DNA of 43,280 nucleotides. Source: a virus. The notes beneath the pieces were generated by a model. The model saw nothing but the letters and a program-made list of their open reading frames with translations, had not been told where the DNA came from and searched no databases. This document shows, in pieces, positions 1 through 43,280 of the stretch. Position 1 is the first letter of the stretch, and every line of letters begins with the position of its first letter. The position numbers were made by a program, and so were the translations under genes. The stretch lies in the IMG/VR virus record IMGVR_UViG_3300046694_000166, positions 1 to 43,280 of that record. One strand, written 5' to 3'.

Positions 1-1341
1 CTGCGCTACCACAACGGCTGTGCAGCAGGGTCGCAAGTGTGCGGGGATGCGTCGTCTTCGGACTACGCCTGGAACGTCAATTTCAACAACGGCAATTCCG
101 ACTGGAACAACGTCAACAACAAGGCGTTCGTGCGTGCGGTGCGCGCGCCCAGTGAGTGTCAGGGAAGCCCGGGCGTTTCGCTCCGGGATCTGCATCAAGC
201 ATGGAAGGTTGCGCGTCGCAATAAGCGCGCGAGCGGCAATCAGCTCGCGTTCGAATCGAACTGGATCGACGAACTGCTCGATCTCCAGAAGCAATTGACC
301 GACGGCACCTGGTCGCCACGGCCAACCACCTGTTTCATCGCCCAGCGCCCGAAGGCGCGCCAGATCCACGCGCCTGACTTCGCCGATCGCGTCGTACACC
401 ACTGGCTTGTGCCGCAGCTAGAAGCGATCTACGAGCCGGCGTTCATTCACGACAGCTACGCGAGTCGGCGCGGCAAGGGAACGCATAAGGCTGTCGACCG
501 GCTGCATGATTTCATGCACGAGGTCCACAGCGGCCAGGGCGGCGGCTGGTACCTACAGTTGGACATCGCCAACTTCTTCAACAGCATCCATCGCCCTACG
601 CTGTGGTCGATGCTCAAGAAGCGGCTGGAGCGTTCCGCGCTAGCAGATGTCGCTCTCCGGGCCTCGCACGCCTTGCTCCGTCATCCTGTGAAGGCCCAGG
701 GTGTCATCCACCGGTCGACCGCTGATGAGCGCGCAAGGGTGCCGATGCATAAACGCCTGGAGAACGCTGCACCAGGCTGCGGCCTACCGATCGGTAATCT
801 CTCCAGCCAATTCTTCGCGAATGTATATCTGGACCAGCTCGACCAGTTCGTGAAGCACACGCTGAAGGCAAAGCGGTATCTCCGTTTCGTCGACGACTTC
901 GTGCTGGTGCACCGCGACCGCGCGGTGCTGGAGGAGTGGAAGGAGCAGATCGAGGCCTTCCTCGAGCGCGAGCTCCGGCTGAAACTCAAGGATGACGTGC
1001 GCCTGAGGCCGCTGTCCGTCGGCATCGATTTCCTGGGCTACATCGTCTATCCGACGCACCGCCGCGTGCGTCGTCGTGTCCTGCATCACGCACACGAGGC
1101 GTTGCGCGCATGGCATGCGGCCCATGTCCGCGACGGCAAAGCCTGGGCGTCACCGGCGGATCTGCGGCAGCTCAACGCCGTATGGGCGAGCTACACGGGC
1201 CACCTTGCACACGCCAGCACATACAGGTTGGTGCAACGCATGCTCGCTCGCCAACCATGGCTGGCCTCGCTCACATCCACAAAGCGTCGCTTCAGCCATC
1301 AGCTGGAAGGGCGGCGCATCACGATCAAGGTGAAACGCTGA
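1..1341 (+). CDS. DGR reverse transcriptase (main part; ORF begins at 43145 across the circular join)
   Basis: This is the reverse transcriptase of the diversity-generating retroelement. It copies the template-repeat RNA with adenine-specific errors. Read across the join from ATG 43145, the product is 449 aa. Visible RT motifs are motif A YLQLDIANFF with Asp191, LPIGNLSSQ at about residues 265-273 (the IGxxxSQ form typical of DGR RTs), and the catalytic FVDDF with Asp301-Asp302. The first ~54 residues are encoded by the template repeat and are unlikely to belong to the polymerase fold; RT-like sequence begins at about SLRDLHQAWK. The gene follows avd with a 4-base ATGA overlap and is followed by a small ORF sharing one base with its stop codon. 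An internal start after the TR cannot be excluded, but no in-frame ATG with a ribosome site is evident there. Assignment as a DGR RT is very secure; the exact start is less so. Confidence 0.95.
   Translation: MRYHNGCAAGSQVCGDASSSDYAWNVNFNNGNSDWNNVNNKAFVRAVRAPSECQGSPGVSLRDLHQAWKVARRNKRASGNQLAFESNWIDELLDLQKQLTDGTWSPRPTTCFIAQRPKARQIHAPDFADRVVHHWLVPQLEAIYEPAFIHDSYASRRGKGTHKAVDRLHDFMHEVHSGQGGGWYLQLDIANFFNSIHRPTLWSMLKKRLERSALADVALRASHALLRHPVKAQGVIHRSTADERARVPMHKRLENAAPGCGLPIGNLSSQFFANVYLDQLDQFVKHTLKAKRYLRFVDDFVLVHRDRAVLEEWKEQIEAFLERELRLKLKDDVRLRPLSVGIDFLGYIVYPTHRRVRRRVLHHAHEALRAWHAAHVRDGKAWASPADLRQLNAVWASYTGHLAHASTYRLVQRMLARQPWLASLTSTKRRFSHQLEGRRITIKVKR
49..153 (+). repeat. DGR template repeat (TR)
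   Basis: This 105-bp TR matches two variable repeats at 37867-37971 and 42578-42682. It carries 24 adenines, 20 of them in AAC/AAT/AAG codons, the usual layout for adenine mutagenesis. All differences from the VRs fall on these adenines. It ends in the GC-rich block 131-153, followed by GAGTGT where both VRs have CAGTAA; this is the expected TR-version versus VR-version of the initiation-of-mutagenic-homology site. Most of it is repeated at 43202-43280 because of the circular overlap. It lies in frame inside the reverse transcriptase ORF. Confidence 0.95.
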
Positions 1342-1589
1342 TGCCCAGCCATCGCCATCCCCGCAAGGTTCGCGGCTTCACCTGGTCCCGCGTGCCCGGC
1401 GCCGCCGGGAACATCACCTACCGCCTTTTCCGCCACGACATGCGCGGCGTTCTCCACTGCGCCATCGTGCGGTTCGATCCTGACAAGCAGGACCGCCGCG
1501 CGATGGCCGCGAAGCTCAAGAGCAAGCGTCACGACCTGCGCAACCAGGTCGACACCATCGACCTACAACTGCTTGGAGTCACCCAGTGA
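1341..1589 (+). CDS. Small basic protein downstream of DGR RT, unknown function
   Basis: An 82-aa protein rich in Arg, Lys and His with no domain I recognise. The ATG shares its first base with the RT stop codon (TGATG), and its own stop overlaps the GTG of the ParB-like gene, so it is tightly embedded in the operon. The C-terminal half (RRAMAAKLKSKRHDLRNQ) looks like a charged helix. Its basic character and position suggest possible nucleic-acid binding or a DGR accessory role, but that is inference from context only. It could equally belong with the ParB-domain gene. Confidence 0.7.
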   Translation: MPSHRHPRKVRGFTWSRVPGAAGNITYRLFRHDMRGVLHCAIVRFDPDKQDRRAMAAKLKSKRHDLRNQVDTIDLQLLGVTQ

Positions 1590-3460
1590 TCACACTCATC
1601 CCGCTTTCGAAGCTTGTCGCGTCGCCGCGCAATGTGCGCAAAACTGGCGGTCAAAACATCGACGACCTGGCCGGATCTATCCGCGCCCACGGACTGCTGC
1701 AGAACCTGACAGTGGCCGCGAAAGGCGGCAAGTACGAAGTCGTCGCCGGCGGCCGTCGCCTGCGCGCGTTGCAGCGCATCGAGAAAGAGGACGGCAAGCT
1801 TCCCGATGCGCTCAAGGACGGCATCCCCTGCATGTCGGTGCTGAGCGACGATGCACACGATGCCAGCCTGGCCGAGAACGTCGTGCGCGAGGCTATGCAC
1901 CCCGCCGACCAATTCGACGCGTTCCATGCCATGGCGGGGCGTGGCCACGGCGTATCGGCAATCGCCGCCGCATTCGGTTGTCCCGAGTCGGTGGTCAAGC
2001 AGCGCCTGAAGCTGGCCAAGGTGGCGCCAGCGCTGATCGAGGCCTATCGCAATGGCGACATGACGCTCGAAACGCTGCAGACCTTCAGCATCACCGACGA
2101 CCGCAAACAGCAGGAGCGGGTGTGGAAGGAGGTCGGGCACACCAACAAGGAGTACCAGGCGGAGAACGTGCGGCGCCGCCTGGTCCAGAGCGAGATCGAC
2201 TTCAACGACAGCGACGAAGCGCAATTCGTCGGCCTCGCGGCATACGAGGCCGCTGGCGGCTTCATCCGCCGCGACATGTTCACCAAAGCGATCTACCTCG
2301 ATCGCGGCCTGGTCGAAAAGCTGGTGACGGTGAAACTCGACGACATGAAGGCCCGGATGAAAGCCGAGGGCTGGGCCTGGGTCGAGGTGAAGCGTGACTA
2401 CGTGTCGATCTACAGCTACCAGCGCAAAAAAAGCACCAAACGCGAGGCCACGACACAAGAGACGGACGCGATCGCAGCCCTGCAGGCCGAACGTGCACCG
2501 CTCCAAGAGCGTATCAACGTCCTGCAGGCGATCGAGGACGAAGACCTGCAGGCGGCAACGCAGGACGAGTTCGACCAACTGGACGTGCAGGTCAACAACA
2601 TCGACAGCCGGATCGCGCTGATCAAGGATGGCATGGTCACCTTTTCGGCCAAGGCCATGGCGGCGTCTGGCGCGATCATCGAGCTGGCGCACAACGGCCT
2701 GCGGATCCACCGTGGCCTCGTAAAAGAGGCGGACGCCAAGCGCGCGGCCAAGGAAAAGCAGAAGGCCAAAGCCGGCACCACCACCGAAGCGCCCGAGTCG
2801 ACCGAACTTTCGAACACCATGGTCGAGCGGCTCACCGGCTACCGCACCGCTGCTATGCAGCTCGAGCTCGCCACGCGCGCCGATGTCGCCCTGGCGTTGC
2901 TCGCCTGGGAGCTTCTGCAGAGCACCTTCGGCTGCCACTGGTACCTCCACCTGGGCAGCATAAACGCCACGCCGTACCGCGGCGCCGATTTCCAGCGCCT
3001 GGGCGTGGCCATGGACTATGCGCCAATCGAAGATCTCTTTCAGATGGTCGAGGAGTGGCGCGGCCAGATCCCGGACGATGCCGGCGACGCCATGCGCTGG
3101 GTGTTCGACCTGCCGGCGGACGAACTGCAGAACCTCCTGGCCATCTGCACGGCATGCGCGTTCAACGGGACATTTGGCTCTGGCGCCATGCAGTCCCAGC
3201 GCAGCAAGCGCGATATGGTCGACATCCTCGTGGAACGCCTGCAGTTCGACATGGCCAAGCACTGGGCCCCGACCGTCGATAGCTTCCTCGGCGCCGTGCC
3301 GAAGGCCATCGCGATCGAGGCTGTCACCGAGGCCTGCGGCGCCGAGAACGCGAAGAAGCTGGGGCCGCTCAAGAAGGGCGACGCAGCCAAACTGGCCGAG
3401 GAGATGCTCGAGGATCGCGGTTGGCTGCCGGCGCCGCTGCGCGTGACCGTCGCGGCATAA
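1586..3460 (+). CDS. ParB/RepB/Spo0J-domain protein, 624 aa
   Basis: The N-terminal ~150 residues look like a ParB CTPase/partition domain: PRNVRK at 14-19, VVAGGRRLRAL at 52-62 (the GERR-type box), AENVVRE at 96-102 (the ENLQR-type box), then a helix-turn-helix (HGVSAIAAAFGCPESVVKQR). About 470 further residues follow, including a coiled-coil stretch near 290-350 and a Lys/Ala-rich segment near 385-400. Proteins of this long form are known from plasmids, integrative elements and phages. No parA partner is present, so plasmid-like segregation is unproven and a regulatory or DNA-loading role is possible. The GTG start overlaps the preceding stop (GTGA). It lies between the DGR and the integrase genes. 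Confidence 0.85.
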   Translation: MITLIPLSKLVASPRNVRKTGGQNIDDLAGSIRAHGLLQNLTVAAKGGKYEVVAGGRRLRALQRIEKEDGKLPDALKDGIPCMSVLSDDAHDASLAENVVREAMHPADQFDAFHAMAGRGHGVSAIAAAFGCPESVVKQRLKLAKVAPALIEAYRNGDMTLETLQTFSITDDRKQQERVWKEVGHTNKEYQAENVRRRLVQSEIDFNDSDEAQFVGLAAYEAAGGFIRRDMFTKAIYLDRGLVEKLVTVKLDDMKARMKAEGWAWVEVKRDYVSIYSYQRKKSTKREATTQETDAIAALQAERAPLQERINVLQAIEDEDLQAATQDEFDQLDVQVNNIDSRIALIKDGMVTFSAKAMAASGAIIELAHNGLRIHRGLVKEADAKRAAKEKQKAKAGTTTEAPESTELSNTMVERLTGYRTAAMQLELATRADVALALLAWELLQSTFGCHWYLHLGSINATPYRGADFQRLGVAMDYAPIEDLFQMVEEWRGQIPDDAGDAMRWVFDLPADELQNLLAICTACAFNGTFGSGAMQSQRSKRDMVDILVERLQFDMAKHWAPTVDSFLGAVPKAIAIEAVTEACGAENAKKLGPLKKGDAAKLAEEMLEDRGWLPAPLRVTVAA

Positions 3461-3500
3461 ATCGCCGATTCGGCCGCCCACCACAGGAGACGACGGCAGC

Positions 3501-3950
3501 ATGAGTTTGCCCTACGAAAACGCCACCAGCGGCAACAACGCGATCAATGACATCCAGAAGATGCTGCGCGGGTTCGGCTGCACGAAGTTCGCCACGGGCG
3601 AGGACTACGAAACCGGCGAGCTGTTCATCCAGTTCGAGCACCGCGGCCGCCAGGTGCAGCTCAAGGCCAGCGCCAAAGGCTACGCCGCGGCATGGCTCAA
3701 GGAGCATCCGTACGGCTCGCGGACGAAGGGAAGCCGCTCGGACCACGAGCAGCGCGCACTGAAGATTGGCAGCGTCGCGGTGTATTCGATCCTGCGCGAC
3801 TGGGTGAAGGGTCAGGTGACAGCGATCGAGATCGGCATGCTGACCTTTGAGGCCGCCTTCCTCGCCCACCTGATGCTTCCCACGGGCTTGTCAGTCATTG
3901 AGCACATCAACCGGCAGAAACTCCTGCCAGCACCGGAGTCGGTAGCATGA
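3501..3950 (+). CDS. Conserved phage-type protein, unknown function
   Basis: A 149-aa soluble protein with a good ribosome site (CAGGAGA, about 10 bases before ATG). Its stop overlaps the start of the DUF4224 gene (ATGA). I do not recognise the family. There is no signal peptide or membrane segment. Its position between the ParB-domain gene and the excisionase/integrase pair suggests an accessory early function. Confidence 0.75.
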   Translation: MSLPYENATSGNNAINDIQKMLRGFGCTKFATGEDYETGELFIQFEHRGRQVQLKASAKGYAAAWLKEHPYGSRTKGSRSDHEQRALKIGSVAVYSILRDWVKGQVTAIEIGMLTFEAAFLAHLMLPTGLSVIEHINRQKLLPAPESVA

Positions 3951-4156
3951 CCACCAACATTTGCCTCACCCGCGAGCAGCTGACCGAGCTGTGCCGGACC
4001 AGCCGCAAGGCCGGCCAGGTCGCCTTTCTGCGCCAGAACGGTATCCGCCACTATCTGGATGCCCATGGTTGGCCCGTCGTCACCCACGCGGCAGTTGAAG
4101 GCCAAGTTGAGCCGGCGCAGGCTATCAAGTCCTGGAAGCCGAACAAGGCCGCCTGA
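3947..4156 (+). CDS. DUF4224 small protein preceding integrase, possible excisionase
   Basis: A 69-aa protein resembling DUF4224: an N-terminal LTREQLTELCRTSRKAGQVAFLRQNGIRHYLDAHGWPVV core, with the typical pattern of a short winged-helix-like fold that recognises DNA. DUF4224 genes commonly sit directly upstream of tyrosine integrases in proteobacterial prophages, as here (stop at 4156, integrase ATG at 4159). A recombination-directionality role is inferred from that context; no biochemical assignment is possible from sequence. Confidence 0.75.
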   Translation: MTTNICLTREQLTELCRTSRKAGQVAFLRQNGIRHYLDAHGWPVVTHAAVEGQVEPAQAIKSWKPNKAA

Positions 4157-4158
4157 CC

Positions 4159-5184
4159 ATGGGACGCCGACCGAGCCGCCCAGATGCTGTACCCAATTTG
4201 CGGGTGCGCAAGAAGGGGAAGAAGGTTTTCTACTACTACGACCACGGCGGCAAGCCACGTCGGGAAGAAGCGCTCGGCAGTGACTATGGCCTGGCCATTA
4301 CACGCTGGGCCCAGATCCGGCGCGAGGGCACCGAGAAGCCCAAGGCCGTGGTGACCTTCCGGTATGTCGCGGATCTCTACCGCGCCGAGGTCATCCCGAC
4401 CAAGCGCCGCGGTACTCAGGCTGACAACGAGAAGTCGCTCAAGCAGTTGATCACCTTCTTCGACGATCCGCCGGGACCGTTCGAAGCGATCACGCCCCAG
4501 TTTGTGAAGCAGTTCCTGGAGTGGCGCGGCGAGTCAGCGAAGGTGCGCGCCAACCGTGACAAAGCGCTGCTGTCGCACATCTGGAACTGGGCACGCGAGA
4601 AGGGCTACACCGCGTTGCCGAACCCGTGCGCCGGCGTGAAGGGGTTCAAGGAGAGCGGCCGCGACGTCTATATCGAGGACGTCGACTACCAGGCCGTGTG
4701 GGACGTCGCCGCTGCGCCACTGCGCGATGCGATGGATCTCGCCTACCTCACAGCGCAGCGCGTGTCCGACACGCTCAGCATGGATGTGCGAGACATCCGC
4801 GGCGGGTTCCTACACGTCAAGCAAAGCAAGACCGGCGCGAAACGCCGCATCCAGATCATGGGCGAGCTGGAAGAGTTGCTCGCGCGAATCGCCGATCGCA
4901 AAGCCGGCTACAAGGTGCATGCCACGCGCCTGGTGGTGGGCGAGGATGGCCAGCCGTGGAGCTACGACCGATTGCGTCGCGCGTTCCGTGCCGCATGCAC
5001 GTCGGTTGGCATCGAGCCGGAAGCATTCCAGCTGCGCGACCTTCGCGCGAAGGCAGCCACCGACAAGGCGGACTCTGCCGGCGACATCCGGGAGGCGCAG
5101 AATCAGCTGGGCCACACGTCGGTGGTGATGACGGAGCAGTACACCCGGAACCGTCGTGGCGCGAAGGTCACGCCGACGCGTTGA
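4159..5184 (+). CDS. int: Tyrosine-family site-specific integrase
   Basis: A 341-aa phage integrase catalysing attP x attB recombination. An N-terminal arm-binding region (about 10-50) is followed by a SAM-like core-binding domain (about 65-165) and the catalytic domain. Catalytic residues visible are Arg201 (AQRVSD), Lys224 (KTGAKRR), Arg293-x-x-Arg296 (LRDLRAKAATD, with Arg in place of the usual His), His319 (LGHTS) and nucleophile Tyr328 (EQYTR). It is the last gene of the rightward operon and is followed within 250 bp by four copies of a 10-mer and a tRNA-Leu-like sequence, the expected attP neighbourhood. Confidence 0.95.
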   Translation: MGRRPSRPDAVPNLRVRKKGKKVFYYYDHGGKPRREEALGSDYGLAITRWAQIRREGTEKPKAVVTFRYVADLYRAEVIPTKRRGTQADNEKSLKQLITFFDDPPGPFEAITPQFVKQFLEWRGESAKVRANRDKALLSHIWNWAREKGYTALPNPCAGVKGFKESGRDVYIEDVDYQAVWDVAAAPLRDAMDLAYLTAQRVSDTLSMDVRDIRGGFLHVKQSKTGAKRRIQIMGELEELLARIADRKAGYKVHATRLVVGEDGQPWSYDRLRRAFRAACTSVGIEPEAFQLRDLRAKAATDKADSAGDIREAQNQLGHTSVVMTEQYTRNRRGAKVTPTR

Positions 5185-5187
5185 AAG

Positions 5188-5419
5188 TGGTCCGCAACGC
5201 GATTTGCCTTGAGCTGCACCAACGGTTTTCAGGCTTCGCCGTCACCATCTTTGCGGACCAAAGATATTCGTAACCCGTTGATCGGTGGCAATTGTCGTCT
5301 TGGACTCAAAATCCACTGGCAGCGATGTCGTGTAGGTTCGAGTCCTATCACCGGTACCAATGACTTACGTGTGTTTTGCACTTCCAAAGTTGGTCCGCAA
5401 AATACAAGTTGGTCCGCAA
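5188..5419. other. attP region: four 10-mer arm-type sites around a tRNA-like core
   Basis: The 10-mer TGGTCCGCAA occurs exactly at 5188-5197, 5391-5400 and 5410-5419, and inverted at 5251-5260. Two copies lie to the left and two to the right of the tRNA-like segment 5281-5359. This matches the arrangement of integrase arm-type binding sites flanking a core in tyrosine-integrase phages. The assignment rests on repeat layout and adjacency to int. Confidence 0.75.
5281..5359 (+). other. tRNA-Leu(CAA)-like sequence, probable attP core
   Basis: The segment folds much like a type II tRNA: acceptor strands 5281-5287 and 5349-5355 pair over seven positions, the anticodon loop CTCAAAA contains CAA at 5307-5309, a variable arm GGCA/TGTC follows, then a T arm with TTCGAGT and a 3' ACCA. 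Only ~12 bases separate the acceptor strand from the anticodon stem, too few for a normal D arm, so it is unlikely to be a functional tRNA. It is best explained as the phage copy of the 3' part of a host tRNA-Leu gene used as attB. Confidence 0.6.
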
Positions 5420-5433
5420 TTCGAACGAAAGAG

Positions 5434-5456
5434 GCTGCCGAGAGGCGGCTTTTTTT
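5434..5456 (+). terminator. Rho-independent terminator after int
   Basis: Stem GCTGCC/GGCGGC with a GAGA loop and a run of seven T. It ends the rightward operon just before the convergent end of the late leftward operon. Confidence 0.85.
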
Positions 5457-5481
5457 GTGCCCTCTTTCTGGGCTGGAGCGC

Positions 5482-5790
5482 CTAAAGCTGCCGGGTCTCG
5501 TAGCGATAGAACTGGCAGTAGCCTGGATGCGGCTGATGCGGGAGGCTCAGGCCATGGAGGGTTGCCCATTTCTCGACCCGCTGAACGCCCTTTTCCCTGG
5601 ATGCAACTTTGTAATTCTTGACCCCGTCGGAGCTGGCGTTGGGGTACCAGAACACTCTCCATTCGCCCTCCTGAATGCAAAGGGTCGCGAACGGCCCGGT
5701 CGTGTGCGGCTCGATCAGCCGGGCGATATAGAGATCAAGGGGCTCATCGTTTAGCACGACGCGCTCCCATTCGATGGTTATTAGACTCAT
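5482..5790 (-). CDS. Hypothetical protein at end of late operon
   Basis: A 102-aa acidic/aromatic protein (MSLITIEWERVVLNDEPLDL start) with no family I recognise and no signal peptide or membrane segment. It is the last leftward gene and faces the integrase operon terminator. The ribosome site before the ATG is weak. Position after the tail-tip genes suggests a virion-associated or late accessory role. Confidence 0.65.
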   Translation of the reverse strand: MSLITIEWERVVLNDEPLDLYIARLIEPHTTGPFATLCIQEGEWRVFWYPNASSDGVKNYKVASREKGVQRVEKWATLHGLSLPHQPHPGYCQFYRYETRQL

Positions 5791-5838
5791 GCCGGCAGCG
5801 TACGCCGGCGCCGTCTCACACCATGAGCATGGCCTCGA

Positions 5839-6330
5839 TCAGGCCAGCAGGGCCCCGAGGTTGGATGCCGCCCCTACCTCTGCAACCGACGAGATCGCGT
5901 GCCGGATGCTCCAGTTGGCCAGGCTGGTATCCGACCAAGGAATCATCGGCTGAGTCACCTCCGTGCCGTTGGCGTCGATCGTTACCTGAGTGATCGGCTC
6001 GCCCAGCACGGCCAGCAGATGGCACTTCGTCAGCGCATCGATGCCATTGGTCGAGATCTCCGCCAGCGAGCTGAGGTGGTTGAACTCCACCACCACCTCC
6101 GAGCCGTTCGGGCACAGCTTGGTGCTGCCGTCCGCATTAATCAGGCGTCCGGACGCATAAAACACCAAGCCGGCGTTGTTCTCCTGCCAGGTGCGCTCGA
6201 CGTACACGGCAACGCAGTCTCCCGTATCGAGTGTGACCGCGACTTCGTCGGTGTAGAGACCGGGGTCGCTGATGGCAGTGGCGTCCGCTGCGCGCGGCGC
6301 CGGCTGGGGATTGGTGACGGTGTAGCCCAT
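5839..6330 (-). CDS. Hypothetical tail-associated protein
   Basis: A 163-aa protein following the tail-tip gene by eight bases, with GTGAGG upstream of the ATG. The sequence is beta-rich in character (alternating polar and hydrophobic residues, many Thr/Val) with no recognised motif. In siphovirus genomes this slot often holds a tail-tip accessory, fibre or decoration protein. That role is inferred from position only. Confidence 0.7.
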   Translation of the reverse strand: MGYTVTNPQPAPRAADATAISDPGLYTDEVAVTLDTGDCVAVYVERTWQENNAGLVFYASGRLINADGSTKLCPNGSEVVVEFNHLSSLAEISTNGIDALTKCHLLAVLGEPITQVTIDANGTEVTQPMIPWSDTSLANWSIRHAISSVAEVGAASNLGALLA

Positions 6331-6339
6331 GCTATTGCC

Positions 6340-9300
6340 TCACGGTTTGGCGATGACGTTGTGGGAGTAAATGCGGTGCGACGGATCCGCGCCGGCGGCG
6401 TAGCTGCAGCCGCCGTAGTGCTGGTGGCACACCAGCTGCTCGCCGATCTCCACGACGCTGGCCACGACCTCGACACCCTTGTCGGTGATCACTTCGAGGC
6501 CCTCCATCTCCGGCGCGTACGTCATGCCACCGCTTGGCAGGTCGAACGGCGTGGACGCGCTGCACTCGAGGACGGCGCCGCCGGACGTGGTGAGCCGCAC
6601 GCAAGGCTGCGTCGACATCTCCATGCCCCGCAGGCGCCGACGGAACTTGCGCAGGCCGGAGGATGGGATGTCCAGGCAATCGGCCAGGAAACCCTTGACC
6701 GCTTCCGACGCCTGGGTGTCCTGGTCGAGCCACATGTGCGCGCAGACACAGGATCCGGAGCCACCACCGCCGCCACCACCGGATCCGCCGCCACTCGTCG
6801 GATACGCCACCTGCACCGGTCCTACGTAGACGTAGCCGTCGCCGGTGTACAAGTCGTTGCCGTTGGTCGTCGCGATGAGCGTTTGCACGCCACCGGAGAA
6901 CTTAGGGTCGTTCATGTAGAGGTAGTACGTCGGCGTCGTGCCGTTCGTACCGCTGACACTCACGCTGCTCGCATTGTAGGCGGTCGACACACTGCCATTC
7001 AGCACGGTGAAGGCGCCGACGCTGATCGTGGCAGTTGCCGGCGATCCCGCAGTGGCCGTGTAGCTGATCGTCGTCGGCACCTTGGCCGGGATGTTCGTGA
7101 CGGTGCGCTGCTTGAGATTTCGCTGGTCACCGATCTGCGCGCCACTTCCAGCCACGCGGACATCATTGACCGAGCACCATACGTAGTTGAAGGCCGCGAA
7201 TTGGCTGGCTGTGCCGCAGTAGCAGCCAAGGATCATATACGCAGCTGTCGGTGGGACGACACCGCTTGCCGTCACCGCTTGCCACGTAGGCGACGAGCCT
7301 CCGGCCGCGATCGAGCTGACGAACGTGCCGTTGTTCGTCGTGAACGTCACTGTGATCGCCGAGAAGACGCCACTGGCCGCATCCATCAGGCCGCCGACGC
7401 TGATGCTGTCGCCGGGATTCACTGCGTAGCGCCGGTTCGTAACCATGGCCCCGGGCCCGCTACTGGGCGCATGGACTACGAGGTACTGGCTGCCGACAGC
7501 TGGCGACGGCGACGCGCCCTGCAGAGCCGCACCCGTCGTTGAAGGGCTTGCCGACCAGCCTGGAATGGCACCGGTGCTGTCTGGAGCCAATTGGAAGGTA
7601 GCGTTGTCAACGGTCAGCGCGCTTGCTGCGGTCGACTGTTGGACATTGCGGACGTAAGTTGCGCCGTCGGGCACCTCGTCGACGCTGTTTGGCTGGTAGG
7701 TCCATGCCATGTCGTCGAAGTTGTAGAAGCCGTTGGTGTTCGTGCCAAAGCCGACACCAGGCGACATGATCGCAAAGGCGGCGTTCGATGGCGCAGTGCC
7801 TGCGACGGAGAGAAGCTGCGTCGAGTTGCCCACCGTCCCCGAGCTGACAGGCGACGCCGGCGACGCGATGTCTGAGCCGTTGATATCCTGAAACAGAATG
7901 CGGATCGCGGGTGTTCCTGTCGGCGACGAGATGCCTTTGACCTTGCAAGTTGCCTTGATGATCTGGCCAGGCACGACAGGGGCTTTGAAGGCGTTACGCA
8001 GGAAGGTGGTCGTGGTACTTCCCTTGTGCACGGCGTACGTTGTCGTGCCGGCATTCGGCCCGTTCGTGCCGGTCTCGCCGTACCAGTTGGCGGCGTCCGA
8101 TTCCGGCGTCCAACCTTGAAGGCCGAGATCGAAGCCAGGGTTCTGGATACCGACGAGCGTCTGGTTCGACGTCACATCGGCACCAGGCTGCGCCGGCTTC
8201 AAAGAATCTACCGACTGCCCGGTGGTGTAGTTGACCTGCCCTGCGGCTGTGACGAACTGCCCGAAGAGGTTGTCGAATCGCGCACCCCAGCTGGCGATCG
8301 TCTGTGCCGATGCCGCGGAATTGGAGGCCTGCACATAAGCGAAAGCCGTCGCGTAGCTCGTGCCAGCCGGGACCGTGAACTGGTTGTTGGCGTAATTGTG
8401 GTACGCGCTGGTGCCAGTCGTGGCTCCAGATATACCGGCAACCATGGTGCCGACCTGGGTACCGGCAGCGTTGAAGAAGTTGAGGCCTAGATAGACGTTG
8501 AAGCTGATGTTGGCGCCGTTGCCACCGGCCGAGAAGGTGAAAATGTCGCCGCTCAGGGAGACCAGCTGGCCGGCCTGCACATAGATCGGCGCCGACGAGA
8601 CAACGCAGCTGATGCTGGAGTTTGCAGGAACGGACGTGCCGGCCGCAACGTTGAGCAGCAGATTGTTCGGCCCGACGTCAGTGGTGTTCGCGTCGCGCGA
8701 GGCACTGAAGCCGGTGCTGATGGCCGACAGATACCACGAGTCGCACACCGGCATGTTCAGGGCGGTGACGTTGGCGGGCGCGCGGATGTTGTTCAGTTCG
8801 AACGAGGGGTTCGGTACGAAATTGGAGCCGGACGCTGGCGTCGCATACTGGCCGGCCAGTTGGTCGTAAAGGCGAGGCGGCGCCAGCACATCCGATGCGC
8901 CGAGCACATGGCTGTAGGCCGTGACGGCGGACAGCTGCTCCATGCCAGCGCCGAACGTGTTGAAGCTGACGAACTTGAAATACGTCGTCGCACCGCGCTT
9001 GCCGCGGTCGTAGGGGATGCGAAAGATCGCGTCATCGATGCGCGCAAACACATCGCCGGTAACGTGCGCCTGGGAGCTCGATCCGAAGCCGCCGCGGCGC
9101 AGATAGCTGAGCCCATACGACAGCGTGCCCGTGAGCGTTGCGTTCTCGAAGGCGATGAACTCACCGCCGCCTGCACCGCCCACGAAAGCGAACTGGCGCC
9201 AGTTGTCGGCGTCGGCCTGGGTGCCACCGGTGAGCTGGCCACGCAGGAGGCTGACGTTCATCGTGTTGGCCGTGTCCGGATCTGCGCCGGCCGCCAGCGA

Positions 9301-10830
9301 GCCCGTCAGAGCGCCATAGCGCGCAGGCGCCACGATGCGCCCGATCCGCTTGTACGTGAGGTTGTCCTCGGAGGCGTATACCTCGCAGCCGCCCCACCAC
9401 TGTCCAATGCCCGCCACCGCAATCCACGTCTCGAAGCCGCTGGTGGTCAGCATCGACGGCGCGTTCATGATCACCGGCGGAGCCACGCTTCCCGGCGACA
9501 CGTTGAAGTCCTGCGAATAGCCGAAGGGCGACTGCGTGTTGTATTGCGGCGCGTGCGCCACGCCGATCGGGAGCTCCTCCGCCTCGAACGACATCTCGTC
9601 GTCCTGTTCGCTCGCCTTGGTGATGCGCACTAGCTCGCGGCTGAGGCCCGCGTTCGGATCCGTCAGGGTGACGACATCCATCGGCTCGAGGAGCATGTAC
9701 TTCATGGTCGTGCGGAAGCTGTAGGTCTTCCGGATGTACAGGTCGCGCTGCAGGATGAGCTGTGCCACGTCACGCGCGGTCTGCGCATCGGTGATGCCAT
9801 TCACCTGGATGTCGGACATCGGATACGAGCCGCGCGCATCGATGTCGGCCTGGTCCTTGGCCTGCTGAACGACCGTGTTGTAGGCGTTGGTGCGGTCGTT
9901 GTATTCGATCCGGATCGAGTTGTGGCAGTCCTCCAGATCCTTCCAGTCGAGCTCGACGCCAATGTCGCTGCCATCGCTGTAGAGGTAGTCGTCCGGGCCA
10001 AGATCGTAGAGCGGCGTGACGTTCGGCGTGTAGGTGCCGTAGGTGCCTGTGATCGCCGTATCGCCGAAAGGCAGAAGGTTGAGCTTGTTGTAACTCCACA
10101 CCGGCGCGAAGTTGCACCAGGTCGACATGTCGTTGACGAAGTCGGCGGCCGTGCGCTGCTGATCCTCGATCGGCGACATGAACAGGCCACGCGCCAGGTG
10201 GTAGGTGCGCAGCTGCGACACGTCGCCCAGCCACGCGCTGAAGCCGGCGCCGTGCGTGGCGTTGGTCAGGTAGTCGGTCAGGATGTCCGACGGCAACGCG
10301 TCGTCGACCGTGCCGGCGTTGTAGGGCGACAGCCCCTTCACTTCGAAGTTGAAGTTCGGGAGACTGGTGGAGGTGCCCAGTTGCAGCGTCGAGGCCGCCA
10401 CATAGGCGACGCCCGAGTACGGTACCGCCTGCGCCGCGTTGAAGCTGGCCAGCCACGACCAGGCCGACTGCGGCGTGGACCCGTTGAAGACGGTGAAGCC
10501 GAGGTCGCCCGTCGTGTGGACTTCTTGCTCTTTCCAGACGGTACCGATGCCGGCGATCTGGCCTTCGGTGAGCAGGATGATCGTGCCGGTCGTGTAGGTG
10601 TAGCTGGTCGATGCGGATCCGCCACCACCACCGCCCTTGCCGCCCGACTGCTGTTTGTCCGTGTGCGGCGTGGCGATCCAGTTGCCGTACCAGCCGAGAT
10701 TGCCTGCGATGCGGTTCTTGCCATAGAGCAGAGGCAACACAGGGCCGTAGGTGCTGGTTTGCACCTGCAGGGCGCTGACGGCCTTGTTTTTCTGCGACGT
10801 GGCTTTCTTACCGCCGAACATTCCGGTCAC
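6340..10830 (-). CDS. Tail tip / host-specificity protein with C-terminal Hint-like domain
   Basis: The largest gene, 1496 aa. The N-terminus (VLPLLYGKNRIAGNLGWYGNW, then a Gly-rich insert) and middle resemble the phage tail-tip hub family that includes lambda J and the PF13550-type putative tail proteins. Residues ~650-1330 are Ser/Thr/Ala-rich with repeated jelly-roll-like modules (NPSFELNN, NPGFDLGLQGW), likely carbohydrate-binding. A poly-Gly linker at about 1347-1360 precedes a 136-aa C-terminal segment starting CVCAHMW and ending SHRIYSHNVIAKP, with ECSASTPFDLPSGG inside. This is a Hint-like domain of the kind seen at the end of some phage tail proteins. It probably binds the host receptor or glycans. 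Its stop is eight bases before the next gene's ATG; its start overlaps the NlpC/P60 stop. Confidence 0.88.
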   Translation of the reverse strand: MTGMFGGKKATSQKNKAVSALQVQTSTYGPVLPLLYGKNRIAGNLGWYGNWIATPHTDKQQSGGKGGGGGGSASTSYTYTTGTIILLTEGQIAGIGTVWKEQEVHTTGDLGFTVFNGSTPQSAWSWLASFNAAQAVPYSGVAYVAASTLQLGTSTSLPNFNFEVKGLSPYNAGTVDDALPSDILTDYLTNATHGAGFSAWLGDVSQLRTYHLARGLFMSPIEDQQRTAADFVNDMSTWCNFAPVWSYNKLNLLPFGDTAITGTYGTYTPNVTPLYDLGPDDYLYSDGSDIGVELDWKDLEDCHNSIRIEYNDRTNAYNTVVQQAKDQADIDARGSYPMSDIQVNGITDAQTARDVAQLILQRDLYIRKTYSFRTTMKYMLLEPMDVVTLTDPNAGLSRELVRITKASEQDDEMSFEAEELPIGVAHAPQYNTQSPFGYSQDFNVSPGSVAPPVIMNAPSMLTTSGFETWIAVAGIGQWWGGCEVYASEDNLTYKRIGRIVAPARYGALTGSLAAGADPDTANTMNVSLLRGQLTGGTQADADNWRQFAFVGGAGGGEFIAFENATLTGTLSYGLSYLRRGGFGSSSQAHVTGDVFARIDDAIFRIPYDRGKRGATTYFKFVSFNTFGAGMEQLSAVTAYSHVLGASDVLAPPRLYDQLAGQYATPASGSNFVPNPSFELNNIRAPANVTALNMPVCDSWYLSAISTGFSASRDANTTDVGPNNLLLNVAAGTSVPANSSISCVVSSAPIYVQAGQLVSLSGDIFTFSAGGNGANISFNVYLGLNFFNAAGTQVGTMVAGISGATTGTSAYHNYANNQFTVPAGTSYATAFAYVQASNSAASAQTIASWGARFDNLFGQFVTAAGQVNYTTGQSVDSLKPAQPGADVTSNQTLVGIQNPGFDLGLQGWTPESDAANWYGETGTNGPNAGTTTYAVHKGSTTTTFLRNAFKAPVVPGQIIKATCKVKGISSPTGTPAIRILFQDINGSDIASPASPVSSGTVGNSTQLLSVAGTAPSNAAFAIMSPGVGFGTNTNGFYNFDDMAWTYQPNSVDEVPDGATYVRNVQQSTAASALTVDNATFQLAPDSTGAIPGWSASPSTTGAALQGASPSPAVGSQYLVVHAPSSGPGAMVTNRRYAVNPGDSISVGGLMDAASGVFSAITVTFTTNNGTFVSSIAAGGSSPTWQAVTASGVVPPTAAYMILGCYCGTASQFAAFNYVWCSVNDVRVAGSGAQIGDQRNLKQRTVTNIPAKVPTTISYTATAGSPATATISVGAFTVLNGSVSTAYNASSVSVSGTNGTTPTYYLYMNDPKFSGGVQTLIATTNGNDLYTGDGYVYVGPVQVAYPTSGGGSGGGGGGGSGSCVCAHMWLDQDTQASEAVKGFLADCLDIPSSGLRKFRRRLRGMEMSTQPCVRLTTSGGAVLECSASTPFDLPSGGMTYAPEMEGLEVITDKGVEVVASVVEIGEQLVCHQHYGGCSYAAGADPSHRIYSHNVIAKP

Positions 10831-11249
10831 GGGGTCACGCTCCAGTAGCTGTGCAGGCGCTCGGCGTGAGCGCTGATGTCTTCTTCCCAGCAGCCCAGGC
10901 CCGCGTAGGCATGGACCATGGTGGTGGGCGACGTGAGGACGCCGCTGTGACTCACGGTGCGGCCGAAGCGAAACAGCGCGATGTCGCCGGCCTGCTGTTC
11001 GCCATCTTTCACCTGGTGAGCCCAGGTTTCGAAATTGAGCAGGTAGCGCTCTTCATCGCGGTGGAGATGCCAGTGGAACGGATACGGCCGCGGATCCGCC
11101 ACGTCGATCAGGCCGAGGTCGTGATAGACGCGCCACACCAACATGGCGCAGTCGACGCCCACGCCCTTCACGTCGGCGCAGTGGTGGTAGGGCGTGCGAA
11201 CCCAGCTGCGTGCTTCCTCGACAACGGCGTCGCGCCAGTCACTGCGCAT
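10827..11249 (-). CDS. NlpC/P60 tail-tip peptidase (lambda K-like)
   Basis: A 140-aa cysteine peptidase of the NlpC/P60 fold. The catalytic Cys34 is in GVGVDCAMLVW, His101 in VSHSGV, and a further His113 follows. Phage members of this family cleave peptidoglycan peptides during tail assembly or DNA entry and sit between DUF2163 and tail-tip genes, as here. The ATG at 11249 overlaps the end of the DUF2163 gene by 11 bases; a GTG at 11267 would add six residues. Confidence 0.88.
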   Translation of the reverse strand: MRSDWRDAVVEEARSWVRTPYHHCADVKGVGVDCAMLVWRVYHDLGLIDVADPRPYPFHWHLHRDEERYLLNFETWAHQVKDGEQQAGDIALFRFGRTVSHSGVLTSPTTMVHAYAGLGCWEEDISAHAERLHSYWSVTP

Positions 11250-12186
11250 AGGTCTTCGTTCCGACACTGGCGGTGGTGATCGATCCGCTCACCGAGACAC
11301 CGCTCGTGCCGGTGTCGCTGGACGTGCCGGAGACGCCCGAGCCGCCCTCGAGCGCCGTCTCGGGTTGCGGCACATAGGGCATGCCCTTAAACCGCGGCAG
11401 GTTGCCGTAGGTGTTGCACGCGGCCTGCGTCCGGAAACAACCCTGGCTGATGTTGAAAGTGTCGCCAGCCTGCGGGATGTTCGGCAGCGGGTACGACAGA
11501 TAGATCACGCCGCCGGCGTTGTATTTGATCGAGCGCGTCACGCCGGCGTTGGCGCCGGTGATGAACTTGATCTTGCCCAGGTCGAACTGGTGATCGGTGA
11601 GGCTTGCCGTCGGCTGCAGCTGCGTGCCGCCGGTGCAGGTGCCGGAGAAGGTCACCGTGGCCACGTTGAAGCCACAGCGCGCATCGCCGAACCCGTTATT
11701 GCAGGACGGCTGGATGATGGTCGGCGGCATTGCCACCGATAGGCGGTTGACCATGCTCTTGGCGGTGATCGTGGCAACGCCCGACTGCGACTTCGACGTG
11801 GACACCTCGCCGTAGAACCAGCCGCAGATGCCAGGCGATGTGTCCTGCCAGCTCGACAGCGCGAGCTTGTCTAGTTGGATGATCGCGCCGTTGAAAAGGC
11901 CAGCTGCTACGGCCGTCATCAGCGACGCGCCGGAGAAACGGTTCGTGCTGTCGTCGTACAGCTCGATGTCGATCGAGTCGGGATCGGTGCCGATGCTCTG
12001 CGTCGTGCCCTGCCGGCTGAAGGCCATCGTGTGATCGTAGGTCTGGCCGGCGACGGTGAGATCGATGTCGCTGCTCGTGAAGCGGTACACGAGGCCGCTC
12101 AGCATGGTGACGGTCAGCAGATCGGCGCGCAGGATCGTGCCGCCACCGAACAGGATGTTCCGGAAGGCCGTGGAAACGGATTTCAT
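11239..12186 (-). CDS. DUF2163/BR0599-type tail protein
   Basis: A 315-aa protein of the DUF2163 family (tail assembly/baseplate-hub protein in gene-transfer-agent-like and siphovirus tails). Features are the N-terminal TAFRNILFGGGTILRADLLTVT, several Cys in a compact block (CNNGFGDARCGFN, TCTGGT, GCFRTQAACN) and a C-terminal RFKGMPYVPQPE. The Ser/Gly-rich tail (about 280-310) is low complexity. It lies in the standard order DUF2460, DUF2163, NlpC, tail tip. Confidence 0.88.
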   Translation of the reverse strand: MKSVSTAFRNILFGGGTILRADLLTVTMLSGLVYRFTSSDIDLTVAGQTYDHTMAFSRQGTTQSIGTDPDSIDIELYDDSTNRFSGASLMTAVAAGLFNGAIIQLDKLALSSWQDTSPGICGWFYGEVSTSKSQSGVATITAKSMVNRLSVAMPPTIIQPSCNNGFGDARCGFNVATVTFSGTCTGGTQLQPTASLTDHQFDLGKIKFITGANAGVTRSIKYNAGGVIYLSYPLPNIPQAGDTFNISQGCFRTQAACNTYGNLPRFKGMPYVPQPETALEGGSGVSGTSSDTGTSGVSVSGSITTASVGTKTYAQ

Positions 12187-12193
12187 GGGTTCC

Positions 12194-13384
12194 CTAGAGC
12201 TTGATGGATTCGAATTTGAAGTCGCTCAGCGACCAGATGTTGATGTGCTCCTGGTCGAACTCGGGGTTGTCCTGCAGGAAATTGCACAGGAAGTAGAACT
12301 GGCCCGACCAGGTGAGCGCGGCGCCGGCAAGAGGCGCAGCAGGGAACGTGACGACGCCGGTGCTTCCGATGGAATAGTCGGTAACGGTGACGTTTGCGCC
12401 GCTCGTGCTTATCAGCGGCGTCCTCACCGAACCCGCCTCGATCTGCACGCCCCACGCATACAAGCCGCTGGTGCCGTCGCCGGTGTACGTGTTGGACGTT
12501 CCGTTGTGTAGGAAGAGGAACAGCTTCCTCTGTGCATTTCCCGTGGTGCCCGGCGTCATCGTGATGGTCACGAGATAGACGCCACCGCCTTGAGGAACGA
12601 CGGTCGCCGTTCCCGTGGCAGTGCCGGTGCCGATGCTGATCTGGGACGTAACCGCGCCGGTCGACAGGTTGACGATGACGCGACGACCGCTGGAACCAAC
12701 GTCCGAAACAAACTCGGCTTGAATGAACGTCCGGGCGCCCGGCATGACAAAGAAGCTGCAGGTCGACGCACCGTCACCAATGGGCATCGTGGCCGCGCAG
12801 TTGATGTCGTGATTCGCGTTTGCAGCGGTGGTCTCGATAATGCCGTCCATGGTCGCGGTCCCGTCAGGGGCCACGGCCACGTTTGAGGCGATGGTGACGT
12901 TGAGCTTGTTCCAAAAGGCGTTGGTGAAGTCGCCCGACGCTTTGCAGTAGTTCGCGCGGGGCGTGGCATAGAGCAGTTGGTTACCTTGCCAGTCCTGATT
13001 CCGAAAAACCTGCGGATTGAGCGGGTTCTGCACCGGCTCGGCGTAGCCTCCGTACTGGCGCACGAGCTGGAAGTTCACGGTGGTGCCGTCGCCGGTACCG
13101 AAACCCTGCGCCGTCGCTGTGTTGTCCTCCGGATCCATGTAGAGGAACTGCCCAGCCATGCCGCGTACGTTGTTCACGAAGGCGATCATCTGTGCCAGCT
13201 CGCCGTAGCCGGTGTAGCTGCGCAGCGCGGTGAAGTCGAGTGACCACTGATACAGCGGATAGCTCATGTAGGAGAGGAAGGTCTTCTTGCCCGACTGGGT
13301 CTTCTGCACCGACGACGACCACACAGGCGTGCGCTTCGCCGTCAGACCCAGGCCGGCCAACGAGGGGAAAATCGGATAAGCCAC
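12194..13384 (-). CDS. DUF2460-type distal tail protein with inserted beta-rich module
   Basis: 396 aa, about twice the usual length of a DUF2460 protein (~200 aa). The N-terminal ~130 residues (FPSLAGLGLTAKRTPVW, MAGQFLYMDPEDNTA) and the last ~60 (GVVTFPAAPLAGAALTWSGQ, then FYFLCNFLQ) match the family. Between them, roughly residues 140-330, lies a separate segment containing NFTKASGDFTN-like sequence (here YCKASGDFTNAFW), GDGASTCSFFV and WGVQIEAGS, characteristic of carbohydrate-binding/jelly-roll modules in phage tails. The insertion probably decorates the distal tail ring and contacts the cell surface. Confidence 0.85.
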   Translation of the reverse strand: MAYPIFPSLAGLGLTAKRTPVWSSSVQKTQSGKKTFLSYMSYPLYQWSLDFTALRSYTGYGELAQMIAFVNNVRGMAGQFLYMDPEDNTATAQGFGTGDGTTVNFQLVRQYGGYAEPVQNPLNPQVFRNQDWQGNQLLYATPRANYCKASGDFTNAFWNKLNVTIASNVAVAPDGTATMDGIIETTAANANHDINCAATMPIGDGASTCSFFVMPGARTFIQAEFVSDVGSSGRRVIVNLSTGAVTSQISIGTGTATGTATVVPQGGGVYLVTITMTPGTTGNAQRKLFLFLHNGTSNTYTGDGTSGLYAWGVQIEAGSVRTPLISTSGANVTVTDYSIGSTGVVTFPAAPLAGAALTWSGQFYFLCNFLQDNPEFDQEHINIWSLSDFKFESIKL

Positions 13385-13386
13385 GT

Positions 13387-16293
13387 TTAGCTCCTGGCGA
13401 CCGAGGAGTTCTTGGATTTGCCGGCGAAGTGCTTGGTGAGCTGCGCACCACCGCCGCGACGTAGCCAGTCGCTCGTCGACTTTCCATCGAGCGAGCTGAT
13501 GTGGAAGTGGTAATGGTCACCGCCGCCCTGGCCGCCCGACGACTGCGCCGGCGCGGACCCGCTGGCAGACTGCGCGCCGCTGCGCACGAAGTCGGCGATG
13601 TGAGCCGGCAGGATCATCTCGTTCTTGTGGATCATGGCCATCTGATCGCTATCGACGCGATCCCAGCCGCCGGCGGCCGACGCGACCGAGGAATAGCTCA
13701 GTGCGGCCATGGCCATCGCGGCACCGAATGCCGGTGCGCCCAGGTCGACGGGCCACGGCGCGGCTGCGAATGATGCGAGGCCCTGCGCGCCTGCTACGCC
13801 CGATGCGCGTGTCACCGCAGCTACGGAGGCCGTGGCGTCGGCCGTCGCGTCCGCGGCACGCTGTGCGTCGGTTGCGGTGGCCTGCCCAGTGAGCGTCGCG
13901 ATCGTCGTCTGCAGCTTCACCGCCTCAGCAGCGATCCACCGCTCCATCGGCTTCTCGACAGCGATCTGGATGAAGTTCTCCGCGGCTGTTTCGGCAACGC
14001 TGCCGAGCGCCTGTTTCCAGTTCTGGCCCTGGAAGATCATGCTGTTGAACGCAGTCTTCATCGAGCCGGCGATCTGCTGGCCGTAGTTGAGCCACTGCCG
14101 CTGCGAGTTCTGCAGGTACTGGGCGTCGACCTTCGACAAATCGAGCGCGGCCTTCTGCTTGGCCTGCTCGATCGCCGTGGCTTCCTTCTGAGCGGCATCG
14201 GCGCCCGACTGGCCCGCCGCCTTGTCGAGGTCCATCTTCGCCTGCAGGTAGGCGACATCCGCGGCGAGCTTGCGCGCCACCAGGTCCTTCTCAAGCTGCG
14301 CCAGGCGCTGGGCGCTGATCTGGCCGGCTTGGTACTGGTTCTCGTACTGCTGTTTCTCGACGTCCGCCTGGCCGTCGTAGGCAGTCTTCAGCCTGTTGAT
14401 GGCGTCGAGCTTGGTCTTGAGCTCAGCCTTTGCAGCCGCGTCGGCCTGGCGCGCGCTCTGCTCGTCGATCTGCTTCTGGAGGTTCTGGACCTCGCGGTAC
14501 GCCTGCGCGTACTGCTGCGAACCGCGCTTCGCCGCGTCCATCTTCTGCTGCCAGAACTCCAGCTCGAACTTCAGGCGCTGGTCGTAGCTGATCCCCTCGT
14601 CGGCCTCCTCCTGCTGGAGTGCCTGCTCGTCGAGCTTGTGCTCATTGACGTGGGCGGCCGCCTTGGCGTCGTACTTCTTCTTGAGATACGCCTGGATCTT
14701 GGCCAGGCCGTCGCCGCCGGTGGCATTGCCCTGGTCGTCGAACGTGATGCCCTTCAGGCGTGGGTCGTTGGCGTTCTCAGCGTGGATCGCCTTGAGGTTG
14801 GCCAGCTCGTCCTGCAGCTGCTGGTTGTATTCCGACTCCGACTTCATGCCCTTGAGGCGAGCGTCGGAAGCGGCGGCGGCCGCCACGGCTTCGTCGTTCA
14901 TTGCCTTAGCGCGCTGGCCATCGGAAGCGTCAGCCTTCTGCGACACCACCACGCTGCGCCACTTGTCCGCGGCGACGCCCCACGACGCAGCGGCCTGCTC
15001 GTCCTCCTGTGCGCCCGCCACGTCGCCGGCAGCGCTCTGACGGCGCGCGAGGCTCTGGTAGGTCTGCTGCATGATCTGCGCATAGCGCAGCTGCGACTCG
15101 GCGCTGTCCTTCGACTGGCGGCCGATGCTCTGGATCGCGTCGCCGGCGGAACTGATGTCGGCCTTGAGGCCACGCCATAGCTTGGACAGCGTGCCGACGT
15201 CCTGATCGGCCTGCGCCAGGCGCTCGGCGTTCGTCTGCTCGAAGATCTTGATGGCTTCCGTAGCGGCGCCGATCTTGTCGCCCTCGTCCTCGAGCTGCTT
15301 GATGTGGTCGAGCTGCGCGAGCGTGAGAAAGTGATACTGCGCGTTGAGCTCGGTGATCGCCTTCACCGGGTTCTCTTCGAGCTTGACGATCGCGGCGACG
15401 GCCTTGTCCATGCTCTCGCCCGTCAACGCGGCGAAGTCGACAGCGGCCTGGCCAGCATCCTTAAGCTGTGCGCCGGAGAAGCGCCCCGTCTCAGCGAATG
15501 CCGTGAGCGCCTCGCGCGCGGTGCCGATGGTGGTCTCACCGTTCACGATGGACTGCGCCATCTCGTTGAACTGGTTCTCGGTGACGCCGAGGTATCCGCC
15601 GGTGTTGATCAGCGCCTTGTTGAAGGCCTCAGACTGCTGCTCGCCCTTGTAGATCTCGTAGGTGAAGCCAGCAGCGGCAGCGGCAACGCCACCGATCGCC
15701 AGGCCCACAGGCGAGAACACAGCCTGCATGAGGCCCATGCGGTTGCCCAGCGTGACGACTGAGCCTTCCATGCGGGTGAAGTTCCCGCGCAACCCTTCGC
15801 CAACCAGCACGCCGAGCTCGCGCGCGACGCCTGCGTTCACCGTCATCACGGCGGTGTTTTCTACGATCGCTGCCGTGGATGCTTCCACCGTCGTGGTCGC
15901 CGCGGCCTCTGCGCCGAGAAATTCCTCGGTGCTGACCATTTGCTCGTTTTGCGCGGCGACGGAAGCCTTTGTGGCTTCAACCTGGGCGGCCGTCGCTTCG
16001 ACACGCAAACCCATGCGCTCGGCGAGGCTGCGCTCGCTCTCTGCGGTCGCGCTGTTCGCGCTCTGCTGCTCGAGCGAGGTCTGCACCATGGCACGGATGC
16101 GGGCAGACGCCGCGTCGGCGCTCTCGGCGATCGTAGCGTGCGCCGCTGCCATGGCCGAGGCAGACTCGGCCACAGCGGACTGCATCGTGTTGCTGGCCTC
16201 AACGACCTCTTCGGCGCCAGTGGCCATGCCCTCGGCGAGGCCCTGGTCCTCCGCGGTTAGGCTGACTTTGATTTCTTCGTCATTGCCAGCCAT
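13387..16293 (-). CDS. Tail tape measure protein
   Basis: A 968-aa protein that sets tail length. It is helical and Ala/Gln-rich, with a TMP_2-like N-terminal half: MTVNAGVARELGVLVGEGLRGN and a hydrophobic stretch GLAIGGVAAAAAGFTYEIYKG at about 210-230. Long coiled-coil segments run ~520-740 (KQIDEQSARQADAAAKAEL). A hydrophobic Ala-rich C-terminal region and GGDHYHFHISSLDGKS end complete the typical layout. It follows the G/GT chaperone gene by three bases, the usual position. Confidence 0.95.
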   Translation of the reverse strand: MAGNDEEIKVSLTAEDQGLAEGMATGAEEVVEASNTMQSAVAESASAMAAAHATIAESADAASARIRAMVQTSLEQQSANSATAESERSLAERMGLRVEATAAQVEATKASVAAQNEQMVSTEEFLGAEAAATTTVEASTAAIVENTAVMTVNAGVARELGVLVGEGLRGNFTRMEGSVVTLGNRMGLMQAVFSPVGLAIGGVAAAAAGFTYEIYKGEQQSEAFNKALINTGGYLGVTENQFNEMAQSIVNGETTIGTAREALTAFAETGRFSGAQLKDAGQAAVDFAALTGESMDKAVAAIVKLEENPVKAITELNAQYHFLTLAQLDHIKQLEDEGDKIGAATEAIKIFEQTNAERLAQADQDVGTLSKLWRGLKADISSAGDAIQSIGRQSKDSAESQLRYAQIMQQTYQSLARRQSAAGDVAGAQEDEQAAASWGVAADKWRSVVVSQKADASDGQRAKAMNDEAVAAAAASDARLKGMKSESEYNQQLQDELANLKAIHAENANDPRLKGITFDDQGNATGGDGLAKIQAYLKKKYDAKAAAHVNEHKLDEQALQQEEADEGISYDQRLKFELEFWQQKMDAAKRGSQQYAQAYREVQNLQKQIDEQSARQADAAAKAELKTKLDAINRLKTAYDGQADVEKQQYENQYQAGQISAQRLAQLEKDLVARKLAADVAYLQAKMDLDKAAGQSGADAAQKEATAIEQAKQKAALDLSKVDAQYLQNSQRQWLNYGQQIAGSMKTAFNSMIFQGQNWKQALGSVAETAAENFIQIAVEKPMERWIAAEAVKLQTTIATLTGQATATDAQRAADATADATASVAAVTRASGVAGAQGLASFAAAPWPVDLGAPAFGAAMAMAALSYSSVASAAGGWDRVDSDQMAMIHKNEMILPAHIADFVRSGAQSASGSAPAQSSGGQGGGDHYHFHISSLDGKSTSDWLRRGGGAQLTKHFAGKSKNSSVARS

Positions 16294-16296
16294 GCA

Positions 16297-16889
16297 TTAC
16301 TCCGGTGGTGGTGCGCCGATCAGTGCGGACAACTCGGCAATGGCGTCCTCGTTCGAGGCGCCCTGCTGAGGTGTCGAGTTTTGGTGGTGCGGTGATATCC
16401 GAGCGAGGATCGCGACGGCGATCGGCAAGGGCGGCCAGTCCGCCCATACCGTCGTCAGGGCCACGTAGCGTGGCCACGTCATGCCATCGAGCACCTGGTC
16501 GAACGTGTGGCCGGTGAAGGCCACGAGCTGGGCCACAACCTCGCTTATGTCGAGATCTGCGAAGGTGTGGCCCTCGCTTCCCCCTGGTCCGGCTCCGATG
16601 CGATCCAACCGTTGCGGTCGAATAGCGTGAAGCCGACATCGTTGAAGTTCGCGATGGTGAGGCTGTCGAGCAGGAAGTCGCGATCGACGGGGTCGGCGGC
16701 GGCGGCGCTCGAGGCGATGACCAGCTTGATGAGCGACTCGCGCGTCGACGGGTTGGTGTACTTCTGGCCGTCCGGGCTCATTAGGAGATCGATGTCGCCC
16801 TTGAGATCTTCCAGCTGACGGAACGAGAGAGCCGCGATGCGAACATCGCGGCCCCCCAGCGCCAGCGTCTTGCGGCTGACTTTGCTCAT
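16297..16889 (-). CDS. Tail assembly chaperone, long form by -1 frameshift (gpGT-like)
   Basis: The frame one base behind the short chaperone stays open past its stop, from about 16600 to 16297, and encodes a coherent sequence (HTFADLDISEVVAQLVAFTGHTFDQVLDGMTWPRYVALTTVW ... ALIGAPPPE in overlapping pieces). A -1 slip at the GGGGG run (codons CAG GGG GAA becoming GGG GGA) at 16580-16584 would join the frames. The resulting fusion would bind the tape measure protein during tail tube assembly. The frame relation was worked out directly; slippage itself is inferred. Confidence 0.75.
16545..16889 (-). CDS. Tail assembly chaperone, short form (lambda gpG-like)
   Basis: 114 aa from ATG 16889 (MSKVSRKTLALGGRDVRIAAL). 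It lies between the major tail protein and the tape measure gene, where chaperone pairs made by programmed frameshifting occur in almost all long-tailed phages. The longer open frame upstream of 16889 overlaps the tail tube gene and has no coding appearance. A run of five G on the coding strand (16580-16584) precedes the stop. Confidence 0.85.
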   Translation of the reverse strand: MSKVSRKTLALGGRDVRIAALSFRQLEDLKGDIDLLMSPDGQKYTNPSTRESLIKLVIASSAAAADPVDRDFLLDSLTIANFNDVGFTLFDRNGWIASEPDQGEARATPSQIST

Positions 16890-16894
16890 GTAGA

Positions 16895-17644
16895 TCAGCC
16901 CGCCTTGTCGTTGGTCGACCAGTCGAGCACGCGACCCGCAACGTCGGCCTGCACGTCCCACTCGAAGTTCGGGATGGCAAAGTCGTTTTGCTTGGTGGCC
17001 AGCGACAACTTCGACGCGGTGCAGGCGTAGAGCTTAATGCCCGGAATCGTCGCGCCGCTGGCCGTGTAGCCACCGCCGAGGATCAGCGAGAAGATTGGCG
17101 CCTGGCCGACCAGCTGCTGGGTGAGGCTGATCTTCTGGCCCGACGCGGCGACGGTGTAGCTGTAGCTGATGAACACCGGCGTGCTGGCATCGGCGGCCGC
17201 AAAGGTGAACACGCCGGCAGCGACGCTGTACTGGCCCGCGGTCGGCGCACTGGCCACCTTGGTGAACGGCAAGCCGGTGGTTCCGTTGAGCACTTCCCAC
17301 TCTTCGACGAAGGTCGCGCTGTTCGTGACCGTCACCGTGTAAGTGGTCACAGCCGGGATCGTGCCAGGCTCACGCACCGCCACCGCCGTCTCACCAGCGG
17401 AGAGGGCTCCGTTGAAGAAAATGTCGTTGAACAGGCGTGCCTGGATGTTCGCCGACGCGGCCTTGCCGCTGATCTTGCAGTTGCCCTGACCGATGGCCAC
17501 AGGGAAGTTGCTCTGGCCGTAAAGCGGCTTCGTGGTCCAGGACATGTCGAGGGAGACGTTCTGAAGCGTGCCAAACGACTGCGGGGTGGCGTTGGCTGCC
17601 GCGCTCTTGGCGAACAGCGCACCGGTGTGGAAGAAGAGCTGCAT
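16895..17644 (-). CDS. Major tail (tube) protein
   Basis: A 249-aa beta-rich protein located between the connector-type genes and the chaperone/tape-measure genes, the position of the tube protein. Motifs include QNVSLDMSWTTKPLYGQSNFPVAIG and ISGKAASANIQARLFNDIFF, with a central domain rich in Thr/Val (TTYTVTVTNSATFVEEWEV) that looks like an added Ig-like module. Hexamers of such proteins form the tail tube. Confidence 0.85.
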   Translation of the reverse strand: MQLFFHTGALFAKSAAANATPQSFGTLQNVSLDMSWTTKPLYGQSNFPVAIGQGNCKISGKAASANIQARLFNDIFFNGALSAGETAVAVREPGTIPAVTTYTVTVTNSATFVEEWEVLNGTTGLPFTKVASAPTAGQYSVAAGVFTFAAADASTPVFISYSYTVAASGQKISLTQQLVGQAPIFSLILGGGYTASGATIPGIKLYACTASKLSLATKQNDFAIPNFEWDVQADVAGRVLDWSTNDKAG

Positions 17645-17651
17645 GGCGTGG

Positions 17652-17876
17652 TTACTCCTTGGTGGCAGGCGCCACGGCAGCGGTCACGCTCGCAATGAGC
17701 GCAGCCTTGTCGTCGGCGGAGATGGCGGGACGACCGGCGAGGGTCGACTCATGGACGTGGCGCTCGTGCCAGGCGTCGATCGCAGCAACGACGCGCTGCT
17801 CGATCGTGGCGGGCACGGTCGGTGCTTCGGGCAAGGCTTCGCCCTCCGGTTTCCCGGCTTCGGTTTCTTCAGTCAT
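17652..17876 (-). CDS. Small acidic protein, unknown
   Basis: 74 aa from ATG 17876 with GAGGA upstream (MTEETEAGKPEGEALPEAP). The N-terminal ~25 residues are Glu/Pro-rich and probably disordered, and the rest forms short amphipathic helices. I do not recognise a family. It is inserted between the tail terminator-like gene and the tube gene. A longer in-frame upstream extension overlaps the neighbouring gene and is rejected. Confidence 0.65.
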   Translation of the reverse strand: MTEETEAGKPEGEALPEAPTVPATIEQRVVAAIDAWHERHVHESTLAGRPAISADDKAALIASVTAAVAPATKE

Positions 17877-17890
17877 GGGTGGTCCTCGGG

Positions 17891-18334
17891 TTAGCCCGGC
17901 AACTTGATGAGCAGCGGGATGCGTGCAAAGCCGCGGTCGTCGAGCGCACCGTCGGCGTATTCGATGGATCCGTCCAGACGGACCTCGGTCACCAGGCCGC
18001 CAAGCGACTGCGCACCGGTGAGTGACGGGTTCACCGCCGGCGGCAGACCGATGGAAGCGCACAAGCTGTCGATCAGTGGATTGAGCTGCGCACCGGGCGA
18101 CAGATCCGGATCCGAGCCGTACACGTACACCCACCACTCCACACGCAGGGCGCCCGTCGGCGGTAGGTTGCCGGCCTGGTGCGACCAGTCTTCCTTCATC
18201 TGCACCTGATAGAAGGCGGGAAAGTCCGCCGGCGACAGATCCTCAATGTGCTTCAGGCGACGCGACGTGCTGGAGAAGCCGGACGCGGTTTTGCCGCGGG
18301 TGTACAAGGCGGCATAGATCGCCTCGCGGTTCAT
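17891..18334 (-). CDS. Tail terminator-like protein (minor tail protein U-type)
   Basis: A 147-aa protein starting MNREAIYAALYTRGKTA. It carries the LPPTGALRVEWWVYVYGSDPDL segment and ends in a beta strand typical of the tail-terminator/neck family. It overlaps the preceding gp10-like gene by ATGA and precedes the tail tube gene. Proteins in this slot cap the tail tube and join it to the head. Assignment combines position and weak sequence resemblance. Confidence 0.7.
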   Translation of the reverse strand: MNREAIYAALYTRGKTASGFSSTSRRLKHIEDLSPADFPAFYQVQMKEDWSHQAGNLPPTGALRVEWWVYVYGSDPDLSPGAQLNPLIDSLCASIGLPPAVNPSLTGAQSLGGLVTEVRLDGSIEYADGALDDRGFARIPLLIKLPG

Positions 18335-18816
18335 CGCTGCGACTCCTCGATCAGGTCCGCCATCGACTTGCGGATGCGTTCGATCTCGATCGGCGCCTTC
18401 TCACGCAGCGAGCTGCGTAGGAACGACCGCTCCGGCAGGTTGACGCGCATGGGATGGGCACGCACCTGCACCATGCGAGCCGCGATCGACTTGCCGAAGG
18501 CCATGGTCTGCGTGCGCGTGTGCGCCGGCACGTTCACCGTGCCCTGAAAGCCGTACTCGTGCGGGCGCGCATAGACCACGCCAGTACCGACGACAGCCGA
18601 CACCGACGACGTATCCGCGTCCACGCGTTGATTGATCGAGTTGCGCAAGCGACCGGTGCGGCGGTTGAGCACCTGTCCGGAGAGCTTGTTGTTCTGCACG
18701 TCCTGCTGGATGTCCAGGCTGGCCAGCGTCATCACCTCGATCAGCCGCGCACGCGCGCCGGTACCGACGGCGACCATCACGCGTACGACGTTGTCCTGAC
18801 CAGTGACGCTGCTCAT
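18331..18816 (-). CDS. HK97 gp10-like tail completion/neck protein
   Basis: 161 aa from ATG 18816. Features fitting the family are a basic central part (QVLNRRTGRLRNSINQRV), VVGTGVVYARPHEYGFQGT and a C-terminal PERSFLRSSLREKAP. The R-P-H-E-Y-G pattern and PERSFLRS are characteristic. It acts at the head-tail joint. Its stop overlaps the next start and it lies after the gp6-like connector gene. An upstream GTG at 18831 would add five residues. Confidence 0.85.
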   Translation of the reverse strand: MSSVTGQDNVVRVMVAVGTGARARLIEVMTLASLDIQQDVQNNKLSGQVLNRRTGRLRNSINQRVDADTSSVSAVVGTGVVYARPHEYGFQGTVNVPAHTRTQTMAFGKSIAARMVQVRAHPMRVNLPERSFLRSSLREKAPIEIERIRKSMADLIEESQR

Positions 18817-19367
18817 GACCGATACACGCACTGGTAGCTGTTGAGCGTGACCTTCGCCGATGCAGGCACGTCGGCCATGGTGAAGGAGATCGTCTCGCCG
18901 TTGAGCGTCTTGCCCGAGACATGCAGATCCGTGCGGCGCTTGTACTTCGTGGCCACGATCTCAACAGTGGCCTGGCTGACATCCGCGGGCACGACAGCGA
19001 AGCCGGCGGTGTAGCTGATCACGACGTTCTGCACGCCACGCGGGAAGAAGCCATTGCGCAGGTACAGCATCGTGTCGTCGAACAGATAGCCGAAGCCATG
19101 CGGCGACACCGGCGGCAGGATGGTGCAGCCGTCCACCACCAGCGAGGCCACTGCCGACACCGGGTACTGCCGGAACGCGATCCGATCGCTGCCCAGGCCG
19201 TTGCGCGTTTCCACGTAGTCGGCGCTGAGCAGGTTTCGGTTGATGTAGTTGTTGACGAACGCCGAGGCGTTGGTGACCAGCGTCTGCAGCAAGGTGTCGT
19301 CGGTCGAGCCCGTGATGCTGAGGAAGGCCTTCACGTCGGCCACTTGGCACAGATCGCCGGTCGCCAT
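18813..19367 (-). CDS. Head-tail connector (gp6-like)
   Basis: A 184-aa protein with an N-terminal helical region (DLCQVADVKAFLSITGSTDDTLLQTLVTNASAFVNNYINR, present as consecutive parts), typical of the phage gp6-like head-tail connector family. It contains YPVSAVASLVVDG and VVISYTAGFAVVPADVSQA. Twelve copies normally extend the portal. It is the first gene of the head-to-tail connector block after the capsid. Confidence 0.85.
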   Translation of the reverse strand: MATGDLCQVADVKAFLSITGSTDDTLLQTLVTNASAFVNNYINRNLLSADYVETRNGLGSDRIAFRQYPVSAVASLVVDGCTILPPVSPHGFGYLFDDTMLYLRNGFFPRGVQNVVISYTAGFAVVPADVSQATVEIVATKYKRRTDLHVSGKTLNGETISFTMADVPASAKVTLNSYQCVYRS

Positions 19368-19369
19368 GG

Positions 19370-19555
19370 TTACGCGTCCTTGGCCGGCTTGGCCTTCTTG
19401 GCCTTGGGCAAGCCAAAACCGTGCGGCGCCAGGTCGTCGATGGCTTCGCGCGGTACCGACACCAGGCCGTCTTCGACCTGGTACTCGTTGCCGTTCCAGG
19501 ACGCCGAGTCCACGCCATCGGGCGCGGCCAGCTGAATCAGTTCTTCATCGGACAT
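19370..19555 (-). CDS. Small acidic protein after capsid gene
   Basis: 61 aa from ATG 19555, preceded by GAGGAGG. The N-terminus is acidic (MSDEELIQLAAPDGVD) and the C-terminus Lys/Ala-rich (PKAKKAKPAKDA). Function unknown. It sits directly after the capsid terminator hairpin and before the connector gene, where small head decoration or completion proteins occur in other phages; that is only a positional hint. Confidence 0.7.
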   Translation of the reverse strand: MSDEELIQLAAPDGVDSASWNGNEYQVEDGLVSVPREAIDDLAPHGFGLPKAKKAKPAKDA

Positions 19556-19569
19556 CTCGTCCTCCTCGA

Positions 19570-19602
19570 GGAAAAAGAAGGGCGCCTGAAAACCAGGCGC
19601 CC
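19570..19602 (-). terminator. Terminator hairpin after major capsid gene
   Basis: On the leftward strand a perfect 9-bp stem GGGCGCCTG/CAGGCGCCC (19580-19602 on the plus strand) is followed by TTCTTTTT. It lies 38 bases after the capsid stop and just upstream of the next gene's ribosome site. Confidence 0.85.
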
Positions 19603-19639
19603 TGTCGGGGTAACACCACTGCATTGAGGTCGTCGGCTA

Positions 19640-21118
19640 TCAGCCCGGCGCGATGTTGGTGATCATGCCCATCGAGGCGGGGAAGTAGTGCTGCAGCACG
19701 CCGTCGGCATACACGCCGTATTCGTACTTGCGGCTGCGAAGCGGCCACAGGATCGAGTAGTAATCGCGGCGCATGTTCATCTTCATGATGTTGCGCACGT
19801 TCGACAGCGGATACGGCACCTTCTCCGTGGTGAACAACACCGTGCCCTGCGGCAGGAACGGATGCACGCGCAGGCGCAGATCCGGCGTGCCGTAGCCGAT
19901 CGGGTTGGTGTAGGTGCGCACGCGCGCGCCGGCCTTCACTTCGTTGTCCGCACCCTGGAAGAACACGGACGCGTTGGTGTTGCCTGCGAGGATCAGCGCC
20001 TTGATCGCCTTCTGGTCCGCGCCACTGATCCAGATGTCGGTCGGGATCAAGCGGTAGTTCTGGTAGAACGACATGATCGCGTTGTCGAACTCCAGAATGC
20101 CGCCGGTGCCGGAACCGGTGGTGGTCAGCTTGTTGCCGGTACCAGGCGTGCCGGTTGCCTGCGCTGCGAGGTACGAGCCCGAACCCGCTGCGATCATCTG
20201 AGCGATGAGGCCATCAAACACCAGCGGATCGTTGGACTTGTCGGTCGCCGGAACGGCCGTCAGGTTCTGCGTGCCGCTCTGCGGCGCCGTGATGGCCACC
20301 GAGTTGATCGTGGTGATCGCGGTCAGGATCTGCGAGCCGGCGACACCGTAGTACCAGGCGTAGCCGAACGCGCCGGGCACGGCGGTGACGCTCGCGGTAA
20401 GCGAGGAGGCACCGGTGGTGGTCGTGGCCGCGGCGGAAGCCGACGGCGCGGCGCTGAAGCCCTGGATCGTGTCCTGGCTGCCGTCAGCGTTGGTGCGGAC
20501 GTACGGGATCTTCACGCCGGCAGCGACGGTGGACGACACGGAGCCGCGCAGCGTCAGAGCCACGCAGGTCAGCAAGCCCGACTGCGACGGCAACGTGCCG
20601 CCGGTAGTGCTGGTGGCCACCGTGGGCGTGGGCGTGGTGCCCAGCAGCACGCTACCCAGGCCGCCGAGCATCACCTTCTCCTCGGCTTCCATCGTCGCCT
20701 GCAGGAGCATCTGCACCGACAGCTCGTCGAGGTTCTGGAAATCGCCAGCAGCGCGCTCGGCCTTCCAGGTCACATAGTCTTCCAGGCCGAACTCGACGAA
20801 CTTCGCGAAGCGGTCGACCTCGGTGTAGCTGTTGTAGCCGCCGCGGTTGCCTTCCGACACGCCGATGTTCTCGCCGTTCGGATTGACGGCGGTGATCGCG
20901 CGCCAGTTGGCCTGCGTGCCGGCCTGGCCGACTTCACGCGGGATCATATTGCGCAGCGGCGTGTCGATCGGATAGATCAGGCGCGCGCCCTGCTCGAGGT
21001 TGTATTCCGCCAAGCCCGTGGTGGGACCAGACGGCGAGGTAAAGGCCTTCTTCACGGCCTCCGGGATGGGAGCCTGCATCGCCTTGGCGATGACGGCGAG
21101 AGCGTTTTCTGCGGACAT
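19640..21118 (-). CDS. Major capsid protein with inserted domain
   Basis: A 492-aa capsid protein, HK97-fold by character: N-terminal arm, IPREVGQAGTQANWRAITAV, FAKFVEFGLEDYVTWKAERAAGD, and a C-terminal NMRRDYYSILWPLRSRKYEYG. Residues ~160-300 form a Ser/Thr/Ala-rich insert (repeats of TTTTGASSLTASVTAVPG type with GYAWYYGVAG), probably an Ig-like surface domain. The gene is bracketed by terminator hairpins on both sides and has GGAGA before its ATG. Its position after the protease/scaffold gene supports the call. Confidence 0.9.
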   Translation of the reverse strand: MSAENALAVIAKAMQAPIPEAVKKAFTSPSGPTTGLAEYNLEQGARLIYPIDTPLRNMIPREVGQAGTQANWRAITAVNPNGENIGVSEGNRGGYNSYTEVDRFAKFVEFGLEDYVTWKAERAAGDFQNLDELSVQMLLQATMEAEEKVMLGGLGSVLLGTTPTPTVATSTTGGTLPSQSGLLTCVALTLRGSVSSTVAAGVKIPYVRTNADGSQDTIQGFSAAPSASAAATTTTGASSLTASVTAVPGAFGYAWYYGVAGSQILTAITTINSVAITAPQSGTQNLTAVPATDKSNDPLVFDGLIAQMIAAGSGSYLAAQATGTPGTGNKLTTTGSGTGGILEFDNAIMSFYQNYRLIPTDIWISGADQKAIKALILAGNTNASVFFQGADNEVKAGARVRTYTNPIGYGTPDLRLRVHPFLPQGTVLFTTEKVPYPLSNVRNIMKMNMRRDYYSILWPLRSRKYEYGVYADGVLQHYFPASMGMITNIAPG

Positions 21119-21130
21119 TTCGGCGTCTCC

Positions 21131-21152
21131 AAAAAAAGCCCGCAGAGCGGGC
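21131..21152 (-). terminator. Terminator hairpin just before capsid start
   Basis: Leftward strand: GCCCGC TCT GCGGGC followed by seven T. The U-tract ends only 12 bases before the capsid ATG, leaving room for a ribosome site but not a promoter. Confidence 0.8.
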
Positions 21153-21160
21153 CGGGGTAC

Positions 21161-21187
21161 AAAAAAAGGCGCCCCGAAGGACGCCCC
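21161..21187 (-). terminator. Terminator hairpin after protease/scaffold gene
   Basis: Leftward strand: GGCGTCC TTC GGGGCGCC followed by seven T (one G-T pair in the stem). It is the first of two tandem hairpins between the protease/scaffold gene and the capsid gene. Confidence 0.8.
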
Positions 21188-21214
21188 GTGTTTGTCTGGT
21201 GCGTGGTTGTTGCG

Positions 21215-22513
21215 TTAGCGGCGGACGACCGGGTTAAGCAGCGCCTTCTTGATGGCGGTGGCGGCTTCGTCGACGGTGCCGTCACTCTTGAGCACCTTCT
21301 CGGTCTCGGGGGTGTTGTCGCCGATGTCATCGGACTTGCTGACCGAGCGGAGCGCGACCTTCACCGGCTCGGGCATCGCCTCGAGCTTCTTGATCAGATC
21401 GTTGCGCTCGTCGAGTGCTGCGGCCGCCTTGATCAGCAGCTCATCCCGCTCGGCGATGCCCTTCTTGAGTTCGTCGCGCTCGCCGATGGCCTTGGCCAAG
21501 TCTGCGTTTGCGGTGTCGAGCGACTTCTGCAGTGCTGCGTCCATGTTGTCCTCCTTGGGACTGGGGGCGCCTTTGTGCAGGTCGCCGGTGGGGGTGGTCT
21601 TGTTGGCGTCGCCGCTGAAGCGTGCGGCAAGCTCGGTGGCCTCTTCGTTGGCCATGGCGATCAGGATCTGCGCGAGGTTCTTGACCGCGCCGCGCAGCTG
21701 CTCCGGTACCGGCGAGCTGTCGCCTTCGATCTGCGCCTCCCACTCGGCATCCTCGGCCATCCAGCCCAGCTCGCAGAGCAGATCCGCGAGCTCACCGACG
21801 GCGTACATGCCCTTCTGCAGGGGCTTGTCGATCAGCTGCGCCAAGCTGAGCAGCACCGGCGCCACGCCTTTGCACTTGAGCACGAGCTCGGCGAACGCCT
21901 GGCGCTTGGTGATGCAGTCGGTCGTGCCCTGCTCCGCCGGCGCGAGCTTGGCCAGCACAGCAGCGCGCTCGCCCTCGCTCAGCGACCCGGCCCATTTCCG
22001 CAGCGCCTCGGCGTTGTCGGTGGTGGTGACGAACTTGCGCAGCTCTTCGGCGCCGTCGGCCTTCGACACGACGAACGTCGCCTCGGGATTGCACGGCAGG
22101 TCGACCAGGGATAGCTCGTTCGGCTTGGCCACGTAGCGCGTCACGCCGCTGGCGTCCTGGGCCTTCGACACATAGCTGCCGCCGATCGAGAAACCCGTAT
22201 AGCAGCCAGCCAGGGTCTTCTTCCACTCGTTGTCGTCGACCACCTCGGCACACACCGGGAACGACTTGGTCACATCGTCGCACTGCAGTTCGACCAGCTT
22301 GCCGGCGACGACATTACCGTGCATCGCACGCAGGTTGCCGACGCTCTTACCGTCGGTGGCCTTGGCCACGTTGTTCGACCAGTCGGTGAAGTAACCCTTC
22401 GAGGCCTCGTAGTCGAGCGACTCGTTCGTGTGGTCGACCGCTTCGGAGGAAGCAACGCCGTACACGCGGCGGGTCGCTTCGTCGATCTTGGTGATGCGGG
22501 CAAAGAGCTGCAT
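21215..22513 (-). CDS. Head maturation protease fused to scaffold
   Basis: 432 aa from ATG 22513, with GAGGAAAT upstream. The N-terminal ~180 residues (MQLFARITKIDEATRRVYGVASSE as start; LRAMHGNVVAGKL; CYTGFSIGGSYV) resemble phage prohead-protease-type proteins: His in RAMHGN and Ser in GFSIGGS are candidate catalytic residues. The C-terminal ~130 residues are a charged coiled coil (ALQKSLDTANADLAKAIGER, then DELKKGIAERDELL), as expected of a scaffold. It lies between portal and capsid, the standard place. The exact peptidase family is uncertain. Confidence 0.78.
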   Translation of the reverse strand: MQLFARITKIDEATRRVYGVASSEAVDHTNESLDYEASKGYFTDWSNNVAKATDGKSVGNLRAMHGNVVAGKLVELQCDDVTKSFPVCAEVVDDNEWKKTLAGCYTGFSIGGSYVSKAQDASGVTRYVAKPNELSLVDLPCNPEATFVVSKADGAEELRKFVTTTDNAEALRKWAGSLSEGERAAVLAKLAPAEQGTTDCITKRQAFAELVLKCKGVAPVLLSLAQLIDKPLQKGMYAVGELADLLCELGWMAEDAEWEAQIEGDSSPVPEQLRGAVKNLAQILIAMANEEATELAARFSGDANKTTPTGDLHKGAPSPKEDNMDAALQKSLDTANADLAKAIGERDELKKGIAERDELLIKAAAALDERNDLIKKLEAMPEPVKVALRSVSKSDDIGDNTPETEKVLKSDGTVDEAATAIKKALLNPVVRR

Positions 22514-22523
22514 GGTGATTTCC

Positions 22524-24662
22524 TCAGTCGATGACCGGCACGACACCGCACCGGCATTTCGGGTGGGCTGGCGACGTCATCGCGCCGCTGATGAATGTCT
22601 GCAACAACGGGATAGCACCCTGCGCGGCGTTTGCACGGCAGCTGGGGCACGGATCCTCGTCTTCGATCCATTGCTTCTTGGTCACGACACCGGAGGCGAT
22701 GTAGGCCTGCAGATTGCCGTTGGATTCGGCCATCGAAAGCTCGCTTTGGGCGATCGTCTGGGCACGCTGAGAGCTGAACGCGTAATGGGTCTTGAGCTCC
22801 TTGGTCAGCCGCTGAGTGCTCCAACCTTCCTTGACCGCCTGCTCGATCGTGGCGCGGATCAGGTTGCGCGTGGCGTCGACCAATTCGCCGCCGGCCCCGT
22901 CGCTGGTAATGAGCTCGCCCGCACGACGCGCGGCCCAGGCGATGGCGCTCTGATTCACCTGCTCGGTCATGCCAAGGCCGACGCCGATGTTCAGCTGCAG
23001 TAGGCCTTGCTCGCCGCCCGCTGTGGCGCTCGCCTCGATAGCTTTGGCCAACGCATCGGATGCCTGCGCGAGGCCCGTCAGCGGCAACTGATCGACCAGA
23101 GCAACTACCTCGTCAGCCGTGGCTCCGTCATCGATGGCTGCGCCGGCGGCGTCGGCCACTTCCTCGGCGGATAGTTCGAGCGCAGCGGCGACCTGCTCGC
23201 CAACGTGCTTTTCCGATGCGCTGGACTTGTCGGCCTTCTTCACCGGCGCTTTCGCGGGTGCTTTGGCGGCCGGCGCCTTGTTACCGCTTTGAGGCGTTTT
23301 GTCATCGGTCGGCTTAACGGGATCTCCCGCTTCGTCGACCGGCTGCTCCAGCGTCGACATTTCCGGGTTGTTCTCCTCCGGCTCGGGCAGCGGGTCCATG
23401 CCGAGGTCGGCGCGCACTTCGTTCGGCACCAGCACGCCGCAGTTGACGTAGATCTGGTCGATCTGCGCGCGCTCGAGCGGATCCTGCGCTTCCTTGTCCT
23501 CGAACATGAACTCCAGATCGGCAAAGCCGAGACGCTCCTGGATGATCTCGTCCATCAGCTCTTTCACCCAGCGCGTGATCGGCTGCACGCCCTCCTCGTC
23601 CGCCGCTTCCTTGGCGTTGTCGGAGGTGGAGCGGTTCATCTGCTTGATGAAGGGCGTGGGCGGATAGTTGAAGGCGAAGCATGCGATGCGGGCGAGCCAC
23701 TCGTCGAAGTCACCCTTCAGAGCAGGCTCCTTGGCCGCGGTGTAGGTGCTCTTCGCCGGGATGGCGCGAACCTTGCGACGCTCGGCGAGATTTCCCGAGA
23801 GCATGCTGTCCAGGATGGACTGGTACTGCAGCAGCTGCTCGGGCGTCCAACCTTCGGCACCGGTCAGGAAACCTTCCGGCAGATTACCGTTGTCGTAGTA
23901 CTCCAGGTTCGACGCCTGGCGCGACAGCAGGAGCTTGGCCGTGACGATGGTCTGCTCGACCGGGCCGTAACCGTAGATCTTGTTGGTGCGTGGGTTGCGC
24001 GGCTTGTACATCATCTCGTCGCGGTCATAGCTGAGCGCGACGGTGCCCTGCAGGATCTGCTGGTACGCGGGAAGCGGCGGCGCAGGCGTCCAGCCATGCG
24101 TGTCGATGATGCGCTTGATCGTGCCGCCATCGATGGGCCGGAGCGCATACACGCCCTTGCCGCGGGTGCGCTGGACGTACAGCGACGGAGCATCGAGTAC
24201 GAACATGTCCTCGAGCAGCAGGCGCAGCCATTCTGAGAAGCTGTGATCTTTGTCCGGGCGCTTCAGGAAGGCCGTCACCTCGGCAATGCGCGGATCCGGC
24301 TTGGCATCCTTTCCCGGCTTCTTCTTCCCGTCGCTGTCGATCTTCTTCACGGCCCAGGCAAAGCCGCATACCTGGTCTTTGCGCGTTTCGATCAGCAGCC
24401 GAACGATGTCGCAGCCGTCGGCGAAGTGGCGCAGCGTGTGGAAGTTGACGCCCTCGATCTTGGTCGAGATGACCGTGTTGGTGCTGATCGGGAACTGGAA
24501 CTGGCGACCCTCGACCGTTTCCGGCGCGGTCGGCTTCTGCGGCGCACCCGGGCCGAACCAGTCCGCATCGCCAAACCATGCCGCGTTCGACGACTGACCC
24601 GTAACAGCGCGCGCGACCAGGCCGGCTTCGATGTTGTTTTCGATGCCGCCCTTCGCTGCCAT
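22524..24662 (-). CDS. Portal protein fused to MuF-type head morphogenesis domain
   Basis: 712 aa. The first ~430 residues are a phage portal protein (TRKDQVCGFAWAVKKID, PTPFIKQMNRSTSDNAKEAA, PLERAQIDQIYVNCGVLVPNEVR segments). A Lys/Ala/Pro-rich linker at ~450-490 follows. The last ~150 residues match the MuF/SPP1 gp7 minor head domain: RAQTIAQSELSMAESNG, then CPSCRANAAQGAIPL and the terminal PAHPKCRCGVVPV. Portal and MuF are often separate genes, but fusions are known. It would form the DNA-entry dodecamer and recruit ejection or head-assembly proteins. Confidence 0.88.
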   Translation of the reverse strand: MAAKGGIENNIEAGLVARAVTGQSSNAAWFGDADWFGPGAPQKPTAPETVEGRQFQFPISTNTVISTKIEGVNFHTLRHFADGCDIVRLLIETRKDQVCGFAWAVKKIDSDGKKKPGKDAKPDPRIAEVTAFLKRPDKDHSFSEWLRLLLEDMFVLDAPSLYVQRTRGKGVYALRPIDGGTIKRIIDTHGWTPAPPLPAYQQILQGTVALSYDRDEMMYKPRNPRTNKIYGYGPVEQTIVTAKLLLSRQASNLEYYDNGNLPEGFLTGAEGWTPEQLLQYQSILDSMLSGNLAERRKVRAIPAKSTYTAAKEPALKGDFDEWLARIACFAFNYPPTPFIKQMNRSTSDNAKEAADEEGVQPITRWVKELMDEIIQERLGFADLEFMFEDKEAQDPLERAQIDQIYVNCGVLVPNEVRADLGMDPLPEPEENNPEMSTLEQPVDEAGDPVKPTDDKTPQSGNKAPAAKAPAKAPVKKADKSSASEKHVGEQVAAALELSAEEVADAAGAAIDDGATADEVVALVDQLPLTGLAQASDALAKAIEASATAGGEQGLLQLNIGVGLGMTEQVNQSAIAWAARRAGELITSDGAGGELVDATRNLIRATIEQAVKEGWSTQRLTKELKTHYAFSSQRAQTIAQSELSMAESNGNLQAYIASGVVTKKQWIEDEDPCPSCRANAAQGAIPLLQTFISGAMTSPAHPKCRCGVVPVID

Positions 24663-24665
24663 CGC

Positions 24666-25991
24666 CTATTCCTTTTCCGCTGCTTTAGCGCGCTCGATCT
24701 CGGCGCGCATGAATTCGAGGTAGGCGCCGTTATCAACCACCGGCACCAGCTCACTGATTGCCCACACCATCGCGTCGGCGCGATCGGGCGACTTATCGCC
24801 CAGATAGCCCGACACGCTGAAATTCATCATCTGGTCCTCGAGCGCCGGGAACCTGCCGGCGTGCGAGACCTTGCCCTGCTCGTACAGCGCCGACACCGGC
24901 TCTGCACGGACCACCTTGCCGCGCGAGGCAGTGACTTCCTTGTACGGCGCGTTCCCGTCGGCGGCGTGCACGATGGCGCGCACCATGTCGCCGCCAAAGT
25001 TCCGCTCGCCGATGATCCGATCGGCGCCGTGTGTCTTCCAAGCCTTCACGGCCATGGCGCCCCACTGTTCGGGGCTGTACCGGCCGCTGTAATCGGCCAG
25101 CACATACACCCGATCGTCGACGCCCAGCCCTACCGCCACGATGCCGATCTCGTCGGACCGTTTGTCTTCCTTTCCCTTGCTGCCGGACGGGTCGACCGCG
25201 ACCACCACCCGCTTCATCAGCGGCAGGTCGTCCGGATCTCGCCGGAACTTCTCCAGCAGCTCCAGCGTCCACAGCGCGCCATCGATCTCCGACACGTAGC
25301 GGCCGTCGAGGAATCGACGCCGCTGCCGCTCCGGCAGGCTCTCCAGCAACTCGATGTAGCCGTCGTCGACATTCGCCCGGTTGTCGGCCGGGTTCATGAA
25401 GATGTGCCTGTAGTCGCCCGGGCGCAGCAACGTCTGCCGCGTGTCCGGATCCACCAGCTCGATGAACTGGCGATACGTCCAGTGCCCGGTGCCCACCGGG
25501 TTGAGGTCGTAGTACGCGCGGTTCTTCAAGCCGGCGACTTTCTGCGCCAAGCGAGTGAGGCCTGTCAGCACCGACTGGCGCGGGATCTGGCTGCACTCGT
25601 TGTAGTAGACCGTCGCAAACTCCATGCCCAGGATCTTCTCGACGCGTTCCTTGTCGTCGAGGCCACCGAACCAGATCTCCGATCCGTTCGGCAGCGAAAC
25701 AAAGCCGTCCTGGCGGTTGTTCTTGTACGGCACGCCCGGGTAACACAGGCGCATCACCTTCGGCAGCGTGTCCAGCCACACCGACGCCCGCAGCGCGTTG
25801 AAGCGCAAACGGAAGATGACGTGGCGACTCGCCGGCGCCTTGATTGCACGCGTTGCCATCGCGCGCACGCCGGTAAACGTCTTTCCCGATCGCGAACCAC
25901 CCACCAGCAGCGTGTGCCGCTGAGGTCCAGCCAACAGGCAATTCGCCTCCTGCTGTTTGGGCGTTAACTCACAACGCGGAGTCGGTGGCAT
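24666..25991 (-). CDS. terL: Terminase large subunit
   Basis: A 441-aa packaging motor. The ATPase domain has Walker A GGSRSGKT at 31-38 and a Walker B-like FATVYYNECS at 125-134. The nuclease domain has VVVAVDPSGSK with Asp267 and SPDRADAMVW with Asp403/Asp406. It overlaps the small subunit by 23 bases and precedes the portal gene. Together with the Sf6-like small subunit it suggests headful packaging, which fits the circular assembly. Confidence 0.95.
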   Translation of the reverse strand: MPPTPRCELTPKQQEANCLLAGPQRHTLLVGGSRSGKTFTGVRAMATRAIKAPASRHVIFRLRFNALRASVWLDTLPKVMRLCYPGVPYKNNRQDGFVSLPNGSEIWFGGLDDKERVEKILGMEFATVYYNECSQIPRQSVLTGLTRLAQKVAGLKNRAYYDLNPVGTGHWTYRQFIELVDPDTRQTLLRPGDYRHIFMNPADNRANVDDGYIELLESLPERQRRRFLDGRYVSEIDGALWTLELLEKFRRDPDDLPLMKRVVVAVDPSGSKGKEDKRSDEIGIVAVGLGVDDRVYVLADYSGRYSPEQWGAMAVKAWKTHGADRIIGERNFGGDMVRAIVHAADGNAPYKEVTASRGKVVRAEPVSALYEQGKVSHAGRFPALEDQMMNFSVSGYLGDKSPDRADAMVWAISELVPVVDNGAYLEFMRAEIERAKAAEKE

Positions 25992-26400
25992 CCAGGTGTA
26001 CCGTGATGCCGCCCTGGTGCTCGTGCTCGACCTTCTCGCCGTAGCGCTTCGGATCCCACTTGGCCAGCAGCTTCAGCCGTGTTTCGACGCGAAGCTTGGA
26101 GCGCATCACCGCTTCCTTGTCGATCACCACGACCTCCTCGCGGCCACGCAACTCGAGCTTGTAGTCGCCCTGGTTGTCGTCGGCGATGCGCAGGCAGTCG
26201 TCGGCGATAGCGTCGTAGCCTTCGTCGCGTGCCGCCTGCACTTCCTTGCCGATGTTCTCGTCCTGGTTCCGCCAGTTGTTGACGGTCTTGCGATCGATGC
26301 CCAGATCGCGGCAAATCGAGGTGAGCGGTTCGCCCTTGGCCAGCCGTTCGCATATCTGCGGAACGAGCACGTCACGGTCGTATAAGGGCTTGCCGCTCAC
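25969..26400 (-). CDS. terS: Terminase small subunit (Sf6-like)
   Basis: 143 aa. The N-terminal helix-turn-helix (ICERLAKGEPLTSICRDLGIDRKTVNNWR in two parts) is followed by an oligomerisation region and the RLKLLAKWDPKRYGEKVE motif characteristic of the Sf6-type small terminase family. It recognises the packaging site and stimulates the large subunit, with which it overlaps. Confidence 0.9.
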   Translation of the reverse strand: MSGKPLYDRDVLVPQICERLAKGEPLTSICRDLGIDRKTVNNWRNQDENIGKEVQAARDEGYDAIADDCLRIADDNQGDYKLELRGREEVVVIDKEAVMRSKLRVETRLKLLAKWDPKRYGEKVEHEHQGGITVHLDATDSAL

Positions 26401-26415
26401 CTGGTGCGCTCCTGC

Positions 26416-26721
26416 TTACGCCTCGGCCGCCGGCGCCGGTGCGGGCGTCGACTTCTTAAACAGGCCCGTGGTGTTGAAGATCGCCACGGCCGCATTGATC
26501 AGCGGAGTGAGCACGGAGCTCAAGCTGGTGACCGCTTTCAGGTCGGCTCCGGCAGCAACCAGGAACGCGTTCACCTTGAGTTCGGCGGCCTGCAGCTTGG
26601 CGCTGCCGGTGATGCCCGGGACATTGGCCAGGGTGGCTTCGACGCTCTGCACAGCCTGGTCGATCACGCTGAACAGGTTGGGCACGAGGGAAAGGATGGT
26701 GAAAAGCGCAGACAGTGACAT
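26416..26721 (-). CDS. Small Ala-rich protein between spanins and terminase, unknown
   Basis: 101 aa from ATG 26721 with GGAGGAA upstream (MSLSALFTILSLVPNLFSVI). The N-terminus is hydrophobic and could form an amphipathic or membrane helix. The rest is helical and Ala/Val-rich, ending in a Pro/Ala tail (KKSTPAPAPAAEA). No family is recognised. Similar small hydrophobic proteins adjoin lysis cassettes, but a lysis role is not shown. The longer in-frame upstream extension overlaps the spanin gene and lacks coding character. Confidence 0.7.
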   Translation of the reverse strand: MSLSALFTILSLVPNLFSVIDQAVQSVEATLANVPGITGSAKLQAAELKVNAFLVAAGADLKAVTSLSSVLTPLINAAVAIFNTTGLFKKSTPAPAPAAEA

Positions 26722-26737
26722 GGGTTCCTCCGGTGAG

Positions 26738-27082
26738 TTACTGGATGAGACCGCGGCGACGGTCGTCGTCGAGGCAGTCGGTGACGCCGTTGTAGCGATC
26801 GGCGTTTCGCTTGAAGACGCCGGCGGCTCCGATGCCCCATTGGTCGAGGTCGACGACGTGCTCGCGGGCGAGGCGAAGCTGTTGGCGGGCGGTGACGAGA
26901 TCTGCGGGCTCGCTGTCGAGGTCGAGGCCGGCCGGCTGAAGAGGAAACTGGTGAAGCTTTTCCGGAGGTTCATGCTCACCGCACCTCACGATTGGCGTCG
27001 GCAATGGCGGCTGCGACGTCGGCTTGTTGCTTGCGCACGCTGCCAGCAGCAGCGGCAGCGCGAGCGTGATCGAGATCCGCAT
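26738..27082 (-). CDS. o-spanin-like lipoprotein (Rz1-type), overlaps i-spanin
   Basis: 114 aa from ATG 27082. It starts MRISITLALPLLLAACASNK: a short signal peptide with lipobox LAAC, so Cys16 should be lipidated and placed in the outer membrane. It is Pro-rich after the lipobox (PTSQPPLPTPIVR). The gene begins inside the i-spanin gene in another frame and extends past its end, the classic overlapping Rz/Rz1 arrangement. The C-terminal part is longer than most Rz1 proteins. It would disrupt the outer membrane at lysis. Confidence 0.75.
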   Translation of the reverse strand: MRISITLALPLLLAACASNKPTSQPPLPTPIVRCGEHEPPEKLHQFPLQPAGLDLDSEPADLVTARQQLRLAREHVVDLDQWGIGAAGVFKRNADRYNGVTDCLDDDRRRGLIQ

Positions 27083-27272
27083 CGTTCTGCTCCCGGTCGG
27101 TGGCGACCTTGCGCGCGGTGTCGTCGCGCACGTCCGATTCATGGGCTTCGGCCCGCGCCTGGTGGTCGGTGGCCTTCACGGCATCCGACGCAGCCTTGCG
27201 GCCGAGGAAGTACTTCGTGAGTGACGCGAACGCGCTGCCCAGCAGCGAGAACAGCAGGCTGAGCAAGCTCAC
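26976..27272 (-). CDS. i-spanin-like protein (Rz-type)
   Basis: 98 aa from GTG 27272, which overlaps the holin stop (GTGA). An N-terminal transmembrane segment (SLLSLLFSLLGSAFASLTKYF across the first 22 residues) is followed by a charged periplasmic coiled coil (KATDHQARAEAHESDVRDD ... KQQADVAAAIADANREV). This is the topology of an inner-membrane spanin subunit. The partner lipoprotein begins inside this gene. Confidence 0.75.
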   Translation of the reverse strand: MSLLSLLFSLLGSAFASLTKYFLGRKAASDAVKATDHQARAEAHESDVRDDTARKVATDREQNDADLDHARAAAAAGSVRKQQADVAAAIADANREVR

Positions 27273-27589
27273 AGCGTCACCTTCCGCGCCTTCTGCCGGT
27301 GCAAGCCCTGCAGCACGTAGCGCCACCAGGGGCACGGCGACTGCATGGCGAACAGCGCCGTCAACGCCACCTGCAGGGCGATCTCGTTCGGGCTGGCGTT
27401 GCGCAGTTCCGGGAACAGGACGGCAACGCCGGCGCAGGCAGTGACGACGATCAGGGCGCTGAGGCGCGCCCAGTGCTGCGCAATGCCGCGCACGGTGCGG
27501 ATGACCGGCATCGCCGTCGCATCCTGCAGCATGGCCATGCCCGTGGCAGCAGCCACGAACGCGGAGAGCCAACCGATCAACTGGATCAT
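27269..27589 (-). CDS. Membrane protein, probable holin
   Basis: 106 aa with about three hydrophobic segments (IQLIGWLSAFVAAATGMAM; LSALIVVTACAGVAVLF; IALQVALTALFAMQSPCPW) and a basic C-terminus (LQGLHRQKARKV). It overlaps neighbours on both sides by ATGA/GTGA within the endolysin-spanin cassette. Three-TM topology and context fit a phage holin of the type that adjoins a GH108 endolysin, but the family is not certain. Confidence 0.75.
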   Translation of the reverse strand: MIQLIGWLSAFVAAATGMAMLQDATAMPVIRTVRGIAQHWARLSALIVVTACAGVAVLFPELRNASPNEIALQVALTALFAMQSPCPWWRYVLQGLHRQKARKVTL

Positions 27590-28005
27590 GGGGAGCCCCC
27601 ACTGGTCTGATCGGTTGCCCCCCGGCCCGATACCTCACGAACTAGGCGCGCCCTGGCTGCGGGCACGAGCGTTTGCGCGAAGAAGGCGAGCACGCCTCCC
27701 ACGGCTGGCTCGGCGTCCTTGATGAACGCAAAGCCGGGTATCGCACTGAGTGCGATCGTTGCGCACGTCGCGATAAACGCGAAGGCGATGGTGAGCGCCA
27801 TCATCGTTCGCCTGGTCACGACGGGCGGCTGCACGATCAGGCCACCGGCGGATCCGGCGAAAGCCATGAAGGCCAGCGCCGGCGGCACGCCGATGAACAC
27901 GAGCGGGCTGTTCCATGTCGCGGCGGCCGCCACCGTCGACCAGCCACAAGCGAGAAACGCAGCGATAGCCGCGAACGGGTCGCGCATGAGCACTCGTTCA
28001 TTCAT
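27586..28005 (-). CDS. Small membrane protein of lysis cassette (holin or antiholin candidate)
   Basis: 139 aa with hydrophobic segments at about 13-30, 33-55 and 70-90 and a basic C-terminus. The ATG overlaps the endolysin stop (ATGA), and its own stop overlaps the next holin-like gene. Two adjacent membrane proteins in a lysis cassette often act as holin and antiholin or as a pair; which is which cannot be decided here. Confidence 0.7.
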   Translation of the reverse strand: MNERVLMRDPFAAIAAFLACGWSTVAAAATWNSPLVFIGVPPALAFMAFAGSAGGLIVQPPVVTRRTMMALTIAFAFIATCATIALSAIPGFAFIKDAEPAVGGVLAFFAQTLVPAARARLVREVSGRGATDQTSGGSP

Positions 28006-28643
28006 GCCGCGGCTCCGAGGTGCTTCGCGTTGTAGGTCTTGACGGTGGTGAGCGGCGCCGTCGGTACCGTGATGGCGTTACCGCATGCCATGTCGAAAGC
28101 GCGATCGATGACGCCGGTGTCGCCCTGCTGGTGACCAGGCAAAGCACCCATCACGCGGCGCTGCCAGCCCAGGCCGAACTCGCCATAGGTCGGCAGCGAG
28201 CGCATGAAGTTCATGCGTGCATTGCACACGCCGTCCGTGAGAGCCGTGACGCCGTAGGTGGCGCAGTGCACGGCGATCGCCTGCAGCGTCTTCGGTCCGA
28301 TCACGCCATCGGCTGCCACAGCGACCAGGCCTTGCAGCGTGCGAGCAGCACGACTGACACCGGAGTTCACGGCGAAGTCGAACACGGCGTAGTCCAGGCC
28401 GAGCGGCAGCTGGTCGCCGCAGATCGGGGCCCAGTAGCGGGAGCTGTAGAGCTGGCGCAGCTCCGGGTCGCTGATCAACCGAACCGACTGGCGCGGCTGG
28501 TGGTAGTCGTCGCGGAACTCGTCGTAGACCGTCTGGGTGACACCCCGGTAGGTCGCGCCGCCCGGGTCTTTCGGGTTGTCCACCCAGCCGCCTTCATAGA
28601 CCAGCGTGAGATCCAGGCTGGTGAGGAGGTTCCAAGCGGACAA
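28002..28643 (-). CDS. Endolysin, GH108 N-acetylmuramidase
   Basis: 213 aa. The N-terminal VYEGGWVDNPKDPGGATYRG is the signature of glycoside hydrolase family 108, with Glu17 as the predicted catalytic acid. The middle shows FDFAVNSGVSRAARTLQG and VAADGVIGPKTLQAI, a peptidoglycan-binding motif typical of these enzymes. No signal peptide is visible, so export would need a holin. It is the first gene after the late terminator hairpin. Confidence 0.92.
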   Translation of the reverse strand: MSAWNLLTSLDLTLVYEGGWVDNPKDPGGATYRGVTQTVYDEFRDDYHQPRQSVRLISDPELRQLYSSRYWAPICGDQLPLGLDYAVFDFAVNSGVSRAARTLQGLVAVAADGVIGPKTLQAIAVHCATYGVTALTDGVCNARMNFMRSLPTYGEFGLGWQRRVMGALPGHQQGDTGVIDRAFDMACGNAITVPTAPLTTVKTYNAKHLGAAA

Positions 28644-28660
28644 GCTGCGCTCCAGGCAAC

Positions 28661-28689
28661 AAAAAAGCCCCGGCCGGGTGGCCGAGGCT
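28661..28689 (-). terminator. Terminator hairpin ahead of lysis genes
   Basis: Leftward strand: 10-bp stem AGCCTCGGCC/GGCCGGGGCT, loop ACCC, then TTTTTT. It lies between the candidate late promoter and the endolysin gene, like a lambda tR'. Confidence 0.85.
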
Positions 28690-28715
28690 TCTTGGTGGTG
28701 ACTTTGTGTGTGGGG

Positions 28716-28744
28716 AAAATACCCCCGCTTTTGTAATTACACAA
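28716..28744 (-). promoter_or_regulatory. Candidate late promoter (pR'-like)
   Basis: Leftward strand: -35 TTGTGT (28739-28744), 17-base spacer, -10 TATTTT (28716-28721). Transcription would start near 28708 and meet the hairpin at 28689-28661 within ~50 bases. It lies between the last early gene and the endolysin. Confidence 0.45.
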
Positions 28745-28750
28745 GCCCCA

Positions 28751-29110
28751 TCAACGGGGGAGCATCGCCTGTTTGGCAAACTCGATCGCCAGCGCTTTGA
28801 TCACGTCGATCGTCAGAGACATGCCCTTGTCCTTGGCGGTCTTCTTCATTCGCGCCCAGGTGGTGTCGCTCCGAATCCGCTCCAGCAGCTCGTGCCCCTG
28901 CCATGTCAGGCGAAGCGCCGAGGCAAAGTTCGCGCTCGGGCTGTTGGCCAAGCCAACGTAGCCGATGATGTATTTACCTTCACCAAGAATCTTGATGTGG
29001 TATGCCCAGGCAACCTGGTCGACGTCGGGTAGCGATTTGATCGCGACGTCACTGTCATGCTCTTCAAGAGCCATCAAAATCTTTCGCACCACTTCCCAGT
29101 CGCGCTTCAT
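28751..29110 (-). CDS. DUF2513-family protein
   Basis: A 119-aa protein matching DUF2513: MKRDWEVVRKILMALEEHD start and LTWQGHELLERIRSDTTWARMKK core, a winged-helix-like pattern. The family is common in prophages, with no established function. It overlaps the Q-like gene by ATGA and is the last gene before the late promoter/terminator region, so a regulatory role is conceivable. Confidence 0.85.
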   Translation of the reverse strand: MKRDWEVVRKILMALEEHDSDVAIKSLPDVDQVAWAYHIKILGEGKYIIGYVGLANSPSANFASALRLTWQGHELLERIRSDTTWARMKKTAKDKGMSLTIDVIKALAIEFAKQAMLPR

Positions 29111-29523
29111 GCGGACATCCCCTCTTCGGACGTTTCGCTGAAGGGTATCCGAAGCCAGCCTGCGATGTACTTCCTCGCGCCCTGGAGGTGCTGGTAGTAC
29201 CTGGTGCGCGGCACGTCGAAGCCATCGCCGCGCAGGTCGTCGAGCTTGTCATCCATCGTCCAGCTGGGGTGGAAGTACTCGCAGCGAAGCACCGCAGCAG
29301 GCACACGTCCCTGCGACTGGATAGCGAGGGCGTGCACCGCGTCCTGCACGTCATCCGCTTCCGGTGTCGCCGGCGTCTGGCCAAGGCCGGTCGGCGGTCG
29401 GCCGCCCCACTTCATCATCTGGCCCATGGGCGATTTGATGCCTTCGTCCAGGTCGTAGATGCCGCCCGCGTAGGCTGCTGCCCAGTCCCGAAGGCGTGCC
29501 TCGAGGTCTCCGGTGCGCCGCAT
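29107..29523 (-). CDS. Candidate late-gene regulator (Q/ArpU-like)
   Basis: A 138-aa protein. The C-terminal half (AVLRCEYFHPSWTMDDKLDDL then VPRTRYYQHLQGARKYIAGWL) has the form of the sigma-region-4-like helix-turn-helix of Q/RinA/ArpU-type phage regulators. It lies two genes upstream of a promoter followed at once by a terminator, as lambda Q does. The assignment is moderate: it rests on helix pattern and position, with no diagnostic motif. Confidence 0.5.
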   Translation of the reverse strand: MRRTGDLEARLRDWAAAYAGGIYDLDEGIKSPMGQMMKWGGRPPTGLGQTPATPEADDVQDAVHALAIQSQGRVPAAVLRCEYFHPSWTMDDKLDDLRGDGFDVPRTRYYQHLQGARKYIAGWLRIPFSETSEEGMSA

Positions 29524-29526
29524 GTC

Positions 29527-29739
29527 CTACCCCCTGATCGTGCGTTCATCGAGTTCGAAGTTGATTCCAGGCGTCTCGACGCAGGCCGGGAATTTGCGGT
29601 CGTCTTTCGGGCAGTGGCTGTGGCCCCAGTGGGTCACGCGGTGGATGCAGTGGTCGCAGACGTTGGCCATGCGATCGCGAATGCGCTTAGCCAGCGCGCG
29701 CTCGGTTTCGTGCTCGGGCTTCGTGAGCGCGTCGCCCAT
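29527..29739 (-). CDS. Small Cys/His-rich protein, unknown
   Basis: 70 aa with CDHCIHRVTHWGHSHC, a likely zinc-binding cluster, and a charged N-terminus. No family is recognised. It sits directly after the next upstream ORF (adjacent TGA-ATG) in the tightly packed leftward early operon. Confidence 0.7.
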   Translation of the reverse strand: MGDALTKPEHETERALAKRIRDRMANVCDHCIHRVTHWGHSHCPKDDRKFPACVETPGINFELDERTIRG

Positions 29740-29955
29740 TCATTCGGCTCCCGGTGGGCGGCCGCGCTGGCCAGTGCTGCGCGGCTGGTGGCCGTGGCCG
29801 TTCGTGCCATCGGGCACGCTGTCGTGATCGCGGCAGCTGTGGCGTTCCATCGGGTAGAAGAAGCCGTGTCTGGCAGCGGCCATGCAGCGTCCCATTCCGG
29901 CGCTGGGATTCGACGAGGCGTGCTGGAAGTGGCGACAGTGATCGCAAGTGATCAT
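29740..29955 (-). CDS. Small Cys-rich protein, unknown
   Basis: 71 aa from ATG 29955. The N-terminus ITCDHCRHFQ with later GMGRCMAAARHGFF and HSCRDH suggests a small zinc-binding protein; the C-terminus is Gly/Pro/Arg-rich. It overlaps its upstream neighbour by four bases. A longer upstream in-frame extension overlaps other genes and is not used. Confidence 0.65.
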   Translation of the reverse strand: MITCDHCRHFQHASSNPSAGMGRCMAAARHGFFYPMERHSCRDHDSVPDGTNGHGHQPRSTGQRGRPPGAE

Positions 29956-30146
29956 CGGCGCCTCACCTTGACGTCCACGAGCATGCCGAGCATCCGCTGC
30001 ACCGACACGCGGTAGACGAACTTCCGCCCCTTGTATCGACGTGCCACACGCCAGTCGTCTTTCACGAACAGCACCGTCGTCGGCGCCATTGACGCCTTGC
30101 GCCACACGCTGTGCATCGCCTCAGCGATCTCTGTCGCCGCCGTCAC
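29952..30146 (-). CDS. Small basic protein, unknown
   Basis: 64 aa from GTG 30146, overlapping the upstream stop (GTGA). It ends in a strongly basic tract (VDVKVRRR) and has a beta-like middle (TTVLFVKDDWRVARRYKG). It may bind nucleic acid; no family is recognised. Confidence 0.6.
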   Translation of the reverse strand: MTAATEIAEAMHSVWRKASMAPTTVLFVKDDWRVARRYKGRKFVYRVSVQRMLGMLVDVKVRRR

Positions 30147-30502
30147 GATCCGACCTCGCTGTGGTCTTCCCAGGTGAACTCGCTCACGGGCAGATGCTTT
30201 CCGCAACCGCAGCACCAGGTCGCGCCGTAGAAGTACGGGTCGCGTGCGTACGTCTCGGCGAGCGGCGTGCTCATCGTGGTGGCGACGCCGCAGCCGCCCA
30301 GGCCTTTGCTCGATAGCAACGGATACGGAACGGGCGAACCGTCGAGCATGTACTGGTGCACGTAGGTGCGGCGCACCTTTCGCACGAAGCCCTTGGCGCG
30401 CTCTTCCTTGCTCAGCACCAGGTAAGCGGCGTTTTGCTTGCCGGTCTCGGGATCGCCGAAGCGACGGATGCGCGGATCGTTGGGGTCGGTGGTGTGCGTC
30501 AT
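30143..30502 (-). CDS. Phage protein with C-terminal Cys cluster, unknown
   Basis: 119 aa from ATG 30502 (MTHTTDPNDPRIRRFGDPETG). The N-terminal half is basic (KEERAKGFVRKVRRTYVHQYM), and the C-terminus holds WCCGCGKHLPVSEF, a possible metal site. Small proteins of this type are frequent in early regions of proteobacterial phages but have no known function. It overlaps both neighbours by four bases. Confidence 0.7.
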   Translation of the reverse strand: MTHTTDPNDPRIRRFGDPETGKQNAAYLVLSKEERAKGFVRKVRRTYVHQYMLDGSPVPYPLLSSKGLGGCGVATTMSTPLAETYARDPYFYGATWCCGCGKHLPVSEFTWEDHSEVGS

Positions 30503-30747
30503 GCCGGCAGGCCTCCCTCTTTGCGTGCCAAGCGCTCGGCCGTTTGTTCGTCTACCAGGCGAAGGTGGATGCCGTCGTCCAGCTCCTGCACCGTCAGGAA
30601 CAGGCCCTCGGGCGTGGACTGGATGTCGTGGAGGCTGATCACGACGTGACCGCCTTGCTTGGCCACCAGCAGCGCGGCGAACTTCATCCACTGCTCGCGC
30701 ACGGCGTTGGTCATTGCGTGATTCGGGTTCAACTCGCGAGCAGTCAT
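30499..30747 (-). CDS. Small protein, unknown
   Basis: 82 aa from ATG 30747 (MTARELNPNHAMTNAVREQW). It appears to be a compact alpha/beta protein (KFAALLVAKQGGHVVISLHDI). It overlaps rusA by four bases at its start and the next gene by four at its end. Function unknown. Confidence 0.65.
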   Translation of the reverse strand: MTARELNPNHAMTNAVREQWMKFAALLVAKQGGHVVISLHDIQSTPEGLFLTVQELDDGIHLRLVDEQTAERLARKEGGLPA

Positions 30748-31289
30748 GCCGCGGCTCCTTCGAATAAGCCCGGCGCCACGAGCTCGCGTTGCAGGGCGGT
30801 GATGGTTACCACGACGCGGGCGCCGTGCTCGTCTGGCTCTGCACGCTCGAGCTGGATCCGGTGCAGCTGCTTGTCGTCCTCCCAGGCGATGCCGTTGAGC
30901 GCATCGCTCAGCACCTTTTCGCAGTTGCCCAGGTCGATGCACTGCACCGTGTCGGCCCAGTTGTCGGGATCCTTGCGCGCGCGCTTTGCCCAGTCCTGCG
31001 GACGGTTCGGATAGAGGCGCAGCGTCATGGCCAGGCGACCGCGCAGCTGCGTCACACCGGCGCGCGTGGCCAGTGCCGAGACCTCTTTTCGGTACGCCTT
31101 CGCCTCGGCAGTCGGGACGATCGTGATGTGGTTGCCGATGCGCACCGGGCGCCAGTAGCGGTTGCTGCTGATCGGGTACGGCAGTACGAGCTCGATGCGG
31201 TCCTCATCCCAGGTCGAAAAAACGGAACCGGGCATCTGTGAGCACAGCAGACACGACGGCTTCCGGCATTCGCACATGCGCTTCGCCAT
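30744..31289 (-). CDS. rusA: RusA-family Holliday junction resolvase
   Basis: 181 aa from ATG 31289. The core VLPYPISSNRYWRP, then KDPDNWADTV (Asp109), KVLSDALNGI (Asp129) and WEDDKQ (Asp138/139), is the RusA fold with its acidic catalytic residues. RusA cuts four-way DNA junctions during phage replication and recombination. An unusual N-terminal extension carries CECRKPSCLLC, a candidate zinc site absent from E. coli RusA. It shares one base with the stop of the small membrane gene upstream. Confidence 0.9.
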   Translation of the reverse strand: MAKRMCECRKPSCLLCSQMPGSVFSTWDEDRIELVLPYPISSNRYWRPVRIGNHITIVPTAEAKAYRKEVSALATRAGVTQLRGRLAMTLRLYPNRPQDWAKRARKDPDNWADTVQCIDLGNCEKVLSDALNGIAWEDDKQLHRIQLERAEPDEHGARVVVTITALQRELVAPGLFEGAAA

Positions 31290-31450
31290 CAGTGATTCCC
31301 TCCGCCCAGCGTCGCGATCACCGCAACGCAGACCGTGATGATCGCCATGGCCAGCACCACCGCGAGGCGCTGGGTGAACTTCGTGGGGCGAACCGGCAAC
31401 TCCTTGCTGTCTGTCGCGCGGGTGCGGGTGCGCGTGATGTGGGAACTCAT
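31289..31450 (-). CDS. Small single-TM protein, 53 aa
   Basis: ATG 31450 is preceded by GAGGAGA. A basic N-terminus (MSSHITRTRTRATDSKE) leads to one transmembrane helix (LAVVLAMAIITVCVAVIATL) and a short GGGNH tail. The gene exactly fills the space between the loader-like gene (4-base overlap) and rusA (one-base overlap). Function unknown; a membrane tether or an anti-host peptide are possibilities only. Confidence 0.75.
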   Translation of the reverse strand: MSSHITRTRTRATDSKELPVRPTKFTQRLAVVLAMAIITVCVAVIATLGGGNH

Positions 31451-32001
31451 CGCGTCTCCTCACCTGCCGGCTCGTCACTGATCCCCAGCTGCTTGCCGAT
31501 CTCGTCGAGGTAGCGGCGAGCGACAGCCGGATCCGCAGGCGTGGGCTTCTCGCGCTTCGAGTGCCCGATGGCTGCAGCAGCTTCGGCGGGCAGCGGCTTG
31601 CTGCGCATGACGTGCTCGGAGGTGAGCTCGTAGGCCTCTTTGACCGCACGCTCGCAGCGGTATTCGTCGCCGGAGTTGTACTCGACGGTGTTGAGGTAGG
31701 CCCAGAACTGGCGCATGAACGGCGAGATCGTTTCGCCCGGATAGGCCATGCGGTGGCGGACGACGGCGATGCTGGGAATGTCCATGCACATGGCGCGGAA
31801 CTCGGGCAGCGTCGGTGGCCAGCCATCGGTGGACGTGATCGCGGCGGACAGGCCGTGCGCGAGCTGCGTGGGTGTCAGCTGCTCGAGGCCCTTGGCCCAG
31901 GTCACGCCAGCGCCCTGGTCGGGGTTGTCACCGAACGAGCTGGTCCAGCGGTGGCCGTAGATCTCAGCCATGCGAAGCCAGAGTGTGCGCATGCGGCTCA
32001 T
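31447..32001 (-). CDS. Replication protein P-like helicase loader
   Basis: 184 aa from ATG 32001 (MSRMRTLWLRMAEIYGHRW). The pattern WTSSFGDNP ... WAKGLEQLTPTQLAHGL, then GWPPTLPEFRAMC, matches the lambda P-like/loader family found beside initiator genes, which recruits host DnaB. It follows the DUF1376-type replication gene by 10 bases. A longer Thr/Ser-rich upstream extension overlaps that gene and is rejected. Confidence 0.75.
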   Translation of the reverse strand: MSRMRTLWLRMAEIYGHRWTSSFGDNPDQGAGVTWAKGLEQLTPTQLAHGLSAAITSTDGWPPTLPEFRAMCMDIPSIAVVRHRMAYPGETISPFMRQFWAYLNTVEYNSGDEYRCERAVKEAYELTSEHVMRSKPLPAEAAAAIGHSKREKPTPADPAVARRYLDEIGKQLGISDEPAGEETR

Positions 32002-32011
32002 GGTCGAGGCG

Positions 32012-32995
32012 TTAACCGATGACGTGGACGACGCTGTCGTCGTGGGCGTCGCGTTCGCGGTCGCGTTGCTCAGCGGCCTGGACGTTGGCGCGGACGCGGT
32101 CGACAGCGCTGCTGCTGCCACCTCGTGGACTCGCTGCATGGTCGTTCTCCGGAATGATGGGTTCGCCACGGCTGTGGCGGTTCAGCGCTGTGGTCAGCGC
32201 CCAGGTGAAAGGGTTTTGTTTGCGCTTGGCGATGCCTTCGTCCGCAACGCGGAGCAGCTGGTCGACGGAGATCTCCAGCGCCAGACAGGTGAGGAGATCC
32301 GGGTGCTGCGGATTGACGCGAGCAATGCCCCTATTGCGCAGTTCGAGGCAGAACGCCCCTGCCGCTGTCGTTTCGCCTGTAGCTACGGAGGGGGGTACCT
32401 CAGTACTACCTACTAAGTTATTGGGGTCTGGGGTCTGGGGTCTGGAAGCCGTAACATCACGGTGCACGTCGTCACGTTCGTCACGGTGTGCGTCACGTTT
32501 GCCGTCACGCTCTGCGTCACGCCCGTCACGCCTGTCGTCACGCTTTTGGCGTGACGCTATAGCCATGACAGCGGCCTCCAACTCCTCCGCTTTGGCGTTG
32601 AAATCCAACACAATGCCGTGCTCGCGGAGCAGCTCGAACATGGCCGAACGCCTTTCCCTGTAACGCTTTGCGCGTTCTGCCTGGGTGGCCTTTCGCTCAG
32701 TCGGCGAGGCCTCCATGCGGGCGGATGCCTTGCTGATTTCATCGTCGGCGCGGCGGTTATGACGGAGGCCGTCATCACCCACCGGAAAGAACTTCTCAGC
32801 GACCCTTTTCACGGCCTCTTTTTCAGCGGTTTTCGTCGCGGAAACGATGGTGAAAAGCTCGTCGAGTTTGGCCGGCAGCGCCTCTTCCTCGGCGTAGTAA
32901 GTCATCAGCAGACGAAGGTATGCCCCGTGCTCGACGAGCGTGAGCCGGGTCGTATCACGCAAGTAATCGCCCGGGTATAACTCGAAGTAATTCAT
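32012..32995 (-). CDS. DUF1376-type replication initiator-like protein
   Basis: 327 aa from ATG 32995. The N-terminal ~90 residues are DUF1376 (MNYFELYPGDYLRDTTRLTL; GAYLRLLMTYYAEEEALP), common in phage initiator proteins. A highly charged linker of Arg-Asp repeats (KRDDRRDGRDAERDGKRD onward) lies at about 147-175. The C-terminal part (NPQHPDLLTCLALEISVDQLL) resembles initiator C-domains that contact the loader. The gene contains iteron-like repeats, as lambda O does. Confidence 0.82.
   Translation of the reverse strand: MNYFELYPGDYLRDTTRLTLVEHGAYLRLLMTYYAEEEALPAKLDELFTIVSATKTAEKEAVKRVAEKFFPVGDDGLRHNRRADDEISKASARMEASPTERKATQAERAKRYRERRSAMFELLREHGIVLDFNAKAEELEAAVMAIASRQKRDDRRDGRDAERDGKRDAHRDERDDVHRDVTASRPQTPDPNNLVGSTEVPPSVATGETTAAGAFCLELRNRGIARVNPQHPDLLTCLALEISVDQLLRVADEGIAKRKQNPFTWALTTALNRHSRGEPIIPENDHAASPRGGSSSAVDRVRANVQAAEQRDRERDAHDDSVVHVIG
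32422..32556. repeat. Iteron-like repeats in replication gene, candidate origin
   Basis: CGTCACG occurs seven times directly (starting at 32470, 32479, 32491, 32503, 32515, 32524, 32536) and once inverted at 32550-32556. Just left of it, at 32422-32445, GGGTCTG is repeated three times in tandem, next to a short AT-richer stretch around 32405-32424. Repeats inside an initiator-like gene recall lambda ori inside gene O. The spacings (9 or 12) are multiples of three, so protein repetition (Arg-Asp) could also be the cause. Confidence 0.5.
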
Positions 32996-33348
32996 CCACG
33001 GGCACCTGCAAAGGTCGTGGAGCGCCAGAGGATGCAGATGGACGCGTGGCGCCGACGGCTGCGTGCCATACCGCAGGGTTCGATTACGCCGGCGTTCTGC
33101 GCCTTGACGTACAGCGAGCCCCACGCGCGGTCGGTGGGCGGCTGCGGGAAGCTGGTGTCGAGCTTGCTGGCGTCGCTCACGTCCTCCGACTGGAAGGTGG
33201 CGTGGCGCTTGGCGAAGTCGAGGAGGAACGCGTACGCGCAATCGGGCCAGTCGATGCAGTCATGCGCCGCGTGATCGGTAGCGCGCTGCATGCCGGCGTT
33301 CCGATCCGCCCTGGCTGCTGCGAAGTTGAAAACCCCCTGCCCGTCCAT
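32992..33348 (-). CDS. Hypothetical replication-region protein
   Basis: 118 aa from ATG 33348 (MDGQGVFNFAAARADRNAGM). The core (FLLDFAKRHATFQSEDVSDA ... RAWGSLYVKAQNAGVIEPCG) looks like a winged helix-turn-helix and belongs to a protein type often found before initiator genes in proteobacterial phages. The start is two bases after the upstream stop; its stop overlaps the initiator's ATG. Confidence 0.75.
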   Translation of the reverse strand: MDGQGVFNFAAARADRNAGMQRATDHAAHDCIDWPDCAYAFLLDFAKRHATFQSEDVSDASKLDTSFPQPPTDRAWGSLYVKAQNAGVIEPCGMARSRRRHASICILWRSTTFAGARG

Positions 33349-33350
33349 GG

Positions 33351-33983
33351 TCAAGCCTGCTGCATCAGGAAGGCATAGACGTCCTGGATGGCCTGCTGCG
33401 CGGTGCAGATGCGCGCGAGTGCTTCGTGCTCCATGCGCGCCTCGATGGCATCGTCCATCAGGTGAGTGAGCGTGCGTGTCAGGCTGTGCGACGTGTGCAT
33501 GGCACGCTTAACCAGGCGTGCCTGGTGCGTGGCCTCGATCGACGCGCTGTCGGGCAGCTCGCAGGCTGTCGTGGTGGTGGGCGCGGACCTCGGCCGGGTC
33601 GCAGGCTGCTTACCGACACGCTCGACCGCAACACGCACTTCTTCCTGGATGACTTTCGGTGGCGCCGGCGCGAGCTCTTCCACTTTGGCCGGCAACGCCG
33701 CAGCGACAGCCACTTCCGGCTGGGCGACTTTCGGTACATCTGCCGTCGGTTCGTCCAGCGGACCGATGTCCGCGGCTGGTGCGGCGTCCGGATTGACCAT
33801 CCAGTACACCATCCGGCCCTCTTCCATCGCGCGGCCGAAGGCGCCCTTCTTCGTATGCTGGATGCAGATCGCCTGCACGAAGCTCTTGTCGGCCAGGCCG
33901 CCGATCGCGTCGGCGATTTCCGCTACGCTCATGCGGTCGCCGGACTTGGCCAGCGTGTTGCGGATCTCTTGCGAGACGTTCAT
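33351..33983 (-). CDS. wHTH-like phage protein, unknown
   Basis: 210 aa. The N-terminal ~65 residues (IRNTLAKSGDRMSVAEIADAI, KKGAFGRAMEEGRMVYWM) have the pattern of a winged helix-turn-helix. A Pro/Ala/Val-rich linker (about 70-145) and a helical C-terminus follow. Probably DNA-binding or replication-associated. It overlaps the upstream small ORF by ATGA. Confidence 0.7.
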   Translation of the reverse strand: MNVSQEIRNTLAKSGDRMSVAEIADAIGGLADKSFVQAICIQHTKKGAFGRAMEEGRMVYWMVNPDAAPAADIGPLDEPTADVPKVAQPEVAVAAALPAKVEELAPAPPKVIQEEVRVAVERVGKQPATRPRSAPTTTTACELPDSASIEATHQARLVKRAMHTSHSLTRTLTHLMDDAIEARMEHEALARICTAQQAIQDVYAFLMQQA

Positions 33984-34129
33984 GGGTGCTCCGATCGGAA
34001 CCGCAGCAGCGCGCAGCAGGCCTGGATCCAGGCGTTCTGCTCGGAGGCGGTGAAGTGGTAGGAATTGCGCGCAGCAGCGAGTGGCGCATGCGCCCGGCGG
34101 ACGGAAAGACGGAACATGCGGCGGCGCAT
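33980..34129 (-). CDS. Small basic protein, 49 aa
   Basis: MRRRMFRLSVRRAHAPLAAA start; a central YHFTASEQNAWIQACCALLRFR. The ATG shares a base with the stop of the CII-like gene and its TGA overlaps the next ATG, so it exactly fills the gap. That packing is the main evidence; the function is unknown. Confidence 0.65.
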   Translation of the reverse strand: MRRRMFRLSVRRAHAPLAAARNSYHFTASEQNAWIQACCALLRFRSEHP

Positions 34130-34566
34130 CAGGGCGTGCGTCCGTTCAGTGCATCGGTCAGCACGCGTACCTTGGTGCGCTCGGCCTCGAGCGCTTCCGT
34201 GGCCTGGCGCAGTGCCTGCTCGGTTTCGGATTCACGCTTGCGCAGGCTGGCCACGTCATAGCCGCGGTGGTGCGACAACCAGATCAGCGGCGCTTCGTTG
34301 CCGCACAGATCCATCAGCGCGCTGAGCTTGTCGACGGGGAAATGCGCCTCGCCGCGGTGGATCCGCGACCAGTGGCCAGCGTCTATATCGAGCGCGGAAT
34401 AGACCTGCTTGTCAGCCTCGAAACCGCCCAGGGAAATGCACAACTTGATGGCCGCGAGCATGCTGGGCTGCGCGATCACGAGCTTCGGGTCTACGCTCTG
34501 GGTGGTCCTCACCAGGCGAAGTGACAACTGGGGGTCGGCAAAGGCCGGCCCGACATTTGACTTCAT
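34129..34566 (-). CDS. CII-like / HTH regulatory protein
   Basis: 145 aa. The middle contains a helix-turn-helix-like GGFEADKQVYSALDIDAGHWSRI with HRGEAHFPVDKLSALMDLCGNEA, followed by a C-terminal coiled coil (RKRESETEQALRQATEALEAER). It is the third gene of the leftward operon after Cro, the place of cII in lambdoid phages. A role in lysogeny choice is inferred from position and DNA-binding pattern. Confidence 0.7.
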   Translation of the reverse strand: MKSNVGPAFADPQLSLRLVRTTQSVDPKLVIAQPSMLAAIKLCISLGGFEADKQVYSALDIDAGHWSRIHRGEAHFPVDKLSALMDLCGNEAPLIWLSHHRGYDVASLRKRESETEQALRQATEALEAERTKVRVLTDALNGRTP

Positions 34567-34769
34567 TTGACGGTCCTCGTCAGTGCAAAAAGTGGGGTAT
34601 GGGACATGACCAAACGAGACACACGCATGCCCGACAAGCCAAAGCCGCCGGCGCCATTGGTGTGGGAGAGCGAGGCGGCGAACGATCCAGCGCCGCCAGT
34701 GGTGGTGCCGCTGCCAGCACCTACCTCAAAGCCGCCGCCCGATCCGGTGCCTGGCGCCGACTGAGCCAT
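34563..34769 (-). CDS. Small Gly-rich protein, unknown
   Basis: 68 aa (MAQSAPGTGSGGGFEVGAGS start), Gly/Ser/Ala-rich and probably disordered. The evidence for it is packing: ATG lies three bases after the cro stop, and its TGA overlaps the CII-like ATG (ATGA). A Pro-rich ORF on the opposite strand (from ATG 34605) competes for the same bases but is antisense to the operon. Confidence 0.45.
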   Translation of the reverse strand: MAQSAPGTGSGGGFEVGAGSGTTTGGAGSFAASLSHTNGAGGFGLSGMRVSRLVMSHTPLFALTRTVK

Positions 34770-34772
34770 GGG

Positions 34773-34997
34773 CTATGCCGCCTGCTCTTGCGTCTTCGTC
34801 AGGCGCGGCGGGGGCAACACGCCCGTCGAGAACAGGTTGTGCAAGCGCACCGCCGCCATGCCGCGCGGCTCTTTGCTGCGACCCTGCTTGATGTCGCTCA
34901 ACGACGACGGGTTCGGTATGCCGATCGCTCGAGCTATGGCCGTGAGCGACCAACCACGATCTTCGAGCGCTGCGATCTTGTCTGCCCAGGTTTCCAT
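34773..34997 (-). CDS. Cro-like HTH regulator
   Basis: 74 aa from ATG 34997 (METWADKIAALEDRGWSLTA). A helix-turn-helix (WSLTAIARAIGIPNPSSLSDI) is followed by basic SKEPRGMAAVRLHNL. It is divergent from the CI-like repressor across a 65-bp operator region and is the first leftward gene, so it should oppose the repressor. The predicted transcription start nearly coincides with the ATG. The upstream ATG at 35021 lies within the promoter and is rejected. Confidence 0.82.
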   Translation of the reverse strand: METWADKIAALEDRGWSLTAIARAIGIPNPSSLSDIKQGRSKEPRGMAAVRLHNLFSTGVLPPPRLTKTQEQAA

Positions 34998-35004
34998 GAA
35001 GCAT

Positions 35005-35062
35005 ATCTTATGGCATCCCATAGACGAGCGTCAACGTCATCCCATAACGCGATTCCATAACC
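35005..35062. promoter_or_regulatory. cI-cro operator/promoter region
   Basis: Leftward promoter: TTGACG (35029-35034), 18-base spacer, TAAGAT (35005-35010). Operator 1 is the palindromic TATGGCATCCCATA at 35009-35022, overlapping the -10. Two related half-matches, both of form AACGyNATyCCATA, lie at 35033-35046 and 35046-35059, toward the repressor gene. The 14-mer operator recurs exactly at 36247-36260. Confidence 0.75.
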
Positions 35063-35605
35063 ATGTCGACCATGACGATAGGAGAAAGAATCAAGCAGGC
35101 CAGAAAGGCTCGGGACCTGAGCCGAGTGGAGCTTGCGCGCGCCACGGGTATCCCCTACCCGACGCTCGCCGGCATCGAGAACGGCGACCAAAGCGCCAGT
35201 ACTCGCCTGCACGTCATCGCCAGCGCGCTTAATGTGCGCGTTGAGTGGCTGGAAACCGGCAAAGGATGCCGCGACGCCTCGGAAGCCTCGCCGGATGCGA
35301 TCTCTCACGCCGTGAGATTGGACCCCCAGATGATTGCCGACACCGCTTGGGCACTGCGTACTGCCTACGAAGCCGTAGGTCGTGTGTTTGTCCTTGAGGA
35401 GGAGCCGGAACGCTTTTTGCAGATGTACTTGGCGCGCGCTGAGATCAGCGATCTGAGCACGCCCGACAACATGGCGAAATTAGTGCTCAAGGCATCCAGC
35501 GTGGCGAATTCAGAGGGGAAAGGCGTTGAAGAACGAGGCGGCACGGTGCCAGCTCCTGGCACTCATAAGAAGGACCTGGCCAGAGGAGCTCGCCGTAAAG
35601 GCTGA
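35063..35605 (+). CDS. CI-like XRE repressor
   Basis: 180 aa. The N-terminal XRE helix-turn-helix domain spans about 4-62 (IGERIKQARKARDLSRVELA, GIPYPTLAGIENGDQ, LNVRVEWLETGKG). The C-terminal ~115 residues show no Ser-Lys S24/LexA-type peptidase signature, so RecA-stimulated self-cleavage is not expected from sequence. It is divergent from cro across shared operators and so should maintain lysogeny. The ATG at 35063 has little leader; ATG 35072 is an alternative. Confidence 0.85.
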   Translation: MSTMTIGERIKQARKARDLSRVELARATGIPYPTLAGIENGDQSASTRLHVIASALNVRVEWLETGKGCRDASEASPDAISHAVRLDPQMIADTAWALRTAYEAVGRVFVLEEEPERFLQMYLARAEISDLSTPDNMAKLVLKASSVANSEGKGVEERGGTVPAPGTHKKDLARGARRKG

Positions 35606-35723
35606 GCTTCGGGTCGTCGGTGGCGAGGGAGCCAAAATCTCGACAGGCGGCGAGCCTGTCCAGGCCCAAACAGTCAAGAAACTATCGCCACGAGAATGGC
35701 GTCGAAGGGCAGCCGGCGCGTAA
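35526..35723 (+). CDS. Possible small ORF overlapping repressor 3' end
   Basis: A 65-aa frame with TTG start at 35526, preceded by GAGGGGAAAGG inside the repressor gene and ending 50 bases before the lipoprotein gene. It has a basic C-terminus (KKLSPREWRRRAAGA). Rare start and out-of-frame overlap make it doubtful; the purine-rich site before TTG is its only support. Otherwise 35606-35772 holds no gene I can see. Confidence 0.3.
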   Translation: MKNEAARCQLLALIRRTWPEELAVKAELRVVGGEGAKISTGGEPVQAQTVKKLSPREWRRRAAGA

Positions 35724-35772
35724 GCGATGCGGCGCGTGATCGATCATCCGTACGTCTGCAAGGGGAAGTGTG

Positions 35773-36141
35773 ATGAAGCGTTTGTTTGCGGTCGCAGTCG
35801 TTGTCGTGTCATTGGCCGGCTGTGTCTCCGCCGGCACTAAGGTGGATCCTAACGTCGTCAGCAGCTTTCAGCCGGGCGTGACCACGCTCGACCAGGCCGA
35901 GGCGAAGCTGGGCACGCCCAACTCCGTAACAAAGCTGCCCGACGGCACCACCGTCATTGGCTATGCGTTTACGCACGCCCAAGCGAGCGGCTCCAGCTAC
36001 ATCCCGGTTGTCGGGGCTTTCGTCGGCCACTCCGACGCCAACACCGTCATCGCCACGCTGACCTTCGACAAGGGCGGCAAGTACGTGCAGTCCTCGACGA
36101 CGACGAGCCAGACCAAGGCCGGAATGTTCACCAGCCAGTAA
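35773..36141 (+). CDS. BamE/SmpA-OmlA-like lipoprotein
   Basis: 122 aa from ATG 35773 with AAGGGGAAG upstream. The signal peptide ends in lipobox SLAGC (MKRLFAVAVVVVSLAGCVSA), so it should be an outer-membrane or inner-membrane lipoprotein. The middle (FQPGVTTLDQAEAKLGTPNSV) is the SmpA/OmlA motif of BamE-like proteins. The gene lies beside the repressor with its own terminator, the usual place for lysogenic-conversion genes. Altering the envelope or blocking superinfection is a hypothesis. Confidence 0.82.
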   Translation: MKRLFAVAVVVVSLAGCVSAGTKVDPNVVSSFQPGVTTLDQAEAKLGTPNSVTKLPDGTTVIGYAFTHAQASGSSYIPVVGAFVGHSDANTVIATLTFDKGGKYVQSSTTTSQTKAGMFTSQ

Positions 36142-36167
36142 CTGGCGCGGCCAGTTCGACGAGCTCA

Positions 36168-36191
36168 AGCCCGCCCAGCGCGGGCTTTTTT
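36168..36191 (+). terminator. Terminator after lipoprotein gene
   Basis: Stem AGCCCGC/GCGGGCT with loop CCAGC, followed by six T. It separates the repressor/lipoprotein transcript from the early promoter that follows. Confidence 0.85.
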
Positions 36192-36221
36192 GTGCCAGCA
36201 GGATCTGCCGCAGAGAAATAT

Positions 36222-36262
36222 TATGGGATTCCATTGACAGCTTAATTATGGCATCCCATAAT
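36222..36262 (+). promoter_or_regulatory. Rightward early promoter with two operators (pL-like)
   Basis: TTGACA (36234-36239), 17-base spacer, CATAAT (36257-36262), close to the sigma-70 consensus. TATGGGATTCCATT at 36222-36235 overlaps the -35, and TATGGCATCCCATA at 36247-36260 overlaps the -10 and is identical to operator 1 at the switch. The switch regulators should therefore control the whole rightward operon, including the DGR. Confidence 0.82.
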
Positions 36263-36295
36263 CCGCTTCGAGCCACCCACTGGCAGGAGCGAACC

Positions 36296-36502
36296 ATGAG
36301 CGCGAGCTGGACGTCCGAACCGATCCGAATCAACGACGACACCTGCGTCGACGTGAGCGCCGACGAGCACGGCGTGGTGCTGGGCCAGCAGGGCGCAGCA
36401 TGGCTCGAAGACCTCCACCTCGAGCCGGAGCTGGCCATCGAACTGGCCGAAGCACTCACCACCGGTGCCGCGAAGTGCCTGGCCGCGCGGGGAAACGCAT
36501 GA
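36296..36502 (+). CDS. Small acidic early protein
   Basis: 68 aa from ATG 36296 with CAGGAG upstream (MSASWTSEPIRINDDTCVDV). It is acidic, probably alpha/beta, and the first gene of the repressor-controlled operon. No family is recognised. First early genes of phages often encode anti-host or anti-defence factors; nothing in the sequence proves that here. Confidence 0.7.
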   Translation: MSASWTSEPIRINDDTCVDVSADEHGVVLGQQGAAWLEDLHLEPELAIELAEALTTGAAKCLAARGNA

Positions 36503-36768
36503 GCGCCCATCCCGTATTCGTCCCCGCGCTGCGCGCTTTCGGTGGCGCCGCCTACGACCAGGTCGCGCACCTCGATCAGAAAGCCGTGATCGCTGTTCCG
36601 CGCATCGAAGTCGACCTGCCCAGCCATAACCCGGGTGATGCCGAGACCTGGCGCACGGCTGTCCTCACCGACGACCAGGTGCGCCTGGCGTACGAAACCT
36701 TGGCCAAGAGCTTCAGCGACGAGTTCGAAACGATCGCCACGAAGATCGCCACAGGTGAGCTCGCATGA
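36499..36768 (+). CDS. Small early protein, unknown
   Basis: 89 aa from ATG 36499, overlapping the previous stop (ATGA). Sequence MSAHPVFVPALRAFGGAAYD start, helical C-terminus (YETLAKSFSDEFETIATKIA). No known domain. Its stop overlaps the next gene's start. Confidence 0.7.
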   Translation: MSAHPVFVPALRAFGGAAYDQVAHLDQKAVIAVPRIEVDLPSHNPGDAETWRTAVLTDDQVRLAYETLAKSFSDEFETIATKIATGELA

Positions 36769-36878
36769 ACCGCCCCGACTTCAATGATCGCTGCGACCAG
36801 TCGCGCCTCCTCTGGGTCGCTATCACCGTCCTGTTCGCCGTCGGCTACGTCGCCGCTCTTCTAGGTGTGCGCCCATGA
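36765..36878 (+). CDS. 37-aa single-TM protein
   Basis: MNRPDFNDRCDQSRLLWVAI start with a transmembrane helix (LLWVAITVLFAVGYVAALLG). It overlaps both neighbours by four bases (ATGA), strong evidence that it is translated. Function unknown. Confidence 0.65.
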   Translation: MNRPDFNDRCDQSRLLWVAITVLFAVGYVAALLGVRP

Positions 36879-37108
36879 GCGTCTTCGCCGAGGTGGCAAT
36901 GATGACGCCGGCACAGCGCGAGCAGCTGATCGCCGATGCAAGCAACGAACGCCAGCGCGACATCGATCGCGCCCTGCGTGATCTCGAAAAGCGCCTGCGG
37001 ATACGCCGCATCGCTTCCCTTATGCCGGCCGAGCAGGCGGACCTCCCTCCGTCGCTTACCCCTGGGCACGCTTCGGCCGGCGCCTCTCACCAGGAGCAGA
37101 CGCCATGA
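36875..37108 (+). CDS. Small charged helical protein
   Basis: 77 aa. The central part (QLIADASNERQRDIDRALRD) is a charged helix, likely coiled coil, and the C-terminus is Pro/Ser/Gln-rich. It overlaps neighbours by ATGA on both sides. No family is recognised. Confidence 0.65.
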   Translation: MSVFAEVAMMTPAQREQLIADASNERQRDIDRALRDLEKRLRIRRIASLMPAEQADLPPSLTPGHASAGASHQEQTP

Positions 37109-37290
37109 AGCATCCCGCCTCGCTCGTCGTCCACACGCCGAAAGGCCCGGAGTCGTGCTGCGACAAGCACGCGGCTCAGCTCCGCGGCGCGATGTTCCTC
37201 CTCGGCGCATGCGTCTACACGGTGCCGGCTGCGGCCGACGCCCAGTGCGCCAACTGCGTCAACGAAGCGAAGAAAACGGAGGTTGCATGA
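37105..37290 (+). CDS. Small Cys-rich protein
   Basis: 61 aa with SCCDKH, GACVY and CANCVNEA, two Cys pairs that could bind zinc (the C-terminal CANC is typical of small zinc ribbons). It overlaps neighbours by four bases at both ends. Function unknown. Confidence 0.65.
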   Translation: MKHPASLVVHTPKGPESCCDKHAAQLRGAMFLLGACVYTVPAAADAQCANCVNEAKKTEVA

Positions 37291-37532
37291 AACCGCTGCT
37301 CTCGATCTTCCACACGCGCCGCCAGAGCTTCCACGGCTGCGATCAGCCCACGGAGGCGGAACGGATGGCGCGCTACAGCGCGCGCCACGCCGAAGAGATG
37401 CAGCAGCGCGAGAACGCCGGTGCCGCCGCTCCCCGTGTGCGCCTGGTCGACGGCCGTCCGGTGCTCATCGCACTCGACGGCAAGCCCAACGCGCTGCCGA
37501 AAGACCAGCAGAAGTCCGAAGACCAGCAGTAA
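37287..37532 (+). CDS. Small protein, unknown
   Basis: 81 aa from ATG 37287 (MKPLLSIFHTRRQSFHGCDQ), with a charged helix (TEAERMARYSARHAEEMQQR), a short beta-like RVRLVDGRPVLIALDGK and a polar tail. It is directly upstream of the first DGR target gene. No family is recognised. Confidence 0.65.
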   Translation: MKPLLSIFHTRRQSFHGCDQPTEAERMARYSARHAEEMQQRENAGAAAPRVRLVDGRPVLIALDGKPNALPKDQQKSEDQQ

Positions 37533-37557
37533 CCACGATTCCATCAAGGAGAAAAGC

Positions 37558-37977
37558 ATGTCCCGTTTCACGAAGCTCGACGCCGCCCTGCAGCCACTTC
37601 CCGCCGATGCCACCGGCCATGTCGCCGTGTTGGACAACCAGCTCAACCTTATCTGGAGCGTCGACAACGTCGGCGGCAAGCGCCTGAATTGGGCTGAAGC
37701 GAAGGAAGCCGTGGCCACGCTCGACCTGGGCGGCAAGACCGACTGGCGCCTGCCCACCGTCGAGGAACTCTTTCTGCTCGCCGATCGCACGCGCTTCGAG
37801 CCCGCGATCGACACCGACGCCTTCCCGGCTTGTGAGTCGAGCTTCTACTGGAGCGGCACTGCGGATGCGTCGTCTTCGGACTGCGCCTGGGGCGTCGGTT
37901 TCCACGGCGGCAGTTCCGGCTGGAGCGACGTCGACGACGAGGCGTTCGTGCGTGCGGTGCGCGCGCCCAGTCAGTAA
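37558..37977 (+). CDS. DGR variable protein 1 (DUF1566/C-type-lectin-like)
   Basis: 139 aa from ATG 37558 with AAGGAGAA upstream. The body matches DUF1566/Lcl C-terminal-type domains: LNWAEAKEAV, KTDWRLPTVEEL, FPACESSFYWSG. The last ~37 residues are encoded by VR1 and end RAVRAPSQ. Such folds hold diversified residues on a ligand-binding face. No signal peptide, lipobox or transmembrane helix is visible, so a cytoplasmic or virion-borne role is more likely than self-export. It is transcribed with early recombination genes, away from and opposite to the tail genes. The ligand is unknown. Confidence 0.9.
   Translation: MSRFTKLDAALQPLPADATGHVAVLDNQLNLIWSVDNVGGKRLNWAEAKEAVATLDLGGKTDWRLPTVEELFLLADRTRFEPAIDTDAFPACESSFYWSGTADASSSDCAWGVGFHGGSSGWSDVDDEAFVRAVRAPSQ
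37867..37971 (+). repeat. DGR variable repeat 1 (VR1)
   Basis: Aligned to TR 49-153 with no gaps. Fifteen differences are found, all at TR adenines: 14 A to G and one A to C (TR position 85). The 81 non-adenine positions are unchanged. VR1 encodes the C-terminal end of the 139-aa DUF1566-like protein. Homology extends a little upstream, to TR 46. Confidence 0.95.
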
Positions 37978-37989
37978 TTGGCCTTTTGG
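37972..37989 (+). promoter_or_regulatory. Conserved block after VR1 (IMH 3' part)
   Basis: The 18 bases following VR1, starting CAGTAATTGG, are identical to those following VR2 at 42683-42700 and absent from the TR. The block includes the stop codon and runs 12 bases into non-coding sequence, so protein constraint does not explain it. It probably forms the target-side part of the initiation-of-mutagenic-homology element. I see no strong GC-rich hairpin like the one downstream of VR in phage BPP-1. Confidence 0.65.
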
Positions 37990-38033
37990 GAATGCCTTTC
38001 AACGTGCCGGCATCGCCGGAGAAGGAATCATCG

Positions 38034-39185
38034 ATGTCCACTGAAATCACCGAATACAGCCAGACCGAGCAAGCCCTCGCCGAGCTGCGTAACAAGTACG
38101 CGAACGCGGTCTTCGATGTGTCGACCACGAAGGGCATGACGCTGGCCAGGGAAGCGCGCGCCGAGGTTCGCGGCTACCGCGTCGCCCTCGAAAAGAAGCG
38201 CGTCGAGATCAAGGCCCCTGCGCTGGAGCGCTGCCGCCTGATCGACACCGAGGCGAAGCGCATCACGGCCGCGCTCGAGGCGTTGGAAGGTCCGATCGAC
38301 GAGATCATCAAGGCCGAAGAGCACCGCAAAGAAGAGGAACGGCTGGCCAGGCTCGAGGCCGAGCGCCAGCGCGTGCAGGCCATTACCGCAAAGATTGACA
38401 CCATCCGCGCGCTCCCCGCGTCGCTCGTTGGCAAGCCCTCCGTCGTGATCAAGGGTCAGCTGGCCAAACTCCGCGACCAGGTGCCAGATACCGGCGAGTT
38501 CGCCGAGCTGCTGCCCACGGCGCTGGACGCACACACCGCGACCATCGCGCGCATCGAGCAGCAGCTCCAGGCGCAGCTCGACCAGGAAGCTGAGCAGGCT
38601 CGCATCAAGGCCGAACGCGAAGAGCTCGATCGCCTGCGCGAAGCCGACCGCCTGCGCCGCGAAGAGGATGAGCGCAAGGCCGCTGCCGAGCGCGCCGAAC
38701 AGGAACGCCTGGATCGTGAACGCAGGGAGCGTGAAGATGCCGAGCACCGCGCCCGTCTTGAACGGGAGGCTCGCGAGCGTGCCGAGCGCGAGACCGAAGA
38801 GCGTCGCCAACGTGAAACCGCAGAAGCAGACGCGCGCCGCATCCGCGAAGAGGAAGAGCAGGCTCGCCGCGAGGAACAGGCACGTCAGCGCGCCGCGGAA
38901 GAGCAACGCCTGCAGGCCGAAAGGGAGCGTCTTGCCGAAGAGCAGCGCCAGTTCGAAGCGCGCCAGGCGGAGCAGCGTAAGAAGGAAGCGGCAGCTCGCG
39001 CCGCGGCTGAAGCGGAACGACTCGCAGGCCTCACGTTGCGCGATGCGACGCTGGCGGCTGTCCGGTGGTTTCACCACAACGGGCACGAGCTCGAACAGGT
39101 ATGCAAAGACCTCGAGGCGGCCCTCGCCAACGATGCACCTGCCGTCACCACGACGCGCACCCGTAAGAAGGCGGCCAGCGCATGA
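38034..39185 (+). CDS. Coiled-coil protein upstream of exonuclease
   Basis: 383 aa from ATG 38034 with GGAGAAGGAA upstream. The first ~80 residues have a helical domain (VFDVSTTKGMTLAREARAEV) like the DUF1351-type proteins that accompany phage YqaJ/RecT pairs. Residues ~190-340 are an extremely charged Arg/Glu coiled coil. The C-terminus contains TLRDATLAAVRWFHHNGHE. It overlaps the exonuclease start by four bases, so it probably assists recombination or DNA handling. Confidence 0.8.
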   Translation: MSTEITEYSQTEQALAELRNKYANAVFDVSTTKGMTLAREARAEVRGYRVALEKKRVEIKAPALERCRLIDTEAKRITAALEALEGPIDEIIKAEEHRKEEERLARLEAERQRVQAITAKIDTIRALPASLVGKPSVVIKGQLAKLRDQVPDTGEFAELLPTALDAHTATIARIEQQLQAQLDQEAEQARIKAEREELDRLREADRLRREEDERKAAAERAEQERLDRERREREDAEHRARLEREARERAERETEERRQRETAEADARRIREEEEQARREEQARQRAAEEQRLQAERERLAEEQRQFEARQAEQRKKEAAARAAAEAERLAGLTLRDATLAAVRWFHHNGHELEQVCKDLEAALANDAPAVTTTRTRKKAASA

Positions 39186-40069
39186 ACGCTCTGCTCGAAC
39201 CCCTGGTCAACACGCGCCACTACATCGGCGGCGGCAACATCGCCGGCATCCTCGGCCTGTCGCCCTTTAAGACGCCGCTCGACGAATACCTGACGATCAT
39301 CGGCGACCAGGAACAGCCGTCGCAGGACCAGCTCGATTTCTTCGCTCGGCGCAAAGCGCTGGAGCCGTTCGCCATCGAACTGTTCCAGCGCGAGACCGGC
39401 AAGACGATCGTCCGTGCCAACGAACGCTACACCGACCGCGAGCACCTGTTCATCAAGGCGGAGATTGACGCCGAGACCGTCGACGAGAACGTCGAGATCA
39501 AGAGCGTGCACCCCCTGGCAGCGAGCCACTGGGGTGACCCTGGCGGCGATTCGATTCCGACGTATGTGACCGCCCAGGCAATGCACGGCCTGATGGTCAA
39601 CGGTCGGCGCGTTTGCTACCCGGTCGCCATGATTGGCTTTGATGACTTTCGCGTGTACCGGATCGAGCGTGACGAGGAAACGATCCGCGGCATCCGCGAA
39701 CACGCTGTGTCGTTCTGGCGCAACCACGTCGAACGCATGGCGCCGCCCGACGCAGTGACCAGCGAGGACGTGAAGCGTCTGTTCAAGCGCGACAGCGGAG
39801 CGAGCAAGGAGGCCACAACCGAGATCGCCGCGGCCGTCGACGAACTGCGCCTTTGCAAGGCTGCTGAGAAGCGCGGCGAGGCCCTGGCCGAACAGATCAA
39901 GGTCTTCATGCTCGACGCCACAACGTTGACCGCCGGCGGTAAGTCGGTGGCCACCTGGAAGTCGCAGAACTCCACGCGCTTCGATCAGAAGGCCTTCGGC
40001 GCCGAACACCCCGCCCTTCTCGAACTCTTCAAGCACACGACCGAAACCCGTGTATTTAGGCTGAAGTGA
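39182..40069 (+). CDS. YqaJ-type viral recombinase exonuclease
   Basis: A 295-aa nuclease of the YqaJ family, a lambda exonuclease-like fold. Visible are IAGILGLSPFKTPLDEYL at the N-terminus, RKALEPFAIELFQRETG, and the catalytic pattern KAEIDAETVDENVEIKSVHP (Asp and Glu-x-Lys). It digests one strand of double-stranded ends to feed the RecT/Bet protein encoded two genes downstream. Confidence 0.92.
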   Translation: MNALLEPLVNTRHYIGGGNIAGILGLSPFKTPLDEYLTIIGDQEQPSQDQLDFFARRKALEPFAIELFQRETGKTIVRANERYTDREHLFIKAEIDAETVDENVEIKSVHPLAASHWGDPGGDSIPTYVTAQAMHGLMVNGRRVCYPVAMIGFDDFRVYRIERDEETIRGIREHAVSFWRNHVERMAPPDAVTSEDVKRLFKRDSGASKEATTEIAAAVDELRLCKAAEKRGEALAEQIKVFMLDATTLTAGGKSVATWKSQNSTRFDQKAFGAEHPALLELFKHTTETRVFRLK

Positions 40070-40413
40070 TGAAGGCCTGTCGCATTCCTGACTGCGATGC
40101 GCCGTCAAAGACGCGTGGTCTCTGCAATCGCCATTACCTCAAGTGGTGGATGCACGGTGATCCGCTTGCGGGTCGCGATCTGGCACCACGGGGAAGCGGC
40201 AGCCTCCATTCCCATGGATATCGCCGTGCCGGTGAAGTGCTCGTCCATCGACAGGTTGCCGCACAGAAGCTCGGACGCCCTCTGACCCGCCGAGAGGTCG
40301 TTCACCACATCGACGGCAACAAGCTCAACAACCATCCCGACAACCTGCGCGTGTTCGCCTCACAGGCCGAGCACGCCGCTCATCACAACGCAGAACGTCG
40401 CTGCCTCAAGTGA
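40069..40413 (+). CDS. HNH endonuclease (free-standing homing type)
   Basis: 114 aa. An N-terminal zinc site (CRIPDCDAPSKTRGLCNRHY) is followed by the HNH core VVHHIDGNKLNNHPDNLRVF and a closing AEHAAHH. The ATG shares a base with the exonuclease stop. Such small HNH genes are mobile in phages and are often inserted between functionally linked genes, as here between exonuclease and annealase. Confidence 0.88.
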   Translation: MKACRIPDCDAPSKTRGLCNRHYLKWWMHGDPLAGRDLAPRGSGSLHSHGYRRAGEVLVHRQVAAQKLGRPLTRREVVHHIDGNKLNNHPDNLRVFASQAEHAAHHNAERRCLK

Positions 40414-40430
40414 CCCACCCAGGAGACACC

Positions 40431-41474
40431 ATGAGCACTACCCAACTCAAAGCCGCAGCCACCAGCGGCACGCAGGTCGCTAAGGCGGACAAGCCGAAAA
40501 CCATCGCCGGCCTGCTCACCGATCCGTCCATCAAAAACCAGATGGCGCTGGCGCTCCCGAAGCACATGACGGCTGACCGCCTGGCACGCATCGCGCTCAC
40601 TGAGGTGCGAAAGAATCCGAAGCTGGCCCAATGCGATCAGACGTCGTTCCTTGGCGCGATCATGCAGTGCGCCGCACTCGGCTTGGAACCCGGTGGCGCG
40701 CTTGGCCACGTCTATATGCTGCCCTTCGACAAGCGCAAGAAGGTGGGCCAGCAGTGGCAGGTGGTGGCCACCGAAGTGCAGCTGATCGTCGGTTATCGCG
40801 GCATGCTCGATCTCGCACGCCGCTCTGGCCAGATCCTCAGCCTCGAAGCGCGCGCCGTGTACGAGCGTGACTTCTTCAAGGTCACCCTCGGTCTCGAATC
40901 GAACATCACCCACGAGCCCGATTGGCAGGCTGCTGACCGCGGCAAGGTCACCTTCGTGTACGCGGTGGCCAAGCTGCGCGATGGCGGTATCCAGTTCGAG
41001 GTTATGAGTGCGGCCGAGATCCACCGCATCCGAGATGAGAGCCAGGGATACAAGTCGGCCCTCGAAAGCGCGAAGAAGTACAACAAGGAGGCCAGCTCAC
41101 CGTGGATCAGCAACTTCGATGAGATGGCGAAGAAGACCGTCATCCGTCGCTTGTTCAAATACCTCCCGGTGTCGATCGAGATCCAGCGTGCCGTCGGTCT
41201 CGACGAGCAGGCAGACCTTGGCTTGACGCAGGACACCCCGATCACCATCGAAGGCGACTACTCCACCGTTACGCCCGAGATTGGCCACGCCCACGACGAG
41301 CACGGCGGCGATGCCGGCGGTATCACCGCGCAAGACATCCACGACGCGCTCGCAGCGGCGTCGACGCGGAGCGAGCTCGACCAGGCGGCCGACCTGATCA
41401 GCCTGCTGCCCGAAGACCAGCGCAAGCCGCTCCTCGACCAGTGGAACGCGCGCTGCAGCGAGATCACCGAATAG
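40431..41474 (+). CDS. RecT/Bet single-strand annealing protein
   Basis: A 347-aa RecT family protein from ATG 40431 with AGGAGA upstream. Characteristic segments are LTEVRKNPKLAQCDQTSFLG, MQCAALGLEPGGALGHVYMLPF, VQLIVGYRGMLDLARRSGQI and WISNFDEMAKKTVIRRLFKYLP. It anneals single strands produced by the YqaJ exonuclease. Residues after ~275 form a variable acidic tail. Confidence 0.95.
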   Translation: MSTTQLKAAATSGTQVAKADKPKTIAGLLTDPSIKNQMALALPKHMTADRLARIALTEVRKNPKLAQCDQTSFLGAIMQCAALGLEPGGALGHVYMLPFDKRKKVGQQWQVVATEVQLIVGYRGMLDLARRSGQILSLEARAVYERDFFKVTLGLESNITHEPDWQAADRGKVTFVYAVAKLRDGGIQFEVMSAAEIHRIRDESQGYKSALESAKKYNKEASSPWISNFDEMAKKTVIRRLFKYLPVSIEIQRAVGLDEQADLGLTQDTPITIEGDYSTVTPEIGHAHDEHGGDAGGITAQDIHDALAAASTRSELDQAADLISLLPEDQRKPLLDQWNARCSEITE

Positions 41475-41572
41475 CCCAACGCTGGGCACAAGCCGCTGCT
41501 CTGCAGCCCGCGAGTAGTGGGCCATCAGCGCCGGAGGCACCCGGCACCTTCTTCCACCAGGAGACACACACG

Positions 41573-42106
41573 ATGTTCAACCTCGAGAACCATCCCGTCG
41601 ATATCAAGAGCCACACCGCGCGCAAGGAATTCCACGGCGATCGTCTGGTGCTGGCCAGCTCGCTGAGCTGCGAAACCATCTGCGCCAACACGGTGCTCGA
41701 CGAGTTCGACCACGGTCTGCGGCCGCTGCTGTATCGCAACGCCAGCTCCGACGAGGCACCGCAGGCCGAGATTCCGCTCGAAGTGACGGACGGCCTGACG
41801 GCGCGCCGCCTGCCGCACGTCAAGCCGCTGGTGCTGGATCAGAAGTTCCCCGGCTACAAGCTGACCATGCCGTCGACCATTAAGCAGCACGACGTGATCG
41901 AAATCGAGAAGGCCGAGCTCTCCAAGCTCGTGTTCGAGGCACTCGAGGGCGGCAGCGTGCGCATCTCTTTCAGCCTCTCTTTCAAGGTTGGTTGGCAGAA
42001 CTCCGGAAAGCTCAATCACCTCATCCAGGAAACCGCGGACATGACCCTCACGCCGCCCGGCGTCGAGGAAGAAGACCCGCAGATGGAACTCGCAGCGACC
42101 GCGTAA
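41573..42106 (+). CDS. Conserved unknown protein after RecT, possible ssDNA-related
   Basis: 177 aa from ATG 41573 with CAGGAGA upstream. The sequence (SHTARKEFHGDRLVLASSLS, KAELSKLVFEALEGGSVRI) suggests a beta-rich protein. It follows the recombination genes, where single-strand-binding-type proteins are frequent, but I see no OB-fold signature. The 98-bp interval before it (41475-41572) holds no gene I can support. Confidence 0.75.
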   Translation: MFNLENHPVDIKSHTARKEFHGDRLVLASSLSCETICANTVLDEFDHGLRPLLYRNASSDEAPQAEIPLEVTDGLTARRLPHVKPLVLDQKFPGYKLTMPSTIKQHDVIEIEKAELSKLVFEALEGGSVRISFSLSFKVGWQNSGKLNHLIQETADMTLTPPGVEEEDPQMELAATA

Positions 42107-42184
42107 CCACACGGCCAGCGCCTTCGCACGAGGGCGTTGTCCGAGTGGCAACGAAGCTGCCACCGCTAACCCAAGGAGAACCCT

Positions 42185-42688
42185 GTGCTGCCGTCCCTCA
42201 ACGTGAAGAACCTACACGTCCACCTGTATATGCCGGCGCTTCCGTCCGTCGCGGTGCCCGCCGACCTGGCCGAACTCAAGAGCGCTGTGGCCGCGAACCA
42301 GGCGACCGACCACTTTATCAAGCGCAACGACGGAGCGACGGTGCTCGACACGACGACCGGTCTGGAGTGGTCGGCCGACGCCATCGCGACCAACGCCATG
42401 ACTTGGGACAACGCCAAGCAGGCAGTGGTAAACGCCAACGTCGCGGGTCACAACGACTGGCGCCTGCCCACCGTCCAGGAGCTGCTCACGCTGGTGGACT
42501 ACGAGCGTCGTGATCCCGCTATCAACACGGATCTCTTCACCTGCAAGTCCAGCTACTACTGGTCATCGACTCCCTGCGCGTCGTCTTCGGGCTACGCCTG
42601 GGGCGTCTATTTCTACTACGGCGATTCCGGCTGGTGCGGCGTCGACTACTGGGCGTTCGTGCGTGCGGTGCGCGCGCCCAGTCAGTAA
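42185..42688 (+). CDS. DGR variable protein 2 (DUF1566/C-type-lectin-like)
   Basis: 167 aa from GTG 42185 with AAGGAGAA upstream. An N-terminal ~45-residue extension (VKNLHVHLYMPALP, then a short helix ADLAELKSAVAANQA) precedes a DUF1566 domain: TTGLEWSADAIATNAMTWDN, GHNDWRLPTVQELLTLVDYE, CKSSYYWSSTPC. VR2 encodes the last ~36 residues, ending RAVRAPSQ. Diversified positions are rich in Tyr, Gly, Asp, Cys and Trp, suitable for binding. No secretion signal is visible. It sits 25 bases upstream of avd. Confidence 0.92.
   Translation: MLPSLNVKNLHVHLYMPALPSVAVPADLAELKSAVAANQATDHFIKRNDGATVLDTTTGLEWSADAIATNAMTWDNAKQAVVNANVAGHNDWRLPTVQELLTLVDYERRDPAINTDLFTCKSSYYWSSTPCASSSGYAWGVYFYYGDSGWCGVDYWAFVRAVRAPSQ
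42578..42682 (+). repeat. DGR variable repeat 2 (VR2)
   Basis: Aligned to TR 49-153 with no gaps. Sixteen differences are found, all at TR adenines: 10 A to G and 6 A to T. Asn codons of the TR have become Tyr, Cys, Gly, Asp and Trp (Lys) codons. VR2 encodes the C-terminus of the 167-aa DUF1566-like protein directly upstream of avd. Confidence 0.95.
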
Positions 42689-42700
42689 TTGGCCTTTTGG
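42683..42700 (+). promoter_or_regulatory. Conserved block after VR2 (IMH 3' part)
   Basis: Identical over 18 bases to 37972-37989 and divergent immediately afterwards. It marks the second DGR target site and includes the stop codon of the variable protein. Confidence 0.65.
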
Positions 42701-42713
42701 ATAAGAGCACCCT

Positions 42714-43148
42714 ATGAGCTACGCCCTCCCACCCATTGTGAAGACAGCAGAACGCCTGCTCTTTGAGATCGAGCAGGCGGTCCGTTGTTTCGCGCGATAT
42801 CACAAGTACAGCACGGGCTCGACGCTGCGTGAGCAGGCGATGAAGATCGCCCAGCTCACACATCGAGCCTGGCGTGATCGTGCCCGTCAGGCGCAATGGT
42901 TGGAGGGCTTGGCATCGGCCATCGACGATCTTCGCATCACCATGCAGTTAGGCAGCCGTCTTCAGGCGTTCCGCAGCTTTAGTCAATTCGAGCAGTTGGC
43001 TCGCACATTGTCTGAGCTCGGACGACAGGTAGGCGGCTGGCGCAAGCAGCAATTCCCCAAGGGCCAGAATGACCAGCGCTCTTCCGCTGGCCAGCGCGCC
43101 CAGACACTGAGTACCCGCAACGCCTCGACGTATGAGGCCAATCCATGA
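42714..43148 (+). CDS. avd: DGR accessory variability determinant (Avd, four-helix bundle)
   Basis: A 144-aa basic, all-helical protein between the VR2 gene and the RT. It has the four-helix-bundle pattern of Avd/23S-intervening-sequence-like proteins (FEIEQAVRCFARYHKYSTGS, FRSFSQFEQLARTLSELGRQ, GGWRKQ). Avd forms a pentamer that binds the RT and template RNA and is needed for mutagenic retrohoming in phage BPP-1. The Ser/Gln/Asn-rich C-terminal tail is likely disordered. The TGA overlaps the RT ATG. Confidence 0.9.
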   Translation: MSYALPPIVKTAERLLFEIEQAVRCFARYHKYSTGSTLREQAMKIAQLTHRAWRDRARQAQWLEGLASAIDDLRITMQLGSRLQAFRSFSQFEQLARTLSELGRQVGGWRKQQFPKGQNDQRSSAGQRAQTLSTRNASTYEANP

Positions 43149-43280
43149 CGACGCTGCGCTACCACAACGGCTGTGCAGCAGGGTCGCAAGTGTGCGGGGA
43201 TGCGTCGTCTTCGGACTACGCCTGGAACGTCAATTTCAACAACGGCAATTCCGACTGGAACAACGTCAACAACAAGGCGT
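43145..43280 (+). CDS. 5' end of the DGR reverse transcriptase ORF, running off the window end
   Basis: ATG at 43145 overlaps the TGA of avd (ATGA, 43145-43148), the arrangement expected for translational coupling. The frame is open to the end of the window and continues, through the identical sequence at 1-127, into the reverse transcriptase. The first three codons (43145-43153) lie only here. This segment includes most of the duplicated template repeat. Confidence 0.8.
   Translation, partial: MTTLRYHNGCAAGSQVCGDASSSDYAWNVNFNNGNSDWNNVNNKA
43154..43280. repeat. 127-bp end overlap identical to 1-127 (circular contig)
   Basis: The last 127 bases equal the first 127. The reading frame of the reverse transcriptase and the avd-RT coupling are continuous across the join. 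A 127-base overlap is a common de Bruijn graph k-mer size, so this is best read as the closing overlap of a circular assembly and not as a biological terminal repeat. The unique genome length is 43,153 bp. Confidence 0.9.

Follow-up and report, generated by a model that had tools for sequence, protein, structure and literature searches.

Where does the reverse transcriptase (RT) of a diversity-generating retroelement (DGR) begin when the template repeat (TR) upstream of it lies in the same reading frame, and can one stretch of RNA be message and template alike? Here we address this question at a phage locus (IMG/VR record IMGVR_UViG_3300046694_000166, positions 1 to 43,280), in which the RT frame opens at the end of avd and continues through the entire TR. 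The whole stretch of 43,280 nt that was analysed is referred to as the window. Its last bases (43154-43280) are an exact direct copy of the 127 bases 1-127, so we treat the window as a circular phage contig of 43,153 bp, and the RT open reading frame (ORF) therefore spans the contig junction. The DGR comprises the following features:

37420..37977, plus strand: target protein 2, Lcl_C domain, VR at the C-terminus (VR 37863-37971)
42185..42688, plus strand: target protein 1, Lcl_C domain, VR at the C-terminus (VR 42578-42682)
42714..43148, plus strand: avd, bAvd-like, last ~30 codons within a structured RNA (bAvd profile, synonymous constraint)
43134..43137, plus strand: GAGG, Shine-Dalgarno-like, 7 nt 5' of ATG 43145, in the 3' arm of helix P2 (motif count, covariation)
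43145..43153, plus strand: first codons of the RT ORF, with ATG 43145 sharing the sequence ATGA with the avd stop TGA 43146-43148; the ORF resumes at 1 across the junction
1..1341, plus strand: remainder of the RT ORF, 449 aa in total, RT fold from about 178 (RVT_1, AlphaFold2)
45..153, plus strand: TR, inside the RT ORF (the match to the first VR spans 49-153, that to the second 45-153)

The locus has the hallmarks of a DGR. Mismatches between TR and VR, which are diagnostic when confined to adenines, fall exclusively at template A in both VRs (16 for TR 49-153 against VR 42578-42682 and 15 for TR 45-153 against VR 37863-37971, with 0 elsewhere in either comparison). Both VRs end Lcl_C proteins, that is, they lie at the 3' end of a known variable fold. 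A DGR-type RT is located beside the TR (RVT_1, E 8.2e-17) and has matches to BPP-1 brt and to further RTs of phage DGRs; TR and RT adjoin each other in the window and in related loci. The avd product matches bAvd with an E value of 6.7e-8 and 33.4 bits, which is under the curated cutoff of 40, and its position and size fit avd. The A-specific mismatches, which alone bear on activity, speak for an element that was active in the past. Both Lcl_C targets (37420-37977 and 42185-42688) are small, lie on the plus strand near recT and avd, far from the minus-strand portal, terminase and tail genes, and are unlike tail fibres in appearance. The long ORF downstream of the RT (1586-3460) presumably resembles a ParB-type protein.

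The frame from ATG 43145 is open to 1341 and encodes 449 aa, of which residues 20-54 stem from the TR; the ATGA overlap with the avd stop, the length of the ORF, its coordinates and the TR-encoded residues had all been given correctly in a preliminary description of the locus. The RT ORF carries the TR in the frame of the target protein: at both targets the VR, by its coordinates, has the same phase as the TR within the RT ORF. The order target-avd-TR-RT, with the TR between avd and RT as the same description had stated for Bordetella phage BPP-1, is common to BPP-1 and the window, as are the adenine-only mismatches. In-frame start candidates for the RT are ATG 43145, GTG 37 and, within the TR, GTG 130 and GTG 139; a search of the window from the end of the TR to the RT domain found no ATG, GTG or TTG.

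Related loci were collected by RT matches (181 loci, 175 of them with a TR/VR call). One scan used one TR-derived and one RT-core pattern, and a second used RT-core patterns only, from which the best 80 of 131 were taken, ranked by a query that included the N-terminus. The bacterial-genome scan was able to catch out-of-frame members because its second pattern is an RT-core pattern conserved in the clade. The clade of the window was defined as loci at least 54% identical to its RT (113 raw, 96 after removal of redundancy at 97% identity), a bound that was chosen after viewing the identity table and that falls in a gap from 51.2 to 54.3. An RT tree of 151 tips recovers it as monophyletic, although support is modest (0.74). 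Two loci (L153 and L162) without avd or TR were dropped, which left 94 loci to be counted; L001 and L147, which do not pass the start test, stayed among them as failures, and L040 was excluded from the codon tests and retained in the start and frame counts.

In 92 of the 94 non-redundant relatives, a start in frame with the RT lies one base ahead of the avd stop (91 ATG, 1 GTG). The distance from the avd stop to the RT core takes 24 distinct lengths, all of which, in all 92 loci, are 2 mod 3, and parsimony on the RT tree requires at least 42 length changes. The linker from the TR to the RT core, which lies outside the coding demands of the target, is likewise 2 mod 3 in 91/92; only L040 departs, with slips in both halves that together return it to frame. 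From the start to the RT the frame is free of stops in 92/92 relatives, as opposed to 0 and 1 of the 92 for the two alternative frames. The preliminary description had proposed looking for frame-disrupting changes in homologous TRs; there are none among the 92 clade loci, and stops do occur in 33/58 more distant loci. A GRGG motif lies within 18 nt of the avd-overlapping start in 90/92 relatives, at a spacing of 7 in 83. The phase of the TR equals that of the target in 93/94 clade loci with a TR call, where the target frame was set by the adenine phase, itself derived from the TR; calling it by the longest open frame gave wrong results in GC-rich DNA and was replaced. An open frame through the TR alone is uninformative because BPP-1 and 25/58 sister loci are open too, and was dropped as evidence, so that the evidence counted is limited to how the frames relate, to the register being kept as lengths change and to the control with the other two frames. 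On these grounds, translation of the RT very probably passes through the TR.

Three loci deserve separate mention. In L040 (3476-3655) the TR is in a shifted frame and the stretch from ATG to RT is open by way of two compensating shifts; its mismatches (15 at A, 1 other) indicate past A-specific mutagenesis. L001 has no avd stop: a single open frame of ~600 codons (4551-6347) runs from avd through the TR into the RT, a P2-like hairpin is kept before ATGACGA, and the locus is possibly a natural Avd-RT fusion. In L147 the avd stop is out of register with the RT, and the TR holds one ambiguous base.

Outside the clade the picture is different. Among 58 sister loci, defined by a TR no more than 160 nt upstream of the RT and counted with redundancy left in, the RT frame is interrupted by a stop within the TR in 33, the TR lies in a frame other than that of the RT in 47, and it is both in the RT frame and open in only 5. 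The RT start of these loci is often inside the TR, and the RT of Pseudomonas phage Cruim01 (L017) is annotated from within it. Because the TR contains stops in 33/58 distant loci, we regard the fused frame as a derived trait of the clade and not as a general property of DGRs. A similar arrangement is found in the unrelated group of Vibrio phage VP58.5 and the Pseudoalteromonas phages ACA1/ACA2, where the RT starts with ATGA at the avd stop and the TR forms the RT N-terminus; for the ACA phages, the overlap of RT start and avd stop and the translation of the TR as an N-terminal extension of the RT have been reported (Viruses 2023, PMC10612066). In each of the 14 VP58.5/ACA loci with a TR call and at least 73% RT identity, the TR is in frame, the frame is open and the start overlaps the avd stop; in most relatives at 56% RT identity or less the frame is closed. 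The RT of this group is ~33% identical to that of the window and belongs to another branch, its TR is unrelated, and the TR is separated from the RT core by 117 nt as opposed to 24 nt in the window. The fused frame arose separately in the VP58.5/ACA group.

The stretch around the RT start is not only coding. An alignment of 64 of the 92 loci, thinned at 90% identity, supports a structured RNA with the following elements:

43054..43153, plus strand: 5' part of the structured template RNA, mostly avd tail (covariation, 64 sequences)
1..165, plus strand: 3' part of the structured template RNA, including TR 45-153 (covariation)
43054-43057 and 162-165: 5' and 3' arms of the outer helix
43061-43064/43098-43101, plus strand: P0a
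43070-43078/43085-43093, plus strand: P0b
43103-43108 (avd tail) and 155-160 (just after the TR): 5' and 3' arms of P1
43114-43120 (avd tail) and 39-45 (leader): 5' and 3' arms of P3
43122-43126/43134-43138, plus strand: P2 hairpin, 3' arm with GRGG 7 nt before the RT ATG
43153-6/20-26, plus strand: P4 hairpin, spanning the junction

The structure consists of 40 pairs in 7 helices, with 93.1% of cells paired compared with 75.7% in shuffled alignments; 33/40 pairs show changes on both sides, and 0/500 shuffles were as high on any of the covariation measures. Pairing collapses when the partners are slid by one column, a control that leans toward the chosen helices because these were picked after viewing the alignment and an RNAalifold fold; the double changes are independent of helix choice. 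Since P1 pairs the avd tail with the first bases after the TR, it encloses the leader and the TR; pairing holds in 99.5% of the P1 cells, and double changes number 33 at one of its column pairs. Synonymous divergence in 27 disjoint pairs is ~0.37 in avd and falls to 0.13-0.15 over the last 30 codons of that gene; the values are 0.10-0.17 for the leader, 0.07-0.16 for the TR and 0.19 for the linker. The avd tail lacks a third-position excess (p = 0.22), unlike the remainder of avd, and thus evolves like an RNA. The preliminary description had placed a spacer RNA in the RT coding sequence after 153; this does not hold, as the conserved RNA is mainly 5' of the TR and extends only ~12-15 nt beyond it. 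A long constrained spacer downstream in the RT was considered and rejected: the first ten codons of the RT core have a synonymous divergence of 0.285, and later codons are at the background of about 0.37. The interpretation of the RNA from ~90 nt before the avd stop to ~12 nt past the TR as the 5' domain of the template RNA together with its closing helix is well supported.

No Rfam family matched the window RNA. RT-15 (RF03018) had no match in window positions 42850-43280 at E <= 10 and reached the gathering score in 0/22 clade sources; Phage_DGR (RF03022) was found downstream of the TR neither in the window nor in 21 other clade loci, BPP-1 being the only match. R1, a covariance model built from the 5' part, matches the window at 43041-43203 and 13/60 non-clade sources at E <= 0.001, where most matches end at the TR start or no more than ~11 nt from it. 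As R1 thus detects the RNA just 5' of the TR in sister DGRs, the RNA is older than the fused frame. At the spot of the RT start, the closest sister RNAs read CCAUGAUAA in L053 and L052 and CCCUGAUAA in L051; the GRGG arm is present in sister RNAs, and AUGA in two of the three closest, where the RT is not read from there. Conservation of AUGA and GRGG is therefore confounded by RNA constraint and is no proof that the start is used, and the frame evidence is unaffected. A search for P1-like stems in 17 loci yielded ATCACT/AGTGAT in several, which is suggestive; having no control, it is not counted as evidence.

The frame, the position of the start, the covarying RNA and their overlap can be read directly from the sequences. 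We consider it likely that this phage DGR, which has two targets and belongs to a Lysobacterales-associated clade, has had its RT gene extended upstream through the TR to a start overlapping the avd stop, with this stretch of the transcript serving also as a folded RNA.

Other explanations have to be weighed against this one. The RT might in truth start at GTG 37 or inside the 3' end of the TR, at GTG 130 or 139, with a passive frame upstream. These codons could indeed start shorter forms of the RT, 87/92 relatives have some in-frame start within the TR or linker, and in 33/58 sister DGRs the RT must start in or after the TR, as annotated for Cruim01. We nevertheless judge this unlikely, because 5/92 relatives lack any other start in the TR or linker (in 3 of them the avd-overlapping start is the sole one), because GRGG precedes just 16/195 of the other in-frame starts (background 6.4%), and because a passive frame would not hold its register through so many changes in length. 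That the open frame is a by-product is disfavoured and very improbable: a TR kept stop-free in the target frame in GC-rich DNA would yield a fused frame by chance one time in three, and both the near-universal agreement of TR and target phase and the openness of the BPP-1 RT frame through its TR fit this reading; yet leader and linker are in frame although they lie outside the TR, hardly any locus is open in either of the alternative frames, and the TR of L040 has left the target frame with the path from ATG to RT still open. An assembly or frameshift artefact, conceivable for an IMG/VR-type virus record with an ORF across the contig junction, is refuted by the relatives and can practically be dismissed, given that the junction repeat is exact and that 26 of the 92 relatives are non-redundant bacterial-genome loci arranged alike.

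The N-terminal extension could also have a function as a protein, for instance in binding Avd, RNA or the target. Its leader has recurrent residues such as MTKPRY..GC..GSQV, and there is a weak third-position excess in the leader (p = 0.021, 16 codon columns) and the linker (p = 0.043, 6 codon columns). A functional extension is quite unlikely all the same: an AlphaFold2 model (446 aa, from 26 aligned RTs) gives residues 1-56 a mean pLDDT of about 30, with all values below 50 and no secondary structure, and a confident, ordered RT from residue 61 of 446, the synonymous sites of the leader are constrained as an RNA would predict, L040 encodes a frame-shifted TR peptide and keeps the RT frame, and the VP58.5/ACA RTs bear an unrelated one. 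Given the model, the shifted TR peptide of L040 and the unrelated one of VP58.5, the lectin-like N-terminal peptide envisaged in the preliminary description finds no support as a functional element, and the TR-encoded peptide, which is predicted to be disordered, is probably a by-product and not a lectin domain. The weak third-position signals would be compatible with a minor protein role for leader and linker.

It is well supported that the reading of the RT begins at ATG 43145 and takes in leader, TR and linker. The RT would be made by reinitiation after avd, aided by the ATGA overlap and the GRGG site in P2, with ribosomes passing through the TR. The first ~58 residues, encoded by leader and TR, would be an unstructured by-product, and the TR would be obliged to remain stop-free in the RT frame. 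The proposed overlap of template RNA and RT mRNA on one molecule is supported by the stop-free frame throughout the clade. In its template form the RNA would be held closed around the TR by P1; while ribosomes move along it from avd into the RT, it could not be a folded template. As the covarying RNA overlaps the RT start site, competition between translation and templating or priming is plausible; that the two are mutually exclusive, with avd translation setting the balance, is speculative. We tentatively suggest, as a possibility that is rather less likely to be true than not, that the avd-RT transcript acts as a ribosome-controlled switch, a translated copy being mRNA and an untranslated copy closing P1 and becoming the template for mutagenesis. 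A ribosome ending avd would unfold P0, P2 and the 5' arms of P1 and P3, lay bare GRGG and reinitiate on the RT. In that case, the supply of RT and of template would be set reciprocally by avd translation on one molecule.

In the best-studied DGR, template RNA and RT coding sequence are adjacent, whereas evolution has kept them superimposed in the clade of the window, so that one stretch of RNA must serve as mRNA, template and structured RNA. BPP-1 brt starts 144 nt after the TR, and the window RT before it; the RNA of BPP-1 (RF03022) lies between TR and brt, and the recognised structure of the window 5' of the TR instead of 3'. The spacer RNA of BPP-1 has been described, with no clear ribosome-binding site before brt according to the portion of the source considered (PMC12875486). 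In structural group 3 of DiGReF the TR overlaps an end of the RT ORF, and the RNAs of TR and RT were inferred to be transcribed separately; the part of this account covered here discusses neither frame nor translation (PMC3521204). The fused TR-RT arrangement is not mentioned in the sections covered of PMC6642488, PMC8144416 and PMC3091744, and a literature search of titles and opening abstracts, with key BPP-1 structure papers outside its scope, returned no description of the window RNA or of clade-wide frame keeping. Since the ACA case was noted in 2023, the fused frame is not a new idea; its conservation, its double origin and the RNA are what this study adds. The division of DGR transcripts between translation and templating becomes testable by simple mutations, and the RNA model provides a search tool for DGRs whose template RNA is absent from Rfam.

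R1 had no match at E <= 1 in six VP58.5/ACA comparison loci (L018, L021, L185, L194, L203 and L209) and none in 8 RT-15 loci. DGRs with RT-15, which include those of Cruim01, Burkholderia phage Magia and Shewanella phage vB_Sb_QDWS, among others, share with the window a structured RNA directly 5' of the TR and a TR against the 5' end of the RT; unlike in the window, the TR is out of the RT frame (offset 2 in the 8 RT-15 loci). The RT-15 RNA ends at the TR start in L006, L007, L016, L017, L019, L020, L022 and L023, and RT-15 is suggested to be the 5' domain of a DGR template RNA. In three further loci (L051:2484-2776, L063:911-1208 and L070:1647-1955), the R1 RNA and the TR are located ~750 to 1,100 nt 5' of the RT and form a separate template unit.

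Follow-up and report, generated by a model that had tools for sequence, protein, structure and literature searches.

In the Bacteroides hankyphage, silencing of the CI-like repressor RepC_HP led to higher expression of most phage genes, and mutagenesis by the diversity-generating retroelement (DGR) was seen in virion DNA, according to the part of that report covered here (PMC12135933). Because this case has been reported, the principle of a repressor controlling a phage DGR is already known. The window, that is the whole stretch of 43,280 nucleotides analysed in this work (IMG/VR virus record IMGVR_UViG_3300046694_000166), also encodes a CI-like repressor. The hankyphage differs in being a Mu-like phage with a tail-fibre target, and the covered part of its description maps no operator at the DGR promoter. 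With Bordetella phage BPP-1 the window shares the order target, Avd (in the window an Avd-like protein), template repeat (TR) and reverse transcriptase (RT) as well as A-specific variation, but the DGR of BPP-1 resides in a late structural cassette beside the tail target mtd, whereas that of the window belongs to an early operon and has two small Lcl_C proteins as its targets. For Burkholderia phage Magia a DGR and a repressor have been described, but no operators (PMC7883833). In the part of the literature covered we found no description of CI/Cro operators at the promoter of a DGR operon, and the timing of DGRs within the phage life cycle has been named a little-studied question (PMC11792537).

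Layout of the immunity region and the early operon

In the window, HTH genes of the cI and cro type diverge from an intergenic stretch that holds operators, and a second operator set of the same sequence lies on an early promoter beyond cI (Table 1). The preliminary description had placed exact copies of one 14-mer at the cro promoter (35009-35022) and at 36247-36260; both coordinates were confirmed, and the identity of the two copies extends to the 15-mer TTATGGCATCCCATA at 35008-35022 and 36246-36260. Its further statement that the distal exact copy lies over the -10 and a variant over the -35 of a near-consensus promoter is borne out by the promoter positions. This promoter is the sole sigma-70-like match on the + strand in 34.0-43.3 kb. 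No phage sequence matched the region in a blastn search. Leftward of the switch, the Cro-like gene is followed by a weakly CII-like regulator, a primosomal/DUF1376 protein and RusA, with terminase and portal further on, all on the same strand. The predicted transcription start of cro falls almost on the cro start codon (34997-35010), and the cro mRNA may be nearly leaderless. The lipoprotein-like ORF at 35770-36141 is a candidate for expression from the prophage.

Table 1. Features of the immunity region, the early operon and the DGR in the window
Feature	Position	Strand	Remarks
CII-like regulator downstream of cro	34129..34566	-	PHROG 2345 3.6e-5; PHROG 101 'CII-like' 4.9e-4; weak
Cro-like HTH protein, 74 aa	34773..34997	-	start chosen at METWADK; PHROG 6223 transcriptional repressor 1.4e-13; conserved in relatives
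Leftward cro promoter	35005..35034	-	TTGACG 35034-35029, -10 ~35010-35005; 9/12
Switch operator 1 (OR1-like), TATGGCATCCCATA	35009..35022	.	exact 14-mer; between -35 and -10 of leftward cro promoter
Switch operator 2 (OR2-like), AACGTCATCCCATA	35033..35046	.	3 mismatches; 24 bp from operator 1; overlaps cro -35
Weak third site, OR3-like position, half-site ATTCCATA	35046..35059	.	adjoins cI start; assigned from sequence
CI-like repressor, 180 aa	35063..35605	+	HTH_3 and a C-terminus without S24; homologues with same operators: HTH + Peptidase_S24
Small lipoprotein-like ORF, lambda rexAB position	35770..36141	+	PHROG 3135, function unknown; 77% identical homologue in Dyella
Intrinsic terminator closing the cI transcript	36167..36195	+	8-bp stem and T-run; just upstream of early promoter
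Distal operator A (OL2-like), variant TATGGGATTCCATT	36222..36235	.	its final two bases double as the start of the -35
Early (PL-like) promoter, TTGACA-17-CATAAT	36234..36262	+	-35 36234-36239, 17-bp spacer, -10 36257-36262; 11/12
Distal operator B (OL1-like), exact TATGGCATCCCATA	36247..36260	.	overlaps -10; 25 bp from operator A
First gene of early operon, 68 aa	36296..36502	+	ATG after CAGGAG; 55% identical homologue at same place in Dyella
DGR target VR1, Lcl_C, 139 aa	37558..37977	+	variable repeat 37867-37968; PF07603 3e-28; TR/VR comparison
DUF1351 protein	38034..39185	+	below Pfam cut-off
YqaJ-type exonuclease	39182..40069	+	PF09588 9e-13
RecT single-strand annealing protein	40431..41474	+	PF03837 5e-51
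DGR target VR2, Lcl_C, 167 aa	42185..42688	+	variable repeat 42578-42679; PF07603 1.7e-31; TR/VR comparison
Avd-like accessory protein	42714..43148	+	bAvd 6.7e-8, below Pfam cut-off; position in gene order fits
DGR template repeat (TR)	49..150	+	second, partial copy 43202-43280 via 127-bp terminal repeat
DGR reverse transcriptase	160..1341	+	start uncertain; PF00078 4e-19; PHROG 1423 1e-101; traced operon ends here, across the circular junction

The similarity to phage lambda, whose operator positions were taken from its sequence record, concerns both geometry and gene order. The spacing of OL1 and OL2 in lambda is 24 bp, as is that of OR1 and OR2; in the window, the switch operators are 24 bp and the distal ones 25 bp apart. 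At lambda PL, OL2 ends in the TTG of the -35 and OL1 overlaps the -10; the distal pair of the window is placed alike, with one operator running into TTGACA and the other over the -10. As in lambda, cI lies between two outward-directed promoters, each with its operator set, with cro, a CII-like gene and replication genes on one side and, on the other, cI, an accessory gene in the rex position, a terminator, an early promoter and exonuclease/annealase genes. Unlike in lambda, the region is mirror-imaged, the 14-bp operators are unrelated, CI lacks S24, no N-like gene was recognised and the PL-like operon carries a DGR.

Pfam detected the HTH but no S24 (LexA-like) domain in the CI-like protein of the window. 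The + strand regulator is assigned to the CI type because its homologues with the same operators combine HTH and Peptidase_S24. The C-termini of the CI-like proteins in Dyella L040, L004 and L013 are likewise unlike S24; the domain is present in L005, L007 and others that share these operators. The repressors of the window, L040, L004 and L013 have a C-terminus unrelated to that of their S24-type homologues and operators in common with them. The S24 domain provides lambda CI with cooperativity and the response to SOS. As the window repressor is devoid of it, classical RecA/SOS cleavage and induction of this phage appears doubtful, and details of its control may differ from lambda. Our claim covers the lambda-type layout, not an S24-type CI.

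An identical 127-bp terminal repeat (1-127 = 43154-43280) shows the record to be a circular genome, 43,153 bp when closed, whose ends fall within the DGR; the latter is complete only because of this circularity, with RT wrapping onto the record start (~160-1341). The early operon is uninterrupted and co-directional: on the + strand, small ORFs are followed by Lcl_C target 1, DUF1351, YqaJ, HNH, RecT, one ORF, Lcl_C target 2, the Avd-like protein, TR and RT. Weak terminator-like matches within the operon fall in coding sequence, and the + strand from 36.3 kb to RT contains no further sigma-70-like promoter match; weaker or non-sigma-70 promoters may exist near the DGR. When TR was compared with both variable repeats (VRs), 79/79 non-A positions proved identical while 15/23 and 16/23 A positions were changed. 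Since the VRs differ from TR only at template A positions, there are signs in these repeats of past DGR activity. A search for a third VR in the structural genes found none.

Proposed control of the operon and competing explanations

The arrangement is very probably a lambda-type bipartite immunity region in mirror image, in which a CI/Cro-controlled PL-like operon carries the DGR. The preliminary description had assigned the operon holding early ORFs, recombinases and DGR to the CI/Cro pair, and control of the early operon by this pair can now be strongly inferred: both operator sets are kept in ~16 relatives, they changed together with the recognition helices, there are two perfect sites per host genome, and the geometry is that of lambda OL/PL. 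The CI-like (35063-35605) and the Cro-like protein (34773-34997) would bind operators of the TATGGNATNCCATA type. The switch set (35009-35059) covers the leftward promoter serving cro, the CII-like gene and the replication genes, and the distal set (36222-36260) the early promoter, which points rightward. Each promoter has one operator over its -35 and another at its -10, 24-25 bp apart, so that bound repressor would exclude RNA polymerase. In a lysogen, CI is predicted to keep the early operon with its small ORFs, target 1, YqaJ, RecT, target 2, Avd, TR and RT switched off. After infection or induction the operon would fire early and Cro would then turn it down, the outcome being a pulse of diversification alongside the recombination genes. 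In this scheme, CI/Cro binding, repression, timing and read-through to RT are predicted from sequence, and read-through over the distance of ~8 kb is assumed. Low diversification in lysogens, as anticipated in the preliminary description, appears to be a good prediction; for the rise predicted upon induction, the hankyphage offers a published comparable case (PMC12135933).

The sites could, alternatively, regulate the early operon while DGR activity is uncoupled from it, such that lysogens diversify as much as induced cells, either by means of a separate promoter for avd, TR or RT or due to other limits like TR RNA level, replication or host exonucleases. The hankyphage DGR is active in uninduced cultures, though with spontaneous induction, and yet its activity accompanied silencing of the CI-like repressor, as described in the covered part of that report (PMC12135933). 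Together with the lack of a promoter-like match on the + strand between 36.3 kb and RT in the window, this leads us to consider such uncoupling unlikely. A role of the distal sites mainly for Cro, that is for lytic shut-off of early transcription with little CI occupancy in the lysogen, is in our view quite improbable. Lambda OL is bound by both CI and Cro, and the recognition helix of the Cro-like protein also changes with the operators, but CI-type homologues are conserved along with these operators, and an early exonuclease/RecT operon left open in a lysogen would be unlikely. The reading with the best support is that CI represses the distal promoter in the lysogen and Cro turns it down later in lytic growth.

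Conservation of the operators in related phages

Relatives were collected by a search with the CI-like protein and comprise viral contigs as well as Dyella and Luteibacter genomes; records resembling the same prophage were counted once. In ~16 related phages operators occur ahead of cI and again at a promoter located 0.7-3.1 kb downstream. In this downstream promoter, TTGAC is overlapped by the end of the first operator and the -10 by the second; the two operators are 24-25 bp apart. At the switch, operator 1 is kept at -56 to -110 from cI and operator 2 as AACGGCATCCCATA, while the third site reads AATGCGATTCCATA in Dyella L040. Four phages with a diverged repressor (L015, L017-L019) have both operator sets altered in step, from TAT...ATA to TAC...GTA (TACGG..CCGTA); here the recognition helix of CI is changed too, from PYPTLAGIENGDQ to, e.g., APTTLSDLELGLS, and that of Cro is likewise different.

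A scan for further operator copies, suggested in the preliminary description, was run in the nearest lysogens. Three whole Dyella/Luteibacter genomes (4.3-4.7 Mb) each contain exactly two perfect TATGGNATNCCATA sites, solely at these two places, and the reversed control pattern has 0 occurrences in the same genomes. An assignment of the sites to a host regulator, or to another phage regulator, rather than to CI/Cro is thus very improbable: both perfect sites of each lysogen genome lie in the prophage immunity region, the operators change along with CI and Cro, and a host regulator is rejected on the whole-genome site counts. That the 14-mer repeat is a chance match has a negligible probability, for although an exact 14-mer repeat anywhere in 43 kb is not rare per se, chance is excluded because both operator positions, and the promoter geometry too, are retained in ~16 related phages, and shuffling agrees. 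With up to 3 mismatches to the 14-mer, 8 matches occur on both strands of the window, of which 7/8 belong to the switch or to the distal promoter, versus 1.05 +/- 1.10 in shuffles (0/100 reach 8); the best 14-mer match between switch (65 bp) and promoter stretch (65 bp) is 14/14, a value reached in 0/200 shuffles.

Most relatives carrying these operators lack a DGR. By Pfam, an RT was found in 0/18 viral-contig records besides the window, several of these records being fragments, and only that of L015 showed an Avd match and an RT fragment. The DGR is therefore to be regarded, as judged from these sequences, as cargo of a PL-like operon whose operators are independent of it. The claim that the switch operator is duplicated at the promoter of the DGR operon consequently holds as far as the same sites do occur at both places; the idea of an operator copied specially for the DGR is rejected, since the same pair forms an ordinary OL-like set in relatives without RT.

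In Dyella halodurans L040, an Lcl_C ORF resembling DGR targets (13031-13459; 58% to VR1) is located in the same operon. No RT was found in the Dyella halodurans genome, and the ORF represents either an orphan target or the trace of a lost DGR. In L108 (record G011, ~9473-10201, reverse complement), an RT fragment of which only the N-terminal part matches (residues 3-109) adjoins Avd and Lcl_C proteins and is possibly a decayed DGR.

DGR operons of other phages and their meaning

A strict-palindrome automatic search for twin operators retrieved only L090 and one doubtful match. At the other DGR loci operators were found by promoter-anchored inspection and then subjected to shuffling; as the stretches were picked after looking, the following counts are uncorrected for this choice. 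L090, L095 and L097 have related RTs, unrelated operators (CTACGnnnCGTAG, 2/200 shuffles; TTACCnnnnGGTAA, 3/200; and TACCGnnnnCGGTA, 0/200, respectively) and the DGR at the same place in the layout. In L090 the first gene behind the promoter itself encodes a target-like Lcl_C protein, and four Lcl_C target-like ORFs are present in one DGR operon (6129-9491). L096 and L106 exhibit the same layout with weaker shuffle support. The shuffle test of twin operators was not convincing for L093 and L107, and no twin operators were found in phPA-G; in QDWS, LPPA56 and Cruim01 the gene order is present and the operator statistics are weak. ParB-like proteins are encoded directly before Lcl_C targets in three DGR operons (L095 7571-9136; L106 4532-6508 on the - strand, a weak match; L107 15148-16623).

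Among cultured phages, Burkholderia phage Magia and Pseudomonas phage Haboob have twin operators common to switch and early promoter (0/200 shuffles each). Like the window they combine a cro/CI switch with an early operon behind it that encodes a nuclease, RecT or Bet, Avd (Avd-like in the window) and RT; they differ in that their operator sequences are unrelated to those of the window and their RT is only ~40% identical. The Pfam RecT search, in which the window was alone among 13 records, does not support the idea that RecT always accompanies this DGR clade, although L097, Haboob, Magia and QDWS possess ERF, Bet or RecT genes.

For the phage studied here the timing of the DGR becomes readable from a promoter and testable: diversification is predicted to be silent in the lysogen, with a pulse of activity at an early stage of infection, and cultured phages with the same layout make such a test practical. 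The finding sets apart DGRs in early operons from those among late tail genes as in BPP-1, and raises the question of the role of early, hypervariable Lcl_C proteins. We put forward only tentatively that there may be an 'early-regulon' class of DGRs, in which many lambda-type phages with unrelated repressors would carry the DGR in a CI/Cro-controlled PL-like operon and the targets would be small early proteins of the Lcl_C/lectin fold acting inside or at the infected cell instead of late tail fibres. If such a class exists, pulsed co-expression with a RecT/Bet-type annealing protein might aid recombination of the cDNA into the target.

What the first reader, a model, noticed from the sequence alone, without database searches (positions are those of the whole stretch)
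37558..43280. A DGR with two non-structural targets inside the phage early recombination operon
TR, two VRs, avd and an RT with DGR motifs are all present (seen). Both diversified genes lie on the + strand among small early genes, YqaJ/RecT, ParB and integrase, while all tail genes are on the other strand in a late operon. In BPP-1 the diversified protein is a tail fibre. Here the targets are 139 and 167 aa, lack visible export signals, and would be made early under repressor control. They might bind variable host or rival-phage factors inside the cell, or be early-made virion additions; the role is inference.
Basis: partly seen in the sequence, partly recalled or inferred. Interest (0 to 1): 0.92.

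Follow-up and report, generated by a model that had tools for sequence, protein, structure and literature searches.

The report
Early-gene diversity retroelement in temperate phages
This temperate phage, like many relatives, carries a mutation machine (a DGR) that rewrites two small lectin-like proteins encoded in its repressor-controlled early genes, not its tail; they probably act inside the infected cell, a use of DGRs not yet tested.

Summary
The DGR is real and complete. The record is circular (127-bp terminal repeat); the TR and the RT gene cross the junction. Two VRs differ from the TR at 15/17 and 16/17 mismatches opposite A. Both targets are small stand-alone Lcl_C/DUF1566 proteins (139 and 167 aa) without signal peptides. 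They lie on the strand opposite the virion genes, in one tight operon with YqaJ, RecT, avd, RT, ParB and integrase. That operon starts at an 11/12 sigma-70 promoter overlapped by two operator-like palindromes, whose only other copies in 43 kb lie between the cro-like and repressor genes (a lambda OL/OR layout). The layout is not unique to this window. It recurs in prophages of Lysobacteraceae and in cultured Pseudomonas, Burkholderia and Shewanella phages. Their RTs split from those of tail-targeting DGRs at one well-supported branch. Near-identical relatives differ in both targets almost only at TR adenines (87 of 89 differences), so this lineage is active in nature. New variant of a known kind: the DGR is classical, and Burkholderia phage Magia was published with two short targets. 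I found no paper describing the early-operon lineage.

The parts
35008..35060 (.). Operator-like palindromes (consensus TTATGGNATNCCATAA; 35008-35023 and 35045-35060) between the cro-like gene (-) and the repressor gene (+): OR-like
   Evidence: Only 4 sites in the window, 0.16 expected
35063..35605 (+). HTH repressor (CI position)
   Evidence: phrog_4 transcriptional repressor 6e-16
35773..36141 (+). Small lipoprotein gene in the repressor transcription unit
   Evidence: Lipobox in sequence; phrog_3135, unknown function
36167..36187 (+). Intrinsic terminator (8-bp stem, 6 GC, TTTT) that separates the repressor unit from the early operon
36221..36262 (+). Early (PL-like) promoter TTGACA-17-CATAAT (36234-36262) overlapped by two operator-like palindromes (36221-36236, 36246-36261): OL-like
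36296..37532 (+). Small early genes with 4-base overlaps, start of the early operon
37558..37977 (+). DGR target A, 139 aa, Lcl_C/DUF1566 domain
   Evidence: PF07603 3e-28; AF2 model pLDDT 72, best PDB match Legionella Lcl C-terminal domain 8q4e, prob 0.99
37861..37975 (+). VR1
   Evidence: 15 TR-A mismatches, 2 others
37970..37989 (+). VR-end cis element GTCAGTAATTGGCCTTTTGG (IMH-like)
   Evidence: Only 2 copies in the window, one per target; conserved in relatives
38034..41474 (+). DUF1351 (38034-39185), YqaJ exonuclease (39182-40069), HNH (40069-40413), RecT (40431-41474)
41573..42106 (+). 177-aa protein, no family match
42185..42688 (+). DGR target B, 167 aa, N-terminal extension plus Lcl_C domain
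   Evidence: PF07603 1.7e-31
42578..42686 (+). VR2
   Evidence: 16 TR-A mismatches, 1 other
42681..42700 (+). VR-end cis element, second copy
42714..43148 (+). avd
   Evidence: phrog_3206 2.4e-15; bAvd 6.7e-08, below Pfam's cut-off
43..157 (+). TR (first part repeated at 43196-43280); ends GTGAGT where the VRs have GTCAGT
1..1341 (+). DGR reverse transcriptase; coding starts at ATG 43145 and reads through the TR in frame (449 aa in all)
1586..5184 (+). ParB-like protein (1586-3460), two small genes, tyrosine integrase (4159-5184): end of the arm

Best explanation
It is a complete DGR of a distinct phage lineage whose targets are early, repressor-controlled proteins. Mechanism: on infection or induction, release of the repressor from the OL-like operators fires the promoter at 36234-36262. 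The operon makes target A, the recombination proteins, target B, Avd and RT. RT with Avd copies the TR part of this transcript into cDNA with random bases opposite A. The cDNA replaces the VR at the 3' end of either target, up to the GTCAGT...TTGGCCTTTTGG element. The products are small C-type-lectin-fold proteins with a hypervariable C-terminal face and no export signal, so they are made in the cytoplasm before virion proteins. Most likely they bind variable partners inside the cell: host defence or physiology factors, or proteins of rival phages. Shown by sequence: DGR anatomy, operon, operator layout, conservation of the layout, natural diversification of both targets in relatives. Inferred: timing, cytoplasmic site, partner class.
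For: DGR anatomy. Virion genes on the other strand; the nearest tail gene is about 9 kb away on the circle. The late strand already has a J-like tail-tip protein of 1496 aa without a VR. Operon and OL/OR-like sites, with the same layout in relatives G150 and G240; in G240 target A is the first gene after the OL-like site. Layout conserved in 14 relatives and 7 cultured phages. Contigs picked only by the VR-end motif: 16 of 18 scorable have RT and virion markers on opposite strands; the other two are a Mu-like phage with the DGR just after its transposition genes and a one-strand phage with the targets next to RdgC. The RT tree separates 21 early-arm from 11 tail-type DGRs, support 100/99. Early-arm targets are mostly 118-237 aa without signal peptides; cellular relatives L017-L019 have them. 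Natural diversification: Haboob vs phPA-G 25 of 25, L098 vs L128 32 of 32, L121 vs L134 30 of 32 differences at TR-A.
Against: No transcript or proteome data. Early position does not exclude incorporation in virions. C-type-lectin DGR targets of known function bind surface ligands outside the cell. No binding partner is known. SSAP/exonuclease neighbours are not conserved, so they are probably not part of the mechanism. Promoter and operators are consensus calls; doubled operators were found in 3 of 9 arms tested.
Confidence: 0.55

Rival explanations
1. The targets are receptor-binding or decorating virion proteins that happen to be made early and are added to the tail during assembly, so the DGR serves host range as in BPP-1.
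For: Phage DGR targets with a tested role are tail proteins; PMC8144416 reports viral targets of clades 1, 4 and 6 mostly as tail proteins. Lcl_C is a C-type-lectin fold. No signal peptide would be needed. The Magia authors also suggest host range as one possible outcome (PMC7883833).
Against: Targets are consistently in the early region across unrelated virion modules: siphophage-like, the myophage Magia and a Mu-like phage. They are small and stand-alone, two or more per phage, while tail-type DGRs have one large target. The window's tail-tip protein has no VR.
Confidence: 0.25
2. The targets are lysogen-expressed cell-surface or released adhesins (lysogenic conversion), exported by a non-classical route or set free at lysis, and help the host stick or exclude phages.
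For: The repressor-integrase arm is where lysogenic-conversion genes lie. Cellular DGR targets of the DUF1566 type are lipoproteins or secreted; L017-L019 have signal peptides.
Against: No export signal in phage targets. In the window a terminator and a repressor-type promoter separate them from the repressor unit, so they should be off in the lysogen.
Confidence: 0.12
3. The DGR shares an operon with an exonuclease and SSAP because these proteins carry out homing: RecT (or Erf, Bet) anneals mutagenised cDNA to the VR at the replication fork.
For: RecT lies between the two targets in the window, Erf in G259, RecT with YqaJ in G323/L116; RecT or Bet lies in the same arm in Magia and Haboob.
Against: G001-G007 and G010 have neither RecT nor Erf, and YqaJ is in only 3 of 39 records.
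Confidence: 0.15
4. The cassette is a decayed or rearranged tail DGR with no current function at this place.
For: Two targets could be duplicates left by rearrangement.
Against: RT, avd, TR and both target frames are intact. Outside TR-A the VRs match the TR almost perfectly (1-2 mismatches) although the targets share only 49% identity overall. Relatives show ongoing diversification.
Confidence: 0.02

Closest known systems
Burkholderia phage Magia DGR (MT701587 / NC_070954; PMC7883833)
   Same: Repressor-integrase arm with a lectin-fold 'possible DGR target', exonuclease, RecT, a second lectin-fold target, avd, RT, excisionase, integrase. The authors name genes 47 and 57 as potential targets.
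   Different: RT about 40% identical; RT domain starts after the TR; targets of another C-lectin subfamily. The announcement does not discuss the early position and suggests adaptation or host range.
Pseudomonas phages Haboob, VB_PaD_phPA-G, Cruim01, LPPA56, SC_8_H2H8_2017 and Shewanella phage vB_Sb_QDWS
   Same: Two small targets, avd, TR and RT on the strand opposite the virion genes where these are annotated.
   Different: Same deep RT branch but a separate sub-clade; targets annotated only as hypothetical proteins.
Bordetella phage BPP-1 DGR (mtd-avd-TR-brt)
   Same: Same mechanism and order target-avd-TR-RT; BPP-1 also has a cI-to-integrase arm with exonuclease and ssDNA-annealing genes.
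   Different: BPP-1's single target is the tail protein Mtd at the end of the late operon; its RT is on the other side of the tree. The early 'VR2' in bbp36 is a 24-bp tandem repeat, not a DGR VR.
Multi-target DUF1566 DGR of Stenotrophomonas sp. SKA14 (PMC6642488)
   Same: Several DUF1566 targets in a DGR of the same bacterial family; likely the same lineage (inference).
   Different: Described without phage context, operon or timing.
Legionella Lcl C-terminal domain (PDB 8q4e) and cellular DUF1566 DGR targets
   Same: Same domain family and fold.
   Different: Cellular DGR relatives L017-L019 carry N-terminal signal peptides; phage targets do not.

Membership tests
Diversity-generating retroelement (DGR) | DGR-type RT with the [LIV]GxxxSQ motif | tested here: met
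   GLPIGN-LSSQ and FVDD in the translation; phrog_1423 1.4e-101
Diversity-generating retroelement (DGR) | TR/VR pair with mismatches almost only opposite TR adenines | tested here: met
   15/17 and 16/17
Diversity-generating retroelement (DGR) | avd accessory gene next to the TR | tested here: met
   phrog_3206 2.4e-15; bAvd 6.7e-08, under Pfam's own cut-off
Diversity-generating retroelement (DGR) | VR at the C-terminus of a C-type-lectin-fold protein, with an IMH-type VR end that differs from the TR | tested here: met
   PF07603; fold match 8q4e; GTCAGT vs GTGAGT, conserved in relatives
Diversity-generating retroelement (DGR) | Observed mutagenic homing in vivo | not testable with these tools
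   Indirect only: near-identical relatives differ in VRs at TR-A; none for this phage itself
BPP-1-type (tail-targeting) phage DGR | Target is a tail protein in the late operon | tested here: not met
   Targets on the strand opposite all tail/head genes, about 9 kb or more from the tail tip
BPP-1-type (tail-targeting) phage DGR | RT groups with RTs of tail-targeting DGRs | tested here: not met
   Split by one branch, 100/99
Lambda-like repressible early operon | Shared operators at the cro/cI region and at the early promoter of the recombination-integration arm | tested here: met
   4 sites in 43 kb at just these two places
Lambda-like repressible early operon | Early transcription, repressed in the lysogen | not testable with these tools
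   No expression data
Roux et al. 2021 DGR clade 3 (mixed viral/cellular, Proteobacteria) | Placement in their RT tree | not tested
   Their tree was not at hand; mixture of phage and cellular relatives is suggestive only

The most novel reading that the evidence does not exclude
Early-operon DGRs are a phage-encoded, continuously re-randomised repertoire of cytoplasmic binding proteins, used against variable host defence proteins or rival phages: the first DGR lineage whose targets act inside the cell in phage-host conflict.
Probability: 0.38. Interest if true: 0.95.

Novelty: new variant of a known kind. Interest (0 to 1): 0.77.

Why it matters
Phage DGRs are taught as tail-fibre diversifiers for host range. 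A whole lineage whose paired targets lie in repressor-controlled early operons, and which is visibly active in nature, means hypermutation may serve some step after DNA entry. The question is directly testable, because cultured P. aeruginosa and B. cenocepacia phages carry it. If the targets are cytoplasmic binders, they would be a natural, evolvable source of small binding proteins and a new counter-defence or inter-phage weapon.

Tried and rejected
VR2 target against INPHARED phages by tblastn: no match at 1e-5, so relatives were reached through the RT and the VR-end motif. Target-B protein search in viral contigs: no confirmed relatives. AF2 of target B failed (pLDDT 45) and was not used. 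BPP-1's annotated early-arm 'VR2' (bbp36) looked like a precedent but is a 24-bp tandem repeat: rejected. RecT/Erf/YqaJ/RdgC as necessary DGR partners: rejected, absent from most relatives. The window's operator motif in other genomes: no copies; de novo search found OL/OR-like pairs in G150 and G240 but nothing above shuffles in six other arms. Rfam: no match. TR inside the RT reading frame as a novelty: toned down, since the RTs of VP58.5, ACA1 and phiARM81mr also read through their TRs. The 10 paper searches found no description of early-operon DGR targets beyond the Magia note; subscription papers are not held, so this is not proof of absence.
Full report
WHAT IS THERE. The window is a circular virus record: its first and last 127 bases are identical (G000). 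On the circle the order on the + strand is: repressor (35063-35605), small lipoprotein (35773-36141), terminator (36167-36187), promoter (36234-36262), small genes, target A (37558-37977), DUF1351, YqaJ, HNH, RecT, a 177-aa protein, target B (42185-42688), avd (42714-43148), TR, RT (ATG 43145 to 1341), a small gene, ParB-like (1586-3460), two small genes, integrase (4159-5184). From 36499 to 5184 the gaps between genes are under 100 bases and many genes overlap by 4. On the - strand lie a cro-like gene, a CII-like gene, a P-like helicase loader, endolysin, terminase, portal, tape measure, tail assembly and a 1496-aa J-like tail-tip protein.

THE DGR. VR1 (37861-37975) and VR2 (42578-42686) differ from the TR (43-157) at 15 and 16 adenines and at 2 and 1 other positions (p = 1.7e-8 and 7.8e-10 against the TR's A content). 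One of the other differences is constant: the VR end reads GTCAGT where the TR reads GTGAGT. It is followed in both VRs by AATTGGCCTTTTGG. This end is conserved in the Lysobacteraceae-type relatives and occurs exactly twice in the window; it is the likely homing boundary (IMH). Outside TR-A positions the VRs are nearly identical to the TR, although the two targets are only 49% identical overall, which points to recent homing.

THE TARGETS. Both are small Lcl_C (PF07603) proteins. The AF2 model of target A (pLDDT 72, VR hairpin poorly resolved) matches the Legionella Lcl C-terminal domain best (prob 0.99, E 0.013), and the sequence profile finds the same PDB entry. Target B's model failed. Neither has a signal peptide. 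On the same RT branch, three cellular DGRs (L017-L019) have targets that begin with clear signal peptides or a lipobox, while phage targets do not.

EARLY AND REPRESSOR-CONTROLLED. The promoter at 36234-36262 matches 11 of 12 consensus bases. The palindrome TTATGGNATNCCATAA occurs four times in 43 kb (0.16 expected): twice between the cro-like and repressor genes, twice over this promoter. That is the OR/OL arrangement of lambda-like phages. The same doubling is seen with other palindromes in G150 and G240; in G240 target A is the first gene behind the OL-like site. In six other arms tested nothing exceeded shuffled controls. Timing itself was not measured.

NOT AN ISOLATED CASE. RT relatives in viral contigs and bacterial genomes, including 11 of 299 genomes of the family of the Arenimonas prophage, show 1-4 Lcl_C targets just upstream of avd-TR-RT, on the strand of the repressor and integrase, with terminase, portal, capsid and tape-measure genes on the other strand where these could be identified. 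Seven more distant cultured phages have the same plan. A scan chosen only by the VR-end motif brought 48 stretches of viral contigs. In 16 of the 18 contigs where RT and a virion marker could both be scored they lie on opposite strands. The two others are a Mu-like phage with everything on one strand and the DGR just after its transposition genes, and a one-strand phage with the targets next to RdgC. In 39 records searched, the Lcl_C matches lie on the RT strand in the DGR region and none was seen in a tail module. The RT tree puts 21 early-arm DGRs and 11 tail-type DGRs on two sides of one branch (100/99). Early-arm loci of cultured phages have two or more VRs (7 of 7), tail-type loci one (11 of 11, within the stretches fetched).

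ACTIVE IN NATURE. Haboob and phPA-G, isolated in Denmark and Portugal, have identical TRs; their two VR pairs differ at 13 and 12 TR-A positions and at none of the others. L098 and L128 (99.8% identical over TR and RT) differ at 13 and 19 TR-A positions and nowhere else; L121 and L134 (99.4%) at 15 and 15, with one other each. Together 87 of 89 differences are at TR-A (p about 1e-39 or less). No such pair was found for the window's own phage.

HOW IT MOST LIKELY WORKS. Loss of repression fires the early operon; RT and Avd copy the TR with errors at A; cDNA replaces the VR of either target; small C-lectin proteins with new faces accumulate in the cytoplasm before virion assembly. I judge an intracellular binding role (host or rival-phage factors) most likely, at about 0.55 for the whole chain. 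A virion role (0.25) is the main rival. RecT-assisted homing is attractive where SSAPs lie in the same arm (window, G259, G323, Magia, Haboob) but most relatives lack them.

COMPARED WITH WHAT IS KNOWN. It is a DGR by every feature tested. It is not a BPP-1-type tail DGR. The closest published case is Magia, whose authors listed two short potential targets; a Stenotrophomonas DGR with several DUF1566 targets was reported without phage context. The global survey PMC8144416 describes viral targets of three of its clades as mostly tail proteins and leaves others unassigned. I found no paper on an early-operon lineage. In hankyphage, silencing a CI-like repressor induced DGR activity, which shows that repressor control of a DGR is testable (PMC12135933).

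LIMITS. Labels 'early' and 'late' rest on strand and neighbourhood; in some contigs (G006, G008, G240, LPPA56) virion genes were not firmly identified. RT relatedness and layout are confounded, so counts of phages are not independent events.

Noticed in passing
43145-43280 and 1-157: The RT gene starts at the avd stop (ATGA) and is read through the TR in frame, with a leader MT[KT]xRY..C.AGSQV.G(D) in many relatives; the TR part scores as Lcl_C in the RT frame of most relatives. The RT may carry a vestigial target at its N-terminus.
   Followed up: partly
1586-3460: A ParB-like protein of 624 aa (phrog_7783) lies beside the DGR here and, upstream of the targets, in G002, G004 and G005; function unknown.
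   Followed up: partly
35773-36141: A small lipoprotein follows the repressor before the terminator; G150 has a lipoprotein in the same slot and L009 a 38% homologue. Candidate superinfection-exclusion gene of the lysogen.
   Followed up: no
40069-40413: HNH endonuclease between YqaJ and RecT; a possible homing insertion in the recombination operon.
   Followed up: no
L146 (G310) 1659-8932: Mu-like phage with transposase and transposition protein followed by two Lcl_C targets, avd and RT: early-region DGR in a transposable phage.
   Followed up: partly
L081 33229-33558 (BPP-1): BPP-1's annotated 'variable region 2' in bbp36, in the cI-integrase arm, is a 24-bp tandem repeat (13.8 copies), not a DGR VR.
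   Followed up: yes
3501-3950: 149-aa protein of unknown function (phrog_17260) is 80% identical downstream of the RT in G240 and 60% in G007: unusually conserved for this arm.
   Followed up: no
L020 2859-6902: Contig of an uncultured bacterium with two RT-like stretches on opposite strands, 30% and 33% identical to this RT.
   Followed up: no
41573-42106: 177-aa protein between RecT and target B with no Pfam or PHROG match.
   Followed up: no
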